Assembly (NCBI GenBank): GCA_902705825.1
Contig: CACSIL010000005.1
Span: forward strand, 1 to 64,000
DNA length: 64,000 nucleotides
DNA from: Halioglobus japonicus
Lineage (GTDB): Bacteria > Pseudomonadota > Gammaproteobacteria > Pseudomonadales > Halieaceae
Direction: 5' to 3'
The first letter of the stretch is position 1. Every line of letters begins with the position of its first letter. Under the pieces are notes generated by a model that was not told the origin of the DNA, ran no database searches, and was given only the letters and a program-made list of their open reading frames with translations. The position numbers were made by a program, and so were the translations under genes. Positions 1 to 64,000 of this stretch are shown here, in pieces.

Positions 1-133
1 CATCCAGTTCTGCGTTCAAAGCCGTTTCGACGGTGATCTTCGTTAGCATCTGGCGGAACTCATTGAGATCCGCTTCCGTCTTGATATTTTTGGCTGCTGC
101 CTGAGCAATCGCCTGTAGTTCTTTCTTGTTCAT
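1..133 (-). CDS. IS256-family transposase, N-terminal fragment (cut by window edge)
   Basis: The reading frame starts at 133 with MNKKELQAIAQAAAKNIKTE and continues with EADLNEFRQMLTKITVETAL, the conserved opening of IS256-family (Transposase_mut) DDE transposases. These proteins cut and paste the element using a DDE catalytic triad, which would lie far outside the visible 44 codons. The gene leaves through the left edge, so nothing can be said about whether it is intact. The family assignment rests on the N-terminal motif alone but is distinctive. Confidence 0.85.
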   Translation of the reverse strand, partial: MNKKELQAIAQAAAKNIKTEADLNEFRQMLTKITVETALNAELD

Positions 134-198
134 AGTGCCTATCCTCGCCCAATGGTTGGGTTAATAATAGGCAGTTACACAGATTTAGTTACAGTCTC
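1..198 (-). mobile_element. IS256-family insertion sequence, one end only
   Basis: The window opens inside an insertion sequence. Its transposase gene reads leftward out of the window, and about 65 bases of non-coding end lie between its start codon and the outer boundary near 196-198. The end read outward-in begins gagactgtaactaaatctg, as expected of an IS256-type terminal repeat. Only one end is visible, so the second inverted repeat and the target duplication cannot be checked. The element ends inside a leucine-rich-repeat coding sequence. Confidence 0.8.
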
Positions 199-340
199 AA
201 GTTAATTCACCAATCTCAGCTGGTATTTCATCAAGGTCTGCCATGCTCAAATCTAAAGTCAGAGCGTTAGTCTTCTGATTTTTTGCAATTAAACCTTTTG
301 CTTTTGATCGAGCTTTTAAACGATCTCCATGTTCAGACAT
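197..340 (-). pseudogene. N-terminal fragment of a leucine-rich-repeat protein, truncated by the IS
   Basis: A 47-codon frame starts at 340 (MSEHGDRLKARSKAKGLIAK) and ends in the first repeat-like segment, LTLDLSMADLDEIPAEIGEL, which fits the LxLDLSxxxLxxIPxEIGxLT pattern of bacterial leucine-rich repeats. The TGA stop at 197-199 straddles the junction with the IS256 end, so the rest of the gene is presumably on the far side of the element, outside the window. The stretch is clearly richer in A+T than the genes to the right, which suggests an acquired region. Function of the intact protein is unknown; such LRR proteins are often cytoplasmic or COR/Roc-like interaction proteins. Confidence 0.65.
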
Positions 341-985
341 AGGCCATTGTATTAATCAATAGATTTCCAGTGGCCATCATTTTATCCATTTATATCAAAA
401 AACACTACTAAAGTGCGGACTGGCAAGCGAATTTGAAGGTATGGGCCGATCTTACACAAATCGGCCCTTGGCACCTGCAATCGAGTCGCCTGCCTCTACA
501 TTGGGCTCATTTCCGAGATGTGATGAGTTCCAAATCTCCATTTATTCAGAAGAAAGAAGTGAACTTATCAATACCGTGATTACGGCGCGGGAGCCAAATA
601 CAGTGATGTATGTTGAAGAATTGCTTCCCATTCCTCCAAATTATCAAATAATTGGTTCGAAGCGTCTATGTCTAGGCGCGCCAATTTTCCCAAGGGTCTG
701 CAGCTTAACCGCTATAAACTGCCTCGAAATATATTCCTGCTGAATTTTTGTCACTTCCAGTGTTTTCCACTGTACACGCTAATGAGTATGGTGCTATCCA
801 CCGCCACGCCTGTTTCCATCCAGACATGGGTCTTGTCGCTATTCCGCAAGGTTCACACCGGTTTGCCTCGCCAGATGAACACGACTTCCTGATGGGTTCC
901 CCGCATTGAATCGACTACTGCCATTGCGACCGTTTTGAGTACGGTGCATCATCCCATTTTTTAAGCTAATGTTATTGGCGGTGGA
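341..985. other. Gene-poor, AT-rich stretch with possible coding relics
   Basis: No confident gene is present. A 100-codon open frame at 441-743 has no recognisable motif or ribosome binding site. A second frame at 718-909 lacks a start codon but reads protein-like (for example HANEYGAIHRHACFHPDMGL) up to a TGA at 907-909, and may be the tail of a decayed gene. Together with the adjacent IS and truncated LRR gene this looks like an eroded accessory segment. I assign no function. Confidence 0.35.
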
Positions 986-1192
986 ATGTATGTAATTGAG
1001 TTGCCGTATTTTGGCGACCCTCTGCTAGCACTGGATGATGCGGCTAAACATTGCGATTGTCGCGAGTATGACGATGATTATTTTTCTCTGACACGCCCTT
1101 TGTTCCAGTTGATGACGCCAGCGCCGCAGCAGATGTTATTTGATAAAACTGCCCGTGCGATGAGGGATGCCCCGCAACCGGAACAAAGGTAA
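986..1192 (+). CDS. Small hypothetical protein upstream of DUF2202 gene
   Basis: This 68-residue frame begins MYVIELPYFGDPLLALDDAA and ends with its TAA touching the ATG of the DUF2202 gene (stop 1190-1192, next ATG 1193), an arrangement typical of translational coupling. It has an acidic centre (REYDDDYF) and a C-terminal helix, no signal peptide, no cysteine pair and no family I recognise. Upstream bases ggcggtggaatg give a weak ribosome binding site. Its position suggests an accessory to the ferritin-like protein, but that is only inference. Confidence 0.45.
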   Translation: MYVIELPYFGDPLLALDDAAKHCDCREYDDDYFSLTRPLFQLMTPAPQQMLFDKTARAMRDAPQPEQR

Positions 1193-1678
1193 ATGCTTAT
1201 GAACGCGCTGACTGAAGAAGAGATTCAGGTGTTGATTGAAGCCTTGGACGACGAATATATGGCCTATGCAACCTATGCTCAGGTTATCGAGGATTTTGGG
1301 CCCATCAGGCCCTTCATTAATATTTGCGAGGCAGAAGGACGGCATATCAATGCATTGCTTGCACTTTTCGAGCGCTACGGGCTGCCCATCCCCGACAACA
1401 CCTGGCCGGGCCGGATTGATCGTTATGCGTCTCCGGACGCGGCATGTAAGGCTGGTGTTGAGGCTGAAATAGCTAATGGCGAAATGTACGAACGCCTGAT
1501 ACGAAACGTCCAAAAGTCGGATATCGTTACAGTACTGAAAAACTTGCAGGAGGCCTCCCAGTTGCGTCATCTACCCGCATTTCAGCGTTGTGTGGAGCGC
1601 GGAACCAATGGGCCTCGACAGCCGCGTGGCGGACATCGTGGCGCGGGCCGAGGCAGGCGGCAGCAGTGTGGAAAATAA
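1193..1678 (+). CDS. DUF2202 ferritin-like protein
   Basis: Residues about 5-130 match the DUF2202 ferritin-like family: LTEEEIQVLIEALDDEYMAY, then FINICEAEGRHINALLALFE, which carries the ExxH pair typical of ferritin-like di-iron helices, then the AEIANGEMYERLI helix. Such proteins are predicted four-helix bundles with a di-metal site; their role is not established, though metal storage or oxidative-stress protection is often proposed. Start ATG 1193 follows an aaagg motif; ATG 1199 is an alternative. After the HLPAFQRCVER motif the C-terminus becomes Arg/Gly-rich and low-complexity, while the +1 frame from about 1602 to 1712 reads more naturally, so a late frameshift is possible. Confidence 0.8.
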   Translation: MLMNALTEEEIQVLIEALDDEYMAYATYAQVIEDFGPIRPFINICEAEGRHINALLALFERYGLPIPDNTWPGRIDRYASPDAACKAGVEAEIANGEMYERLIRNVQKSDIVTVLKNLQEASQLRHLPAFQRCVERGTNGPRQPRGGHRGAGRGRRQQCGK

Positions 1679-1811
1679 ACCACGCATAAACTCGTATGTG
1701 AGAATAGCGTGATTTTTCTTACCAGATTGTCAGCGTGCATGCCCAGTGGTGAGCGATCTTAAAAATGCTGGCATCGCAGTCGGCGAGGTTTGGTTGTAGA
1801 TTGATGCCGGT

Positions 1812-2270
1812 TTAGTAATCTTCCAGACGCTGTGCGTCCCTTACTGTTCTCATCTCTTCTTGTAGCTCCATTTTGCCGAGAGATTCAAACAGCGCTTTGA
1901 CGGAGGGATTGGTCGCTTTTTCTTCAAGCTCCTTGTACATAACAATCAATAAGTTGTGAAACTCGATTACATTTTGGATGATTTCGTCGGTATTTTTCTC
2001 GGACAAACTTTTGTGTAATTGAGTGGCCGAATCCGGTATGTCGAATTCGGGGCACTGGTCAGACCACGAGGCTAATAAACTGTCTGCAGCGTCCTCTGCA
2101 TATTTACCAACCGAATCGGCAAGTATCTGCTGATGCTCCGAGAGGTACCTTAGCAGAAGTGCCGCCCTTTCCTTGGATGTCTCGTTAGCCAGAGTCATGT
2201 ACTTTTCTGCCAATGTCTGATGATACGTGCTCACCCAGGTCAATAGTTCCGAAATTTTGCAAAATCGCAT
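1812..2270 (-). CDS. Hypothetical all-helical protein, 152 residues
   Basis: I choose the ATG at 2270 because a strong aaggaagg ribosome binding site precedes it; a longer frame reaches 2321 without such a signal. The protein begins MRFCKISELLTWVSTYHQTL and appears entirely helical, with heptad-like leucines and His/Glu residues (YHQ, LSEHQQ, EFHNLL) spaced as in ferritin-like or hemerythrin-like bundles. I cannot name the family. It is transcribed convergently with the DUF2202 gene, and the two may be related in metal or stress physiology, which is inference. No signal peptide is seen. Confidence 0.65.
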   Translation of the reverse strand: MRFCKISELLTWVSTYHQTLAEKYMTLANETSKERAALLLRYLSEHQQILADSVGKYAEDAADSLLASWSDQCPEFDIPDSATQLHKSLSEKNTDEIIQNVIEFHNLLIVMYKELEEKATNPSVKALFESLGKMELQEEMRTVRDAQRLEDY

Positions 2271-2555
2271 AACAACCTTCCTTTTTCGTTGTGAGGCTTC
2301 TTTCAAATCGCAAGAGGTCAAAAAGTAAGCTTGCGGAACGATTTACACAATGATGCCCATCAAGGAAATGGAAGTTAATGAAAAGTAAGTCTTGGTGATT
2401 ATCAAGAGACATAATGGAAAATGTGATCAGCCGTTCCGCTCATGCAGGAAGCCGGTGATGTCCCGTTTTGCATGATAAACGTCCCGAATTGTCCTGTGGT
2501 AAATTGGTGCTATGTACTAGATTAGACGCCAGTGAGCACCCGTTGGAGGGGAATA

Positions 2556-3443
2556 ATGGTTGAAGATCTTCAGTCGCTCAATAAGGATGCGATTACTGCA
2601 GCGAAGCGCTACATGGGTGGGGTTGCCTGGTTCACAGTCGGCTTCACTTTCTGTGTGGTCGTGGCCTACGCAGGAAACCTTGCGCTGTTTGCGCTTGGCG
2701 TCATACCCGTTTGGCTGGCCACCACGATGATGGCAGTCCTCACCTATATGTCCTATACGCCCCTGCACGAGGCAGTCCACGGCAATATTCATGGCAATGT
2801 CGAGCGCTTGCAGTGGCTTAATGATTTATGTGGTTATGCTGTCGCACCCCTGATATCCAATCCCTATGCCTCTCATCGCTATGAGCATTTTACGCATCAC
2901 CGCTATACCAATATAGAGGGTAAAGACCCCGATTTCGTTATCAGCGGACTGGGTAGAGGAATTTTTCCGGCCTTCAAGGCTGTGTTTAAATTTATCTGGA
3001 TACAGAGCGGCTTTTTTGCGCTTAATCGCTGGGGGACGGCTTCTTTCAGGGAGAAGGCGGTCTATTGTATCGAACTGTTGTTTGCGCTCGCTTGGCGAGT
3101 GGCATTTATCGTGCTGGTAGATCAACCCGGCGTTGCCGTAGTGGTGTTGCTCGGTGGGTTTCTGGGTTCTGCTTTCACGGGCTACTGGTTTGCCTATCGG
3201 CCTCATCTTCCCTATCGGGAACCGCTGCGATACAAGAACACCAATAGCCTGATTATGCCTGGGTGGATGAAGCCAGTAGAGTGGTTTTGGCTAGGGCAGA
3301 ACCTGCATTCCGTACACCACTTGTTTCCTCGCGTACCCTTTTACAAATACCACGCCTTACATGCAGAGATCGAACCCGCCTTGCGTGCACACGGTACACC
3401 CATAATAGGTGTTTTTGATCGACAGCCGAAGGCAGGCAAATAG
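2556..3443 (+). CDS. Membrane fatty-acid desaturase / beta-carotene hydroxylase-like protein
   Basis: This integral membrane di-iron protein of 295 residues carries the three histidine clusters of the desaturase/CrtR family: HEAVH at 71-75, HRYEHFTHH at 107-115 and HSVHH at 251-255, between hydrophobic membrane segments. The family uses O2 and electrons to hydroxylate or desaturate lipids; the late HxxHHLFPRVP pattern resembles bacterial beta-carotene hydroxylases more than acyl desaturases. I place the start at ATG 2556 because ggagggg lies just upstream; a GTG at 2532 would give a longer protein but lacks that signal. No carotenoid genes are nearby, so the substrate stays open. Confidence 0.75.
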   Translation: MVEDLQSLNKDAITAAKRYMGGVAWFTVGFTFCVVVAYAGNLALFALGVIPVWLATTMMAVLTYMSYTPLHEAVHGNIHGNVERLQWLNDLCGYAVAPLISNPYASHRYEHFTHHRYTNIEGKDPDFVISGLGRGIFPAFKAVFKFIWIQSGFFALNRWGTASFREKAVYCIELLFALAWRVAFIVLVDQPGVAVVVLLGGFLGSAFTGYWFAYRPHLPYREPLRYKNTNSLIMPGWMKPVEWFWLGQNLHSVHHLFPRVPFYKYHALHAEIEPALRAHGTPIIGVFDRQPKAGK

Positions 3444-3455
3444 CAACCAGCTATT

Positions 3456-3494
3456 CCCTGGGGAGTAATCAATGTTTACTGAGGAACCCCGGGG
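3456..3494 (+). terminator. Hairpin downstream of the hydroxylase gene
   Basis: The arms ccctgggg and ccccgggg pair over eight positions with one G-T wobble, with a second short inner stem. It sits 13 bases after the hydroxylase stop codon. No run of T follows, so if it ends transcription it is not a textbook intrinsic terminator. It overlaps the start of the small frame at 3472. Confidence 0.35.
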
Positions 3495-3573
3495 ATATAG
3501 CGCATTGGCCAGCGGCGCAAATGTCATAACCCAATCGGCTCAGCTTTACCGACCCCACCGCTGGCTCGGTTAA
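3472..3573 (+). CDS. Possible small protein, 33 residues
   Basis: An ATG at 3472 has a good ggggag ribosome binding site seven bases upstream and opens a 33-codon frame starting MFTEEPRGYSALASGANVI. Nothing resembles a known family. The ribosome binding site is partly held in the hairpin at 3456-3494, so translation could depend on folding. This is the only candidate gene between the hydroxylase and dodecin; the rest of 3574-3828 shows no supported feature. Confidence 0.22.
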   Translation: MFTEEPRGYSALASGANVITQSAQLYRPHRWLG

Positions 3574-3828
3574 ACACCTCCAGGCACTTTGTAAAACTCA
3601 CCAGCGATTATTGAAATCCTTTCAAAAAAATTTCCGCTAGCCGCAAATTGCGGCGATGTTGTACACAGCATGAATTACATGCCGTGTTCCAGACCAGTAC
3701 GACACCTGTCATTCAAGCCCTACAGCGAATTCTGATCCGGGTGCTGATACAGCCAGGTTTTTGGCATGGTTCTCGCTTGATACTCCACGCTGATATCAGC
3801 ACAAGCCAACGAGTACAGGAGAATGACG

Positions 3829-4044
3829 ATGAGCGATCATGTATATAAAACAATCGAGATTACCGGTTCCTCCAAAACGTCCATAGAGGAGGCTGTGCGT
3901 ACGGCGATATCCCGCGCGCAGGAGAGTGTGCACAATTTGCGCTGGTTTGAAGTGAATAATATTCGCGGACATCTGGAGGATGGCGAGATAGGACATTGGC
4001 AGGCCACGATAAAGCTGGGTATAACGCTCGACCCTCCCCAGTAA
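3829..4044 (+). CDS. Dodecin family flavin-binding protein
   Basis: The 71-residue product [20 protein letters not shown], followed by [20 protein letters not shown], matches dodecin across its length, including the conserved Trp of the LRWFEV motif that stacks on flavin in characterised dodecins. Dodecins form hollow dodecamers that store riboflavin-type cofactors and buffer free flavin. I choose the ATG at 3829, eight bases after an aggag; the ATG at 3823 would leave almost no spacing. The gene appears to be monocistronic, bounded downstream by an inverted repeat. Confidence 0.92.
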
Positions 4045-4053
4045 CATAGTGCG

Positions 4054-4105
4054 CAGCGTGTTGGGTTAGCGTTCTTCAGGTTCTACTGGCGTAAATAACA
4101 CGCTG
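4054..4105 (+). terminator. Inverted repeat after dodecin
   Basis: Perfect nine-base arms cagcgtgtt and aacacgctg are separated by 34 bases and begin ten bases after the dodecin stop. No strong T tract follows. It may help end the dodecin transcript or act as a binding site before the MgtC gene. Confidence 0.3.
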
Positions 4106-4206
4106 TTCACGCTCGGTAATGTTTGTGTTTTAAACTGCGATACGCAGTTGGCTGCGCATGATGCGAGCCGGCTGCGTACACTTCCCCAGGGCTGAGGGCA
4201 TCAATC

Positions 4207-4644
4207 TTGGATATAGACCTGCAATTGATCTGGCTACACCTTTACAAGATAGGCATCGCCTTCATGTTGGCTCTGCCTATCGCGCTAAATCGAGAGTACA
4301 AAGCCAACGGTGCCGGGTTGCGCACGTTTCCACTGGTAGCTATCGCCTCCTGTGCGTTTATGCTGGTGGGTATGGATGTCTACGAGAGCGCCGAGGCAGA
4401 GGCGCGAATCATGTACGGCATTATCACCGGTATGGGGTTTATTGGCGGCGGCTCAATCATCAAAAGTGGTGGGCGTGCGGAAGGTACTGCGACGGCCGCA
4501 GGGCTTTGGCTTACCGGCGCAATCGGTCTCTCAGTGGCCTACACGCGATATGAAATCGCCATTGTGCTGTCGAGTATCGGATTCCTGATATTTCAATTCT
4601 CCGGGTTTATCAAGAATGCCCCATCCCACAGCGTCGATACCTGA
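4207..4644 (+). CDS. MgtC/SapB family membrane protein
   Basis: The 145-residue product has four to five hydrophobic segments and the MgtC-family signatures LALPIALNREYKANGAGLRT and GIITGMGFIGGGSIIK, followed by the GTATAAGLWLTGAIGLSVAY segment. MgtC-type proteins sit in the inner membrane and are linked to Mg2+ limitation and modulation of the ATP synthase in some pathogens; roles in environmental bacteria are unsettled. The start is a TTG at 4207, eight bases after tgaggg; no ATG fits the conserved N-terminus better. It lacks the long cytoplasmic C-terminal domain of Salmonella MgtC, so it is the short form. Confidence 0.85.
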   Translation: MDIDLQLIWLHLYKIGIAFMLALPIALNREYKANGAGLRTFPLVAIASCAFMLVGMDVYESAEAEARIMYGIITGMGFIGGGSIIKSGGRAEGTATAAGLWLTGAIGLSVAYTRYEIAIVLSSIGFLIFQFSGFIKNAPSHSVDT

Positions 4645-4672
4645 TCCCCGGCAAGATCGGCCAAGCCTTTCT

Positions 4673-5131
4673 TCAGTTATTTTCTTTTTCTACCGACAGG
4701 CTCAATTTTTGATAGATACCGAGCGCGACTATCAACACCGCTGCTGCGAGAATTAGCAACGCCGGGTAAAGTAATAGAGTGAGATCCTGAATACCCGCCT
4801 TGAAGATGAACACCAGCCCTTCAATGCTCACTGCAATCGTGATGATGACAATAATTTTTGTGATTGTCTTTCTGGCTTCTTTGGGATCGCGCAGCTCTTT
4901 GTTCAGAAAGACTTCTTCTTCCATCATGTATTGTGCAACATCGATAATTGCTGCAGCGATTATTATCGCGCTGACGTAGTGCAGCATCAGTGGAATAAAT
5001 TCAGCTGCGTTTCTGACATTGGAGAAGACATCGTAGATAGACCATCCCATAATGAGCAGGGACAGAGCGACAAGACTTAATGCTGCGAACAGGTGCCCTA
5101 GAGTGAATATTGCACCAAATACCTTCCTCAT
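4673..5131 (-). CDS. Four-helix integral membrane protein of unknown function
   Basis: The 152-residue protein has four hydrophobic segments: residues about 10-32, 45-67, 88-112 and 118-142. A charged cytoplasmic loop in the middle reads MMEEEVFLNKELRDPKEARK. I recognise no family with certainty; the layout resembles small stress-associated membrane proteins of proteobacteria. It is convergent with the MgtC-like gene, with only 28 bases between the stop codons. No regulatory signal stands out upstream. Confidence 0.6.
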   Translation of the reverse strand: MRKVFGAIFTLGHLFAALSLVALSLLIMGWSIYDVFSNVRNAAEFIPLMLHYVSAIIIAAAIIDVAQYMMEEEVFLNKELRDPKEARKTITKIIVIITIAVSIEGLVFIFKAGIQDLTLLLYPALLILAAAVLIVALGIYQKLSLSVEKENN

Positions 5132-5321
5132 ATTTTCACCTCTATCGATAGCGTCCGAACAGTAAAGCAGCTTCTCGCGTTAATGTCAGTGGGCCCACCC
5201 AGCAAATGTCACAGGCGGATACCAATGAAACGGTATTCCGCACATTGATGGTGCTGCCGGGCGATGTATGTGGCTTTGCGCCGGAGACAGCAGTGTTCGG
5301 CGCCTACAGGAGTGTAATCTT

Positions 5322-5696
5322 ATGAAGCTATTGGCGAATTTTCTCACCGGTCTGGTCGCAATAAGTCATGTTGGGATATTAATACTGGAGATGTTTTTCT
5401 GGAACCATCCAGTTGGGCAGAAGATATTTTCAATGACACCCGAGGTCGCTGAATCATCGGCCGTTCTGGCTATGAATCAGGGACTTTACAATGGGTTCCT
5501 CGCAACCGGACTATGCTGGGGGCTGATAGCCAACCGTGTTGATATCAAGGTCTTCTTTCTCGGTTGCGTGGTGGTTGCCGGGGTGTTTGGTGGCCTCACG
5601 GCAAAACCAAGTATTCTGTTCACGCAGGGGCTGCCGGCTCTGATGGCGCTTGTTTTTGTATTGTTGAGTTCGCGAAATGCTGCGAACACATTGTAG
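5322..5696 (+). CDS. DUF1304 family membrane protein
   Basis: The 124-residue product starts MKLLANFLTGLVAISHVGIL and carries the DUF1304 features: an early His in the first membrane helix, the EMFFW motif, the NQGLYNGFLATGL segment and four membrane helices. I chose the ATG at 5322, behind a ggag motif, over an upstream start at 5268 that would add an unconserved tail. DUF1304 proteins are inner-membrane proteins of unknown function. No operon partner is evident. Confidence 0.85.
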   Translation: MKLLANFLTGLVAISHVGILILEMFFWNHPVGQKIFSMTPEVAESSAVLAMNQGLYNGFLATGLCWGLIANRVDIKVFFLGCVVVAGVFGGLTAKPSILFTQGLPALMALVFVLLSSRNAANTL

Positions 5697-5872
5697 CGCT
5701 AAAGCGCGGGCAATAATGGCAAGATAACGGCAAGTAAAGTGCGCGCGGCAGCGCTGCGTGTGGTGCGCCTCTGCTGTACCATTGCGTGCAGCGGTATGCT
5801 AGCCTGAAAAAACTTCATATGCGCACAGCGCTCCGCATGGTTGTGAGGCGCGATACAATTGAGAGGCACGGT

Positions 5873-6487
5873 ATGCGATTACTTCTGGTTGTAGTGCTTT
5901 TTTGCTGTAGCGTTCCAGCTTCGCTGGCCAGCTCGATCCCATTCAGTATTGATTTGTCCGGCACCACCGAACCGGGTAATGAGCTGAGGGTTTTCGGCAC
6001 GCTGAGAGTCGATCCGGCGGCGCCGATTGATAATTCGAACATTGGGGCCTATAGCCTTTTCGTGCAGCGCAATGCGGAAACGCCGGTTCGCTCGCTGAGC
6101 TTTTTCTCGATTGCAGTTCCAAACGAAACGCTGGGTACGATGCAGCTGGCGTGGTCCATGGTGGGTAACGACCTTTTCGTCACCCGAACCAGCGCTGAGG
6201 ATTCATCGGTCACTTATGTTGGATTCAGTCTTTTTCCACCACAAACTACAGCGTCGTTTAACCTGGGCTCGGGTGCTTTGGCGCATTCGATTACCTATGG
6301 CGACGCATCGGGTTTGGAAACTGCTGTGCTGAAAGGGGTATCCGGCCCTGACGGTCCAAATGGCTTCCTGGTTGGTACTGCTGTCGCACCCGTATCAGCA
6401 CCATCATCACTGGCGCTCAGTCTCGTCAGTGTTTGCCTGATGGCGCGAATCCAACGGCGCCGCCAGCTGCCAACTCAGCGCTTGTAG
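5873..6487 (+). CDS. Exported protein with a degenerate PEP-CTERM-like tail
   Basis: The product (start ATG 5873, after gagagg) has a signal peptide (MRLLLVVVLFCCSVPASLAS) and a beta-rich middle with no recognised domain. Its C-terminus has the architecture of exosortase-sorted proteins: a short motif (VSAPSSLAL), a hydrophobic helix and an Arg cluster (IQRRRQ). The canonical Pro-Glu-Pro is replaced, so cleavage by an exosortase is uncertain, and no exosortase gene is in the window. It may be a surface protein held by the C-terminal helix. It is convergent with the lipoprotein gene, three bases away. Confidence 0.6.
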   Translation: MRLLLVVVLFCCSVPASLASSIPFSIDLSGTTEPGNELRVFGTLRVDPAAPIDNSNIGAYSLFVQRNAETPVRSLSFFSIAVPNETLGTMQLAWSMVGNDLFVTRTSAEDSSVTYVGFSLFPPQTTASFNLGSGALAHSITYGDASGLETAVLKGVSGPDGPNGFLVGTAVAPVSAPSSLALSLVSVCLMARIQRRRQLPTQRL

Positions 6488-6490
6488 GTA

Positions 6491-7708
6491 TCAAAATCCG
6501 CCGCTGTCATTCAGTGTTTTAACCGCTGACACGGCGTCCCCGATATCGACATAATCCACAGTAATAAAGTTGCCAGGCACGCCATGGAATGCCTCGCACT
6601 CGTTGATGCGGTTTAGCAGGTAAGGGTTGTGGTTCACCTGCTCAGCCAGTTCCGGAGCGCCGAACACGTCCGTGAGGAAGTGATTGAATATAAACAGATC
6701 ATTCGACGTTGTGCCGCGGTTGACGTCACAGGAAAAATCTTCCGGCGTTAACGCAGAGTAGTGCGTTTCAAAGGCGTGAGACCAGACATTCATCAGCCAG
6801 GGATACATCGGGTCCTCGCTTGTATCCTGCAGCACCACAAGGCGTGTGCCGGCATCAATCATCTGGCCCAATGTCGGCCACGCTTCCCCTGTATGCACAT
6901 AGGTATAAGGGGTAAGCTCCGCCTCATCAAACGCGTTGGCTGTGAGTTCGTGGCTGAGATACGATTCGAAGATGAACGTGATGACTGCCCCCGGGTTGTT
7001 ATCCAGAAACTCACGAACTTCCGCGAGGCCTTCGGCGAGAGGTTGCTTGCCAAGCGCGCACACTGAGTGGCACAGGAAGCTGTCATCGGGGTCGGCATCA
7101 GGCACCTGTATCGCGTCGAACTGATTTTTGTTCCCCGCGCGGTGGAGGTCGAGCATCAAGCCACGGACACCTGCCTGTAACTGTGCCGGTACATCCAGAT
7201 TCTGGTTGGGTCCGACCCAGCCATCCATAGAGCTGGACATCGCGTTGTGCGTGGTAACGTAGCGCACCTGGTCATAACTGCGATTACACAGTGATTGCTC
7301 TCCGTTGCAGCCGCTTATAGTGACTGTTTCGTTCTTCTGTACCTCCGCGTCGTCGTTTTCGGCAATGATTAACATCTGGTAGTCGCCGGCTTCGAAGTCG
7401 GTGATATCGATGATGAATGAGTAGGGTGCCGTTGCATCGGTTTCCACCCACTCATCCTCAATGCCCCTGGGGTACAGTCGTACGCGTGTAGACGTAAATT
7501 GGGATATGGCGAGTTCCAGCGCCAGAGTGCCGTCGACGGCGGACCACTGCGTCGTTACCGCTATAGCGGGAGATTCTGTAGGCGGCTCTGCTGTATCGGA
7601 ACTTCCAGACCCCGACTGCCCCGAATTGGAGCCCCCACAACTGCTCAGAAGCAACCCGCAGGCAAGGGTTGTACACAGCAGGTAAAAACGGGCTTTTGTT
7701 GGTTTCAT
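6491..7708 (-). CDS. PI-PLC X-domain-like phosphodiesterase lipoprotein
   Basis: The signal peptide ends in a lipobox (LLLSSCGG), so the protein should be lipid-anchored. After a Ser/Gly-rich linker and a beta-sandwich-like region (residues about 50-135) comes a catalytic domain of the phosphatidylinositol-specific phospholipase C type. It has THNAMSS with the predicted general base/acid His154, LMLDLHRAG, a second His at 214 and VITFIFESY. Such domains cleave phosphoinositides or glycerophosphodiester-like substrates without needing Ca2+ in bacteria. The substrate is not deducible. A set of 11-base tandem repeats lies directly upstream of the start codon. Confidence 0.75.
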   Translation of the reverse strand: MKPTKARFYLLCTTLACGLLLSSCGGSNSGQSGSGSSDTAEPPTESPAIAVTTQWSAVDGTLALELAISQFTSTRVRLYPRGIEDEWVETDATAPYSFIIDITDFEAGDYQMLIIAENDDAEVQKNETVTISGCNGEQSLCNRSYDQVRYVTTHNAMSSSMDGWVGPNQNLDVPAQLQAGVRGLMLDLHRAGNKNQFDAIQVPDADPDDSFLCHSVCALGKQPLAEGLAEVREFLDNNPGAVITFIFESYLSHELTANAFDEAELTPYTYVHTGEAWPTLGQMIDAGTRLVVLQDTSEDPMYPWLMNVWSHAFETHYSALTPEDFSCDVNRGTTSNDLFIFNHFLTDVFGAPELAEQVNHNPYLLNRINECEAFHGVPGNFITVDYVDIGDAVSAVKTLNDSGGF

Positions 7709-7720
7709 TATATTCTCGTG

Positions 7721-7760
7721 ACTGTTATTGAACTGTTATTGAACTGTTATTGAACTGTTA
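7721..7760. repeat. 11-bp direct tandem repeat, 3.6 copies
   Basis: The unit actgttattga occurs three times head to tail, followed by a partial fourth copy. The array starts 12 bases upstream of the start codon of the PI-PLC-like lipoprotein (read leftward). The period equals about one DNA helical turn. Units in such a position can change number by slippage and alter promoter or leader spacing, which is inference. Beyond it, 7761-7991 contains no gene I can support. Confidence 0.85.
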
Positions 7761-7991
7761 GGAGCCAAGCGTACACCTTCAAGGGAAGCTGCGCCATTTC
7801 CCTGTGCACTGTGGGAGCGGGTGAGTCAAAGGTAAAGTCCCCGGTGTACATGGTCTGTGCATCAGGGTGGTAAATTGCCGTGATGGTTTGTCTATCTGAA
7901 TCAAGGCGCGGGTGTGCAGCGGTATTTATTGGTAGTGGCGGTAAACACCTATACGATACCTAATCAAATTACCGCACAGGAAACTAATCTC

Positions 7992-9539
7992 ATGATGTAT
8001 TTATCGCGTGTTTTTCAGGTGGCGCTGCGCGCTTGTGCTTTGTCCTTGCTCGCCGCCAGCGGCGCGCTGGCAGCAGAAAAACCCAATATTCTGGTGATCT
8101 GGGGTGACGATATCGGCACCTGGAATCTCAGCGCCTACAACCTGGGTTCGATGGGCTTTAAGACACCCAATATCGATCGTATCGCTACTGAGGGCGCGTT
8201 GTTCACTGATTACTACGGTGAAAACTCGTGTACGGCGGGTCGTTCGGCGTTTATCACCGGTCAGCACCCTGTCCGCACCGGGCTTACCAAGGTCGGCAGC
8301 CCTGGCCGGGAGGCCGGTATGCACAAAGAGGATCCGACCATAGCGGGCCTGTTGCGGCCGCTGGGTTACGCCACTGGTCAGTTCGGCAAGAATCACCTGG
8401 GTGATCGCGATGAACATTTGCCCACGCAGCACGGTTTCGATGAATTCTTCGGCAATCTTTATCATTTGAATGCGGAGGATGAACCTGAACATGTCGACTA
8501 CCCACAGGATGCCATGTTCAAGAAACTCTTCTCCCCGCGCGGTGTGATCCACTCCTTTGCCGATGGCAAGATCAATGATACCGGGCCGCTTACGAAGAAG
8601 CGCATGGAGACTGTCGATGAAGAAATTACTGCGCGTGCGATAAAGTTCATGGATAAGGCCGTACAGGAGGGCAAGCCATTTTTTGTCTGGTGGAATGCTA
8701 CGCGTATGCATATCTGGACACGCTTGAAAGAGGAGAGCCAGGGGCTTTCCAAGAGAGGTGGGCTCTATGGTGACGGCCTGGTGGAACACGACAATCACGT
8801 TGGCCAGTTACTGGATTTCCTGGATGAAAAAGGGATAGCTGATAACACCATCGTAGTGTATTCCACCGACAACGGTGCTGAGGTATTCAGCTGGCCTGAT
8901 GGCGGCACTACACAGTTCCGGGGCGAGAAGAACACTACCTGGGAGGGAGGCTTTCGTGTGCCAGCAATGATCCGCTGGCCCGGTACCGTGAAGCCCGGTA
9001 CGCGCTTTAATGAGATGGCCGCCCATAACGACTGGTTGCCCACACTGCTTGCTGCAGCGGGTGTAGAAGATATCAAGGGTAAGTTGAAGAAGGGTTATCA
9101 GGCCGGAGAGAACACTTACAAAGTGCACCTCGACGGCTACGACCTGAGCAATTACTTAAGTGGTCAGTCAGAAACATCCCCACGCAATACATTCCATTAT
9201 TTTACTGACGATGGCGACTACTCGGCGCTGAGATGGGGTGACTGGAAGATTATGTACTCCATACAGGAGGCCACCGGTAATGCCGTATGGCAATACCCGT
9301 TTACCAAGCTGCGGATGCCCCTGCTGTTCAACCTCCGACAAGACCCGTTTGAACGGGCACGCCAGGAAGCCGGTGGCTATGAGCGCTGGTATTTTGAGCA
9401 TATCTTCATGCTGTACGGTGCCGGCCTTGAGTCCTACAAATTCCTGACGACGTTCCAGCAGTTTCCGCCTCGCCAGAAACCGGATTCACTGGATATGAAT
9501 GCGCTCGCGCAGGAAATGATGGGCTATATGCAACGTTAG
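7992..9539 (+). CDS. Periplasmic arylsulfatase (sulfatase family)
   Basis: After a signal peptide (MMYLSRVFQVALRACALSLL..ALAAEKP) the protein follows the type I sulfatase fold. It has metal-binding WGDDIG, the NSCTAGRSAFITGQH nucleophile motif with Cys80 destined to become formylglycine, YSTDNGAEV near the C-terminal half of the active site, and GEKNTTWEGGFRVP. These enzymes hydrolyse sulfate esters, here probably outside the cytoplasm. The motif is the C-x-A-x-R variant instead of C-x-P-x-R, also seen in functional bacterial sulfatases. No formylglycine-generating enzyme is nearby. An upstream start at 7914 would put 26 extra residues before the signal peptide, so I prefer ATG 7992. Confidence 0.88.
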   Translation: MMYLSRVFQVALRACALSLLAASGALAAEKPNILVIWGDDIGTWNLSAYNLGSMGFKTPNIDRIATEGALFTDYYGENSCTAGRSAFITGQHPVRTGLTKVGSPGREAGMHKEDPTIAGLLRPLGYATGQFGKNHLGDRDEHLPTQHGFDEFFGNLYHLNAEDEPEHVDYPQDAMFKKLFSPRGVIHSFADGKINDTGPLTKKRMETVDEEITARAIKFMDKAVQEGKPFFVWWNATRMHIWTRLKEESQGLSKRGGLYGDGLVEHDNHVGQLLDFLDEKGIADNTIVVYSTDNGAEVFSWPDGGTTQFRGEKNTTWEGGFRVPAMIRWPGTVKPGTRFNEMAAHNDWLPTLLAAAGVEDIKGKLKKGYQAGENTYKVHLDGYDLSNYLSGQSETSPRNTFHYFTDDGDYSALRWGDWKIMYSIQEATGNAVWQYPFTKLRMPLLFNLRQDPFERARQEAGGYERWYFEHIFMLYGAGLESYKFLTTFQQFPPRQKPDSLDMNALAQEMMGYMQR

Positions 9540-9552
9540 CCCGGTAAGCTTC

Positions 9553-9580
9553 GCCGCTGCTGATACAGGTAGCGGCACTT
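9553..9580 (+). terminator. Hairpin downstream of the arylsulfatase
   Basis: Arms gccgctgc and gtagcggc pair over eight positions (one G-T wobble) around an eight-base loop, starting 13 bases after the sulfatase stop. A short acttt follows. It is a plausible but weak intrinsic terminator. Confidence 0.5.
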
Positions 9581-9642
9581 TCTGCAGACCCTCAGTGCTC
9601 CGTGCCAGTGGTGCACATGCTCTGCTTGGCCCACAAATATTT

Positions 9643-9681
9643 CATATATTGACTATTAAATACCAAAATATGTAATATATG
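9643..9681 (+). promoter_or_regulatory. Promoter and palindromic operator of the PaaX-like gene
   Basis: Perfect arms catatatt (9643-9650) and aatatatg (9674-9681) flank a promoter-like pair, TTGACT at 9649-9654 and TAATAT at 9673-9678, 18 bases apart. The start codon of the regulator gene is only eight bases beyond the -10 element, so the transcript may be leaderless. The symmetry and position suggest autoregulation by the PaaX-like protein. All of this is read from sequence pattern only. Confidence 0.5.
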
Positions 9682-9685
9682 CGCC

Positions 9686-10495
9686 ATGCAAAATGTCGCC
9701 TATGAAAATTCCTCGCGCCTTAGCCCAAGGCGGCTGATTCTTGAGATGCTGGATGCGGAGCCGGATTTCATGGCAAATGGCCGGCGATTGGTCGCAGCGG
9801 GCCAGGTATTTCGCTTCACGGAGAACCAGATTCGCGTGGCCCTCAGCCGATTGGTAGCGGATGGCTTACTCTTCCAGCCCAGGCGCGGAGACTACGGCTT
9901 GACCGGTGCGGCCACAGCGATCCAGCGTGAGGTGCAGAATTGGCGCGATCTGGAACAGCGTCTTGAGCCCTGGCACGGTGATTGGTGTGGTGTGTTAACC
10001 GACAATCTGGCCGCACAGGGCAGCACACAATTGCGCACGCAATCTCGTGCGTTGGCGTTGCGGGGGCTGCAGCGCTGGCGACCGGGCCTGTGGGTGAGGC
10101 CGAATAATTTGCGCGGCGGCCTCGTCCGTCTGGGCGAAGAATTATTGGCTCTGGGGCTGGATGCGATGAAGGGGCAATGCCTGATTGCGCCCGGTGATGC
10201 CAGTTGCGAAACCGGCCTGAGAGAACTGTGGAATAACGCTGATCTGGAAGCTGAATACCTGCGGCGCATTGCGCATCTGCAGGCAGCCTCAGAGCGTTTA
10301 GACAGCCCCGATCTACCGGCAGTGCTGGTTGAGACCATCGAACTCGGTGGCGATACCATCAGGTTGCTACTGAAAGACCCCTTGCTGCCGGATGATATTG
10401 CCAGTGGTGACAGCCGTCGCCAGCTAATCCGTCTTTTAACCGAATACGACAAGAGAGGCCGCCAGCAATGGCAGCACTTTATACAACAACTGTAG
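9686..10495 (+). CDS. PaaX-like transcriptional regulator
   Basis: The 269-residue protein has an N-terminal winged-helix region (residues about 12-75, with FTENQIRVALSRLVADGLLF as the recognition segment) and a middle region with the W-HGDWCGVLTD pattern of PaaX-type repressors. PaaX represses phenylacetate catabolism and is released by phenylacetyl-CoA; relatives sense other acyl-CoA ligands. Here the gene lies 12 bases upstream of a Rieske oxygenase gene and probably controls it. No Shine-Dalgarno sequence precedes the ATG, in line with a leaderless message. The C-terminal half is divergent, so the ligand cannot be guessed. Confidence 0.72.
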   Translation: MQNVAYENSSRLSPRRLILEMLDAEPDFMANGRRLVAAGQVFRFTENQIRVALSRLVADGLLFQPRRGDYGLTGAATAIQREVQNWRDLEQRLEPWHGDWCGVLTDNLAAQGSTQLRTQSRALALRGLQRWRPGLWVRPNNLRGGLVRLGEELLALGLDAMKGQCLIAPGDASCETGLRELWNNADLEAEYLRRIAHLQAASERLDSPDLPAVLVETIELGGDTIRLLLKDPLLPDDIASGDSRRQLIRLLTEYDKRGRQQWQHFIQQL

Positions 10496-10507
10496 GTGAG
10501 GCTGTAT

Positions 10508-11704
10508 ATGAACGCACCAGGATTTCGCGACGTTTTCTCCAACCTGCTAGAGGAGTTCCGCAGTGGTATAGAGGTGGATCCCTTCGAGGCCAGGGTCGAC
10601 ACCCGGTTCTATACCGATCCGCAATGGTTCGAGAAGGAGAGGGCGGCACTCTTCAGCGATAGCCCTATACTGGTTGGGCACATATCAATGCTGAAAAACA
10701 GTGGTGATGTCTTCACTCACGACCATCTGGGTAAACCGATTATGGTGGTGCGCGCGAAGGACGGTGAACTACGCGCTTTCTTGAATGTGTGCCGTCACCG
10801 CGGTGTGCGACTGGTCAATGGCGAGGAAGTGCAGAACAAAACGAGCTTCGTCTGCCCCTACCACAACTGGACCTATGGGCTCGACGGCCAGCTCAAACAC
10901 GTGCCTCTGGAAGAGGAGAGCTTCCCCGGACTCGACAAACAGTGTCATAGCCTGAAGGCATTGCCGTTGGCTGTGTGTGAGGGCCTGATTTTCGTCTGTC
11001 CGAACCCCGGCGGTAGTATCGATATTGAGGCGCACATGGGCATGGTGAAGGACGATTTTGCGGCATTCAAAATGTCTGAGCATGTTTTTTTCAGGCAGAC
11101 TGTTACCACGCTCAAAGCCAACTGGAAGTTACTGGTGGATGCCTTTCAGGACGGTTACCACGTCACTCGATTACACCGCAATACTGTGGGCCCGAGTTTT
11201 ATCGATGGCATAGCGCGCAGTGAACGCAGCGGCGACCACCTTGTATCAGTAGTGGCCCGCAAAGACTTTCCGGATGCGCTGGAGCGTGAGCCAGAACAGT
11301 GGGATATACGCCGCCAGTCGGCATGTGCCATGTATCTGTTTCCCAATGTTGAAATGATTATTCACCCGGATTACATCAGCTACCTCGCGTTCTTCCCGAC
11401 ACAGGTCGATGAGACCATTGTCGTTCACGGATGCTTCATTGAAGAGGAGCCTAAAGATGAAAAAGCGGCCGCCCACTGGGAGCGAGCTTTTGACATTATC
11501 GAGAACGGTGTATTCCATCCGGAGGATTTCTTTGTGTGCGAGCAGGCCCAGATAGGCATGACATCTGGGGCCAACGATCACCTGCTGCTGGGGGCGCACG
11601 AAACCGGGGTAGGTGCTTTTCACGATTTGCTTGCACAAAAGATGGGGGCTTATCAGCCCGGTTCGCCCGACAGCGAGCCCGGTTCGGCCGATCACAGCGT
11701 CTAA
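10508..11704 (+). CDS. Rieske non-haem iron oxygenase, alpha subunit
   Basis: This 398-residue protein has the standard order. An N-terminal Rieske [2Fe-2S] domain binds through Cys95-x-His97 and Cys116-x2-His119 (CPYHNWTYG). A C-terminal catalytic domain carries the mononuclear iron motif D211-x3-D215-x2-H218-x4-H223 (DAFQDGYHVTRLH). Such enzymes insert O2 into aromatic or other hydrophobic substrates with electrons from a reductase. Start ATG 10508 has ggtgagg six bases upstream; an in-frame GTG at 10496 is less likely. No ferredoxin, reductase or beta subunit is encoded nearby, so electron donors must come from elsewhere. It is the likely regulatory target of the adjacent PaaX-like gene. 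Confidence 0.9.
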   Translation: MNAPGFRDVFSNLLEEFRSGIEVDPFEARVDTRFYTDPQWFEKERAALFSDSPILVGHISMLKNSGDVFTHDHLGKPIMVVRAKDGELRAFLNVCRHRGVRLVNGEEVQNKTSFVCPYHNWTYGLDGQLKHVPLEEESFPGLDKQCHSLKALPLAVCEGLIFVCPNPGGSIDIEAHMGMVKDDFAAFKMSEHVFFRQTVTTLKANWKLLVDAFQDGYHVTRLHRNTVGPSFIDGIARSERSGDHLVSVVARKDFPDALEREPEQWDIRRQSACAMYLFPNVEMIIHPDYISYLAFFPTQVDETIVVHGCFIEEEPKDEKAAAHWERAFDIIENGVFHPEDFFVCEQAQIGMTSGANDHLLLGAHETGVGAFHDLLAQKMGAYQPGSPDSEPGSADHSV

Positions 11705-11915
11705 AAGCGCGTGTAATACCCCAAAGCTGAATCGAAGCCACAAAAACAGCAGATAAAACAAGAATTGCGAGACAGCCGTTATCTCCGCAGTTAGTCTAGT
11801 CTTCACGCTGGATAGTGATGGGGTGTCAGCCGCGCCGGTCCCGGGTGAGTAGTGGCCGGTAGTGGGTTACACTCTATTTTGGATGGCATGCCGGTTCAGG
11901 AGGCAGTATATAACG

Positions 11916-12620
11916 ATGAAACATCTACAAACCCTGTTTGCAGTCGTAAAGCCGGTTGCCGCGTCTGTTGTTCTGCTTTTGTGCCTTCCCCAGTGGCTGT
12001 ACGCGACATCGGTGTTGCAGGTAGACATGGAGCAGTTACTCAATGATGCTGCTGTCATCTTTGAGGGGGAAGTCATTGCCAGTGAAGCCAGGTGGAATGA
12101 CGACAACACCTATATTTCAACCTGGGTCACCTTCGCAGTGGACGATGTGATCAAGGGCGAGTTGCCGACCGACACGATTATCCAGAGCTTTGCAGGTGGC
12201 ACTGTGGGTGATACCAGCCTGAATGTCAGTGGTATGGTCTACCCAGAACTCGGTGAGAAGGGTATTTATTTTATTGAAGATCCGCAACGCCCGCAGGTGA
12301 ATCCGATTGTTGGCTGGAGCCAGGGGCATTTTAAAGTAGAAACGGATGAGTACGGCACAGAACGGATGCTCACAGAAAACAATGATCCGATTCAGGGCCT
12401 GGAGGATACAAGCCCTGACAACACCCCACAGCAGCGCGCGGCGCAACAGTCGGCCCTGCCGCTGAGCGAAGGTGCTGCGCAAGGCCTGCGTGTGGGTTCA
12501 TCTACGGATGCACTGAATACTGCCATCGACAAAAACGATTTTAAAAAAGCCCTGAAAGTGCGTCTGTCGCAGGTAAACGCCACGGATGCGGCGTCGGATG
12601 AGGCAAAAGCGCAGAAATGA
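11916..12620 (+). CDS. Exported protein paired with the metalloprotease
   Basis: A 234-residue product with a signal peptide (MKHLQTLFAVVKPVAASVVLLL..LYATS) and a mature part containing AAVIFEGEVIASEARWNDDN, VTFAVDDVIKGELP and IVGWSQGHFKV. I do not know a named family, though the pattern of a beta-rich secreted protein directly in front of a matrixin-type protease seems recurrent in marine gammaproteobacteria (memory, unchecked). Its last codons overlap the start of the protease gene by four bases (ATGA at 12617-12620), so the two are translationally coupled. A role as partner, chaperone or inhibitor of the protease is inference. The start at 11916 follows aggagg at a long distance; 11862 is an alternative. 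Confidence 0.65.
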   Translation: MKHLQTLFAVVKPVAASVVLLLCLPQWLYATSVLQVDMEQLLNDAAVIFEGEVIASEARWNDDNTYISTWVTFAVDDVIKGELPTDTIIQSFAGGTVGDTSLNVSGMVYPELGEKGIYFIEDPQRPQVNPIVGWSQGHFKVETDEYGTERMLTENNDPIQGLEDTSPDNTPQQRAAQQSALPLSEGAAQGLRVGSSTDALNTAIDKNDFKKALKVRLSQVNATDAASDEAKAQK

Positions 12621-14296
12621 ACAAGCGTACACAGTCCGTACTGACGCTGCTGCTTTACGGCAGCGTATTGAGTAGCAGCGGCGCAGCAGCGTACCAGTTG
12701 AGTTCATCGTTCTGGCAGGATGGCCAGGCGCATGTCTATGTTGATCTGGCAGCGAGCAACCCTGCGGGCGCGAATCAGCCCAATATCGTCTCGGGTGGCC
12801 CTTCAACTGCGGCGCTGCAGAATGCTTACCTCCAGGCGATGACGACGTGGAATAACAACTCGACGTTCTACTACACCGCGACAAGCAACAGCGGGTATGA
12901 CGATCCCTGTGAAAACCCCAGTACCGCCCCTCTTAGCAGTGTAGTATTTGCCGATACGAGCTGTGGTGGCGCTTTTGGTGGCACAACGCTGGCCGTGCAG
13001 CAGACGTGGTCCTCGGGTTCGAGCTCGGTAAAAACCGGTACAGTATTCAATAACACCAAGCAGTGGGATCTTTATACCGGCAATTGGACGGGCATCGCAG
13101 AGTTTAAGCGTGTTGCAGTGCACGAACTCGGGCATGGTCTGGGGTTGAATCATTCCTCCGATAGTGCCGCTATCATGTGGCCAACTGCCGGCAATACAAA
13201 ACTTCCCCAGGCCGATGATGTCGCCGGTGCTGCTGTCAGATATGACAGCGATTCCGACGACGTTGGGCTCGCTCTTGATAACTGCCCGGATGATGCCAAC
13301 ACATCACAGTCCGATGTGGATTCTGATGGTATTGGAGATGCCTGCGACGCCGATATTGACGGTGACGGTGTCTATAATAGCGCCGGTGTGGATGCCAGCT
13401 TTGGTCTCGATTCGCTGGGCAATAGTTACTACTCTTTTGCCTCTGGATCGAATGCCTTCCGGGCGATGAGCTTTCCGGTGACATTTTCAGGATCGCTCGC
13501 TACGGTGAGTCTGCCTATTTCCTGCCCCGCGGGGAACCTCGTGCTTTCTATACAGGCACTCGATGGCTCCGGCAGACCCAATGGCTCCAATCTCGCCTCA
13601 CAACAGTTTGCCTCCGGTTCCGGTGTGCCCACGTCCTATCAAGGGGCGGTCGACTTTGACTTTGACACACCCGCCAGCGTCTTAGCGGGCAGTAATCTGG
13701 CCGTGGTGGCCCAATCCTTGGGGTCATGCCGCTGGTTTATCAGTACTGCGAGCAATTATGTCGATGGCGCGGGTTTTTTCTCCTCCAACGGCTCCAGTTG
13801 GGGGAACACTGTCGACTTTCCTTTTGGTATTACTATCGGGCCTTCTGTCATAGATAACTGCCCATCGGTGTCGAATGCCTCACAGGCTGATCTGGATACC
13901 GATATCATTGGCGATGCGTGTGACAGTGATATTGATGGCGACGATCTCAGTAACGACGATGAGCTAAACATTCATATGACGGACCCGCTCGATGCAGATT
14001 CCGACGATGATACTTTCACAGACGGTGAAGAAGTTGCGGCTGGAAGCGACCCCAACAATGCTCAAAGCGTGCCCACCATCGCCGATGGAGATATCAACGG
14101 GGATGCCGTTGTAGATGTTGCTGACATACTGCTGGGGCAGAACATATTGCTCGGCACGGTGACGCCCTCCGCTGCACAGATTCAACGTGGCGATGTGGCA
14201 CCGCTGGTCGGTGGTGTACCGGCGTCGGATGGCGTATTCGGGGCTGGGGATCTGCTGATTATTCAGCAGAAGGTCAACCAGCAGATTACTTTCTAG
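12617..14296 (+). CDS. Secreted matrixin-like zinc metalloprotease with Ca2+-binding and dockerin-like repeats
   Basis: After a signal peptide the first 215 residues form a metzincin-type protease domain with HELGHGLGLNH (His169, Glu170, His173, His179) and a downstream IMWP Met-turn. Next come acidic thrombospondin type 3-like repeats (DNCPDDANTSQSDVDSDGIG and a second set near residue 413), which bind Ca2+. They flank a beta-rich domain of about 150 residues with no clear family. The last 65 residues (ADGDINGDAVVDVADILLGQ) resemble a dockerin type I pair of Ca2+-binding loops. The protein should be exported and Ca2+-dependent. No cohesin is present in the window to receive the dockerin-like end. 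Substrate unknown. Confidence 0.82.
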   Translation: MNKRTQSVLTLLLYGSVLSSSGAAAYQLSSSFWQDGQAHVYVDLAASNPAGANQPNIVSGGPSTAALQNAYLQAMTTWNNNSTFYYTATSNSGYDDPCENPSTAPLSSVVFADTSCGGAFGGTTLAVQQTWSSGSSSVKTGTVFNNTKQWDLYTGNWTGIAEFKRVAVHELGHGLGLNHSSDSAAIMWPTAGNTKLPQADDVAGAAVRYDSDSDDVGLALDNCPDDANTSQSDVDSDGIGDACDADIDGDGVYNSAGVDASFGLDSLGNSYYSFASGSNAFRAMSFPVTFSGSLATVSLPISCPAGNLVLSIQALDGSGRPNGSNLASQQFASGSGVPTSYQGAVDFDFDTPASVLAGSNLAVVAQSLGSCRWFISTASNYVDGAGFFSSNGSSWGNTVDFPFGITIGPSVIDNCPSVSNASQADLDTDIIGDACDSDIDGDDLSNDDELNIHMTDPLDADSDDDTFTDGEEVAAGSDPNNAQSVPTIADGDINGDAVVDVADILLGQNILLGTVTPSAAQIQRGDVAPLVGGVPASDGVFGAGDLLIIQQKVNQQITF

Positions 14297-14351
14297 CGCG
14301 CTGCGCCTGGCGCTTGAATACATCGGCGCCACAAACTTCCGCGGGGATACA

Positions 14352-14705
14352 ATGAAAAAACTATTTGCAGCCGTTTTGGTACTGGCTGCCATGCAGAGCC
14401 ATTGGGTGTACGCAATACAGATGGCATCGCCCAAATCCAATAAAATCGTGAAACTCTGCTCCGTACAGGATGCAGAACTGGCAGATGTCGCCTGCCAGTC
14501 CTTTGTTGAGGGCGTGGTCGATGCCACCGCTTTTTATGGTGCAGCCGAGCAGTTGGTGTTGCCTTTCTGTATTCCCGCAACAACCACCGCGGCTGAGTTG
14601 GTCGGAGTTTATCGGGACTATCTGAATGACAACCATGCACTGAGACAGTTTTCTGCAGCGGCACTGGCGATATCTGCATTCAGGGAGCAGTTTCCATGTG
14701 AGTAG
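14352..14705 (+). CDS. Rap1a/Tai-like small periplasmic protein
   Basis: The 117-residue protein has a signal peptide (MKKLFAAVLVLAAMQSHWVYA) and a helical mature part. Three conserved-looking cysteines sit in DVACQSFVEGVVDA, VLPFCIP and the terminal EQFPCE. The layout, including the final FPC, matches the Rap1a/Tai immunity-protein family, whose founding members protect Serratia against its own type VI secretion amidase toxins. Many relatives sit alone on chromosomes without any toxin, as here, so an immunity role cannot be claimed. It follows the metalloprotease by 55 bases with its own gggga ribosome binding site. Confidence 0.65.
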   Translation: MKKLFAAVLVLAAMQSHWVYAIQMASPKSNKIVKLCSVQDAELADVACQSFVEGVVDATAFYGAAEQLVLPFCIPATTTAAELVGVYRDYLNDNHALRQFSAAALAISAFREQFPCE

Positions 14706-14933
14706 GCAGGAAACGGCTGCCACGTCTCATTGGCTGACTGCAGAGTGTGTTTTTTCCTCTTCAGGCTGTTTTTCTGCTAGAATTCCCTGCGCTCAGAGTA
14801 TCCGGTAAAAACAGTCTGAAGAACGGCAATGTAGCCATTTTTTGGTACATAAGATCACCGGTGGCGATTCGTCATTATCATTCTGGATGCCACAATGAAT
14901 TCCGGGGTCTTTGCCCCCTATTGAGGACTTAGT

Positions 14934-17390
14934 ATGTTCCTATCCTTCCTTGCCAACAAAACCATGGCCAAGCCACTGCTGCTCCTGTGTGCACTGGGGC
15001 TGGTGACGGCCTGTTCCAACAGCAACAATAATAACGACAGTCAGGCTGCCGGTCCGGTTGATCCTGTAGACCCGGTTGATCCAGTAGATCCTGTTGGGCC
15101 GCTATACCCGGACTACACCATCGTAGAGTTGGCAGCTGGTGATGACCTGGAGTCCAGAGCTCTGCAGGCCTTGATCACAGCTTCGCCTAGAACTGTTATC
15201 CAGTTTCCCGCCGGCATCTATGATTTTACCAGCGAGCTGAGTTCCAGTGTCGATAACATCGTCATTCGCGGTACCGGCATGGATAACGAGAAAGGTACGG
15301 TATTGCGTTTTGACAATCAGGTCAGCGGTGCCCAGGGTATCTATGCAACCGGCAACAACTTTATCATCGAGGATATCGCTATAGAGAATACGCCCGGTGA
15401 CTCGATCAAGGTCGAGGGCTCTAATGGTGTCACTATCCGCCGTGTGCGCGTGGAGTGGACCAGGGGGCCGCATCCGGATAATGGCGGTTACGCGCTCTAT
15501 CCAGTACAGACACGCAATGTGCTAATCGAGGATAGCCGAATTCGCGGCGCCAGCGATTCCGGTATCTACGTGGGCCAGTCAGTGAACATCATTGTTCGTC
15601 GCAACTACGTCTGGGAAAACGTGGCCGGTATCGAAATTGAAAACTCCAAGTATGCGGATGTTTACGAGAACGAGGCCACCGGGAATACCGGGGGTATATT
15701 GGTGTTCGATCTTCCGGGGCCCGAGGTTCAAGGCGGTGAAGCAACGCGTGTATTTGACAACTTCATTCACGATAACAATGAGCCCAACTTTGCCAGAGAA
15801 GGCAGCGTGCTGGAGGTTGTCCCCCAGGGCACAGGTATCCTGGTTATGGCCAACGACGATGACGAGATTTTTAACAACGTCATCACCGGTAACCAGTCGG
15901 GTGCCATATACGTTGTAAGCTACTATATGGTTGATGCCTTGATCAGCAAGCCAACGTATGACCCTATCCCCGAAAAAATCTACATCCATGACAATGATAT
16001 AAGCAACAACGGCTACGACCCTCAGGATCTCGCATCACTTGTGGGTGCAATCTTCCCGAACGGATTGCCGGTGATTTTCTACGACAGTTCAGGTGTCGGC
16101 ACCGATTCCGGAATGCTGTTGCTTGAATTCCCTGACGGGCTGACAGAAAGCCAGGCGATGTGTTTTCAGGATGACCGGCCAGCAACCACAATGGGTCAGG
16201 CTAATGGTTCGGTGTTGCTAGCCGGGATACCTGGCGATGCCAACATTACAGATGATCGCGAGCTGTTCAATTGCACGCATCCATCCCTGCCACCTGTGGT
16301 ACTGGAGCCGCCGATAGACCCGGATGACCCCGATGTTCCACCTGTGGATACAGCGAAGTTGTGTGGGGCAGAAGGTACAGGGCTTAATACCGAGGCGTTT
16401 GTGGCCGACTGTCCAGACCTGTCGGACTATCGACTGTTTGAAGATGCCAGTGACCCGACACAGAATCCCAATGGTGGCGGCGTTATTTACGATGTGAATA
16501 CGCCGCTGTTTAGCGATTATGCCGGTAAGTACCGTTTTCTTTTCGTGCCGGAAGGTGCTGAGGCAACGTACCGCTCTCAGGATGTTTTCGCCTTTCCTGT
16601 GGGAACTGTTATCGCTAAAACCTTTGTGATAAAGGCTGATTTGCGCGACGACAACAGCGCTGAGGATATTATCGAAACGCGGCTGCTAATCAACCGCAAA
16701 GAGGGCTGGACAGCCTTGCCCTACATCTGGAACTCAGACAAGACCGATGCGACGCTGACGGTGGCGGGCGGTAGTCAGAACGTGAGTTGGATCGATGCCA
16801 ACGGCGCTCAGCAGTCCACGGACTATGTGATTCCCAACACCAATAATTGCACCAACTGCCATAAGCTCAATGACGATATATTGCCCATTGGCCCCAAGGC
16901 GAGGTCACTCAATAAGGACTATGCCTACGACAGTGGTGTGGCTAATCAACTGGAGCATTGGACTGCGTTAGGTATTCTGACAGGCGCTCCATCAGATACG
17001 GATTCGATCGACACTATTCCGTTGTGGGGCGATACCACCGCTGATCTGGATGACCGCGCTCGCGGCTATCTGGATGCCAATTGCATGTATTGCCATAGCC
17101 CCGGCGGCGCTGCGGATACGTCCGGCTTGTTCCTGGAGTACTTCCGGCCAGCGGGTTTTGACACCGGAGTCTGCAAAAAGCCGGTTGCTGCCGGTGGCGG
17201 TGGTGGCGGTCTGGATTTCGATATCGTGCCCGGAGATGCCACAGCCTCAATCCTGCATTATCGTATGGACTCAAATGATACCGAAGTGCGAATGCCGGAG
17301 ATAGGTCGTACTGTTATCCACACGGAAGCAGTGGCGTTGATCGAGCAATGGATCAATAGCATGCCGGTCGACGATTGCGAGGGTAACTGA
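14934..17390 (+). CDS. Lipoprotein fusing a parallel beta-helix to a di-haem c-type module (TIGR03805 + TIGR03806 type)
   Basis: The 818-residue precursor has a lipobox ending at Cys27 (LGLVTACSN), a VDP repeat linker, then a right-handed beta-helix domain (residues about 60-440) with repeated NxxIRxxxVxxN-type turns such as NIIVRRNYVWENVAGIEIEN. The C-terminal half (about 480-815) holds two CxxCH haem c sites at Cys639-His643 and Cys717-His721, and a late Met in EVRMPEIGR. These halves correspond to two families, TIGR03805 and TIGR03806, usually found as neighbouring genes of unknown function. Here they are one chain. It is probably an outer-membrane or periplasmic electron-transfer or surface-binding protein. 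A paralogue lies at the right edge of the window. Confidence 0.8.
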   Translation: MFLSFLANKTMAKPLLLLCALGLVTACSNSNNNNDSQAAGPVDPVDPVDPVDPVGPLYPDYTIVELAAGDDLESRALQALITASPRTVIQFPAGIYDFTSELSSSVDNIVIRGTGMDNEKGTVLRFDNQVSGAQGIYATGNNFIIEDIAIENTPGDSIKVEGSNGVTIRRVRVEWTRGPHPDNGGYALYPVQTRNVLIEDSRIRGASDSGIYVGQSVNIIVRRNYVWENVAGIEIENSKYADVYENEATGNTGGILVFDLPGPEVQGGEATRVFDNFIHDNNEPNFAREGSVLEVVPQGTGILVMANDDDEIFNNVITGNQSGAIYVVSYYMVDALISKPTYDPIPEKIYIHDNDISNNGYDPQDLASLVGAIFPNGLPVIFYDSSGVGTDSGMLLLEFPDGLTESQAMCFQDDRPATTMGQANGSVLLAGIPGDANITDDRELFNCTHPSLPPVVLEPPIDPDDPDVPPVDTAKLCGAEGTGLNTEAFVADCPDLSDYRLFEDASDPTQNPNGGGVIYDVNTPLFSDYAGKYRFLFVPEGAEATYRSQDVFAFPVGTVIAKTFVIKADLRDDNSAEDIIETRLLINRKEGWTALPYIWNSDKTDATLTVAGGSQNVSWIDANGAQQSTDYVIPNTNNCTNCHKLNDDILPIGPKARSLNKDYAYDSGVANQLEHWTALGILTGAPSDTDSIDTIPLWGDTTADLDDRARGYLDANCMYCHSPGGAADTSGLFLEYFRPAGFDTGVCKKPVAAGGGGGGLDFDIVPGDATASILHYRMDSNDTEVRMPEIGRTVIHTEAVALIEQWINSMPVDDCEGN
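15056..15098 (+). repeat. Short in-frame repeat encoding a Val-Asp-Pro linker
   Basis: Degenerate nine-base units (gttgatcct, gtagacccg and variants) encode four consecutive Val-Asp-Pro triplets followed by Val-Gly-Pro, directly after the lipid-anchored N-terminus of the beta-helix protein. It is a flexible, acidic tether between the membrane anchor and the beta-helix. Confidence 0.8.
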
Positions 17391-17424
17391 GCAGGCCTGG
17401 CAGTTCTTTTGGTATCAGGCGCCT

Positions 17425-17462
17425 CAGGGGTGACGCGATTGCATTAAAAAGCGTTGCCCCTG
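17425..17462 (+). terminator. Strong hairpin between the beta-helix gene and the Rieske gene
   Basis: Arms caggggtgacgc and gcgttgcccctg pair over twelve positions with two G-T wobbles around a 14-base A-rich loop. No T tract follows on the plus strand. It could terminate with Rho help, protect mRNA ends, or be a remnant of a repeat element; no second copy was noticed in the window. Confidence 0.45.
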
Positions 17463-17530
17463 AACTCCCGTTCAATAAGCAGTACCGTATTGGGGTGGAG
17501 TTCGATGCGCCGAATTAACGGGTGCAGAGT

Positions 17531-18352
17531 ATGCCGACATCCCAGAAACAAGCACAGATATTCAACCCCAACGCACTGAACATGAGTCGTGTCGCCACCT
17601 ATGAGCGTCTGGTGGCGGCACCGCTGGTTCGTGTCTGGGAAAATGTACTGGATTGGGCTCACTTACCCTACCTGCATGAGAGCTCATTCGACTATGTCGA
17701 ACTGGCCGATGCGGGAGATTGGGGCTGGCGTACCTGGTCAAACGCCGAGCATACGGACCACGTGGAACTCACCGTGGTAGATACAGCACGGTATGTGGTC
17801 AGAAGCTATCTGGCCGGGCAACAGATTTCAGAAATCTGGACAACGCTGAGCGCCGAGGCTGAGCAGACGGCTGTCCACGTTGAATTTCATTTTCCAGATA
17901 TCGAGCCATCCAGTGTCGAACCGCTGGGCAGCGCTATGCTGGCGTTGTACACCCGGCTCTGGGATGAAGATGAAGCGATGATGTGCCAGCGGCACTCTCG
18001 TTTGAAAGAGAAACGCGACAGCGCCACAGAGATCGCACTGGGTGATGAAGACTCGCTACTGCAACGGTTACGCGGCGGCGCAACAATTCTATTTCAACTG
18101 AAAAAGCAAGAGTACCAACTCCGCGAGCAGGAGGGTCGGCTTATCGCCCACTCATCGATCTGTCCGCATCTGCTGGGACCTCTGACTGATGCTGATCTAT
18201 CGGCGGGCCGGTTGCGTTGCCCCTGGCATGGTTACGAGTTTGATCTTGAGTCCGGCAAATGTGTTTTTCCCGAGAGCGCTCACTGCAGGCTTGCGTCCGT
18301 GCCGCAGCTCATGAAAGTTGACGATGAGATAATCGCACGACTAGAAGAATGA
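17531..18352 (+). CDS. Rieske oxygenase-like protein with reversed domain order
   Basis: The 273-residue protein begins with an SRPBCC-type region carrying E37-x3-D41-x2-H44-x4-H49 (ENVLDWAHLPYLH), which is the mononuclear-iron motif of Rieske oxygenases, and a later acidic DED at 145-147 in the place where the third ligand is expected. The Rieske [2Fe-2S] domain follows, with Cys211-x-His213 and Cys230-x2-His233 (CPWHGYEFD). In ordinary oxygenases the Rieske domain comes first. An oxygenase or demethylase reaction on an unknown substrate is likely. The ATG at 17531 is chosen over a GTG at 17522, with no strong ribosome binding site for either. Its end overlaps the next gene by four bases. 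Confidence 0.7.
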   Translation: MPTSQKQAQIFNPNALNMSRVATYERLVAAPLVRVWENVLDWAHLPYLHESSFDYVELADAGDWGWRTWSNAEHTDHVELTVVDTARYVVRSYLAGQQISEIWTTLSAEAEQTAVHVEFHFPDIEPSSVEPLGSAMLALYTRLWDEDEAMMCQRHSRLKEKRDSATEIALGDEDSLLQRLRGGATILFQLKKQEYQLREQEGRLIAHSSICPHLLGPLTDADLSAGRLRCPWHGYEFDLESGKCVFPESAHCRLASVPQLMKVDDEIIARLEE

Positions 18353-19896
18353 GTGGATTGAATCCTGGCGGCAACAGCGAGGGCTGGTTTGAGAACCTGT
18401 TCGGTGGTTTTCGAGCGCGATGGATGTGTGCTCTGCTGATTGTCTGTGTGTTGTTGTCGGTCGTTTTCTCTGGGGGAGTCAAAGCCACAGAACCCTGGCT
18501 GGAGCAAGCCTGCCCGGCATGCGCTGATAAAATACACAACAGCACCGGTGTATTTTTGCTCGACTACGGCCAGGACTCACTGTTGGCTCGGGCCTGGCTT
18601 GCGCGCAATGCCACCACCAGTATCGATGTGCAGTATTTTATCTGGAGTACTGACAATGTCGGGATACTGGCGAGCACTGAGCTACTCGATGCGGCGAACC
18701 GGGGCGTCAGAATCAGAGTGCTGGTGGATGATTTAATGATTGATGCCCAGGATACAACGCTGCTGGCCCTGGACGCTCACGAGAATGTGGATATCCGTAT
18801 TTATAATCCCCGACACTCTGTTGGTATCACACTGTGGCAACGCATTTTCGGCATATTGACGGACTTTCGCGGTGCCAACCAGCGCATGCATGACAAAACA
18901 GCAATTTTTGACGGCGTCGCGGGTATTACCGGTGGTCGCAATATGGCCGACGAATATTACGATTTTGATCATCACTACAATTTTCGCGATCGGGATGTTT
19001 TGCTGTTGGGCGCCGCCGTTGAGTCGATGTCGGAGAATTTTGAGGAGTTCTGGCAGAGCGATCTGGCCTTACCGGTTAGCCGTCTAATCGATACAGCAGA
19101 GCAGCAATTGGCCCAGCAAGACATCGATGCGCATTACCAGATGCTGAAGGAATACGCGCGAAACCCCGATAACTTCGCACCTGAAGTTCGCAGTGCTCTG
19201 GAGCAGTTATCCCTGCGCTTCAGCGAGCTGGCACAGCACCTGGTCTGGGGGCATGTCGTATTTATCAGTGATGCGCCCGGTAAAAATGATAACCGCTTCA
19301 GGCTGGACGGCAGTGGAGAATCGACCGACGGTTTGATCGAGATGGTTGCGCAAGCCCGGGAATCCATACTCATACAATCACCCTACCTGGTGATGCCCGA
19401 TGGCGGTATCGAGCTGTTCTCCGAATTGGTAAGAAGGGGTGTGCGGATAAGGATTTCGACTAACTCGTTGGCCTCAACAGATAACTTGATGGCCTTCAGC
19501 GGGTACTACAAGCAACGTGAAGCACTGCTGAACGCCGGTGTGGAAATTTTTGAGTTTCGCCCGGATGCACCGGTGCGCCAGCAATTGATACAACGCCAAC
19601 AAACCAGCAATAGCATATTTGCTATCCACGCCAAGAGCCTGCTGGTTGATGGAAAGAAGGTGTATATCGGTACCTTCAATCTGGATCCACGCTCGGCTAA
19701 TCTGAATACGGAGGTCGGAATTGTGATGGACAATGCGCAGCTGGGCCTGCTGTTGCAAGACAGTATTGAAACAGATATGACGCCACAGAACAGTTGGGAG
19801 ATCACGCCGTCTTTCAATCCGGACAATCAGGTCAGCTGGTTCCGGCGCATGCAGTTAATGTTCTACAGCCTGTTGCCGATGAATGCGCTGCTGTGA
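18349..19896 (+). CDS. Phospholipase D family protein, cardiolipin synthase C-like
   Basis: An N-terminal membrane segment or signal peptide (residues about 25-46) precedes two phospholipase D domains. The HKD motifs are MHDKTAIFDG with GGRNM, and IHAKSLLVDG followed by IGTFNLDPRS, both complete with the H-x-K-x4-D pattern. The length (515 residues) and IDVQYFIWSTDN fit the ClsC/YmdC-like branch, which makes cardiolipin from phosphatidylglycerol and phosphatidylethanolamine in E. coli. The active site should face the periplasm. The start codon overlaps the stop of the Rieske-like gene (ATGA), so the two are co-translated, which is an unexpected pairing. Confidence 0.85.
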   Translation: MSGLNPGGNSEGWFENLFGGFRARWMCALLIVCVLLSVVFSGGVKATEPWLEQACPACADKIHNSTGVFLLDYGQDSLLARAWLARNATTSIDVQYFIWSTDNVGILASTELLDAANRGVRIRVLVDDLMIDAQDTTLLALDAHENVDIRIYNPRHSVGITLWQRIFGILTDFRGANQRMHDKTAIFDGVAGITGGRNMADEYYDFDHHYNFRDRDVLLLGAAVESMSENFEEFWQSDLALPVSRLIDTAEQQLAQQDIDAHYQMLKEYARNPDNFAPEVRSALEQLSLRFSELAQHLVWGHVVFISDAPGKNDNRFRLDGSGESTDGLIEMVAQARESILIQSPYLVMPDGGIELFSELVRRGVRIRISTNSLASTDNLMAFSGYYKQREALLNAGVEIFEFRPDAPVRQQLIQRQQTSNSIFAIHAKSLLVDGKKVYIGTFNLDPRSANLNTEVGIVMDNAQLGLLLQDSIETDMTPQNSWEITPSFNPDNQVSWFRRMQLMFYSLLPMNALL

Positions 19897-20061
19897 CCGG
19901 ACATGATCCCGCAGGCCAATAAGATACCCGGGTCAAGGTCAAGACAGCGTTGTAGCACGCAGTTTTGTGTGGGGGATAAACTGGCACTGCGCCAGCTCGA
20001 CTGTTGACGCCCATGTTATCGGGCATTCTCACGCGGAGATTTGTGAACTAATTTGTTAAGG

Positions 20062-20129
20062 GTTGCTATCATCCAGCAACTAGATTTTAATCATACGCTG
20101 CTTGACATTGCTTTAGCCTGCCTTATCCA
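20062..20129 (+). promoter_or_regulatory. Candidate promoter region of the RND efflux operon
   Basis: The 315-base gap 19897-20211 contains no gene. An inverted repeat gttgct/agcaac (20062-20067 and 20075-20080) lies upstream of TTGACA at 20102-20107 and TATCCA at 20124-20129, 16 bases apart. The repeat may bind a regulator of the pump. No TetR or MarR gene adjoins the operon. The assignment rests on pattern only. Confidence 0.35.
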
Positions 20130-20211
20130 TTAGCTGGCAGAGCAATGCAATGTACAGTGGGAAACTTCCCGCCATCAGTGTAGCTCACGAATATCTTATC
20201 AAGGCCTGCTC

Positions 20212-21390
20212 ATGAGGTTTAAACATAACAATAGAACTGTCCCCTTTGCACTCTGGCCACTCGCATTGGCGGCTGCATTACTTACTGCGTGCGGTGGATC
20301 GAAGCCCCCGCCGCCGGCGCCGTCGGTCGCCGTTACCGTGCAGACGATAGTGCCCGCAGATGTTCCGGTTACCAGCCTGTTTGTTGCGCAGACGCAGAGT
20401 TCACAGGCGGTGAATATTCAGGCCCGGGTGTCCGGTTTTCTCGAGAAGCGCGTCTACACAGAGGGATCCTCGGTCAAGGCTGGCCAGGTGCTCTTTGAAA
20501 TGGATAAGAAGCCCTTCCAGGCTCAGGTCGACGGGGCCGCTGCTGCACTGGAGCGCAACAAGGCGGCATTAGAGGTGGCGCGTGCTAATCTGGCGCGGAC
20601 CAAGCCGCTGGTTGAACAGAATGCGTTGTCGCAGCGTGATCTGGATGATGCTCGCGGGCAGTTTGAGAAGGCCGGCGCGAACGTGGCGCAATCTCAGGCA
20701 CAGCTGGAGACAGCACAACTGAATTTGTCATACGCAACAATCACCTCACCAGTGGATGGCGTCAGTAGTTTTTCAGTGGTGGCAGATGGTACCTACCTCG
20801 ATGCCCAGAATGCCCAGTTGACCACAGTTTCAGTGCTGTCGCCGATGTGGATTAATTTCAGCCTGTCTGAAAATGATGTGGAGCGAATCCGTAGAGAAGA
20901 GAAAGCCGGGCTGTTGAAGCCACCTGAAAATGACCAGTTTATTGTTGAAATTGAGCTGGGCGATGGCACTTTGTTTCCGCAGAAAGGAAAAATAGATTTC
21001 GCCGACCCCTCATACAACCCGGAAACGGGAACGTTTCTGATCCGCGCGGTGGTCGATAACCCCGAAGGGGTCTTGCGGCCAAATCAGTATGTCAGGACAC
21101 GGCTGGTCGGGGCCTCCCGGCCGAACGCCATTCTGGTTCCCCAGCGGGCGGTTCAGCAAAGTGCTCAGGGGCATTTTGTCTGGGTGGTGAATGAGTCCGA
21201 GGAGGCTGAGATGCGCCCTGTTACCGTGGGCAGCTGGCACGGTGACGACTGGTTTATCAGCGAGGGCTTGTCCCGTGGTGATCGTGTCGTGGTGGATGGT
21301 GCGTTGAGACTTGGCCCAGGCACAGCGGTTACTGTGAAAGAGGCCGAGACTAAGAAGGCCACACCCACAACGCCGACGGCGAGCAACTAG
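20212..21390 (+). CDS. RND efflux periplasmic adaptor (membrane fusion protein), lipoprotein
   Basis: The signal peptide ends with a lipobox (ALLTACGG), so the adaptor is anchored to the inner membrane outer leaflet like AcrA and MexA. The order is typical. A first lipoyl half (VNIQARVSGFLEKRVYTEGS) is followed by an alpha-helical hairpin (residues about 100-165, ALERNKAALEVARANLARTK) that docks onto the outer-membrane channel. Then come a second lipoyl half, a beta-barrel and a membrane-proximal domain. It bridges the adjacent pump and outer-membrane protein; the three genes form one operon, with 17 bases to the pump gene. Confidence 0.93.
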   Translation: MRFKHNNRTVPFALWPLALAAALLTACGGSKPPPPAPSVAVTVQTIVPADVPVTSLFVAQTQSSQAVNIQARVSGFLEKRVYTEGSSVKAGQVLFEMDKKPFQAQVDGAAAALERNKAALEVARANLARTKPLVEQNALSQRDLDDARGQFEKAGANVAQSQAQLETAQLNLSYATITSPVDGVSSFSVVADGTYLDAQNAQLTTVSVLSPMWINFSLSENDVERIRREEKAGLLKPPENDQFIVEIELGDGTLFPQKGKIDFADPSYNPETGTFLIRAVVDNPEGVLRPNQYVRTRLVGASRPNAILVPQRAVQQSAQGHFVWVVNESEEAEMRPVTVGSWHGDDWFISEGLSRGDRVVVDGALRLGPGTAVTVKEAETKKATPTTPTASN

Positions 21391-21407
21391 GCAAGGGGCC
21401 CGCTGTT

Positions 21408-24400
21408 ATGTTCTCCCGATTCTTTATCGAAAGGCCGATTTTTGCCAGTGTTGTGGCGATTGTTTTCTGCCTGGCTGGCGCGGTGTCGATGGCCGTACTG
21501 CCGGTGCAGCAATATCCCACGATCACGCCGGTTCAGGTCACTGTGACTGCGACCTACCCGGGGGCAGATTCCAAAACGCTGGCAGACTCCGTGGCTGCGC
21601 CCATAGAAGCGCAGATCAACGGTGTGGACGACATGTTGTACATGACGTCGAACAGTTCGGCAACGGGGCAGCTGACACTGACTGTCTACTTCGCTCTGGA
21701 CACCGACCCCGATATTGCCCAGGTACAAGTTCAGAACCGCGTTAATCTGGCCCTGCCGCAATTGCCCTCGGCGGTGACTCAGCAAGGTGTTTCGGTGCAA
21801 AAGAAATCATCCTCTATCATGATGCTGATCGGTGTCTATGGAAAGGATGATCGCTACAGCGCCGATTACATCGCCAATTACGCGAACGTCTATATTCTGG
21901 ATGCACTGAAGCGGGTACCCGGCGCCGGGCAAGCACAGATTATGGGGGTGCCCGACCAGGCCATGCGAATCTGGATGAACCCGGACAAAATGGCTTCACT
22001 GCGCATTACCACCAGTGATATCGCGGCAGCGGTCTCCGAACAAAATGCCTTGTTCGGTGCCGGTCAGGTCGGGCAGCAACCGACGGAAGGCCCGGTCCAG
22101 TTAACGGTGCCAGTGGTGACTCAGGCGCCCTTTGTCGACCCCAGGCAATACGAGAATATTATTCTTCGCGCCGACCCGGATAACAGTGCCATCGTACGCC
22201 TTGGTGATGTAGCCCGCGCCGAAGTTGGCTTGCGCCAGTACATTGTCGACTCCAAACTCAACGGTACAGCGGCGACATTTATTGCCGTCTATCTACAGCC
22301 CGGTGCCAATGGTCTGAAAGTGTCTGCCGGGGTCAGGAAGACACTGGAGGATATGCAGTCGAGCTTCCCCGAGGGGCTGGAATATATCATCTCTCTGGAC
22401 ACCAACGACTTTGTAAAAATCTCTATCGAGGAAGTGATCCACACTCTGATAGAGGCGGTGTTGCTGGTGGTACTGGTGGTATTCCTGTTTCTGCAGAGCT
22501 TTCGCACAACGATTATTTGTACGGTCGCCATTATTGTGGCATTGATAACGACCTTCGCCGGAATGTTGGCGCTGGGTTTCTCTATCAACCTGATTACGCT
22601 TTTCGGACTGGTGCTGGCAATCGGTATGGTGGTGGATGACGCCATCGTGGTGGTTGAAAACGTCGAGCGCAATATGCACGAGCACCAGCTGCCGCCCAAG
22701 GCCGCCACGATAAAATCCATGGGAGAAATTGGTACCTCGCTGGTCGCGGTTGTGTTGGTTATGGCCTCCGTGTTTGTACCGGCGGCCTTTTTGCCCGGTA
22801 CAACAGGACAGCTCTACAAACAGTTCGCAGTCACCATCGTTGTATCCGTGATCATTTCCGGGTTCCTTGCGCTGACGCTTACACCGTCGATGTGCGCAAT
22901 GATCCTGAAGAATAACCCGCCAGCGAAGCGCGGCTTTTTTGCCTGGTTTAATCGCAAGGTGGATGCCATAACACTCGGTTTCGGCCATGCGGTTGAACTC
23001 GTCATCAAGCGCTGGGCTATCGCTCTGACATTGCTGGTGTTCTTTTTGTGGAGTATCTATCACCTGTTCTCGATCACGCCTACCGGTTTTGTACCGAATG
23101 AGGATCAGGGCTATGTGATGGCCGCGATCATAATGCCCGAGGCCGCCAGCATTGAGCGTACCCAGGCTGTCGCCGAAAAAGTGGATGCTATTTTCGCCAA
23201 AATACCCGGTGTGGATACGCGCTCGATGATCACCGGTTACAGCCTGCTGGACAGTGGCTTCAAGACCAATGCGGGTGCTTTCTTTGTCACGCTGAAGGAT
23301 TTCAAGGAGCGCTATGAGTCGGCGTCGACAGCGCGCGCGGAGAATGCCCGCACCGTCCTGATGACACTCGCCAAAGAGACTGCGGATATCGAGGAGGCCA
23401 TTGTCTACCCGGTGGCTCCACCTCCAATTCCTGGTATTGGCTCTACCGGGGGCGTTGAATTCTGGATACAAGACACCGGTGCTGGTGATCCCTCGCAACT
23501 CGATGCAGTGACGAAGAAGTTTATCAAGGCCGCCTCCCAGCGCCCTGAACTCACCCGAGTGACATCGACGTTCAATGCCAATACGCAGCAACTGCGGGTT
23601 AATGTCGACCGCGAAAAGGCTACTCTGCTAGGGGTGCCGGTAGAAGATGTCTACAGTGCAATACAGGCGCAGTTCGGTTCGCTGACAGCCAGCCAGTTTA
23701 ACCAGTTCAGCCGGGTGTGGTGGGTGATTTTGCAATCCGACGCTAAATACCGGCAGACCCCGGAAGACCTGACACGGCTCTATACCCGGTCACACAATGG
23801 CAAGATGGTGCCGTTATCTGCCGTGGTTACCACAGAGTGGGTATCCGGTCCGGATATGCTGCCTCATTTCAATGGCTTCCCAGCGGCCAAGGTCAATGCC
23901 AGCGCCAAGGAGGGGTTCAGTTCCGGTGACGCGATTGCCGCGATGGAAGAAGTCGCGGCGCAGTCCCTGCCTCAGGGTTTCACTTATGGCTGGTCTGGCA
24001 TGGCATTTGAAGAGCAGCAGTCCGGTAGCACTTCTATGCTCGCCTTTGCGTTTGGTCTCATCATTGTGTTCCTGGTACTTGCGGCGCAGTACGAGTCGTG
24101 GACATTACCTGGCGCCGTGATGTCCGCGGTACCGTTTGGCATCCTCGGCGCACTGTTGATGATTACAGCGCGAGGATTGGAAAACGATGTGTACTTCCAG
24201 ATTGGACTGTTGGTGCTGATTGGCCTGGGTGCCAAAAATGCTGTACTGCGAGTCTCTGCTGCTGTTGATTTTCGCAAGCAGGGCAAATCTATCATGGAAG
24301 CGACAGTGCTGGCCGGTGAGCAACGACTGCGCCCAATCATAATGACATCGCTGGCCTTCGCAGCGGGTTGTCTGCCTCTGGCATTGGCAATGGGTGCCGG

Positions 24401-24635
24401 CGCCAATGCGCGACATTCAATTGGTACGGGCATTATCGGTGGCATGATCGGTGAGACGACACTTGCCATGCTCTATGTGCCGCTGTTGTTTTATCTCTTT
24501 GACAGCTTCGCTGAACGGAAAAACAAGGGGTCAGATACTCCCGAGTCAGATACGTCCAATCCAGAAACACCTGATGCGGACGGCGTGAGCCCTGATACTA
24601 CGGCCGCGCTAAAAGCCCCAGAGAAGGATGACTGA
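21408..24635 (+). CDS. RND multidrug efflux pump, HAE1 (AcrB/MexB) family
   Basis: This 1075-residue inner-membrane pump starts FSRFFIERPIFASVVAIVF and has twelve membrane helices and two large periplasmic loops. The proton-relay aspartates are Asp410-Asp411 (GMVVDDAIVVVENVERNM) and the relay Lys is Lys943. It exports hydrophobic compounds using the proton gradient. Helix 10 after Lys943 reads VLRVSAAVDF where most HAE1 pumps have ILIVEFA, placing Arg948 in the membrane next to the relay. Hydrophobic drug, bile-salt or solvent-like substrates are family knowledge; the specific substrate is unknown. It overlaps the outer-membrane gene by eight bases. Confidence 0.93.
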   Translation: MFSRFFIERPIFASVVAIVFCLAGAVSMAVLPVQQYPTITPVQVTVTATYPGADSKTLADSVAAPIEAQINGVDDMLYMTSNSSATGQLTLTVYFALDTDPDIAQVQVQNRVNLALPQLPSAVTQQGVSVQKKSSSIMMLIGVYGKDDRYSADYIANYANVYILDALKRVPGAGQAQIMGVPDQAMRIWMNPDKMASLRITTSDIAAAVSEQNALFGAGQVGQQPTEGPVQLTVPVVTQAPFVDPRQYENIILRADPDNSAIVRLGDVARAEVGLRQYIVDSKLNGTAATFIAVYLQPGANGLKVSAGVRKTLEDMQSSFPEGLEYIISLDTNDFVKISIEEVIHTLIEAVLLVVLVVFLFLQSFRTTIICTVAIIVALITTFAGMLALGFSINLITLFGLVLAIGMVVDDAIVVVENVERNMHEHQLPPKAATIKSMGEIGTSLVAVVLVMASVFVPAAFLPGTTGQLYKQFAVTIVVSVIISGFLALTLTPSMCAMILKNNPPAKRGFFAWFNRKVDAITLGFGHAVELVIKRWAIALTLLVFFLWSIYHLFSITPTGFVPNEDQGYVMAAIIMPEAASIERTQAVAEKVDAIFAKIPGVDTRSMITGYSLLDSGFKTNAGAFFVTLKDFKERYESASTARAENARTVLMTLAKETADIEEAIVYPVAPPPIPGIGSTGGVEFWIQDTGAGDPSQLDAVTKKFIKAASQRPELTRVTSTFNANTQQLRVNVDREKATLLGVPVEDVYSAIQAQFGSLTASQFNQFSRVWWVILQSDAKYRQTPEDLTRLYTRSHNGKMVPLSAVVTTEWVSGPDMLPHFNGFPAAKVNASAKEGFSSGDAIAAMEEVAAQSLPQGFTYGWSGMAFEEQQSGSTSMLAFAFGLIIVFLVLAAQYESWTLPGAVMSAVPFGILGALLMITARGLENDVYFQIGLLVLIGLGAKNAVLRVSAAVDFRKQGKSIMEATVLAGEQRLRPIIMTSLAFAAGCLPLALAMGAGANARHSIGTGIIGGMIGETTLAMLYVPLLFYLFDSFAERKNKGSDTPESDTSNPETPDADGVSPDTTAALKAPEKDD

Positions 24636-26160
24636 CATGCCGTATGCTGACTTTCAGGGGTGTCGCCGTGGGAAACGCCTTTATGCACGGCTTCCGCTTT
24701 TCTCTCGCTTGCGAGTAGCGCTGGCCGGTGTTGTGTTTATCACCGGGTGTACGACGCTGGCGCCGCAATACGAAAGACCCGAAATGGAAATGCCCGCGTC
24801 GTTTCGATTCGAACCTGCAGTCGTTGCGGCGACGGCCGACACGGCTTGGTGGCAGCAGTATGGCGATCCAGTGCTGGATGAACTGATAGCGTCTGCGTTG
24901 GCCAATAATTACAGCGTTGAAATTGCCGCAGCGAATGTCGAGCAGGCGCTGGGAATCGTCACGCAGACGCGTTCCGCACTGTACCCGCAGCTCGGATACG
25001 GTGCCAGTGGTGAGGAGTTGCGTTCGCCCGACACGGGTCTGGTTGCAGCGATACCCAATTTTCCGAATCCTCAGGATACCTATCAGGCCTTCCTTTCGGC
25101 CAGTTGGGAACTCGATTTGTGGGGCCGGATACGCAATCTGTCAGAAGCTGCACAGGCGAGTATGCTGGCAACCGAGGAGGCCCGTCGGGGAGTGATTCTC
25201 ACACTGGTCTCGTCTGTGGCAGACAGCTACATCACACTGCGCGGCCTGGATGAACAGCTTGCCGTCAGCAAGGAAACGTTGAAGGCCTACGGTGAATTCG
25301 TACACCTCTATGAACTGCAGTATAAGTACGGGCAATCCTCGCTGATGACCGTCGTGCAGGCGCAGTCCCAGTATGAGACGGCAGCGGCACAGATCCCGCA
25401 GATAGAGTCCCAGATTGCACAGTTGGAAAATGTCTTGTCGGTACTGCTGGGGCGCAACCCTGGCGAAATTCCACGTGGGAAATCGATTTCTGAGATGGTC
25501 CCACCGGTAGCGCCGTCAGGCCTGCCATCAACGCTTCTGGAAAGGCGGCCGGATTTGATGCAGGCAGAACAGGCGCTGATCGCATCCAATGCACAGATCG
25601 GTGCAGCAAAAGCACTGTATTTTCCCACTATCTCGCTGACCGGCGCGTTAGGTAGCACGAGTTCAAGTCTGTCGGATTTGTTTCAAGGTTCAACTCGCAC
25701 ATGGAATTACGCCGGGCAGGTGGTCGGGCCTATTTTCACTTTCGGCGCCGTCAGTGGACAGGTAGCTCAGGCCGAAGCAGCTCAGCGCGCCGCACTGGCG
25801 AGTTACAAGCTGGCGGTGCAGAATGCCTTCGCCGATGTCGACAATGCGCTGGTATCTAACCAGAAGATCGGGGAGCAGCTCGAGGCTCAGAAACGCCTGG
25901 TAAAAGCGCTGGCAGAGTACGAACGACTTGCGAAGTTGCAGTATGACGGCGGCTATGTGCCATACTCCACAGTACTGCAGGCCCAGCAATCCCTGTTTCC
26001 CGCAGAATTGGCACTGGCGGCGCTTCGCGCGTCGGTGCTGACGTCATCGGCCGATATATATAAGGCTATGGGAGGTGGCTGGATCAATGAGGCCGATAAG
26101 CTGATTGGCAGGGCTGCGCCAGCGGTTGACGCGGTCGATGGTGCACCACCCCTGTTTTAG
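24628..26160 (+). CDS. Outer-membrane efflux channel, NodT/OprM family lipoprotein
   Basis: The N-terminus carries a lipobox (VVFITGCTTL) after an unusually long, Arg-rich pre-region (about 40 residues). Two TolC-type repeats follow, with the usual markers PQYERPEM, SASWELDLWGRIRN near residue 155, and VGPIFTFGAVSGQVAQAEAA near 365. It forms a trimeric channel that completes the pump. The start at 24628 overlaps the pump stop; ATG 24637 would shorten the pre-region slightly and is equally possible. A perfect hairpin follows the gene. Confidence 0.92.
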   Translation: MTDMPYADFQGCRRGKRLYARLPLFSRLRVALAGVVFITGCTTLAPQYERPEMEMPASFRFEPAVVAATADTAWWQQYGDPVLDELIASALANNYSVEIAAANVEQALGIVTQTRSALYPQLGYGASGEELRSPDTGLVAAIPNFPNPQDTYQAFLSASWELDLWGRIRNLSEAAQASMLATEEARRGVILTLVSSVADSYITLRGLDEQLAVSKETLKAYGEFVHLYELQYKYGQSSLMTVVQAQSQYETAAAQIPQIESQIAQLENVLSVLLGRNPGEIPRGKSISEMVPPVAPSGLPSTLLERRPDLMQAEQALIASNAQIGAAKALYFPTISLTGALGSTSSSLSDLFQGSTRTWNYAGQVVGPIFTFGAVSGQVAQAEAAQRAALASYKLAVQNAFADVDNALVSNQKIGEQLEAQKRLVKALAEYERLAKLQYDGGYVPYSTVLQAQQSLFPAELALAALRASVLTSSADIYKAMGGGWINEADKLIGRAAPAVDAVDGAPPLF

Positions 26161-26198
26161 TTGAGCTGACGCTCGACGCTTTCCCTAGAATCGCCACT

Positions 26199-26224
26199 GG
26201 ATATGCCTGGAAAAAGGCATATCC
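26199..26224 (+). terminator. Perfect 10-bp hairpin closing the RND operon
   Basis: Arms ggatatgcct and aggcatatcc pair without mismatch around the six-base loop ggaaaa, 39 bases after the outer-membrane gene. No T tract follows. It probably marks the end of the operon or stabilises its 3' end. Confidence 0.55.
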
Positions 26225-26286
26225 ACGCTGCCTCATTGCCGGAATATTGACGCGCATCATGTTGTCCTTCATTCAGGCAGTTCACA

Positions 26287-26326
26287 ATTCCAACAATAAG
26301 ACATAAACACTATAAATAACTGGAAT
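26287..26326 (+). promoter_or_regulatory. Candidate promoter and inverted repeat before the YCF48 gene
   Basis: Arms attcca (26287-26292) and tggaat (26321-26326) surround a -10-like tataaat at 26311-26317. The first start codon at 26325 lies within the right arm, so the message would have almost no leader. The upstream -35 match is poor, which would suit activation by a regulator. No regulatory gene adjoins. Confidence 0.35.
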
Positions 26327-27458
26327 GTTGATGCCGGTGAGAAGACCCGCCACGACAGGCATGGTGGTACTTAGCCTGCTCTTATCCACGATGTTGCGGG
26401 TATCAGCGCAGGATGCGGCCCCGATTATGCCTCTGGCGCCGCAGGCGCTGCTATTGGCTATCACCACAGCAGGCCAGCGCCTGGTGGTGGCGGGTGAACA
26501 CGGCATTATTCTTTACTCTGATGAGAATGCTGACAACTGGCAGCAGGCCAGCGTCCCCACCACCCAGATGCTCACGGGTATCCATTTTGTCGATGATCGC
26601 CAGGGATGGGCAGTCGGACACGACGGTCTGATTCTGGTCAGCGATGACGGTGCCCGCAGTTGGCGCGTCCAGCGCGATGGCCTGTCGGTCCAACATCAGC
26701 TCAATCTGGAATTGCGAGAGACGGCTCACCGACAGATCAGGGAGTTAAAAGAGGCTCTAGCGGTATCGGATGATGAAGCGCGACCGGACTTGGAGTTGGC
26801 GCTGGAGGATGCTCAACTGGATCTGGAGGATGCAGAGCTTACGTTGAGTGAGCCAGTGTTTACCTCCCCTCTTATGGACGTATGGTTCCAGGATACCAAT
26901 CGGGGGTGGGCTGTCGGTGCGTTCGGTACTTTTGTGACAACCACTGATGGTGGTGAACACTGGGTAAGCCAGCAGAAATCACTGGAAAATCCGTTTGAGT
27001 ACCACCTGAATACTGTCACCGGAGACGGCCACGGGCGAGTTTTTATCGCCGGAGAGGGCGGTGTGATGTTTCGCTCGTTTGACGGTGGGAAGGTGTGGGA
27101 ATCGCTGGAACCCTTCTACCAGGGCAGCTGGTTCGGGGCTGTCTATAACGCCGACTACAGAGCCTTGCTGGTGTTTGGGTTGCGCGGCAATGTGTTTCGC
27201 TCCACCGACTTTGGTACAACCTGGGAAGCGGTATCCAACGACAGTCACATTACCCTCGCTGGCGGTACCTCCTCTACACAGGGAGACGTTGTGCTCGCAG
27301 GGGCTGTTGGCACTGTGCTGGTCAGTAATGACGGCGGCAGAACATTTCAGCGCAAGCAGTTGGCGGATGGCCTCAGTTTGAGCTCCGGCATAAGTCGTGG
27401 AGAACGACTGATACTGATTGGCCAGGGTGGAATCAGGACTGTGCAGGAGCTTAACTGA
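26325..27458 (+). CDS. Exported YCF48/BNR-type beta-propeller protein with helical insert
   Basis: A signal peptide (residues about 1-28) precedes repeated propeller blades of the YCF48/BNR type (GEHGIILYSDENADNWQQ, GHDGLILVSDDGARSWRV, GAFGTFVTTTDGGEHWVS and later copies). Between the second and third blades lies a charged helical insert of about 50 residues (LRETAHRQIRELKEALAVSD onward), likely a coiled coil projecting from the propeller. The plant/cyanobacterial YCF48 assists photosystem II assembly, but bacterial relatives beside RND and DUF1302/DUF1329 genes have no photosynthetic role. The gene ends two bases before the RND gene. It is probably a periplasmic partner of the exporter. Confidence 0.85.
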   Translation: MLMPVRRPATTGMVVLSLLLSTMLRVSAQDAAPIMPLAPQALLLAITTAGQRLVVAGEHGIILYSDENADNWQQASVPTTQMLTGIHFVDDRQGWAVGHDGLILVSDDGARSWRVQRDGLSVQHQLNLELRETAHRQIRELKEALAVSDDEARPDLELALEDAQLDLEDAELTLSEPVFTSPLMDVWFQDTNRGWAVGAFGTFVTTTDGGEHWVSQQKSLENPFEYHLNTVTGDGHGRVFIAGEGGVMFRSFDGGKVWESLEPFYQGSWFGAVYNADYRALLVFGLRGNVFRSTDFGTTWEAVSNDSHITLAGGTSSTQGDVVLAGAVGTVLVSNDGGRTFQRKQLADGLSLSSGISRGERLILIGQGGIRTVQELN

Positions 27459-27460
27459 GC

Positions 27461-29893
27461 ATGGATGATCTGCCACAGCGCAATAGCAGCGATCTACACG
27501 GTTACCAGGCGGGCGAGGAAGAGCGCTTTCTTGAGCGTATTATCTTCACCTATCGTCCCCAGCTGTTAGTTGCATTCCTGTTCGCCACAATCTTTTTCGC
27601 CTACCAGACGGCAGGGCTGCGCCCCGACGCCAGCTTCGAAAAAATGATTCCCATGGAACACCCTTTTGTTCAGTCATTTATTGAGCACATGTCTGATCTG
27701 GGCGCAGCCGGAACCACGATTCAGGTCGCCGTTGAGAATACCAGCGGCGATATATTTGATCCCGAGTATCTGGATGTACTGCGTCAGGTCAACGATGAAG
27801 TGTTCTATCTTCCGGGTGTGGACCGTAACAGGATGCGCTCGCTGTGGACGCCGAATGTGCGTTGGGTGGAGGTGACTGAACTCGGTTTCGAGGGCGATAA
27901 GGTCATAGATTCCCAGTACGATGGCTCCGATCGTGCAATGTCTCAATTGCGACAGAATGTGCTGCGCTCAGGTGAGGTTGGTCGACTGGTATCAGATGAC
28001 TATCGCTCCAGTATCGTGGAGGCGCCACTGATTGATATTGACCCGGCATCCGGTGAGCCCCTGGAGTATTGGGCGCTTTCACAGATGCTGGAAAAGAACG
28101 TCCGGGAGAAGTACGAACAATTGTCTCTGGACAGCAACGGTGACCCGAAAGTCAGAATTCATATCATCGGTTTCGCCAAGGTCATAGGCGATCTTCTGGA
28201 TGGGATTACGTCGATCTTTCTGTTCGCCGTTATCACGCTGGTCATTACCTCTGTGCTCCTGTTTCTCTATACGCGCAGCTTGCGCGGTACATTTTCGCCA
28301 CTACTGTGCTCAATCATTGCAGTGATCTGGCAGCTCGGCTTGCTTACCACAATGGGTTATGGGCTCAACGCTTACTCCATACTCATTCCCTTCCTGGTTT
28401 TTGCCATCGGTGTGAGTCACGGTGTGCAAATGGTGAACGCGATACTCGGAGAAAGTGTCTCCGGGAAGAACCGATACATAAGTGCGCGGCTTGCATTTCG
28501 AGCACTGTATTTACCGGGTATGGCGGCACTCCTGTCCGATGCGATTGGCTTTACCACGATGTTGTTGATCCCCATTCAGGTAATCAGGGACTTGGGTGTA
28601 GCGGCCAGCGTTGGGGTTGCCGTTATCGTGCTGACCAATCTGGTACTGCTGCCGATTCTGATGTCCTATTTGGGTATCACCAAAAAGACGTTGGCTCACC
28701 ATCAGAAAAATCATGCGCTATCTACACGAGCCAAAGCCTGGCGCTTGCTCTCCAATTTCGCCAGCCCGCGCGTGGCCAGAGTCTCGATACTGATAGCCGT
28801 CATTGGCTTTGCCATTGGTATCTACGGTAGTCAGAATTTGCAGATAGGCGACCTCGACCCCGGTGCGCCGGAGTTGCATCCGGATTCACGCTATAACCTT
28901 GATAACCAGTTCATCACTGACAACTACGCGACCAGTTCCGACATTCTGGTCGTCATGGTAGAAACGGGCGAACAACAATGCACGCTGTATCGGAACCTGA
29001 AGCTGGTTGATCGATTTACCTGGCATATGCGCAATGTAGACGGAGTCAACTCAGCCATAAGTGCAGCGGAAGTTTCCAAGCTCTATGCAGCAGGCTATAA
29101 CGAGGGCAATCTCAAATGGGCAACTGTTGGCCGCAATCAGCGGCTCCTCGGCTCCACTTTCGATCAGATGCCCGGCGCGCTGATGAATACCACCTGCAGT
29201 CTGTTACCGGTTGCTCTGTTTCTGGATGACCACAAGGCCGAAACGCTGCAAAGAGTGGTTGACGCTGCGCAGGAATTTGCGCGCGAGAATAAGCAAGAGG
29301 GCATTAATTTTGCACTCGCAGCGGGCAATGCCGGGATAGAGGCTGCGACGAATCAGGAGATCGAGGTAGCGCAGAAACGCATCATGTGGCTCATCTATAG
29401 CGTTGTCTGTCTGTTGATATTTTTTATCTTCGCATCGTGGCGAGCGGTTATATGGATTGTCGTTCCTTTGGCGCTGACATCCGCGCTCTGCCAGGCACTG
29501 ATGGCCTACCTGGGAATTGGAGTGAAAGTAGCCACTCTACCGGTGATCGCACTCGGCGTTGGCGTCGGTGTGGACTACGGGATTTATATTTACAGCAAGT
29601 TTTCCCACTATCTACGTCAGGGCATGGGGATTCAGGAGGCTTACTATGGCGCGCTCACCACGACCGGGGAAGCTGTCAGTCTGACGGGCGCGATGTTGGC
29701 GGCGGGCGTGGCTACGTGGATCTGGTCACCGATCAAGTTTCAGGCCGATATGGGGATGCTGCTCACCTTTATGTTCCTGTGGAACATGGTGGGGGCGCTT
29801 TGGCTGCTACCTGCGCTTGCACACTTTCTGATAAAGCCAGAGAAGTTCGTTGAACAGAAAAATCGGCAACAGGCGAAAGTGAGCGCCTCATGA
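27461..29893 (+). CDS. RND-superfamily exporter of the MMPL/HpnN-like type
   Basis: The 810-residue protein has two halves, each with a periplasmic domain and a block of membrane helices. It carries the MMPL-type motif GVGVDYGIYIYSKF near residue 704 and its counterpart VFAIGVSHGVQMVNA near 320. It lacks the AcrB FxFERP start and long double loops, and is instead closer to hydrophobic-lipid transporters. MMPL/HpnN proteins move lipids, hopanoids or other hydrophobic molecules from or through the inner membrane. It is encoded in one tight operon with YCF48, DUF1302 and DUF1329 genes, suggesting a lipid or hydrophobic substrate system spanning the envelope. Confidence 0.85.
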   Translation: MDDLPQRNSSDLHGYQAGEEERFLERIIFTYRPQLLVAFLFATIFFAYQTAGLRPDASFEKMIPMEHPFVQSFIEHMSDLGAAGTTIQVAVENTSGDIFDPEYLDVLRQVNDEVFYLPGVDRNRMRSLWTPNVRWVEVTELGFEGDKVIDSQYDGSDRAMSQLRQNVLRSGEVGRLVSDDYRSSIVEAPLIDIDPASGEPLEYWALSQMLEKNVREKYEQLSLDSNGDPKVRIHIIGFAKVIGDLLDGITSIFLFAVITLVITSVLLFLYTRSLRGTFSPLLCSIIAVIWQLGLLTTMGYGLNAYSILIPFLVFAIGVSHGVQMVNAILGESVSGKNRYISARLAFRALYLPGMAALLSDAIGFTTMLLIPIQVIRDLGVAASVGVAVIVLTNLVLLPILMSYLGITKKTLAHHQKNHALSTRAKAWRLLSNFASPRVARVSILIAVIGFAIGIYGSQNLQIGDLDPGAPELHPDSRYNLDNQFITDNYATSSDILVVMVETGEQQCTLYRNLKLVDRFTWHMRNVDGVNSAISAAEVSKLYAAGYNEGNLKWATVGRNQRLLGSTFDQMPGALMNTTCSLLPVALFLDDHKAETLQRVVDAAQEFARENKQEGINFALAAGNAGIEAATNQEIEVAQKRIMWLIYSVVCLLIFFIFASWRAVIWIVVPLALTSALCQALMAYLGIGVKVATLPVIALGVGVGVDYGIYIYSKFSHYLRQGMGIQEAYYGALTTTGEAVSLTGAMLAAGVATWIWSPIKFQADMGMLLTFMFLWNMVGALWLLPALAHFLIKPEKFVEQKNRQQAKVSAS

Positions 29894-29943
29894 TGTTATG
29901 GGTGTGCGCTGACGTCGTTGCGTTGTTCGGTAGCGAGGTATAG

Positions 29944-31569
29944 ATGACTATGGATCAGCATAAGCGATGGCAATACAAACAGTTGCCGGTGAGCATTCTG
30001 ACAACTTCGCTGCTTTTTGCAGCCGCCGGCTCACAGGCGCTTTCATTTCAGTTCGGTGATGATAAAGAGTGGGAACTCGACTGGGACACCAATGTAGCCT
30101 ATACCGCGCAATTGCGAGTGGCCAAGCGAGATGACAATCAGTTTCGCTACCGGGATACGGGGAATCTGGAGGCCGACAGCAGGGCCTATGCGGTACTGAT
30201 CAATGCCAACGACGGTGACAATAACTTTGATCGCGGTGATCTCGTACAGAATAAAGTCTCTGCCGTTACCGAGGTTGATCTGAGTTGGCGCAACCTGGGG
30301 TTGTTCGCTCGCGCGCGCACCTACTACGATGAGGTATATGATCAGCATACTGAGTTGAGCCAGCAGGACTATCTCACATACAACAACAATACAAAATTCC
30401 CCAACGGCGACGCCTACTTTCGACAGTTTCCCGAGGGCACAGTCGACGAGCACCGGGATCGCCTGGAGATGCTGGATTACTTTCTGTATGCCAGTGGCGA
30501 GGCTTTCGGAGATCGCCTCTACAGTATCAGGCTTGGCAGCCAGGTGATTAACTGGGGGGAGGCGACCTTCACCCAGGGAATTAACGGTTTGCAGAATCGT
30601 GCGGACCTGATCGCCCGCAACACACCCGGGGTGGAGGTCAAGGAGATTCTGTTACCGACCGGGGCAATATACGGTCAGATCGATTTGACCATAGACCTGA
30701 CATTTGAAGCGTACTACCAGTACGAGTGGAAGAAAACAGAGCTCAATGGCGTAGGCAGTTATTTCAGCGATCGGGATTTTCTCGGTCCCGGTGCCAGAAA
30801 CTTCCTGATTCCTATCGGTTCAAACCCCGACAGTATCACCGCAGTCCCGCGCACGGCGGATGACAGCGCGTCTGCCAGCGGCCAGTGGGGGGCAGCGCTG
30901 CACTGGATCGTGTTCGGTGACACAGACCTCGGCCTTTACTATATCAATGCACACAGTAAGGCGCCTGCTTACCAGATCAACTATCCGGCGGGCGGCAACC
31001 CGCTGCCGGAGTCATACACGATCGTCTACTTTGAGGATATTCAGGGGTATGCCGCCAGCTTCACCACCGTGCTGGGAATCACCAATGTTCAGGGTGAGGT
31101 GTCCTTCAAAACAGGTATGCCAGTCGTGCTTGAGAACGGTGATCCCGTCGAAGGCGATCTGGCATCCTATCAAATCGGCGGGTCCTATGTTTTCGAGCCC
31201 AATGCGCTGTGGGACGATGCCAATCTGACATTCGAACTGGCGGGTGCGTACCTCACCTCACACGACAGCGGAGATTTGCTCTATGACGACAACGGTACTG
31301 TCGTCAACCTGCGTCTGGAACTGTCCTACCTCAACCTGATGCCGGGCCTCGATCTGAAAGTGCCCATCTTCTTCCGGCGCGGCATGGACGGCAATATTCT
31401 GGAAAGTGAGATGGTGGAAGACTCATCGGCCGTCAATATCGAGTTCCAGTTTATCTATCTGAATAACTTCACGACGAAAATAGGTTACTCCAATTTTTTT
31501 GATGGCGGCGAAAACACCTACATCAATGATCGCGACAATATTTCTCTCAACGTTTCATACAGCTTTTGA
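29944..31569 (+). CDS. DUF1302 family outer-membrane-like protein
   Basis: The 541-residue precursor has a signal peptide ending near LFAAAGSQA and the DUF1302 signatures WELDWDTNVAYTAQLRVAKR, QVINWGEATFTQGINGLQNR and TGAIYGQIDLTIDL. Alternating beta-strands and an aromatic end (LNVSYSF) indicate an outer-membrane barrel. The function is not established. The near-constant association with DUF1329, YCF48 and an RND exporter suggests it is the outer-membrane arm of that system. Start 29944 follows gcgagg; ATG 29950 is an alternative. Confidence 0.85.
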   Translation: MTMDQHKRWQYKQLPVSILTTSLLFAAAGSQALSFQFGDDKEWELDWDTNVAYTAQLRVAKRDDNQFRYRDTGNLEADSRAYAVLINANDGDNNFDRGDLVQNKVSAVTEVDLSWRNLGLFARARTYYDEVYDQHTELSQQDYLTYNNNTKFPNGDAYFRQFPEGTVDEHRDRLEMLDYFLYASGEAFGDRLYSIRLGSQVINWGEATFTQGINGLQNRADLIARNTPGVEVKEILLPTGAIYGQIDLTIDLTFEAYYQYEWKKTELNGVGSYFSDRDFLGPGARNFLIPIGSNPDSITAVPRTADDSASASGQWGAALHWIVFGDTDLGLYYINAHSKAPAYQINYPAGGNPLPESYTIVYFEDIQGYAASFTTVLGITNVQGEVSFKTGMPVVLENGDPVEGDLASYQIGGSYVFEPNALWDDANLTFELAGAYLTSHDSGDLLYDDNGTVVNLRLELSYLNLMPGLDLKVPIFFRRGMDGNILESEMVEDSSAVNIEFQFIYLNNFTTKIGYSNFFDGGENTYINDRDNISLNVSYSF

Positions 31570-31591
31570 AATAACCAAGAGGGCAGGGAAG

Positions 31592-32980
31592 ATGCATCTA
31601 ATCAGAAACAGCATAGTCGCCACGGCGCTGTCGGTACTGACTGTCAGTGCCATGGCAAAAATGTCGGCAGAGGATGTCGCTCGCCTGGGACAGGATCTGA
31701 ACCCCATCGGTGGTATCAAGGCGGGAAGTGAGGATGGACTGCTACCCCAGTGGACGGGCTCGGTAGTCGGTCTGCCAAAAGGGCTGCAATGGGATGGACC
31801 GGGTACGCCCTATCCAAACCCCTGGCCGGATGAGAAGCCGCTATTTGTGATAACCAAAGACAACATGGCGCAGTACCAGGCGCGCTTGAGTCCGGGGCAG
31901 GTCGCTTTGTTCGATACCTATCCTGATACCTTCAGAATGCCGGTCTATCCGGGTCACAGGGATTTCGCCTTCTATCCAGAATTCTACGAGAAGGTTCTCT
32001 ACAACGCACAGCACAGCGAACTGATCAATGACGATGAGGGTATTCAGGGGTTCCTCGGTGGTGCAGCTTTTCCGGTGCCTTCGACAGGCCCGGAGGCTGT
32101 CTGGTTTACACGAACTACCGGCGCGAACGAGACCATAGAAGGTGAATACAGCGACATCGCCGTCTTTCCCAATGGCACGAAATCCACGCGACGATCTAGG
32201 TTTCTACAGGAATCGCCTTACGCCAGTCGCAAGAACCCGATCGAAGCGGATTACGAGTATCCCAATCTTGGTGAGTTTGGTGGATACATTATGACCTATG
32301 TGACCGAGCCGGCCCGTGACAAGGGCCTTATTACCGCGGTTATCGAGCCGTATGATTACTCGAAGAATGCGCGCGAGGTATGGCGTTATCTGCCGGGTTC
32401 ACGCCGGGTCCGGCGCGCGCCAACGGTGGGCTTTGATACGCCCGATGGCCCCGGTGGACTGAAAACAGTGGACGAGGTGCGCGGCTTTAACGGCTCCATG
32501 GAGCGCTTCGAGTGGAAGCTGTTGGGGCGCGAGGAAATCTTTATTCCCTATCATAACTATGACTTCGACGCGCCGGATATCTCCTATGAGGAATTGTTGA
32601 CCAAGTTTCACGCCAACCCGGATTACATGCGCTATGAACTCAGGCGAGTCTGGGTGGTTGAAGGTACGCTGCGCGATGGTGAGCGCCATATCTATGGCAA
32701 GCGACGTATCTACGTGGACGAAGACACCGGCTTTACTGCAATCACCGAAAATTATGATGGCCGTGGTGAACTATGGAAGGTGGTATTGACCAACAACGTG
32801 TATGACTACGGTAGTCAGGGTTACGTGAGGCGTGCACAGATGTATCACGATCTGCGTGCCGGTGCCTATATCGCCGAGCGGGTGATCAATGACAGCGCGC
32901 CCATGCTCTATGATGTTAAGCCAATGAGGGGCCCGGGCTACTTCACGCCCAGCAATATCCGCAAGCTCGGTAAGCGTTGA
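31592..32980 (+). CDS. DUF1329 family periplasmic protein
   Basis: The 462-residue protein starts MHLIRNSIVATALSVLTVSA (signal peptide) and has the DUF1329 hallmark LNPIGGIKAGSEDGLLPQWT, then GPGTPYPNPW, and later WRYLPGSRRVRRAP and RRVWVVEGTLRDGERHIYGK. DUF1329 proteins are periplasmic; a LolB/LolA-like lipid-binding fold has been proposed for them (recollection, not tested here). An upstream frame beginning at 31499 inside DUF1302 is not a real start. As the last gene of the operon it probably carries a hydrophobic cargo between the RND and DUF1302 components, which is inference. Confidence 0.87.
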   Translation: MHLIRNSIVATALSVLTVSAMAKMSAEDVARLGQDLNPIGGIKAGSEDGLLPQWTGSVVGLPKGLQWDGPGTPYPNPWPDEKPLFVITKDNMAQYQARLSPGQVALFDTYPDTFRMPVYPGHRDFAFYPEFYEKVLYNAQHSELINDDEGIQGFLGGAAFPVPSTGPEAVWFTRTTGANETIEGEYSDIAVFPNGTKSTRRSRFLQESPYASRKNPIEADYEYPNLGEFGGYIMTYVTEPARDKGLITAVIEPYDYSKNAREVWRYLPGSRRVRRAPTVGFDTPDGPGGLKTVDEVRGFNGSMERFEWKLLGREEIFIPYHNYDFDAPDISYEELLTKFHANPDYMRYELRRVWVVEGTLRDGERHIYGKRRIYVDEDTGFTAITENYDGRGELWKVVLTNNVYDYGSQGYVRRAQMYHDLRAGAYIAERVINDSAPMLYDVKPMRGPGYFTPSNIRKLGKR

Positions 32981-33038
32981 TTACCCGATGATTCAGCGCC
33001 TACGGGATAACGCCTGAAATGTATTTATGGATATTTTT

Positions 33039-33485
33039 TCAGGCTTTGATGGACAGCTGTGCGAATACCTGGGGAGCCGCGGCTGACTGCAACAGGATAC
33101 CCGTATCCCAGGTTGCCCACTCAGCAATGATTCTCCCGCTGTCGTCATGATGTGTGAGAGTGGTGCCGTCGATGGCCAGTTCCTCGCCGCTGTGCTCGTC
33201 CTGTCTGGCGTCACCAAACTCATCATAGACTCTGGTGATCCAGCGAGTGGCGACTTTATCCTCGGCAGAAAACTGGTCTTCTATGCTGAAAACCATATGA
33301 TGAAAGACGCCTTTATAGATCGCGATGAAATGTTGGTAATCGGCAACGCCATGCAGGGCACCCAAATTCGGCATGGGGTGTGCCACAGCATTTTCTGCCA
33401 CCAGGTCGGGCAGTAGCGACAGCTTGCCTTGTGTCCAGACTTCTTCCAGCAGACGGCGAACGATCAGCATATTTTTTTCAGACAT
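33039..33485 (-). CDS. SnoaL-like polyketide cyclase-fold protein
   Basis: The 148-residue protein (MSEKNMLIVRRLLEEVWTQG) has the SnoaL/NTF2-like pattern: an N-terminal helix, VADYQHFIAIYKGVFHHMVF, then IEDQFSAEDKVATRWITRVY and a terminal strand. Family members form alpha+beta barrels that act as cyclases, isomerases or ligand binders; the active-site His/Asp set cannot be assigned reliably here. I chose the ATG at 33485, nine bases after ggag. The gene is divergent from the CoA-transferase gene across 230 bases that contain paired palindromes. Confidence 0.72.
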   Translation of the reverse strand: MSEKNMLIVRRLLEEVWTQGKLSLLPDLVAENAVAHPMPNLGALHGVADYQHFIAIYKGVFHHMVFSIEDQFSAEDKVATRWITRVYDEFGDARQDEHSGEELAIDGTTLTHHDDSGRIIAEWATWDTGILLQSAAAPQVFAQLSIKA

Positions 33486-33578
33486 GGCTGTACTCTCCAT
33501 TAGCAATGTCGGCGCTTTCATGCTGTTTGCTTAAGCAGATGAAGGGCGTCGTTGAAGGTATCGTAGTTCAGCCAGGGC

Positions 33579-33628
33579 CATATGGCTAGCAACCCGGCAA
33601 AAATTGCTTCATGCCTGCTGCCATATGG
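33579..33628. promoter_or_regulatory. Two ccatatgg palindromes in a divergent promoter region
   Basis: The octamer ccatatgg occurs at 33579-33586 and 33621-33628, 42 bases apart, which is four helical turns. The first copy extends to a perfect ten-base palindrome (gccatatggc). Both lie between the SnoaL-like and CoA-transferase genes. They look like a double operator; no matching regulator gene is adjacent. Confidence 0.4.
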
Positions 33629-33657
33629 AAAGTTCAACGTACGGATGCTATACATAG

Positions 33658-33675
33658 GCCGGGAATTGTCCCGGC
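33658..33675 (+). promoter_or_regulatory. Leader hairpin upstream of the CoA-transferase gene
   Basis: Seven-base arms gccggga and tcccggc close a four-base loop attg without mismatch. It lies 43 bases before the chosen ATG at 33718. It could be an operator or an mRNA leader stem; no T tract follows, so termination is unlikely. Confidence 0.4.
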
Positions 33676-33717
33676 ATGTTGTTTAACAAGCTGATGCAGA
33701 TTGGGAGAAGCAAAGGA

Positions 33718-35889
33718 ATGACCAAAACACAGCCCGCTTTCTTTACAGACCTCGAGGAAAGCGTGGATGCACTGCTTGCCAAGGTCGGGAAGAAGGTCGT
33801 TATAGCCGGCGGCTTCGGACGGCCCATTCATATCTTCAATGCGTTGTTTCGACGCGCACAGGCAGACCCCAGTATAGAGCTGACAATCATTACCGGGGTA
33901 TCTTTCAGTCGCCCCAAGGGCAGTAGTGATCTGGAGCGACGGTTTCTGGAGCCTTTTGTAGACAGGGTGTTTGGGAATCTGCCGGAGCTTGACTATGTCG
34001 AGCCCTACCAGAAGGGCCGCTTGCCAGAGAATATAGAGATTGTTGAACTGTTTCTCCAGGCGGGCACCTATCTGGGAAACAAGCATGCCCAGCAAAATTT
34101 CGTTTACAGCAACTTCACCCACTGGCTGAGAGACATGATCGAACAGGGGTGCAATGTGTTCAGCCAGATGATCGCCAAGCGTGAGATAGACGGCGAGATG
34201 GCCTACAGTATGAGCCACGATGCCTATGCGCTGGATATCCTGCCGCGATTGCAGACACTGCGCGAGGAGGGCAAGCAGATCGCTGTCATTGCACAGGTGA
34301 ATGATCAACTGCCGTTCATGTACAACGACGCGATCATACCGGTTGAAACCTACGATATTATTCTCGATGACCCCCAGTACAACCATACTCTACTGGGGCC
34401 GCCTTCCCCCTCGGTAGATACAACAGACTACATGATTGGCCTGAATGCCAGCAGTCTACTGCCCGATGGTGGCACTTTGCAGGTGGGTATCGGTTCGCTG
34501 GGTGATGCGATCACCTACGGCTGCATCCTGCGCCACGAGCACAACAGGCAATACACCGATGTGCTTGCCGAGTTGGGTATAACAGAGCGCTTTGGTGAGA
34601 TTGTCGATCGCGTTGGAGGAACCGGGCCGTTCGACAGAGGCTTATACGGTGCCACTGAAATGTTTGCCGATGGCTTTCGCCACCTCCTCAATCACAACAT
34701 ATTGAAGCGGGCGGTGTACGATCATATCGGTCTACAGCGGCTTGTTAACGCAGGGCAAATCGATCCTGTCGTCACCACAGATTCCCTTGCTGTACTACAT
34801 AAAGAGGGGCTTGTGTCCGCCCGGTTATCGTCCGGTGATCTCGCTTTTCTGCAAAAATATGGCTTTTTCAAGGAGACGGTTACGCTTGAAAATGGCGTGC
34901 TGCACTGCGGCGATGGTACTGAGATTGAAGCTGATTTGGGTGACGCAGCAACACTGGAATCAATAGGCCAGCATTGCATGGGAGAGACACTCAAGGGTGG
35001 CATTGTGTTGCATGCCGGGTTCTTTCTGGGCCCGCAGGCGATGTACCAGCAACTGGAGAATATGCCTGAGGCCGATGCACTGAAAATTTGCATGACGGAC
35101 ATAGCATTCGTAAACCAATTGTATGGCTGCGAGGAGCTGGCCCGTCTGCAGCGACATGACGCACGCTTTATGAATACCTCGATCATGATCACGCTGCTTG
35201 GCGCGGCGTGTTCAGATGGCCTCGAAGACGGGCGCAAGATAAGCGGCGTTGGCGGTCAGTATAATTTTGTGGCGATGGCACATGCTTTGCACGACGCCCG
35301 CTCTGTGCTGATGTGTCGCAGCACACGCACAAAGAATGGCGAGGTCACATCGAATATAGTGTGGAATTATGGCCATACCACGATTCCGGCTCATCTTCGC
35401 GATATTGTCATCACGGAATACGGTATTGCGATGCTGCGTGGGCAGCGCGAAAAAGATGTGATCGCCCGTATGCTCAATATTGCTGACTCGCGCTTCCAGC
35501 CGCATTTGCTGGAGCAGGCGAAGCGTGTTGGCAAAATACCTGCTGACTATGAAATCCCGCCAGAGTTCTGCAATAATTTTCCCGAGAGGCTGGAGCGTGT
35601 CGCCTCCCGACTGCGGCCAGAGGGGCTCTTTCCGGCGTGCCCATTCGGCAGCGATTTTACCTCAGAGGAACTGGTTCTGGCAGGCGTGCTGCAAAGTCTG
35701 AAGACCAAAATGGGTTCACGTCGTACGCTGTTCAAAACGCTGGCAGGTGCAGTGGGCGCTGTCGGCGTGCCTCCTGCGGCGGCGCTGCCGTATCTTGCGC
35801 GAATGGGCCTTGATGAGCCCGGCGATATCAAGGAGACGGCCTTTCAAAAGCTGATACTCGCTGAGCTTAAAGAGCTTGGCTATATCTAA
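33718..35889 (+). CDS. Acetyl-CoA hydrolase/transferase family protein, long form
   Basis: The 723-residue protein combines an N-terminal CoA-transferase half with the characteristic C-terminal acetyl-CoA hydrolase domain, marked by GVGGQYNFVAMAHALHDARS and TRTKNGEVTSNIVWNYGHTT. Typical bacterial members are about 430-630 residues, so this one carries an extended N-terminal region and a C-terminal helical tail. Family enzymes move CoA between acetate, succinate and other acids or hydrolyse acyl-CoA. The start ATG 33718 is preceded by aagga; an in-frame ATG at 33676 would overlap the leader hairpin boundary. It converges with the dehydrogenase-synthetase fusion, four bases apart. Confidence 0.82.
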   Translation: MTKTQPAFFTDLEESVDALLAKVGKKVVIAGGFGRPIHIFNALFRRAQADPSIELTIITGVSFSRPKGSSDLERRFLEPFVDRVFGNLPELDYVEPYQKGRLPENIEIVELFLQAGTYLGNKHAQQNFVYSNFTHWLRDMIEQGCNVFSQMIAKREIDGEMAYSMSHDAYALDILPRLQTLREEGKQIAVIAQVNDQLPFMYNDAIIPVETYDIILDDPQYNHTLLGPPSPSVDTTDYMIGLNASSLLPDGGTLQVGIGSLGDAITYGCILRHEHNRQYTDVLAELGITERFGEIVDRVGGTGPFDRGLYGATEMFADGFRHLLNHNILKRAVYDHIGLQRLVNAGQIDPVVTTDSLAVLHKEGLVSARLSSGDLAFLQKYGFFKETVTLENGVLHCGDGTEIEADLGDAATLESIGQHCMGETLKGGIVLHAGFFLGPQAMYQQLENMPEADALKICMTDIAFVNQLYGCEELARLQRHDARFMNTSIMITLLGAACSDGLEDGRKISGVGGQYNFVAMAHALHDARSVLMCRSTRTKNGEVTSNIVWNYGHTTIPAHLRDIVITEYGIAMLRGQREKDVIARMLNIADSRFQPHLLEQAKRVGKIPADYEIPPEFCNNFPERLERVASRLRPEGLFPACPFGSDFTSEELVLAGVLQSLKTKMGSRRTLFKTLAGAVGAVGVPPAAALPYLARMGLDEPGDIKETAFQKLILAELKELGYI

Positions 35890-35893
35890 TTAC

Positions 35894-38800
35894 TCACGAT
35901 GGTTGCGCTGGCGAAAGTTCGGCTAACATGTGTTTGCGCAACACTTTGCCGTTTCGGGTTCTGGGGAATTCGCGGTAAAAATGCACCCGTTTGGGTGCTT
36001 TGTAGCGGGCGAGTTTATCGTTACCGAAATCAAGAATGTCCTGCGCGGTGACGGTCGCATCCGGATTGGCGATGACACACACGCTCACCAGAATCTTGTC
36101 CTTTTCCACCATCTCACCCAGCGCCACGCAATCACTCACGCCAGGGTGCGTTTTTATTACGCGCTCTATCTCATGTGGTGATACGCGGTAACCAAAGGTA
36201 TTGATAATGTCGTCTTTGCGTCCGACAAACCAGATATAGCCATCTTCATCAATGCGGGCGTAGTCGCCGGTTAAAAAATATCCCCCGCTGCGCGACTTTG
36301 CCGTTTCCTGTGGCAACTGCCAGTAGCCCAGAAATAAGCCGGGGTCAGAGTCCTTGATCGCAATCATACCTTCCTCACCCGCTTTGACGGGCTGTCGGTG
36401 TTCGTCCAGTAACTCGACCTCATGGCCTGGCTGGATAAACCCGGCGGCACCGGGGCGAATAGGGCGCTCGGTGTTTTGGGAGATGTAATAGGAACATTCA
36501 CTCATGCCAATGGCTTCGTAAATATCCATGCCAAATCGCTCTCGCCACAGGAACAACATTTCATCACTGAGGTGTTCTCCGGCACTCATACAATGGCGCA
36601 GTGAAGGTACATCCGCCCCGGTGGATTCTGTCTTCTGCAGGATCTGGCGGTAGATGGTGGGCACGCCGATAAAAATCGTGCAGTCGTGCTTTTTTATGAG
36701 CCGCATCCAGACTGATGCATCGCTTTTCCCCTCATGGACAACCACCGTATGCCCGTGGCACAGTGGGTCCATCAGCCCGGTGCCGAGCACGTAAGTCCAG
36801 TTAAACTTACCCGAGTGCAGAATCCTGTCACCTTCTTTAAAGTCAAACCAGAAGTGGCTGGCAGGCTGGCGGCCGAGCAGCGAGCGATGCGCGTGTAGAA
36901 CGCCTTTCGGGTACCCTGTTGTGCCGGAAGTGTAGACCAGATAGGCGGGGTCATCCGGGGAGCTGGTGACTATCGTGTCGTCAACGGGGCTGCCGGCAAG
37001 CAGGGTTTGTAGATCAAGAACCTGTATCCCCGGGCAGTCAATATCATCAGGCATCTCGCCTGGCCCCGCCAGAAGAATAGTTTCCAGGTCGCTGTTCTCA
37101 TCCACAATGGGGCGTAGCTCTGACCACATGGATTTGTGGGTAACAAGCACCTTTGCACCGGAGTCTTTTGCCAGATAAGCGACTTCCGGTGTCGATAACA
37201 GGGTCGATGTTGGGACAGCCACAGCGCCGTACTTCAGGCAGCCAAAAAAGCTCACAGGGTAGTCCACGGAGTTTGGCAGGCGAATCAGCACTCGGTCACC
37301 GCAGCTGATGCCCAGTTGCCCCAGCGCATGCACGAACTGGCCGCTCAGCGAATCCAGCGTCCGATAGCTTAATTCCGATGAGCCCAGCTGGTCGTCCTCG
37401 ATAACAAGGGCCGTTTTTTCCCCGTGGTTCTGTTCTATATGTCGGCGCACGCAAGCGTAGGCAATATTGAATTTTTCGGGCAGATGCCACTGCCAGCCCT
37501 CAACGGTCTGAGTGAGCAGTTCGTCGAATCTATGTGGGTTGCTTCTGTTCAGGATGTCCGCAACAGGCTTGCCAGCCTCGGTGCGCGATCTCAATATGTG
37601 CAGGCTCTGGGCTAATTGCGCAGTGATCTGTGGGTTGTTGATCAGGTCGTCGCCAAAAATACTGGTAATACTCAAAAACCCGCTGACGACCTTGCTGGTA
37701 TCGTCATCCTGCAGCACCGCCAGTTGTGAAAATTCCGCCGCCAGTGGGTCCACAATCTCCCGGCCTGTTTTCAGCGCACGGCAAATGAATTCAAACCAAC
37801 AGGCCAGCGCCAGGCACAGGCCGCCAGTGGGGCGCGCAAGCCTCAGGTTGTCTCTGATAATGGGCAGTATCCGCATCTGAATCTTCTGCGATCCATCCCA
37901 GGCGATTTGTGCCAGCTGGTGCTGAATTTCGGGATTCAGGAAACGGGTAATAATTTCCCTGCTGTACGTCTTTATATCCAGTTGTGTTGGTGCGTTAAAC
38001 GATCCAATGATCTCGTTGTGCGATAAATCTGTAATGAACTGTTGAAACCTGGGGTCACTGGTTACCTCGTAAACCGTCTTAAAGCCATCCAGCAAGCCGG
38101 AGTAAGCCAGGGTAGAGTGCAGACAATTCAGTAGACGCAATTTGGCTTTCTCGAAACCCTCGACGTCGTCGGTGAATACAACGCCGACATCCTCCCAGTT
38201 CGGTCTGTCGCCGCTCCAGTTATCCTCTATCACCCACTGGGTAAATTCTTCACGTTGCACAGGCCAGTTGTCCTGTGCGCCTATTGCAGTGGAGACTGAG
38301 GCGATTGTGTAGTCCTCCGTTTTCGGTGTGATGCTATCCACCATGGAGTTCGGAAACGCCACATTGTCAGTGATCCAGTCAGCTAACCCCTTATCGATTA
38401 GCAGGGCATAATCCAGCACCGATCTTTGCAGTTTGTCGCCATTGCCGGAAACATTGTCACAACTGAGTACCGTAAAGGCCGCTGTGCCTGTGTCTCGTCG
38501 CAGTCTCATTCCCTCAACCAGAAAGCCGATTGCACTTTGCGGCTGACGTGGGGTGCGCAGGTCCGCTGCAATATCCGGGTGTTCCAGGTCCAGAGTGCCC
38601 TGAGCATTCAGGCAATAACCTTTTTCCGTGATAGTTAGGGAAACAATTTTGGTGGTGTCTGCAGTTAAGCGCTTGAGAATGGCTTCGCTCTGTTCGCCTG
38701 CGACCAGAATTTCCTGGATAGCACCTATTATCTGGTAGCGGGGTGTCGTATCTCGTATCGCAAGCGTGTAGAGATAATCCTGCGTCGAGAGAACATCTCT

Positions 38801-39013
38801 CGCAGCGCTGCTGCGCAAAGATACGCCACAAATACCCCAGTCCCCGCCGGACTGATTCATCGCGTTCTCCGTGTAGACAGCCTGATGCGCGCGATGAAAA
38901 GCGCCCGGTCCAATGTGCACAATGCCTATACCGGTATTCTTGCGGTCGTAGCGGGGCGTTGCGATGGTTTGCTGATGTTGTAACTCAACAAGATACTCTG
39001 TCGATAGTTTCAT
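35894..39013 (-). CDS. Fusion of fructuronate reductase/mannitol dehydrogenase and acyl-CoA synthetase
   Basis: One uninterrupted frame of 1039 residues joins two complete enzymes. Residues 1 to about 485 are a polyol/uronate dehydrogenase of the MtlD/UxuB family, with a Rossmann motif (IVHIGPGAFHRAHQAVYTEN), DNVSGNGDKLQ, and the active-site segment KLRLLNCLHSTLAYSGLLDG near 290. In this cluster it should reduce fructuronate to mannonate. From about 490 an ANL-family synthetase follows at once (WHLPEKFNIAYACVRRH, then YTSGTTGYPKGV near 690, and the catalytic Lys in RTRNGKVLRK near 1023). It activates a carboxylic acid to acyl-AMP and acyl-CoA. The gene is last in the leftward kdgK operon. Why the two are joined is unknown. 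Confidence 0.85.
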   Translation of the reverse strand: MKLSTEYLVELQHQQTIATPRYDRKNTGIGIVHIGPGAFHRAHQAVYTENAMNQSGGDWGICGVSLRSSAARDVLSTQDYLYTLAIRDTTPRYQIIGAIQEILVAGEQSEAILKRLTADTTKIVSLTITEKGYCLNAQGTLDLEHPDIAADLRTPRQPQSAIGFLVEGMRLRRDTGTAAFTVLSCDNVSGNGDKLQRSVLDYALLIDKGLADWITDNVAFPNSMVDSITPKTEDYTIASVSTAIGAQDNWPVQREEFTQWVIEDNWSGDRPNWEDVGVVFTDDVEGFEKAKLRLLNCLHSTLAYSGLLDGFKTVYEVTSDPRFQQFITDLSHNEIIGSFNAPTQLDIKTYSREIITRFLNPEIQHQLAQIAWDGSQKIQMRILPIIRDNLRLARPTGGLCLALACWFEFICRALKTGREIVDPLAAEFSQLAVLQDDDTSKVVSGFLSITSIFGDDLINNPQITAQLAQSLHILRSRTEAGKPVADILNRSNPHRFDELLTQTVEGWQWHLPEKFNIAYACVRRHIEQNHGEKTALVIEDDQLGSSELSYRTLDSLSGQFVHALGQLGISCGDRVLIRLPNSVDYPVSFFGCLKYGAVAVPTSTLLSTPEVAYLAKDSGAKVLVTHKSMWSELRPIVDENSDLETILLAGPGEMPDDIDCPGIQVLDLQTLLAGSPVDDTIVTSSPDDPAYLVYTSGTTGYPKGVLHAHRSLLGRQPASHFWFDFKEGDRILHSGKFNWTYVLGTGLMDPLCHGHTVVVHEGKSDASVWMRLIKKHDCTIFIGVPTIYRQILQKTESTGADVPSLRHCMSAGEHLSDEMLFLWRERFGMDIYEAIGMSECSYYISQNTERPIRPGAAGFIQPGHEVELLDEHRQPVKAGEEGMIAIKDSDPGLFLGYWQLPQETAKSRSGGYFLTGDYARIDEDGYIWFVGRKDDIINTFGYRVSPHEIERVIKTHPGVSDCVALGEMVEKDKILVSVCVIANPDATVTAQDILDFGNDKLARYKAPKRVHFYREFPRTRNGKVLRKHMLAELSPAQPS

Positions 39014-39077
39014 TTCGCTGTTCGGGCCTGTTCAAACTGATCCGGGAAGCCCACAACGGGCTTTTCTGAATTTTGTC

Positions 39078-40037
39078 TTACTGCTGTTGCTGCTGTTGCT
39101 GCTTTAGCGATTGCAAGATGCCTTTCATTTGCTGTAACTGCGCAGTAGCCAGTACTCCGCCATTTACCTGCAGCACCTCAGTCGCTGTTTGCCCCGCAAA
39201 TGTTATCGCATCAATCGCTGCGATGTGCGCGAGCCGGGCAGCGATATACGCACCGTTGAATGTGTCGCCTGCGCCGGTGGTATCGAGTACCTCCCGGGCG
39301 GGCTCAATATTGACTTCCCGAATACTATCATCGGCAATCAGGGTGCAGGTTTGCGCCCCGTTCTTCAGTATCACTTCCCGGGCGCTGGCGTTAAGAAGGG
39401 CCTGCGCGGCCTCGTCGATTGATGCAAACCCGAAGAGTGTTTCCTCCTCTTCAAAACCGGGTAGATAGATATCGGTCAGTGCCTGTACCTGCGCAATGGC
39501 TGCAGCCGCCTCCGCGGCGCTTGGCCAAAGTGCAGGTCGGAAGTTGGGGTCAAAAATAACGGTGCCACCCCGGCTTCGGTACTCGTGCAAAAACGACAGT
39601 AACATTTGCTGACTGGCTTCATTCATAAGCGCCAGCGTAATCCCTGTAAAATACAAATAGGGCGTGTTTTTTAATGGCTCCAGTAGCGCTAAAAGGGTAG
39701 TCGGCTGCTTGAACAGTGCACTGGCTGCCGAATCGTTGCGCCAATACTCGAAGCTGCGCTCGCCGGCATCATCGGTGCTGATGAGGTAGAGTCCGGGGTG
39801 TCGCAGTGGATCTATGTCCGGTTCAGCAAGGGTGACATGGTGAGACGCCGCATGCGTGCGGATTCTGTCGGCCTGCAGGCCTGAGCCCAGGGCCGTCACA
39901 TAGGCGACATCGACACCCAGTCCCTGCAATGTACAGGCGGTATTATAGGTATCACCGGCAGCGCCCAGCGCATACCGCTTCTCATTCAGCGGAGCCAGTT
40001 CGATCATTACTTCGCCTAAAATGACGATGTCACTCAT
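39078..40037 (-). CDS. kdgK: 2-Keto-3-deoxygluconate kinase (PfkB family)
   Basis: The 319-residue PfkB-family kinase opens MSDIVILGEVMIELAPLNEK and has GAAGDTYNTACTLQGLGVDV as the N-terminal sugar-binding region and DTTGAGDTFNGAYIAARL with the catalytic Asp of the GAGD motif. In this context it phosphorylates KDG, the product of UxuA, to KDPG for the aldolase encoded downstream on the other strand. It is first in a leftward pair with the dehydrogenase-synthetase gene, 64 bases apart, and divergent from uxaC. The last seven residues are all Gln, from a short triplet repeat, which is unusual for the family. Confidence 0.85.
   Translation of the reverse strand: MSDIVILGEVMIELAPLNEKRYALGAAGDTYNTACTLQGLGVDVAYVTALGSGLQADRIRTHAASHHVTLAEPDIDPLRHPGLYLISTDDAGERSFEYWRNDSAASALFKQPTTLLALLEPLKNTPYLYFTGITLALMNEASQQMLLSFLHEYRSRGGTVIFDPNFRPALWPSAAEAAAAIAQVQALTDIYLPGFEEEETLFGFASIDEAAQALLNASAREVILKNGAQTCTLIADDSIREVNIEPAREVLDTTGAGDTFNGAYIAARLAHIAAIDAITFAGQTATEVLQVNGGVLATAQLQQMKGILQSLKQQQQQQQ
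39081..39101 (-). repeat. Glutamine triplet repeat at the end of kdgK
   Basis: Seven consecutive Gln codons (mix of CAG and CAA read on the minus strand) precede the stop codon of kdgK. The pattern alternates CAG CAA CAG CAG CAA CAG CAG. It adds an uncharged tail to the kinase and may vary in length between strains. Confidence 0.85.
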
Positions 40038-40123
40038 AACGTTTGCTTAACCTCTGTAGATGGACAGTGCGCAGGTGGACTGAATATCAGGAGTTTGGCG
40101 CAATCTCAGGCGAATATGAACAA

Positions 40124-40159
40124 GGAATTTGGACTTACCAATATTTAGTCGAATATAAT
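40124..40159 (+). promoter_or_regulatory. Candidate GntR/UxuR operator and promoter between kdgK and uxaC
   Basis: The palindrome TTGGACTTACCAA at 40129-40141 has the TTGG/CCAA arms and spacing seen in operators of FadR-subfamily regulators such as UxuR and ExuR. A -10-like TATAAT follows at 40154-40159, so the palindrome covers the -35 position of the uxaC promoter. Wider arms ggaattt and aaattcc surround the site. The GntR gene four kilobases downstream is the natural candidate to bind it. Confidence 0.45.
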
Positions 40160-40301
40160 CAACAAATTCCGCTATTCTGGTCTCTCTAGCGCGTGTTTGG
40201 AGGTGGGCCAGGCAAACTGTGGCTGAAAGACCTTTAAAATGGTCAGGCCAAAAAGCCCATTGGGCACCCGATAATGCCAGTCTGCCACAAGGATTAATGA
40301 T

Positions 40302-41720
40302 TTGACTCCAAGAAAACTTATCCTGCATCCCGACAGGTTGTTTGCACCTGATGAGAGGCAGCGCAGCGTTGCGCGGGGACTCTATCAGAAAGTGCAAGGC
40401 CTGCCGATTATCAGCCCGCACGGACACACGGATGCCGCCTGGTTTTCCGAAAATACGGCCTTTGATAATGCCGCTGACCTGCTGATAAAGCCAGATCACT
40501 ATGTCTTTCGCTTGCTCTATAGTCAGGGTATTGCGCTGGAAGCTCTGGGTGTGCCCCGCGCGGACGGTGCTGCCGTGGAGCAGGACGGACGTAAGATCTG
40601 GCGCCTGTTGGCCAATAACTACCACCTGTTTCGCGGTACACCTTCGCGACTTTGGCTGGATACCGTATTCGCTCAGCTATTCGAGTTTGAGCATGTGCTG
40701 TGTGCCGAAACCGCTGATGACTACTACGATAGCATCAACGCCGCACTAGCCACTGACGCCTTCAGGCCGCGCGCACTGTACGAGCGATTCAATATTGAGT
40801 TGATATCCACCACCGAATCGCCGCTGAGTGACCTCGCTCACCACAGAGCCATTGCCGACAGCAACTGGCAGGGGCGCGTGATTTCTGCCTACCGTCCGGA
40901 CCCGGTGATAGATCCCGAGTTTGAGGGCTTTGTCGATGCGGTTCGCGACTTTGGCGAACTCACCTTAGAAGATACCTCCACTTTTGCGGGCTACCTGCGG
41001 GCGCACCGTGTGCGCCGCGCGTTCTTCAAATCAACCGGTGTTACCTCCACCGATCACGGCCACCCGACAGCGCGCACAGCCGATCTGCCGGCAGCGGAGA
41101 TAGAGGCCTTGTACGCTGCTGCCATCAGCGGCACCGCCAGTCCCGAGCAAGCTGAACTGTTCCGCGCGCACATGCTGACGGAGATGGCGGGCATGAGCAT
41201 TGACGATGGACTGGTGATGCAGCTGCACCCCGGCTCATCGCGCAATCACAACGCCAGCGTGTTCAAACAGTTCGGTCGCGACAAGGGGGCGGATATACCG
41301 CTGCAAACGTCATACGTTGAACAACTCAAGCCGCTGCTGGATAAATACGGTACGCATCCGGATCTGACGCTTATCCTGTTTACGCTGGACGAAACGGCCT
41401 ACAGCCGTGAATTGGCACCCCTGGCGGGGCATTACCCCTGCCTGCGATTAGGACCGCCGTGGTGGTTCCACGACAGTCCCGAAGGCATGCGCCGTTTCCG
41501 GCAACATGTGACAGAGAGCGCCGGCTTCTACAATACGGTGGGTTTCAACGATGACACCCGCGCCTTCCTGTCGATTCCCGCGCGCCATGATGTCGCCCGC
41601 CGCATGGACTGCAACTGGCTGGCTGAGCTGGTGTGTGATCATCGCCTCGATATCGAGGAGGCCGAGGAGCTGGCTGTTGAATTGACGTACAACCTGGTCA
41701 AAAAAGCCTACAAATTGTGA
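40302..41720 (+). CDS. uxaC: Glucuronate (uronate) isomerase
   Basis: The 472-residue enzyme belongs to the UxaC family, an amidohydrolase-fold group: LPIISPHGHTDAAWFSENTA near residue 27 holds the His-x-His-like metal site, and ESPLSDLAHH, HPGSSRNHN and NTVGFNDDTRAFLSIPARHD follow in family order. It interconverts glucuronate and fructuronate (or galacturonate and tagaturonate), the first step of the pathway here. The start is TTG at 40302, eight bases after caagga; no ATG in the frame fits the conserved N-terminus (MTPRKLILHPDRLF). It is followed by uxuA after 74 bases. Confidence 0.93.
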   Translation: MTPRKLILHPDRLFAPDERQRSVARGLYQKVQGLPIISPHGHTDAAWFSENTAFDNAADLLIKPDHYVFRLLYSQGIALEALGVPRADGAAVEQDGRKIWRLLANNYHLFRGTPSRLWLDTVFAQLFEFEHVLCAETADDYYDSINAALATDAFRPRALYERFNIELISTTESPLSDLAHHRAIADSNWQGRVISAYRPDPVIDPEFEGFVDAVRDFGELTLEDTSTFAGYLRAHRVRRAFFKSTGVTSTDHGHPTARTADLPAAEIEALYAAAISGTASPEQAELFRAHMLTEMAGMSIDDGLVMQLHPGSSRNHNASVFKQFGRDKGADIPLQTSYVEQLKPLLDKYGTHPDLTLILFTLDETAYSRELAPLAGHYPCLRLGPPWWFHDSPEGMRRFRQHVTESAGFYNTVGFNDDTRAFLSIPARHDVARRMDCNWLAELVCDHRLDIEEAEELAVELTYNLVKKAYKL

Positions 41721-41794
41721 TAGTTGAAAAACCCTCACGGGAGAGATACCTACGATGAAAATACTCACCATAAAGCGCTCGTGGGTGATACCCC

Positions 41795-42994
41795 ATGCGT
41801 GAGTCATGGCGATGGTTTGGCCCCGGAGACCCGGTAACGATAAAGGATATACGGCAGACTGACGCCACCGATATCGTGAGTGCGCTGCACAATATTCCCA
41901 GCGGTGAAGTGTGGCCGATAGACGCGATACGCGAACACCAGGCGTTAATTGAAACCTGTGAGCCGGGCGAGTCAACGCTGGTGTGGTCAGTGGTGGAGAG
42001 CATTCCGGTACACGAGGATATCAAACTGGCGCGCGAGGGTTGCCAGCGTTATATCGATAACTGGGTGGCCTCGATGGAAAATCTGGCAGCCTGTGGCATT
42101 AAAACCATTTGTTACAATTTCATGCCGGTGATTGATTGGACGCGAACAGATTTGCAGCACCGCCTGCCCAGCGGTGGGTATGCGCTGCGCTTTGATCAGC
42201 AGAAGTTTTCCGTGTTTGATTTATACATTCTGGAACGCCAGGGTGCTGAGCGGGATTATTCCGATCAGGAGATCGCCACAGCCCGGCAACTTTTCGAACA
42301 GATGTCGGAAGATGAGAGGGCGCTGCTCACACGCAATATTATCGCCGGGCTGCCGGGCAAGATGACCGATGCCTACGGCCTGGATACCTTTCGCGCGATG
42401 CTCGCCAATTATCAGGGTATGGATGCCGATACACTGAGAAACAACCTGTACCGTTTCCTCGAATGCGTCCTGCCTGTGGCGGAAACGCTCGGTGTGAAGC
42501 TCGCTATCCATCCCGATGACCCGCCGCGGGATATGCTCGGCCTGCCAAGGATTATTTGCACTGCTGCCGATCTGGATGTCCTGTTTGATCGCTTGCCCAG
42601 TCCGGCCAATGGCATCACGTTATGCGCCGGTACGTATGGCAGCCGCCCCGATAATAATCTTCCCGAGATGGCAAAGCAGTTTGCGCCGCGAATCCATTTT
42701 TCACATCTACGTGGTGTCGTGCGCGACGCCGATGAGCAGCGCTCTTTTTACGAGGCCAGTCACCTAAATAGTGATGTGAATATTGTCGGTGTCATATCGG
42801 CGTTGTTGGCCGAAGAGCGGCGGCGCAAGGCAGAAGGCCTTGAGCAGAGTGAAATCTTCATCCGACCCGACCATGGTCATCAGATATTGGACGATGTTAA
42901 CAAATCAGTAAATCCGGGCTATTCCTGTATTGGCCGGTTGAAGGGCCTCGCTGAAATTCGAGGCGTGGTGAAAGCGCTGGAGTACTTGGATTAA
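41795..42994 (+). CDS. uxuA: D-Mannonate dehydratase
   Basis: The 399-residue protein begins MRESWRWFGPGDPVTIKDIR, matching the UxuA N-terminus, and continues with ALHNIPSGEVWPIDAI, the GIKTICYNFMPVIDWTRTDL block, IHPDDPPRDMLGLPRI, and the metal-binding end RPDHGHQILDD. The enzyme dehydrates mannonate to 2-keto-3-deoxygluconate in the cytoplasm. Its length is that of E. coli UxuA. It lies between uxaC and the GntR regulator. The ribosome binding site is weak, so translation may depend on uxaC. Confidence 0.95.
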   Translation: MRESWRWFGPGDPVTIKDIRQTDATDIVSALHNIPSGEVWPIDAIREHQALIETCEPGESTLVWSVVESIPVHEDIKLAREGCQRYIDNWVASMENLAACGIKTICYNFMPVIDWTRTDLQHRLPSGGYALRFDQQKFSVFDLYILERQGAERDYSDQEIATARQLFEQMSEDERALLTRNIIAGLPGKMTDAYGLDTFRAMLANYQGMDADTLRNNLYRFLECVLPVAETLGVKLAIHPDDPPRDMLGLPRIICTAADLDVLFDRLPSPANGITLCAGTYGSRPDNNLPEMAKQFAPRIHFSHLRGVVRDADEQRSFYEASHLNSDVNIVGVISALLAEERRRKAEGLEQSEIFIRPDHGHQILDDVNKSVNPGYSCIGRLKGLAEIRGVVKALEYLD

Positions 42995-43084
42995 CGCTCT
43001 CTTTAAGGGTATAGCTGGCTGGTCCACCGGACGCATAGCCCGGCCAACAGGCTTGTGTTATCGTTCGTTCAGGTCAGAGCATTT

Positions 43085-43879
43085 ATGAAAGATAAAGACA
43101 GATTTCCTCAAAATACGCAGCGACTTCCGCGGGAGCCGCGCCTCTATCAGCAGGTCGCTGAAAAGCTGATCGGCATGATCGAACTTGAAGAATATGAAGT
43201 GGGTATGCGGCTGCCTGCGGAGCGTGAACTTGCGACGATGTTGGGCGTAAGTCGCCCAACTATCCGCGAGGCTGTGATCGCCCTTGAGCTTGCACACTAT
43301 GTTGAAGTCCGCATGGGCTCCGGCGTGTATGTGCTGGAATATAAGAAGGGCAGAAACCGTTTTTCTGATCAGGACGTTGGCCCGTTTGAACTCACCGAGG
43401 CAAGGGCCTTGTTCGAGGGTGAGGCAGTCGCGCTGGCGGCGACCATGATCACCGATGAGCAGTTGGTACAGTTGGCAGAATCTCTGGATGAAATGGTGGA
43501 GGAGAACGCACACGGTGTCGACAGCCATGAGGTGGCGGACAAAAAGTTTCATATGATTATTGCCCAGGCCACCAACAACAGTGCCATTCGCTCGACCATA
43601 GAAAACCTGTGGGAAATGCGGGAGAGCTCTGCGCTGACAGCAAGCACGCTGCAGAAGGCGCGTAACTCCGGCCTGAAACCATCGGTAGAGCAGCATCGGG
43701 ATATCTACAATGCGTTAAAAGCCCGCGATGCCACGGCCGCACGCCAGGCGATGCGTTCGCATTTACTGACAGTGATTGAAAGCATTCTTGAGGCCACTGA
43801 AGCGGATGCCATAGAGGCGGCGCGCAACCGAACGTCAGAAAGTCGGGATCGACTCAAACGCACTAAAACCATTGTTTAA
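43085..43879 (+). CDS. GntR-family regulator, FadR/UxuR subfamily
   Basis: Residues about 25-90 form the winged helix (LPAERELATMLGVSRPTIRE), and the rest is the all-helical FCD ligand domain (ALFEGEAVALAATMITDEQL, ADKKFHMIIAQATNNSAI). In this subfamily the ligand domain binds a metal and sugar acids such as fructuronate, which releases the repressor from operators. The gene sits inside the uronate block, so it most likely represses uxaC-uxuA and kdgK. I chose the ATG at 43085; a longer frame from 43055 is less likely. The palindrome upstream of uxaC is the best candidate target. Confidence 0.85.
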   Translation: MKDKDRFPQNTQRLPREPRLYQQVAEKLIGMIELEEYEVGMRLPAERELATMLGVSRPTIREAVIALELAHYVEVRMGSGVYVLEYKKGRNRFSDQDVGPFELTEARALFEGEAVALAATMITDEQLVQLAESLDEMVEENAHGVDSHEVADKKFHMIIAQATNNSAIRSTIENLWEMRESSALTASTLQKARNSGLKPSVEQHRDIYNALKARDATAARQAMRSHLLTVIESILEATEADAIEAARNRTSESRDRLKRTKTIV

Positions 43880-43930
43880 AGGCATCGTTTAACACCTTTA
43901 CCTGAAGTCATCGTTCAGAGGTTTCCCCCA

Positions 43931-44554
43931 ATGATTGTCACAACATTATCTGCTTGCCGGGTGTTGCCGGTTATCACGGCGAAGGATGCAAATAGCACTG
44001 TCGCGTTGGCAAAGGCCCTGGGCCGTGGCGGTATGAAGGCGGTGGAGATCACGCTGCGCACGCCAGCTGCGCTCGACAGTATTCGCGAAGTTGCGGCGCA
44101 GGTGCCGGAGATGATAGTGGCAGCGGGTACCGTGACGAACCCTGATGAGCTGCATCGAGCAGTAGAGGCGGGAGCCTCTATGGTGGTGAGCCCCGGCTCT
44201 ACACCGCGTTTACTGCGCGCAGCGCGCGACGCGGGTATTGATTTCGTACCGGGTGTCGCGACGGCTTCTGAAGTGATGCAGGGTCTGGATGAAGGCTATA
44301 GCTGTTTCAAACTGTTTCCCGCTGTGGCTGCGGGCGGCTTGAATCTGCTCAAATCACTGGCCGGGCCTTTTCCGGATGTCAAGTTCTGCCCCACCGGGGG
44401 GCTGAGTCCAGCAAATTTCAGGGAGTTTCTGGCACTGCCGAATGTTGTTTGTTGCGGTGGTTCCTGGATGGTTGCTGCCGATCTTGTCGATAACCATCGC
44501 TGGGATGACATTGAGGCACTGGCGCGCGAAGCGATGGCAACGGCGCCTGCTTAG
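43931..44554 (+). CDS. eda: KDPG/KHG aldolase
   Basis: The 207-residue aldolase has VEITLRTPAALDSI with catalytic Glu39, GTVTNPDELHRAVEAGA, and the Schiff-base lysine Lys127 in SCFKLFPA, followed by FCPTGGLSPANFREFL. It splits 2-keto-3-deoxy-6-phosphogluconate to pyruvate and glyceraldehyde 3-phosphate, the last step of the uronate route here. The length matches the Eda family. It lies 51 bases after the regulator gene, probably in the same transcript, and converges with xylA. Confidence 0.93.
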   Translation: MIVTTLSACRVLPVITAKDANSTVALAKALGRGGMKAVEITLRTPAALDSIREVAAQVPEMIVAAGTVTNPDELHRAVEAGASMVVSPGSTPRLLRAARDAGIDFVPGVATASEVMQGLDEGYSCFKLFPAVAAGGLNLLKSLAGPFPDVKFCPTGGLSPANFREFLALPNVVCCGGSWMVAADLVDNHRWDDIEALAREAMATAPA

Positions 44555-44568
44555 TTGCCGTGCTGTTG

Positions 44569-45909
44569 TTATGAAAACATATAGTCATTGAGCAGGCTCT
44601 CTACCCACTCTTGCTTGCCACTGACCCGAGCAGGTTCGGGGTTGCCGGCGGCGATATCGCGTAACGCTTCAAGGCTCAGTTCACCCGCTTCGAATTGCTG
44701 GCCGTGCGGCTGGCTGAAGCTGGCATAACGGCTGGCCTTGAATGCCGCAAGTTTGCCATCGCTGATGATACGATCGGCAATGACGAGGGCGCGGGCATAG
44801 GCATCCATTCCTCCAATATGCCCCAGAAACAGGTCTTCAAGGTCGGTTGATTCGCGTCGTACCTTGGCATCAAAATTCAGCCCGCCATAGCCGAGGCCGC
44901 CAGCGGCAAGCACTACCAGCAGATTCTCAACACAGTCGTACATATCCATTGGGAACTGGTCGGTATCCCAACCGTTCTGGGCGTTGCCGCGGTTGGCATC
45001 GATTGACCCCAGTAACCCCGCATCAACGGCCATTTGCAGATCATGTGCGCTGCTATGGCCGGCCAGTGTGGCGTGATTGGCTTCTATGTTGAGTTTGAAA
45101 TCACCGTCCAGGCCATAGTGACGAAGAAACCCAATGACCGTTTGGGCGTCTACATCGTACTGGTGGTACATGGGCTCCATGGGTTTGGGTTCAATAAGAT
45201 AAGTCCCGCTGAACCCAATCGAGCGACCATAGTCACGGGCCATGGTGAGAAATATCGCCAGGTGATCCAGTTCCTTTCCGGTATTGGTATTGAGCAGGCA
45301 GGCGTACCCTTCGCGCCCGCCCCAGAACACATAATTTTCACCACCGAGTGCAACAGTTGCATCAAGCGCTGCTTTTACCTGAGCACCGGCATACGCTACC
45401 ACGGAGAAGTCCGGGTTGGTTGCGGCACCATTCATGTAGCGCGGATGAGAAAACACATTCGCCGTGCCCCAGAGCAGCTTCATACCGGTTGCATCCTGGC
45501 GCTCCTTCGCCAAACTCACCAGGCTGGCAAGATTGGCTTCTGATTCGGCCACTGAGCTGCCTTCGGGCGCGAGGTCGCGATCGTGGAAACAGTAGTGGGG
45601 GACATTGAGTTTGGTGAAAAATTCAAACGCTGCATCCAGCTTATTGCGGGCGCGCGCCATATCGCTATCGCCTGTATCCCACGGGTGAACCCGTGTGCCA
45701 GGGCCGAATGGGTCGCTGCCGTCAGCACAGAAAGTGTGCCAGTAACAAACGGCAAACCGCAGATGCTGCTCCATAGTCTTACCCGCGATCACGCGCTGTG
45801 ATTCGTAGGCTTTGAAGCTGAGAGGATTGTCGGACTCCGGTCCTTCATAGATAATTTGCGGTATGTTGGGAAAGTATTCCCTGTCGCCGATAAAGACTGT
45901 TTTACTCAT
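44569..45909 (-). CDS. xylA: Xylose isomerase
   Basis: The 446-residue protein has the XylA order: [35 protein letters not shown] with the active-site His and Asp, [46 protein letters not shown] with metal ligands, and [15 protein letters not shown]. It converts D-xylose to D-xylulose with Mg2+ or Mn2+ in the cytoplasm. It is the second gene of a leftward xylB-xylA pair, 32 bases after xylB. No xylose regulator or transporter is adjacent. Confidence 0.96.
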
Positions 45910-45941
45910 TGGGTTTTCCCTCTTTAGGTGTCAATAGTAGG

Positions 45942-47441
45942 CTACTGGACAGGTTGTGCATACAGGGGGGTGATCGCAGCCAGTGACTGCAGATAGCGCT
46001 GGTAAACGTCGTCATAAAAATTAACCGCTGTAGTGTTAGGCTCACAGCACATTTCCCGATTTTTGCTAAGGTGATCGTCCGCAAATTGCTGCATTTCATC
46101 CAGGCTGCAGGACTCCAGTACGGCAAGAGCCTGCAGTGCTGCACCGAATGCAGCGCCTTCATCCTGATGCAAAATTGTCACCGGCGTATTGCAGATATCC
46201 GCTACTGCCTGCCGCCAGGTGGCACTGGCCGAGCCGCCGCCGGTCAACACAACGCCCGAGTCGTCGATGTCCAGCTCACGCATCCTTTGGAGACCATAAC
46301 GCAGTGCAAAAGTGGCGCCTTCAAGTGCCGAGCGCAACAGGTTTTCCGGGCGGGCGTTGTGCGGGTCCAGCCCCATCACGCAGGCTTTCGCTCGCGGTAG
46401 ATTGGGGGTGCGCTCACCGTTGTAAAAAGGCAGGGAAATAAGACCTTCCGCACCCATAGGAGAGCGACTGACCTGTCGCTCAAAGTCAGACAGTTCTGTG
46501 CCCAGTAGATTCCTCGTTTGCTCCGTTGTTACAGTGCAGTTCATGGTGCACATCAGTGGTAGCCACCCGCCCGTTGAAGAGCAAAAGGCAGCGATTTCAC
46601 CTTTGGGGTCGATAACGGGTTTGTCCGAATAGGCATAAACCGTGCCTGACGTACCCATGCTCATGGTTACCCTGCCGGGACTGAGGTTTCCGGTCCCAAT
46701 GGCCCCCATCATATTGTCGCCACCGCCGGTGGATACCGGTATCCCTGCGGGCAGCCCGGTCAGCTCGGCGACGTCAGAGCGCAGCGAGCCGATAACCCCG
46801 GGGTCCACCCGCAACTGCGGCAGGCACTCAGTCAAATCTCGTTGCGGGTCGATGGCATGCAGCATACGGTCGGACCAACGGCGTTCCCGAATATCCAGGA
46901 AGCCAGTCCCCGATGCATCTCCCGCCTCCATGCAGCGTTCACCCGTCAGGTAAAAGTTCAGATAATCGTGGGGTAACAGGATGCAGTCCAGTTGCTCATA
47001 CAGCGGGCCTCCCTGTTTGGCAAACCGGCGAATTTTGCCAGCCGTATAGCCTGCAAGGATAGGGTTCCCGACATCGTCTATACACCGCTGCATGCCGCCG
47101 TAGGCGGCCATGATGTCATTACACTGTGCAACGGTTGAGGTGTCGCACCACAATTTGACGGGTGCCAGTACCTCGCCGTTTTTCCCCAGCGCTACAAAAC
47201 CGTGCTGCTGACCTGAGACACCGATTGCAGCTACAGAAGCAAGCGTGGCGGGATCTACGTTGGCAAGAACATGGTGCAAAGCATCCAGCCACCACTGCGC
47301 CTGCTGCTCTGCGGCACCGCTCTCATCCTGAAAAAGATCCAGAGCGGCACTTTCACAGGCGATTACTTTGCGTGTCGAGCCATCGTAAAAAAGTGCTTTG
47401 AGCGATTGTGTGCCCAGATCGAGGCCGAGTACTGTTTGCAT
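45942..47441 (-). CDS. xylB: Xylulokinase
   Basis: The 499-residue FGGY-family kinase begins MQTVLGLDLGTQSLKALFYD (phosphate-binding loop) and continues with GVSGQQHGFVAL, PGRVTMSMGTSGTVYAYSDK and VVLTGGGSASATWRQAVADI. It phosphorylates xylulose to xylulose 5-phosphate for the pentose phosphate route. I place the start at ATG 47441; an in-frame start at 47489 would add an unconserved, Arg-rich leader and run into the promoter palindrome. It is first in the leftward xylBA operon. Confidence 0.93.
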   Translation of the reverse strand: MQTVLGLDLGTQSLKALFYDGSTRKVIACESAALDLFQDESGAAEQQAQWWLDALHHVLANVDPATLASVAAIGVSGQQHGFVALGKNGEVLAPVKLWCDTSTVAQCNDIMAAYGGMQRCIDDVGNPILAGYTAGKIRRFAKQGGPLYEQLDCILLPHDYLNFYLTGERCMEAGDASGTGFLDIRERRWSDRMLHAIDPQRDLTECLPQLRVDPGVIGSLRSDVAELTGLPAGIPVSTGGGDNMMGAIGTGNLSPGRVTMSMGTSGTVYAYSDKPVIDPKGEIAAFCSSTGGWLPLMCTMNCTVTTEQTRNLLGTELSDFERQVSRSPMGAEGLISLPFYNGERTPNLPRAKACVMGLDPHNARPENLLRSALEGATFALRYGLQRMRELDIDDSGVVLTGGGSASATWRQAVADICNTPVTILHQDEGAAFGAALQALAVLESCSLDEMQQFADDHLSKNREMCCEPNTTAVNFYDDVYQRYLQSLAAITPLYAQPVQ

Positions 47442-47478
47442 GGTGTCAGGCTTCCGCATACGCGAATGGGAACCTGGA

Positions 47479-47500
47479 ATTATACGCAACTAAGTGCGTA
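47479..47500 (-). promoter_or_regulatory. Promoter and palindromic operator of xylBA
   Basis: On the minus strand a perfect TATAAT (47484 to 47479) lies 38 bases before the xylB ATG. It overlaps the perfect inverted repeat TACGCAACTAAGTGCGTA at 47483-47500, which fills the space where the -35 to -10 spacer would be. The -35 hexamer is poor. Such placement is typical of a repressor operator. Confidence 0.5.
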
Positions 47501-47562
47501 AGGCTTGCTCAATTTCCTGATAGTTTGGCCGTGCCTCGATAGTGTATTTGCAGAATCCTCCG

Positions 47563-47994
47563 TTACCAATCGGTCTTGCGGCGGCCGCGCTTTTTCTCCC
47601 TTCGATCGTTATTGCCGGTGTCTTCGTACAGCTGAGTTTGCAATGCAGCGGAATGCCGGCGGTCATCGTCGTATTCCCGGCGATCATCGTAATGCTTGTA
47701 CTTGCAGCTACATCTGGATGCGTCGCATGCTGGCAGGGGCAGCATCGGAGCATCTCCATCCGAGATCAGGAAACGCTTGTTTTCTATCGCCTTGACGGCA
47801 TCGCAGGCGCAGTCTTCGTACACAATCGATATGCCCCGGTAGGGCTTTAGTTGAACAGGTTTGGCCGCTCTCATTGGCGAGGATTTTTTCACTGGGGGAG
47901 AATTCTTTTTCGCGGTATTCGCACTCTTTTCCGGCGTCGATGCGGAAAACGGCAAGTAGTTCAATGGAGCCTTAAATAGCGCCGAGAATTTCAT
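47563..47994 (-). CDS. Small Cys-rich hypothetical protein with Arg-rich tail
   Basis: The 143-residue protein starts MKFSALFKAPLNYLPFSAST (ATG 47994 behind gagggg) and has a Lys/Pro-rich linker, then a conserved-looking core: RGISIVYEDCACDAVKAIEN, RFLISDGDAPMLPLPACDAS, and CSCKYKHYDDRREYDDDRRH. Five cysteines and the closing DRR-rich segments suggest metal binding and perhaps nucleic-acid or envelope contact. Similar Cys-x-Cys-x-Tyr-x-His-x-Asp-Arg-Arg proteins occur in other gammaproteobacteria, but I know no function. It stands upstream of xylB in the same orientation, probably as a separate unit. Confidence 0.6.
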   Translation of the reverse strand: MKFSALFKAPLNYLPFSASTPEKSANTAKKNSPPVKKSSPMRAAKPVQLKPYRGISIVYEDCACDAVKAIENKRFLISDGDAPMLPLPACDASRCSCKYKHYDDRREYDDDRRHSAALQTQLYEDTGNNDRREKKRGRRKTDW

Positions 47995-48204
47995 ATCTAC
48001 CCCTCTGGTCTGGCGAATGTTTTTCTGATCAATGCACATGCGCCGATCTATAACAGCCGTTTCATTGTGCTCTTACGGTAGCAGGATATAAACTCGGTAG
48101 GCAGTTTCTTTGAGTGAAATCACAGAATAATTCCGGACGACGCCGAAATTGGGCGGGGATATAACCAGCACCTATAAAGCGATATTCTGCCAGGTGATAT
48201 GTGC

Positions 48205-49488
48205 TCAGTCAGCGCGGCTCTCAGCTTCCATCGCAAGCACCTCTGCAGGTGACTCGAATGTTTTTGCCGCGCCCAGTTGTGGGAAAATTCGCGACCACAG
48301 TCCGGTTATTGCGATAGCGGCTGCGCCACCACCGACGATGGCGGCAATAGGGCCAAAGATAACAGCGAGGCCACCGGTCAGTGCATCTCCGAGTTCATTG
48401 GATGCGCTTATAGTCAGCTGACTGACGGCATTGACGCGACCGCGTCGGTCATCGGGTGTGTGCAACTGGATCAACGAGGATCGAACATACACACCGAACA
48501 TGTCGGCCGCCCCGCAGATCGCCAGACACAGCATTGAAAGCCACAGTACTTTGCTCAGTCCAAAGCCGATAGTGCCAATACCGAACACCACCATTGCGGC
48601 GAGCATCAGATTGCCGACATTCTTCGATAGCGGTGCAAAGGAAAACGTAATAGCGACTATAACTGCGCCAACGGCGGGTGAAGCTGCGAGCAGCGACAAA
48701 CCAATTTCACCCTCACCCAGAATATCTTTCGCGAACACTGGAATCATTGCCGTGGCACCTGCGAGAAACATTACAAACAGATCCAGTGTAATAGCGCCCA
48801 GCACCAGTTTGTTCGACCACACATAGGCCAAGCCATCGAGCACCTGGCGCATCGGACCTTGGCTGCGGTCGATTTTGCTGCGCGGTACAGGCCCTATCAT
48901 GAAGACAGAAAATGTCGCCAGAGCATAGAGTGCGGCGCACAGGAAGTAGGGCACAGCAGGGCCTATTTTGTAGAACGGCCCGGCCAGCCCCGGTCCTGCG
49001 ATCACGCCAACCTGCCAGGCGATAGTCGATAGCGCGATGGCGCGGGGAAGTGAGGCTTTGGGTACCAGGTTTGGTGCCAGCGAAGAAATGGCTGGCCCAA
49101 GGAACGCTCTGCAGATACCAAGCAGTACTGCGACAAAATAAATCCAGTTAAGGGTTATCGATTCACTTAATGTGAGTATCGCCAGAAACAGCGCGATTAC
49201 CGTCTGTGCGACAAGAACAGCGCGCGCCACCCAGCGCCGATCCAGGTGGTCGGCGACCCAGCCAGTAACAGGTGTCAGAATGAACAGTGGTATGAATTGA
49301 AGTAAGCCCAGCAGCCCCAGTATGCCAGCTGATGCGCTGATGCCCATATCTTCGCGCGCCAGGTTATACGCTTGCCACCCGAGAATCAGCAGCAGCGCAT
49401 ACAGCGCCACCATAGACGATAAGCGCGACAGCCACAGATAGCGATAGTTGGGGATCGTAAAGGGGTGTGGGGCCAATATTTCAGTCAT
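48205..49488 (-). CDS. MFS transporter, EntS-like (DHA3-type)
   Basis: Twelve membrane segments run through 427 residues. The first-loop MFS motif is present as GWVADHLDRRWVARAVLVAQ, with a counterpart HTPDDRRGRVNAVSQL in the second half. The layout resembles EntS and macrolide-type DHA3 exporters, which expel siderophores or drugs; it does not look like a sugar importer. The start is ATG 49488; the extra twelve residues of a longer frame are not hydrophobic or conserved. Neighbouring genes give no clue to substrate. Confidence 0.82.
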   Translation of the reverse strand: MTEILAPHPFTIPNYRYLWLSRLSSMVALYALLLILGWQAYNLAREDMGISASAGILGLLGLLQFIPLFILTPVTGWVADHLDRRWVARAVLVAQTVIALFLAILTLSESITLNWIYFVAVLLGICRAFLGPAISSLAPNLVPKASLPRAIALSTIAWQVGVIAGPGLAGPFYKIGPAVPYFLCAALYALATFSVFMIGPVPRSKIDRSQGPMRQVLDGLAYVWSNKLVLGAITLDLFVMFLAGATAMIPVFAKDILGEGEIGLSLLAASPAVGAVIVAITFSFAPLSKNVGNLMLAAMVVFGIGTIGFGLSKVLWLSMLCLAICGAADMFGVYVRSSLIQLHTPDDRRGRVNAVSQLTISASNELGDALTGGLAVIFGPIAAIVGGGAAAIAITGLWSRIFPQLGAAKTFESPAEVLAMEAESRAD

Positions 49489-49591
49489 GCGTTTTTGCCC
49501 GCAAAGCGTTAAAAGGCGCAACATACCCTAGAATGAAAGTGCGTGCAGCCATCAGATTGTCGAGATGACTGCGGCTCGACATTCTACACGT

Positions 49592-50506
49592 TTAATCCTC
49601 GATAATTTCGTGGCGCACATGCACCGCAACACTGCGAGGTTTCACTGTCAGATCGCGCGCCAGATAATGCGCTTTGGTGAATGCGGCGCCATACAGCAGA
49701 ATCAGGGAGGAGTAGTTGACCCAGAGTAGTAGTAACACCAGAGACCCTGCCGCGCCATAGGTTGATGCCGTTGCGGTGTGACTCAGGTAGAGCGCTATAA
49801 GAGAGCGCCCGAGGGTGAACAGGGCTGCCGTCAGCAGCGAACCCAGAGCGACGTCCTTCCACGACAGATGCACATCGGGCAGCACCTTGAATATGGTGGC
49901 GAACAAGACTGAGGTGATCAGGATAGACAGCGTCGCTTCAGAGAAACCAAAAGCGACATCATACCAGGGCAACCAGCCCTGCACGTTGTCGAGTATGATG
50001 CGCAGCCCTACGCTGAGAGAGAGCGACACCAGCATTATGAAACCTATCGCCAGTACAATCGTCAGCGAGGTGAGTCTGCTTCTGATAAGCGCCATGATGC
50101 TGTTGCGAGAGGGCTTGGGTACAACGTTCCATATTGAATTAAGCGAATTTTGCATTTGTCCGAATACGGTAGTCGCGCCCAGCAGCATTGCCAGAATTCC
50201 CGCAAGTGTGGCGAGCAGGCCGCCTCCTTTGAGGCTTGATTGAGCAACTGCTGTTTGCACTGTTTTCGCCGCTTCGGCCCCCACAACCTCTTGTAGCTGT
50301 GCAGCAATCTGACCCTGTGCTGCTTCCTCGCCAAAAAATACGCCGATTACGCTGACTGCGACTATCATCACCGGCGCGATGGAAAACAGTGTAAAGAATG
50401 CCAGAGAACCTGCATTGGCAAAGGCATTGCTTTGCAGCCATATCTGCGCAGCATGCTTGAGAATATCTATCCAGTACTTGAATTGGGTGACGATTTTCGC
50501 CGTCAT
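49592..50506 (-). CDS. YihY/BrkB family inner-membrane protein
   Basis: The 304-residue protein carries the YihY/virulence factor BrkB signatures ANAGSLAFFTLFSIAPVMIV, GEEAAQGQIAAQLQEVVGAE, STYGAAGSLVLLLLWVNYSS and LYGAAFTKAHYLARD, with six membrane segments. These proteins are widespread and of unsettled function (an older name ties them to ribonuclease BN in error; transport and serum resistance have been proposed). It lies 103 bases upstream of the MFS gene start on the same strand. Confidence 0.88.
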   Translation of the reverse strand: MTAKIVTQFKYWIDILKHAAQIWLQSNAFANAGSLAFFTLFSIAPVMIVAVSVIGVFFGEEAAQGQIAAQLQEVVGAEAAKTVQTAVAQSSLKGGGLLATLAGILAMLLGATTVFGQMQNSLNSIWNVVPKPSRNSIMALIRSRLTSLTIVLAIGFIMLVSLSLSVGLRIILDNVQGWLPWYDVAFGFSEATLSILITSVLFATIFKVLPDVHLSWKDVALGSLLTAALFTLGRSLIALYLSHTATASTYGAAGSLVLLLLWVNYSSLILLYGAAFTKAHYLARDLTVKPRSVAVHVRHEIIED

Positions 50507-50593
50507 AGTTGGTTAACTCAGAAAATGTGAAAGATAATGCATACAGACATTACAGTCGTGAAGCCGTGTACAAGTTGGGGGTCATAAGTCCTG

Positions 50594-51382
50594 TCAATCA
50601 CCGGCTAGCATTGCCAGCAATGCCTGCCAACTGCGCGCATCTGCATGTGCATCATAGGCCAGCGGCATCTTGTACTCCTCGCCCTTGGCTGAGGCTGCGG
50701 GGTTGGTAAATCCATGCACTACGCCGGGAAAGCTCAACAATTCCAGTTCCGCTCCGGCATTGCTCATCTCGACAACAAAATCGCCCACCTGCTGTGCTGG
50801 AACCATCGGGTCATCAGCGCCGGTAGCGACCAATAATTTTGCTTTGATGACACCGGGAGCGACAGGTTGCTCTGAACCCAGGCTACCGTGGAAACTGGCG
50901 ACGCCAGCCAGATTGGCGCCGCTGCGGGCCTGATTCAACACCACTGCCCCACCAAAGCAATAGCCGATAGCGTAGTGACGGTTCGGGTCGACATTGGGCG
51001 CGCTCGCCAATACCGATAAAGCGGCGTTGAAGCGTGCGTGCATTAACTCAGGGTTTTCCAATGCCGCACTCATGAACGCCTTGGCGTCCTTGGGGTGCTG
51101 TGCGATCTTGCCATGACCGTACATATCGACAGCAACAGCGCTGTAACCCGATTCGGCTAACTGCTTTGCCCGGCTTCGCGTGTAGTCGTCCATTCCCCAC
51201 CACTCGTGCACAACGACAACGCCGGCAGACGGTTGCTTGAGCGAATCATCGTAATACAGTACGGCGCTGCCGAGATCGTTATCAAACTGAACCTGCTTCT
51301 CGACAATGTCGCCGAATACCGGCGCGGCCAACAAAGACGCCCATAAGAGCGCCAAAAACCCGGGCAATTTATACGTGTTCAT
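50594..51382 (-). CDS. Exported dienelactone hydrolase family protein
   Basis: A signal peptide (MNTYKLPGFLALLWASLLAA) precedes an alpha/beta-hydrolase of the dienelactone hydrolase family: GVVVVHEWWGMDDYTRSRAK, AVAVDMYGHG, the nucleophile GYCFGGAVVL with Cys instead of Ser, the Asp in VATGADDPMVP, and the His in FPGVVHGFTNP. The complete Cys-Asp-His triad suggests an active esterase or lactonase in the periplasm. Cytoplasmic members work in chlorocatechol degradation; exported ones are uncharacterised. The ATG follows aggaaaaaag. Confidence 0.88.
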   Translation of the reverse strand: MNTYKLPGFLALLWASLLAAPVFGDIVEKQVQFDNDLGSAVLYYDDSLKQPSAGVVVVHEWWGMDDYTRSRAKQLAESGYSAVAVDMYGHGKIAQHPKDAKAFMSAALENPELMHARFNAALSVLASAPNVDPNRHYAIGYCFGGAVVLNQARSGANLAGVASFHGSLGSEQPVAPGVIKAKLLVATGADDPMVPAQQVGDFVVEMSNAGAELELLSFPGVVHGFTNPAASAKGEEYKMPLAYDAHADARSWQALLAMLAGD

Positions 51383-51810
51383 TTCTTTTTTCCTGTATTA
51401 GTCGGCACGAGTATAGGTCAAATACGGCGGGGCGGCACGATCACTCGTCCTGATTGTTACTCTCCATACCCAAACATTATCGATATGCGTACTGTTTTAC
51501 CCCCTGCAACGTATTGCGTGATGTGCTTGTGCTGCAGGGCAGGTGCAGGCGAGGTGTGCGTTGTAGAAATTTCATACCTTTGGAAAAACCTACATAGTTT
51601 CAGCTCAGCACTCAACGTGTACGTGCCGGTATACCTTTTTGTAAAAAGCGTAGCGATAGACCGCCAGGCCGCTGGCTGCGCGCCGCTCAAGCAGACGCGT
51701 ATGCGCGGGGTTGGTAGCTGGCACGCATATTGCTCCTTACCCAGTACAGTCTGCAGAAGTTGTGATTCAAGCAGACTTTAAGCCTTTATCAACCAACTGG
51801 AGACCATCAG
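51383..51810. other. 428-base divergent intergenic region
   Basis: This lies between the dienelactone hydrolase gene (leftward) and a small coiled-coil gene (rightward). A 98-codon open frame inside it is Cys-rich and motif-free and I do not believe it codes. No palindrome or clear promoter is visible. Confidence 0.4.
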
Positions 51811-52077
51811 ATGTCATTAGTAGACTCAGTAAGCAACGCTATCCAAACCAAGATTGATGAACTGGACAAGCAGGTCGAGGCCGAGCAAAAAGAAGCAGAT
51901 CGCAAGATGGCCGCGGCGGAAAACGAAAAGGCCAAGGCTGATATTCAGTCGGATATCAAAAAGAACATTGAGGATTTGCAGAGCCAGATGGACGATGCGA
52001 AGAAGCAGTTGTCCGAAGTGAAAGACGCGAGCGAAGAACGTCTGGAAAACCTCAAAAAAGCGTTCACCGGCTCTTGA
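51811..52077 (+). CDS. Small coiled-coil protein, 88 residues
   Basis: After a ggaga ribosome binding site comes MSLVDSVSNAIQTKIDELDK, followed by a highly charged Glu/Lys/Ala-rich segment with heptad periodicity to near the end (IKKNIEDLQSQMDDAKKQLS). It has no signal peptide, membrane segment or cysteine. It should form a helical bundle or coiled-coil oligomer. I cannot name a family. A strong hairpin follows eight bases after the stop, so it is a self-contained transcription unit. Confidence 0.75.
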   Translation: MSLVDSVSNAIQTKIDELDKQVEAEQKEADRKMAAAENEKAKADIQSDIKKNIEDLQSQMDDAKKQLSEVKDASEERLENLKKAFTGS

Positions 52078-52084
52078 GCCTCCG

Positions 52085-52110
52085 AGGCGCTGCCCGGCCG
52101 GGCCGCGCCT
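52085..52110 (+). terminator. GC-rich terminator hairpin after the coiled-coil gene
   Basis: The palindrome gcccggccgggc is extended by outer arms aggcgc and gcgcct with one mismatch, giving a twelve-pair stem. It begins eight bases after the stop codon and is followed by gttt. It is a probable intrinsic terminator with a weak T tract. Confidence 0.6.
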
Positions 52111-54611
<2,501 letters not shown>

Positions 54612-54619
54612 AGTAAAAC

Positions 54620-54656
54620 GGTATCCCCGCAAGCCGAGTAGTCGCGCGGGGATGCC
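54620..54656 (+). terminator. Intrinsic terminator after katG
   Basis: Arms ggtatccccgc and gcggggatgcc pair over eleven positions with one wobble around a 15-base loop, eight bases after the katG stop, followed by the T-rich ttgttgt. It is the clearest intrinsic terminator in the window. Confidence 0.8.
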
Positions 54657-54738
54657 TTGTTGTAAATGTTCGCGATCTGCGGTGTACCTCTCCCGCGCCA
54701 AGAAAGCCTCTCTATGTCACGAATTGTTGAAAAGTATT

Positions 54739-54757
54739 TGCTCTTCTCAAGAGAGCA
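54739..54757. promoter_or_regulatory. Inverted repeat upstream of the carbonic anhydrase gene
   Basis: Arms tgctct and agagca are separated by seven bases, 63 bases before the carbonic anhydrase start. A -10-like ttataa lies closer to the gene at about 54801-54806, with agagg as the ribosome binding site after it. The repeat may be an operator or part of the leader. Confidence 0.35.
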
Positions 54758-54819
54758 CCTGTAGGATTGCCGGTTGGTACTTCACTTGACTTAAAAAACT
54801 TTTATAAACAGAGGTCGCT

Positions 54820-55521
54820 ATGAAAAAAATCACTTTGTTGCTTGCGTCACTGGCGTTTACTACGGTTGCTGTCGCAGAGAGTCCTGCACCGAGAACCGAT
54901 AGAGTACTCACGCAAGAAGAACAGCAGGGACTCACGCCCAATCAGGTCATTGAAAGACTTAGTAGTGGCAACAGCCGGTTCGTAAACGGAGAACTCACCA
55001 CACGTAATCATTCGTCTCTGGTGCGCGATGCCGCAGCAGGGCAAGCGCCCAAGGCCATGATACTGTCCTGTGTTGATTCCAGGGTGCCTGTTGAAGATAT
55101 TTTTGATCAGGGCATAGGTGATATATTTGTAGCCAGGGTTGCCGGAAATATTGAGAACACCGATATATTGGGCAGCATAGAATTTGCCACGAAAGTATCG
55201 GGCGCCAAATTGATCGTCGTACTGGGTCATGAAAGTTGTGGTGCTATCAGAGCGGCTATCGATAATGTCCAATTGGGAAATATCACTGCGCTGCTGGAGA
55301 ACATAAAGCCCGCGGTAGAAGCCCTGTCGGATTACCCCGGCGAGCAGACCTCATCTAACCCCGAGTTTGTGCACCTTGTCGCAGAAAAAAATGTCGAGCT
55401 GACAATCGAGAATATTCTTGAGAAGAGCCCGATCGTGGCCGAAATGGTCGAGTCCGGTGAGGTCAGTATTGTCGGTGGAGTCTACGACCTGCACTCCGGT
55501 GAGGTTGAAATCCTCGACTAG
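54820..55521 (+). CDS. Exported beta-class carbonic anhydrase
   Basis: The 233-residue precursor has a signal peptide (MKKITLLLASLAFTTVAVAE). The mature part has the zinc ligands and catalytic dyad of beta carbonic anhydrases: Cys84-x-Asp86-x-Arg88 (SCVDSRVP), then His137-x2-Cys140 (GHESCGAI), with the family's VARVAGNI segment. It interconverts CO2 and bicarbonate, here in the periplasm, where it may aid CO2 trapping or pH homeostasis. Most bacterial beta enzymes are cytoplasmic, so export is notable but known in marine and pathogenic species. Confidence 0.93.
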   Translation: MKKITLLLASLAFTTVAVAESPAPRTDRVLTQEEQQGLTPNQVIERLSSGNSRFVNGELTTRNHSSLVRDAAAGQAPKAMILSCVDSRVPVEDIFDQGIGDIFVARVAGNIENTDILGSIEFATKVSGAKLIVVLGHESCGAIRAAIDNVQLGNITALLENIKPAVEALSDYPGEQTSSNPEFVHLVAEKNVELTIENILEKSPIVAEMVESGEVSIVGGVYDLHSGEVEILD

Positions 55522-55594
55522 GGTTGTAGCCCCTGAGCTGCGCGGCTCTCATCCTGGATGATTAGGGGTGCCCCAGCGGTGCCCCGGCACAGCT

Positions 55595-55792
55595 TTAGTG
55601 GTGATGTAACGACTGCGGCTCAACTGCGCTTGCCGGGTGCAGGTTGCCGCGATGATCCAGATGGCGCCTGCGCAGTAATAACTCCTGTTCCGCAAGTTGT
55701 AGCTGCGCAGGCGGCAGTCTCCCGGTACTCACCAACTCCCAGAGTTTACGACTACTGAGGTTCTTCACTTCAATGGTTTGCCGACTATTCAT
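55595..55792 (-). CDS. Possible small hypothetical protein, 65 residues
   Basis: The frame starting at 55792 reads MNSRQTIEVKNLSSRKLWEL, then RLPPAQLQLAEQELLLRRRH, an amphipathic Arg/Leu-rich pattern that looks coding. A weak agagaatc precedes the ATG. The C-terminal His-rich part is low in character. I recognise no family. It is divergent from the SCOT genes, and no other gene occupies 55522-55990. Confidence 0.4.
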   Translation of the reverse strand: MNSRQTIEVKNLSSRKLWELVSTGRLPPAQLQLAEQELLLRRRHLDHRGNLHPASAVEPQSLHHH

Positions 55793-55990
55793 TTTCTGAT
55801 TCTCTGTTGATTGCTTGATTTCATGCATCTGTTGCAAGTCAGGGCGAGTATGGCCTTGAAAGATGAATGGCAGGTGACAGCGAGTTGAAAGTTTTGGCAT
55901 CCTTTACGTTTGCATCATGTGGTTTTAGGTGGCGATACCAACCACTCTGTGCAATTCTTACGCCCTCAAACAAAGCAACAGGAGCGAACC

Positions 55991-56692
55991 GTGTCTGGAT
56001 TCGACAAGGTGGTAGGTAGTTACGAGGAGGCCCTGGAGGGCCTCAATGATGGGATGACGATAATCGCAGGAGGGTTTGGTCTCTGCGGTATACCGGAGAA
56101 TCTTATTAAGGAGATCAAGCGCCGCGGTACTAAGGGCCTGACCATTGCCTCCAATAATGCAGGGGTCGATGGCAAGGGGCTGGGCCTGCTGTTGGAAGAC
56201 AAGCAGATCAAGAAGATGATCGCGTCCTACGTGGGAGAGAATGCGCTGTTTGAAGCCCAGATGATGAGTGGGGAATTAGAGGTTGAGCTTACCCCACAGG
56301 GCACCTTGGCGGAAAAAATGCGGGCTGGCGGAGCCGGTATTCCGGCGTTCTATACCGCAACTGGTTACGGTACGCCGGTAGGCGAGGGCAAGGAGGTGCG
56401 TGAATTTAATGGCAGGCACTACATTCTCGAAGAGGCGCTTTGCGGCGACTTCTCGATAGCTAAAGCGTGGAAGGCGGATCGCTATGGCAATTTGATGTTC
56501 CGCAAGACAGCACGCAATTTCAACCCGATGGCAATTACCGCGGGTAAGATCGCAGTGGTCGAGGTGGAGGAGATTGTCGAAGTTGGGCAGTTGGATCCAG
56601 ATGAGATACACCTTCCCGGAATTTATGTGAACCGTCTCATACAGGGCACGTTTGCCAAAGATATTGAACAACGTACTGTGCGCAGCGCTTAA
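55991..56692 (+). CDS. scoA: Succinyl-CoA:3-ketoacid CoA-transferase, subunit A
   Basis: The 233-residue subunit begins [20 protein letters not shown] (GTG start at 55991 after aggag) and has the type I CoA-transferase glycine-rich motif [12 protein letters not shown], the [14 protein letters not shown] block, and [17 protein letters not shown]. With subunit B it moves CoA from succinyl-CoA to acetoacetate for use of ketone bodies or polyhydroxybutyrate breakdown products. The ORF could be extended upstream to 55910 but the family N-terminus supports the GTG. Subunit B follows 11 bases later. Confidence 0.93.
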
Positions 56693-56703
56693 GGAGGATT
56701 GAC

Positions 56704-57360
56704 ATGGCTTTAACTCGCGATCAACTGGCGCAACGCGTTGCGCAGGAATTTCAGGATGGATACTACGTTAACCTCGGTATCGGTATTCCCACTTTGGCAG
56801 CAAATTTTATCCCCGAAGGTATGCAGGTAATGCTGCAGTCAGAAAACGGCCTGCTCGGAATGGGCCAGTTTCCACTTGAGGAAGAGGTGGACGCCGATCT
56901 GGTCAATGCCGGCAAGCAGACCGTTACCATGGTCAAGGGCGCATCGCTGTTCGATTCAGCGGAATCCTTTGCGATGATTCGTGGCGGCCATGTTGATCTG
57001 ACCGTACTCGGTGCATTTGAAGTCGATTGTCAGGGCAATATAGCCTCGTACATGATTCCGGGCAAAATGATTAAGGGCATGGGCGGCGCGATGGATCTGG
57101 TCGCTGGTGCGGACAATATTGTCGTTACCATGACTCACGCATCCAAGTCCGGCAAATCAAAACTGCTGGCTGAATGTACGTTGCCACTTACCGGCAAGGG
57201 CTGCATCAAGCGCGTGTTGACAGACCTTGCATTGCTGGATATCGAAGACGGCAAGTTTATTCTACGTGAGCGCGCTCCGGGGGTGACTATTGAGGAAATC
57301 GTCAATCTTACGGAAGGTGAACTCATTGTCCCTGACGCTGTCCCCGAGATGCGTGTATAG
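56704..57360 (+). CDS. scoB: Succinyl-CoA:3-ketoacid CoA-transferase, subunit B
   Basis: The 218-residue subunit carries the catalytic glutamate, Glu47, in QSENGLLGMG, which forms the covalent CoA thioester, and further family motifs GIGIPTLAANF and GGAMDLVAGADNIVVTM. The ATG follows aaggagg closely. It forms an operon with subunit A. An eight-pair hairpin overlaps and follows its stop codon. Confidence 0.94.
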   Translation: MALTRDQLAQRVAQEFQDGYYVNLGIGIPTLAANFIPEGMQVMLQSENGLLGMGQFPLEEEVDADLVNAGKQTVTMVKGASLFDSAESFAMIRGGHVDLTVLGAFEVDCQGNIASYMIPGKMIKGMGGAMDLVAGADNIVVTMTHASKSGKSKLLAECTLPLTGKGCIKRVLTDLALLDIEDGKFILRERAPGVTIEEIVNLTEGELIVPDAVPEMRV

Positions 57361-57378
57361 CGCCATTCCCGGCGCTAT
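57357..57378 (+). terminator. Terminator hairpin after the SCOT genes
   Basis: Arms atagcgcc and ggcgctat pair perfectly around attccc, beginning at the stop codon of subunit B. Only a modest T content follows (cactgcttgctt). It probably ends the scoAB transcript before the isocitrate dehydrogenase gene. Confidence 0.55.
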
Positions 57379-57455
57379 CACTGCTTGCTTGTAACCGGCT
57401 GAATTGTGCGACAATTAGCGGTTTGACGATTTGAATAATTACTCGGAGAGACGGT

Positions 57456-59684
57456 ATGGGCGCTAAGGCGACGATTTATTACACACTGACAGATGAGGCG
57501 CCGGCGTTAGCCACGTGTTCGCTGCTGCCCATTGTCAGGGTGTTCACCCAGGCGGCGGATATCGCGATAGAAGTGACCGATGTCTCCCTCGCCGGGCGTA
57601 TCCTGTCGGCCTTTCCCGAGTTGTTGAGCGAAGATCAGCGCGTTGTAGACGGCCTGGCCTTTCTGGGCGACCTGACTCAGGTGCCAACTGCCAACATCAT
57701 CAAACTGCCCAATATCAGCGCCTCAATCCCGCAGTTGAAAGAGTGCATTGCTGAGTTGCAGGCGCAGGGCTACCCGGTTCCCGATTTTCCGGATAATCCG
57801 CATTCCGACGAGGAGCAGCGCGTGGCCGAGCGCTATTCGAAAGTGCTTGGAAGTGCGGTAAACCCGGTGTTGCGCGAAGGCAACTCCGACCGCCGTGCGC
57901 CTGCTGCGGTGAAAGCTTTTGTCAGAAAGTATCCGCATTCAATGGGCGCGTGGAGCAAGGCGTCAACTACCCACGCCGATTACATGCGTTCTGGCGATTT
58001 CTTTTCCAGTGAGCAATCTGTCACCGTCGATACGCCGACCGATGTCCGAATTGAATTTGTTTCACCCGACGGCGAGGTGGAGTTGAAGAAAGCCCTGAGC
58101 CTGGAGGCTGGCGAAGTACTGGACAGCATGTTTATGAGTTGTGATGCGCTGGAACAGTTTTTTGAAGAGAGCATGAACGATGCTAAAGAGACCGGCGTTA
58201 TGTGGTCTCTGCATGTTAAAGCCACCATGATGAAGGTATCGCACCCGATAGTTTTCGGTCATGCGGTGAAGGTCTTCTATAAAGATGTGTTCGAGAAATA
58301 CGCACAGTTGTTTCAGGAGTTGGAAGTCAATCCCAATAATGGCATAGGCAGTGTCTACGACAAGATTGCCCATTTGCCTGGTTCGCAGCGCGAAGAAATC
58401 GAGCAGGATATTCAGGCCTGCTACTCGCAGCGACCGGAACTTGCCATGGTCGACTCAGTAAAAGGTATTTCGAATCTGCATGTGCCAAGCGATGTAATTG
58501 TCGATGCCTCTATGCCCGCGATGATTCGAAGCTCAGGGCAGATGTGGGGGCCTGATGGCAAGCTCAAAGACACCAAGGCAGTGATGCCGGAAAGCACCTA
58601 TGCACGTATTTATCAGGAGGTCATCAACTTCTGTAAGACCAACGGCGCATTCGACCCGACGACGCTTGGCACCGTGCCCAATGTGGGGCTGATGGCGAAG
58701 AAGGCAGAGGAATATGGCTCGCATGACAAAACGTTTGAAATAGCCGCAGCGGGTACTATGCGGGTAGTCGACGCAGACGGCGCGGTGTTGATGCAGCATC
58801 AGGTCGAGGCGGGTGACATTTGGCGCGCCTGTCAAACCAAGGATGTCGCGATTCGCGATTGGGTGAAACTGGCCGTGACGCGCGCGCGTCAGTCGGCGAC
58901 ACCAGCGGTGTTCTGGCTGGATGAAGAACGCGCTCACGACATGCAGTTAAAGGCCAAGGTGGAGCGATACCTGCAGGATCACGATACAACCGGGCTGGAT
59001 ATCCGCATTATGGGTTATAACGAGGCGATACGGTTGTCCATGGAGCGGATGAAACGCGGGCAGGACACTATTTCCGTTACGGGCAATGTACTGCGGGATT
59101 ACCTCACGGACTTGTTCCCCATCATTGAACTGGGAACCTCCGCCAAAATGTTGTCGATAGTTCCCATGCTTAATGGCGGGGGGATGTATGAAACGGGCGC
59201 AGGTGGCTCCGCTCCCAAGCATGTGCAACAGATTGAAGAGGAGAATCATCTGCGCTGGGATTCCCTTGGAGAATTTATGGCGTTGGCGGTGTCGCTGGAA
59301 GATATGGGCCTGAAACAGGATATCCCGCGCGCTTTACTGCTTGCCAAAACGCTTGATGAAGCAACGGGTAAACTGCTGGAAAACAATAAGTCACCCTCGC
59401 GTAAAACCGGGGAATTGGATAATCGCGGCAGCCACTTCTATCTGGGTATGTATTGGGCTGAGGCCGTAGCGGCCCAGACTGAGGACGCAGCGCTTGCTAC
59501 GCAACTGGCACCGCTGGCGAAAAGCCTGCGAGAAAACGAGGATAAAATCATCGCAGAGCTGAAGGCTGTGCAGGGCCAGCCAGCGAAACTGGATGGTTAC
59601 TACCACGCGCGCTGGGACACCGTGAAGCAGGTGATGCGGCCGAGCGTCACACTCAACCAGGTTCTGTCGCAGTGCGCACCGTGA
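57456..59684 (+). CDS. icd: Monomeric NADP-dependent isocitrate dehydrogenase
   Basis: The 742-residue protein is of the monomeric isocitrate dehydrogenase type (IDH-II), seen in [47 protein letters not shown]-like [20 protein letters not shown], and [20 protein letters not shown] near residue 580. It oxidatively decarboxylates isocitrate to 2-oxoglutarate in the citric acid cycle with NADP+. It is unrelated in length to the 416-residue dimeric E. coli enzyme. A ggagag ribosome binding site precedes the ATG. It stands alone between two terminators or gene boundaries. Confidence 0.96.
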
Positions 59685-59770
59685 TGCATTCGGCAGCGCA
59701 ATCGCACTACTGACACCGTATGGGGTGAAGGCGCTCCGAACAGGTATGCAGATGCAGGGGAGTAGCAAAA

Positions 59771-61456
59771 GTGCCAGAGATAATAACACTTAGCCAAAGC
59801 ACCGGCTCTGCAGAAGAGCCGCTACTCGACCAGACCATTGGTAGCGCTTTCGACAGCATTGTCGAACAGTATCCCGATGACAGTGCGCTAGTCGTTTGCC
59901 ACCAGAACATCCGTTGGACTTACCGGGAATACCAGCGAGAAGTGGACCGGCTGGCCTGCGGCCTGTTGGCGCTGGGGATCGTGCCGGGCGACCGGGTGGG
60001 CATCTGGGCACCGAACCGTTACGAGTGGTGCCTGACGCAATTTGCCACAGCAAAAGTTGGCGCGATTATGGTGTGCCTGAACCCTGCATATCGCTTGTTT
60101 GAGTTGGAGTATGCGCTCAACAAAGTGCAGTGTAAGGCCGTTATTTGTGCCGAGAGTTTTAAATCCAGTGATTACCTGGGCATGCTGCAGGAGCTCGCGC
60201 CCGAACTGTCGAGCTGTCCCGCTGGCGAGTTACAGTCTGCCAGGTTGCCCGCTCTCAACACTGTTATTCGCATGGGGCGGGATACCACCGATGGCATGTT
60301 TAATTTTGATCAGGTCTGTGCAATGGGCGGCGAAGCCGAACGGCAGAACCTGATAGAAACGGCCGCCCGACTGAGCCCATCCGACCCTGTTAATATCCAG
60401 TTCACCAGTGGCACCACGGGTAATCCCAAGGGCGCCACACTCACCCATTTGAATATCTTGAACAACGGTAAGCTCGTGGGTGATGGTATGAGGCTTACCC
60501 GGCATGACAGCTTGTGCATACCGGTACCGCTGTACCACTGCTTTGGTATGGTGATGGGCAATCTGGCTTGTATAACTCACGGCTCGGCGGCTGTCTTCCC
60601 GTCAGAGGCTTTTGAGCCAGAAGCGGTGTTGCAGGCAGTTGCGCAGGAGCGTTGCACCGCGCTGCATGGTGTGCCCACTATGTTTATCGCCGAGCTCGAT
60701 CACCCCGGCTTCGCCAGTTTTGATCTCAGTAGTTTACGCACCGGCATTATGGCTGGGGCACCATGTCCGGTAGAAGTGATGCGGCGGGTGCACGATGAGA
60801 TGCACATGAGCGAAGTGCTTATAGCCTACGGGCAGACGGAAACCAGCCCGGTCAATCATATGACATCTGCAGACGATGCCATTGAAAAACGGGTAGCTAG
60901 TGTCGGCCGGGCGGCGCCGCACTGTGAGATCAAGATTGTCAGTGCCAGCGGCGAGGTGGTGCCGATAGGAGAGCAGGGCGAGATCTGTTGCCGAGGGTAT
61001 TCTGTGATGCAGGGTTACTGGGGTGATGAAGAGCGCACTGCAGAGACCATTGACAGCGCGGGTTGGCTGCACTCCGGTGACCTCGGTGTAATGGATAGTC
61101 AGGGCTACCTGCAAATTACCGGGCGCATCAAGGATATGATTATTCGCGGCGGTGAAAATATTTATCCGCGTGAGGTGGAGGAGTTTTTATATACCCACCC
61201 GGGGATACAGGAAGTGCAGGTGTTCGGTATACCCGATGACCGCTACGGCGAGCAGGTGTGCGCCTGGATCAAGCAGCGTGACGCTGAGTCACTGAGTGAA
61301 GAGGATGTACGCGAGTTTTGTCGCGGGCAAATTACGCATTTCAAAGTGCCGCATCTGATCCGTTTTGTGGAGGACTTCCCAATGACGGTGACCGGCAAGA
61401 TACAGAAATTTGTGATGCGCGAGCAGATGGTCGGGGAGTTGTCACCCGACCGTTAA
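59771..61456 (+). CDS. Acyl-CoA synthetase (AMP-binding, medium/long-chain type)
   Basis: The 561-residue ANL-family enzyme starts with GTG at 59771 (ggggag upstream). It contains the P-loop [18 protein letters not shown] near residue 210, [12 protein letters not shown], the hinge [20 protein letters not shown], and the catalytic Lys in [10 protein letters not shown] near residue 547. It activates fatty or related acids to acyl-CoA through acyl-AMP. It is distinct from the synthetase domain fused to the uronate dehydrogenase (the A8 motif differs: [11 protein letters not shown] here, GYRVSPHEIE there). The gene converges with the beta-helix/di-haem gene at 61478. Confidence 0.92.
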
Positions 61457-61477
61457 AACGTGCACTGCGGTGGCAGC

Positions 61478-64000
61478 TTACAGTGAGCTGCAGTCCATCG
61501 GGTCCATCGCATCAATCCACTGTGCTATCAGCTCGACACCTTCCGGATGGATGATAGAGCGCCCGATCTCCGGCATGCGTACTTCAAGTGCATTGGAATC
61601 CATGCGGTATACCAGGATGGATTCATCAGAACTCCCCGGCACGATGTCATAACCGAGATTCCCGGTGCCCGGTCCAGCGGCTACCGGAGGCTTGCATTCG
61701 CCTACGTTCGGGCCAAACGGCAGGAAGTAGTTGAGATACAAGCCGGAGGTGTCGCCGGCTCCACCAGGTGAGTGGCAGTGAGCGCAGTTGACATCAAGGT
61801 ATCCTCTGGCGCGCTCATCAAGGTCCGCGCTGGTGTCTCCCCACAGCGGAATGCTGGGTATGGAAGCGGTGTCGGCTGGAGCGCCACTGAGGATACCTTC
61901 CGATGTCCAGTGGTCGAGCTGATTAGCCGTTGCGCTGCCGTAGTCGAAATCCTTGTTGAGCGAGCGGGCAGTTGGGCCAAGCGGAAGCATGTTGTCTTCA
62001 CCGTGGCAATTGGAGCAGTTGTTGGTGTTGGGGATGACGTAGTTAGTCGTCTGTGGGAGGCCGTTCTCGTCTATCCAGCTTACTGGCTGCGTGCCACCGG
62101 TGACAGTCAATACCGCATCTGATTTATCACCATTCCAGATATAGGGTAGCGCAACCCAGCCAGTGGAGCGCCGGATCATCAAGCGTGTTTCGATAATATC
62201 CTGTGCGCTGTTGTCATCGCGGAAATCTGCCTGGATGGTGAATGTCTTGGCGATGATAGTGCCCACCGGGAAGTCGAAGGCCTCTGTGTCCCGATATGCC
62301 GCTTTAGCGCCCTCGGGAATAAAGACAAACCGATACTTGTTGGCGTAATCAGTGAACAACGGCGTGTTCAGGTCGTAAATGACCCCGTCATTGGCGTTGC
62401 TCATCGGGTTGCTGGCATCGGCGAACAAACGATAGTCTGACAGGTTGGGGCAGTTCGCCAGATAGGCGTCAGCGTTGCGGCCATCACCCTCAACATCGCA
62501 CAACTCAATTGGATTGGGTTCCGTGGGGTTATTGGGATCTACCGGCGGCTCCAGAACAATAGGCGGCAGTGAGGCATGGCTGCAGTCGAAAAGCGCCGGG
62601 TCAGTGGATAGAGCAGGGCTGCCAGGCACAATGCCCAGAATAGTCGTGATATTGAAGGTGGCTAAATCGCCTTCAGGGGTATTGTCCACAATACAAATGG
62701 CCTGACTCTCTGTTAAGCCATTGGGGAATTCTACCAGTAGGCCTCCATTGGTGCCGACCCCTGAGCTGTCATAAAAATTGGCAGGCGGCTGCGGAAGTAC
62801 GCTTCCGACAAGCTCGGCATCTCCCTGCGGGTCATAGGCATTATTGGTCATGGTGTTGTCGTGGATGTAGATTTTCTCCGGGACGGGGTCGTAGGTGGGT
62901 TTGCTGACTCCCACATCTACGAAGTAGTAACTTACGATGATCGTCCCGAACGACTGGTTGCCGCTGATGGTATTGCCAAACACCTCGATATCGTCATTGG
63001 CCATAATCATCAGGCCTGTGCCGGTGGGAACGGTGCCGACGATGTTGCCTGCCGGGGCAAAGTTCGGTGTGTTGTTGTCAATGATCAGGTTGTCGAACAC
63101 CCGGGTGGCTTCTCCGCCCTGAATCGGCGGGCCAGGCAAATCAAACACCAGAATGCCGCCGGTGTTGCCGGTGGTGTGGTTCTCATACACATCTGCAAAC
63201 TTGGAGTTCTCAATCTCGATACCGGCCACGTTCTCATACACGTAGTTGCGTCGCACGATGATGTTTTCGGATTGTCCGACGTAAACGCCGGCATCGCTGG
63301 CACCGCGTACCTCGGAATCCTCAATCAGTACATTGCGAGTTTGCACCGGGTACAGGCCGTAGGGGCCGTTGTTCTCATCGGGGCCATTCGTCCACTCCAC
63401 CCGCACCCGGCGGACGGTGACGCCATTGCTGCCCTCCATTTTGATGGCGTCTCCAGGCGTATCTTCTACCGCGAGGTCTTCCACGACGAAGTTGTTACCG
63501 GTGACCAAAATACCCTGTGAGCCGCTGGTCTGACCGGAGAAATTCAGTACGGTGCCGCCATCTGCTGTCATACCTTGTCCGCGCAGTACAATATTGTCTA
63601 CGCTGCTGCTTAGTTCGCCGACAAAGTTGTAGGTACCGGCGGGCAGTTCGATAATGGTTTTGGGCTGTGCTCCAATCAGGGCCGATAACGCGCGTGTTTC
63701 CAGGTCGGGGCCGGCGGCGAGTTTCACTAATTTGTAGCCGGGGAATTCCGGGTCGTCGAAGCCGCACTGCGGCAGATCGCACATCGCCACACACTGGCGT
63801 GCATCAAGCACGGTAATAAAGCCATCACCATCGATATCCAGAGGGTCGCCGGGGAGGGCCGGTGTGCCTTTGGCCAGACCGATGGCGGCGATGTCATCAG
63901 CATCGACAATCATATCGCCGTCAGCATCGCAGGTCTTTGGCACAGGCCCTGCACATTGCGAATAGGAGAGACTGCTGACAGAAAGCAGTGACAGTGTGAT
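61478..64000 (-). CDS. Second beta-helix/di-haem fusion protein, dockerin-like N-terminus (cut by right edge)
   Basis: This frame remains open to the right edge of the window, so the true start lies outside; a GTG at 63943 would remove the signal peptide tail (LSLLSVSSLSYS) that is visible before it. Next comes a Ca2+-binding dockerin-like pair (CDADGDMIVDADDIAAIGLA and DIDGDGFITVLDARQCVA), then a beta-helix domain and a C-terminal part with two haem c sites (NCSNCHG and NCAHCHS) and EVRMPEIGR. It closely resembles the protein at 14934-17390 along the helix and haem regions, but differs in its N-terminal anchor. Function is unknown. Confidence 0.8.
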   Translation of the reverse strand: MTLSLLSVSSLSYSQCAGPVPKTCDADGDMIVDADDIAAIGLAKGTPALPGDPLDIDGDGFITVLDARQCVAMCDLPQCGFDDPEFPGYKLVKLAAGPDLETRALSALIGAQPKTIIELPAGTYNFVGELSSSVDNIVLRGQGMTADGGTVLNFSGQTSGSQGILVTGNNFVVEDLAVEDTPGDAIKMEGSNGVTVRRVRVEWTNGPDENNGPYGLYPVQTRNVLIEDSEVRGASDAGVYVGQSENIIVRRNYVYENVAGIEIENSKFADVYENHTTGNTGGILVFDLPGPPIQGGEATRVFDNLIIDNNTPNFAPAGNIVGTVPTGTGLMIMANDDIEVFGNTISGNQSFGTIIVSYYFVDVGVSKPTYDPVPEKIYIHDNTMTNNAYDPQGDAELVGSVLPQPPANFYDSSGVGTNGGLLVEFPNGLTESQAICIVDNTPEGDLATFNITTILGIVPGSPALSTDPALFDCSHASLPPIVLEPPVDPNNPTEPNPIELCDVEGDGRNADAYLANCPNLSDYRLFADASNPMSNANDGVIYDLNTPLFTDYANKYRFVFIPEGAKAAYRDTEAFDFPVGTIIAKTFTIQADFRDDNSAQDIIETRLMIRRSTGWVALPYIWNGDKSDAVLTVTGGTQPVSWIDENGLPQTTNYVIPNTNNCSNCHGEDNMLPLGPTARSLNKDFDYGSATANQLDHWTSEGILSGAPADTASIPSIPLWGDTSADLDERARGYLDVNCAHCHSPGGAGDTSGLYLNYFLPFGPNVGECKPPVAAGPGTGNLGYDIVPGSSDESILVYRMDSNALEVRMPEIGRSIIHPEGVELIAQWIDAMDPMDCSSL

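Follow-up and report, generated by a model that had tools for sequence, protein, structure and literature searches.

A 64,000-nucleotide stretch of Halioglobus japonicus DNA (the window) contains a gene that reads through a dehydrogenase and an acyl-CoA ligase without interruption. We consider it likely that this gene is a lineage-specific fusion of two adjacent, co-oriented genes, one for a uxuB-type fructuronate reductase and the other for an AMP-forming acyl-CoA ligase, which would have been joined by a net loss of 4 nt. As judged from its sequence, the product is probably two ordinary enzymes on one chain.

Two complete enzymes in one reading frame

The open reading frame at 35894-39013 on the minus strand has an ATG start, 1,039 codons and no internal stops. 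Its N-terminal part matches the Pfam models Mannitol_dh (residues 30-274) and Mannitol_dh_C (283-472), and its C-terminal part matches AMP-binding (528-898) and AMP-binding_C (948-1023); each of the four clears its gathering cut-off by a wide margin. A single frame of this length that holds two complete families is far beyond chance. A preliminary description of the window had reported, without naming a strand, two full-length enzymes in one frame, with catalytic motifs in both halves and almost no linker. The frame, its four Pfam domains and the aligned residues given below confirm this account, and "almost no linker" is a reasonable description insofar as the junction contains no added residues, though 55 residues of native tail and lead separate the dehydrogenase and ligase matches. 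We placed the junction at 37531/37532, within the interval 37480-37560 proposed in that description, and the conserved ligase N-terminus RFDxLL..GWxW follows it directly. The host genome (G000) is a 5.05-Mb draft in 53 contigs and is 93.3% complete. Three relatives that carry both enzymes were used for comparison, namely L022 from genome G006, L023 from G013 and L027 from G007; the paired labels denote three relatives, not six. The features of the gene and its surroundings are as follows.

33676-35889, plus strand: protein of 737 aa with an acetyl-CoA hydrolase/transferase C-terminal domain (Pfam), convergent with the fused gene
35894-39013, minus strand: fused open reading frame of 1039 aa, dehydrogenase plus acyl-CoA ligase (reading frame and Pfam)
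35897-37531, minus strand: acyl-CoA ligase half, residues 495-1039, AMP-binding and AMP-binding_C (Pfam, alignment, motifs)
37529-37534, minus strand: fusion point CAT/AGA, from the alignment with L023, which has 4 extra nt here
37532-39013, minus strand: dehydrogenase half, residues 1-494, fructuronate-reductase-like (Pfam, phmmer, NCBIfam)
39078-40037, minus strand: PfkB-family kinase resembling KDG kinases, with an NCBIfam score below the cut-off; it has the same orientation as the fused gene and lies upstream of it
40302-41720, plus strand: UxaC glucuronate isomerase, over the NCBIfam cut-off
41795-42994, plus strand: UxuA mannonate dehydratase, over the NCBIfam cut-off, which would act on the mannonate made by the dehydrogenase half
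43055-43879, plus strand: GntR/FCD regulator that scores best as ExuR/UxuR-like but stays below the cut-offs (Pfam, NCBIfam)
43931-44554, plus strand: KDPG aldolase-like (Eda), with a homologue at the same place in G013

The dehydrogenase half scored 154.5 bits against PF01232 (cut-off 27) and 129.6 bits against PF08125 (cut-off 30.7), the domains of long-chain polyol dehydrogenases, and aligned over nearly its full length with the mannitol dehydrogenases 7rk4 and 1lj8. In a phmmer alignment with 1lj8, from Pseudomonas, K291, N296 and H299 of the window protein coincide with the Lys, Asn and His of K-I-G-L-L-N-G-S-H, and the SCDN motif with N187 is also kept; we take all of these residues to be catalytic. 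The window enzyme has in common with UxuB and the polyol dehydrogenases both full-length domains, the Lys-Asn-His set and SCDN, and its gene sits with those for UxaC, UxuA and a KDG-kinase-like protein. Unlike UxuB-type enzymes, it carries a C-terminal ligase and falls below the NCBIfam cut-off. Its best-scoring NCBIfam model was PRK15037 (fructuronate reductase), with 364.9 bits against a cut-off of 603, and the standalone dehydrogenases of L023 and Colwellia (L041) also lie under this curated cut-off. Because the cut-off is missed, we take the name fructuronate reductase solely from context. A search of the genome for Mannitol_dh_C gave the fused gene and no other. The dehydrogenase half is thus the one candidate we found for the reductase step that links UxaC to UxuA, and it is probably the working fructuronate reductase.

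The ligase half aligned over nearly its full length with anthranilate-CoA ligase 4wv3 and benzoate-CoA ligase 4eat. It retains YTSGTTGYPKG at 694, YEAIGMSE at 832, GYRVSPHEIE at 941 and RTRNGKVLRK at 1018, which presumably represent the catalytic motifs and, in the last, the catalytic lysine. With both Pfam domains above cut-off and the core motifs present, it is an acyl-CoA ligase of the ANL superfamily and shares these features with the benzoate-, anthranilate- and acetate-CoA ligase-like enzymes 4eat, 4wv3 and 3etc, from which it differs in having an N-terminal dehydrogenase. No NCBIfam model reached its cut-off among the best 25 of 120 matches; the benzoate-CoA ligase model TIGR02262 gave 286.4 bits (cut-off 375.25) and the acetate-CoA ligase model PRK04319 gave 310.3 bits (cut-off 729). 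The window also encodes a second AMP-binding ligase of 561 aa at 59771-61456.

The first half fits a uronate cluster, as the preliminary description had held, with UxaC, UxuA and the KDG-kinase-like gene nearby. Xylose isomerase- and xylulokinase-like genes also lie beyond the UxaC/UxuA/GntR side; the names KDPG aldolase (Eda) for 43931-44554 and xylose isomerase for the nearby isomerase are putative and were given from the look of the sequences. On the other side, 4 nt separate the ends of the fused gene and the acetyl-CoA hydrolase/transferase-like gene, outward of which lie SnoaL, DUF1329, DUF1302, MMPL and YCF48-like genes. The YCF48-like, MMPL, DUF1302 and DUF1329 genes form a row (26325-32980) that likewise stands beside the uronate genes of G006 and, over the part that was fetched, of G013.

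The two genes are separate in close relatives

Both halves lie side by side in 4 of 18 genus genomes (G000, G006, G007 and G013); the window's own genome, G000, is counted within this sample and within the family and order samples below. Separate genes, which the preliminary description had named, together with a stop or frameshift at the junction on resequencing, as evidence against its reading, are what we found in all three relatives with the pair. In L022 the dehydrogenase stop is followed after 3 nt by the ligase ATG in the same frame, in L027 the spacing is 4 nt, and in L023 the ligase ATG falls within the dehydrogenase gene, so that the two genes overlap by 17 nt. These ligase starts were chosen by alignment, and other in-frame starts lie nearby. 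PMC10666635 describes short gene overlaps and translational coupling as common; the relatives' distances of -17, +3 and +4 nt resemble those of translationally coupled overlapping pairs, whereas in the window the boundary is gone.

The surroundings of the pair are shared as well. KDG-kinase-like and CoA-hydrolase-like neighbours flank it in all three relatives, and we rejected a large rearrangement that joined unrelated loci because the relatives have the same neighbours. The acetyl-CoA hydrolase/transferase-like homologues next to the ligase in these relatives match at 77-84%, a level confined to these three genomes; 9 of 14 other genus genomes have homologues at 41-43%. Of 17 window genes used as queries, 13 have counterparts in the stretch of G013 that was fetched, with relative order and orientation preserved and each in one piece except the fused gene (the MMPL gene is cut by the end of the stretch), and the other four are outside the stretch or absent. 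G006 keeps this order between the YCF48-like and KDG-kinase-like genes, the latter close to the end of its contig. The order in common with G007 runs from SnoaL through UxuA, and the stretch fetched from that genome gave no match to DUF1302, DUF1329 or the aldolase. In the ligase tree, the window sequence pairs with its sister from L023 (96/79), and both belong to a clade of four genomes (100/99), which is placed with moderate support (88/89, 91/93) among Colwelliaceae ligases.

Wider searches gave no second example of the fusion. At E <= 1e-100, 10 of 140 family genomes had a match (five candidates scored per genome), with the pair in the same four and fused in G000 only. Matches were found in 32 of 390 sampled genomes of the order (two candidates scored per genome), with both halves in one match in G000 only. 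The preliminary description had suggested looking for the same domain order elsewhere, and neither the family nor the order sample held it outside G000. Among the best 80 of 471 related loci, in a collection that may omit records of the window's own genome, both halves occur in three and are fused in none. A G208 match (residues 464-1034), which seemed to extend into the dehydrogenase, and several Campylobacterota loci matched from residue 416 or 453 were considered as further fusions; separate searches with each half showed that they contain the ligase half alone. We therefore rejected a conserved fused architecture, which is present in one genome among those searched. Each half also occurs alone, the dehydrogenase in G027 and others and the ligase in G385, where it is 76% identical to that of the window with neither partner adjoining. 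A tie of ligase to dehydrogenase by ancestry was also rejected, because ligase orthologs sit elsewhere and that of G385 is without either partner. The G385 ligase (L135:3152-8471 and L137:7121-14153 were compared) is flanked by a 504-aa gene and a 292-aa hydrolase-like gene, the N-termini of which resemble, by eye, genes near the unfused G027 dehydrogenase.

A probable 4-nt loss at the gene boundary

In the interval bounded by the conserved ADIL and RFDxLL stretches, the window has 4 nt fewer than L023. When a single 4-nt gap was slid along the L023 alignment, the best position was GTCC, with 33 matches, and the next best on either side had 32. GTCC comprises the G of the ligase ATG and the following codon. 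MAFFT, run on four sequences, placed the gap two bases further on; both placements cost the window the ligase ATG and bring the two frames together.

These alignments suggest how the fusion may have come about. In the ancestor, the dehydrogenase gene would have run slightly beyond the ligase ATG, an arrangement that L023 retains. A net loss of 4 nt would then have removed this ATG and put dehydrogenase translation out of frame with its own stop and in frame with the ligase, so that one ribosome pass would yield a single chain of 1,039 residues. We infer the direction from separate to fused because all three relatives have separate genes. At 71-80% protein identity, other, multi-step routes may have led to the same arrangement. 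The two domains would most likely fold and work independently, the first converting D-fructuronate to D-mannonate for UxuA and the second converting a small organic acid through an acyl-adenylate to its CoA thioester.

The ligase family is associated with CitE-type lyases

Ligase orthologs form a group of 64 among the best 80 of the 471 loci, including the three Halioglobus-type loci, and by tree the window ligase groups with ligases associated with CitE and MaoC genes. Within these 64 loci, a 372-aa HpcH/HpaI (CitE-like) gene lies at most 300 nt from the ligase in 54, and within 6 kb there is a mesaconyl-CoA-hydratase-like MaoC gene in 33, another CitE-like gene in 32, a class I fumarase in 27 and a further CitE gene in 20; the neighbour clusters were named from scanning one or two members each. 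L032:5575-11595 and similar loci combine the ligase with three different CitE-like lyases and the MaoC gene, and others have the class I fumarase. The literature searched yielded no pathway name for this gene set.

In 15 of the 64 loci, the ligase reading frame itself is 838-852 aa long. All 15 tails match separate CitE proteins at 38-47% identity, and the tail of the 839-aa L058 protein contains a Pfam HpcH/HpaI domain. These fusions (L058:8025-10544 plus L061, L065-L069, L071, L074-L076, L079, L084, L087 and L100) form one clade (100/100) in the ligase tree, which indicates one older fusion event rather than fifteen.

No match to the 372-aa CitE-like gene was found in G000, G006, G007 or G013. 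Positive controls did match: the query hit 4 of 10 genomes, including the three known carriers. The four Halioglobus-type genomes do hold other CitE and MaoC relatives. A separate locus of the host genome (L110, G000:C45:184000-203000) has two methylmalonyl-CoA-mutase-type genes, two MeaB, two CitE-like genes, MaoC and an acyl-CoA dehydrogenase. From its gene content this cluster looks like an ethylmalonyl-CoA pathway, and the CoA ester made by the ligase could be used there. The preliminary description had considered a sugar acid or an aromatic acid as the ligase substrate, for which we found no support. By association, the ortholog context suggests C4-C5 acid metabolism of the CitE/MaoC type. 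It points to malate, citramalate, mesaconate or itaconate as possible substrates, or to acetate or propionate used by such lyases, and any single one of these would have a likelihood not above about one in three.

A broader scenario would take the ligase from an undescribed acid-activation module of Proteobacteria and Campylobacterota, composed of the AMP-forming ligase, several CitE-type lyases, the mesaconyl-CoA-hydratase-like MaoC and class I fumarase. The ligase would have been recruited to uronate catabolism in the Halioglobus lineage, where it would feed the ethylmalonyl-CoA-type genes of the host, and the fusion would be an active bifunctional enzyme that keeps the two coupled. We regard this scenario as speculative and quite improbable.

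Alternatives to a simple gene fusion

One point that weighs against a fusion is that it occurs in one genome only, a 53-contig draft. Two genes may in reality be present, with bases missing at the junction through a sequencing or assembly error. The fusion was seen once, in a draft assembly, the three relatives each have two genes, and a passage in PMC3711429 states that singleton frame transitions can stem from sequencing error or a recent indel. Against this, the junction stretch is not a homopolymer, and no window gene matched in G013 other than the fused one is in two pieces there. Loss of 4 nt is also an unusual type of error, and on balance we consider an artefact unlikely. If the fusion is real, a separate ligase might still be made beside the fused chain by internal initiation at an in-frame TTG upstream of the junction (the L codon in HILRSR). 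This seems improbable, as the 174-nt junction segment has no ATG or GTG in the ligase frame and no convincing ribosome-binding site was seen by eye.

Pairwise dN/dS between the window and its relatives lies at 0.11-0.12 in the dehydrogenase half and 0.08-0.13 in the ligase half. Comparisons among the unfused relatives gave 0.16-0.20 and 0.11-0.15, so the window values are comparable or lower; with synonymous sites near saturation and a branch that may largely predate the fusion, these figures counter old decay only. Pairwise values average over this long branch and cannot show constraint after the fusion, so we counted unique changes instead. Residues unique to one of the four sequences number 21 in the window, 11 in L022, 8 in L023 and 22 in L027 for the dehydrogenase half (487 columns), and 15, 16, 19 and 45, respectively, for the ligase half (547 columns). 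In the dehydrogenase half, the window thus has slightly more unique changes than L022 and L023, its two closest relatives, which speaks against untroubled function. Such an excess would suit a decaying gene in which the fusion cost one half its activity, either because the ligase was unneeded or because the dehydrogenase was hampered. Intact catalytic motifs in both halves, a frame free of stops and further frameshifts, the low dN/dS and a Mannitol_dh_C search that found no substitute dehydrogenase in the genome all argue otherwise, and decay has a very low probability in our view. Selection for a bifunctional enzyme, with tethering useful and both activities serving one route through a fixed ratio or shared metabolites, is more doubtful still. 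In all four genomes with the pair, the two coding regions adjoin in the same orientation and have the same neighbour on either side, and the CitE fusions of another clade indicate that the ligase family tolerates tethering. However, the fusion is confined to one genome, each half is also found alone, and we know of no substrate shared by the two activities. The preliminary description had presented the protein as a puzzling bifunctional enzyme: both enzymes are present, but a shared purpose does not follow, as the genes are separate in the relatives and a 4-nt deletion suffices to join them. The surprise it expressed is mostly accounted for by a probable deletion at a gene boundary.

A new instance of fusion between neighbouring genes

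Genes that neighbour each other in an operon are known to fuse. The ligase-CitE fusions of Arcobacteraceae and others (such as L058) belong to the same family, are 56-58% identical to the window ligase and likewise have an operon neighbour as partner. Their partner is a C-terminal HpcH/HpaI lyase, whereas that of the window ligase is an N-terminal dehydrogenase. The preliminary description knew of no such bifunctional protein, and a search through the full text of PMC papers under open licences turned up no account of this pair of domains. The dehydrogenase-ligase pair is a new instance of neighbour fusion, with a new domain order. Its interest lies in the traceable birth of a multi-domain protein, which would have required only a small deletion at a tight gene boundary and for which the unfused states are still alive in close relatives. 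Together with the CitE clade, it points to a ligase family that has become fused to a neighbour at least twice, once to a CitE lyase and, in this Halioglobus genome, to a dehydrogenase.
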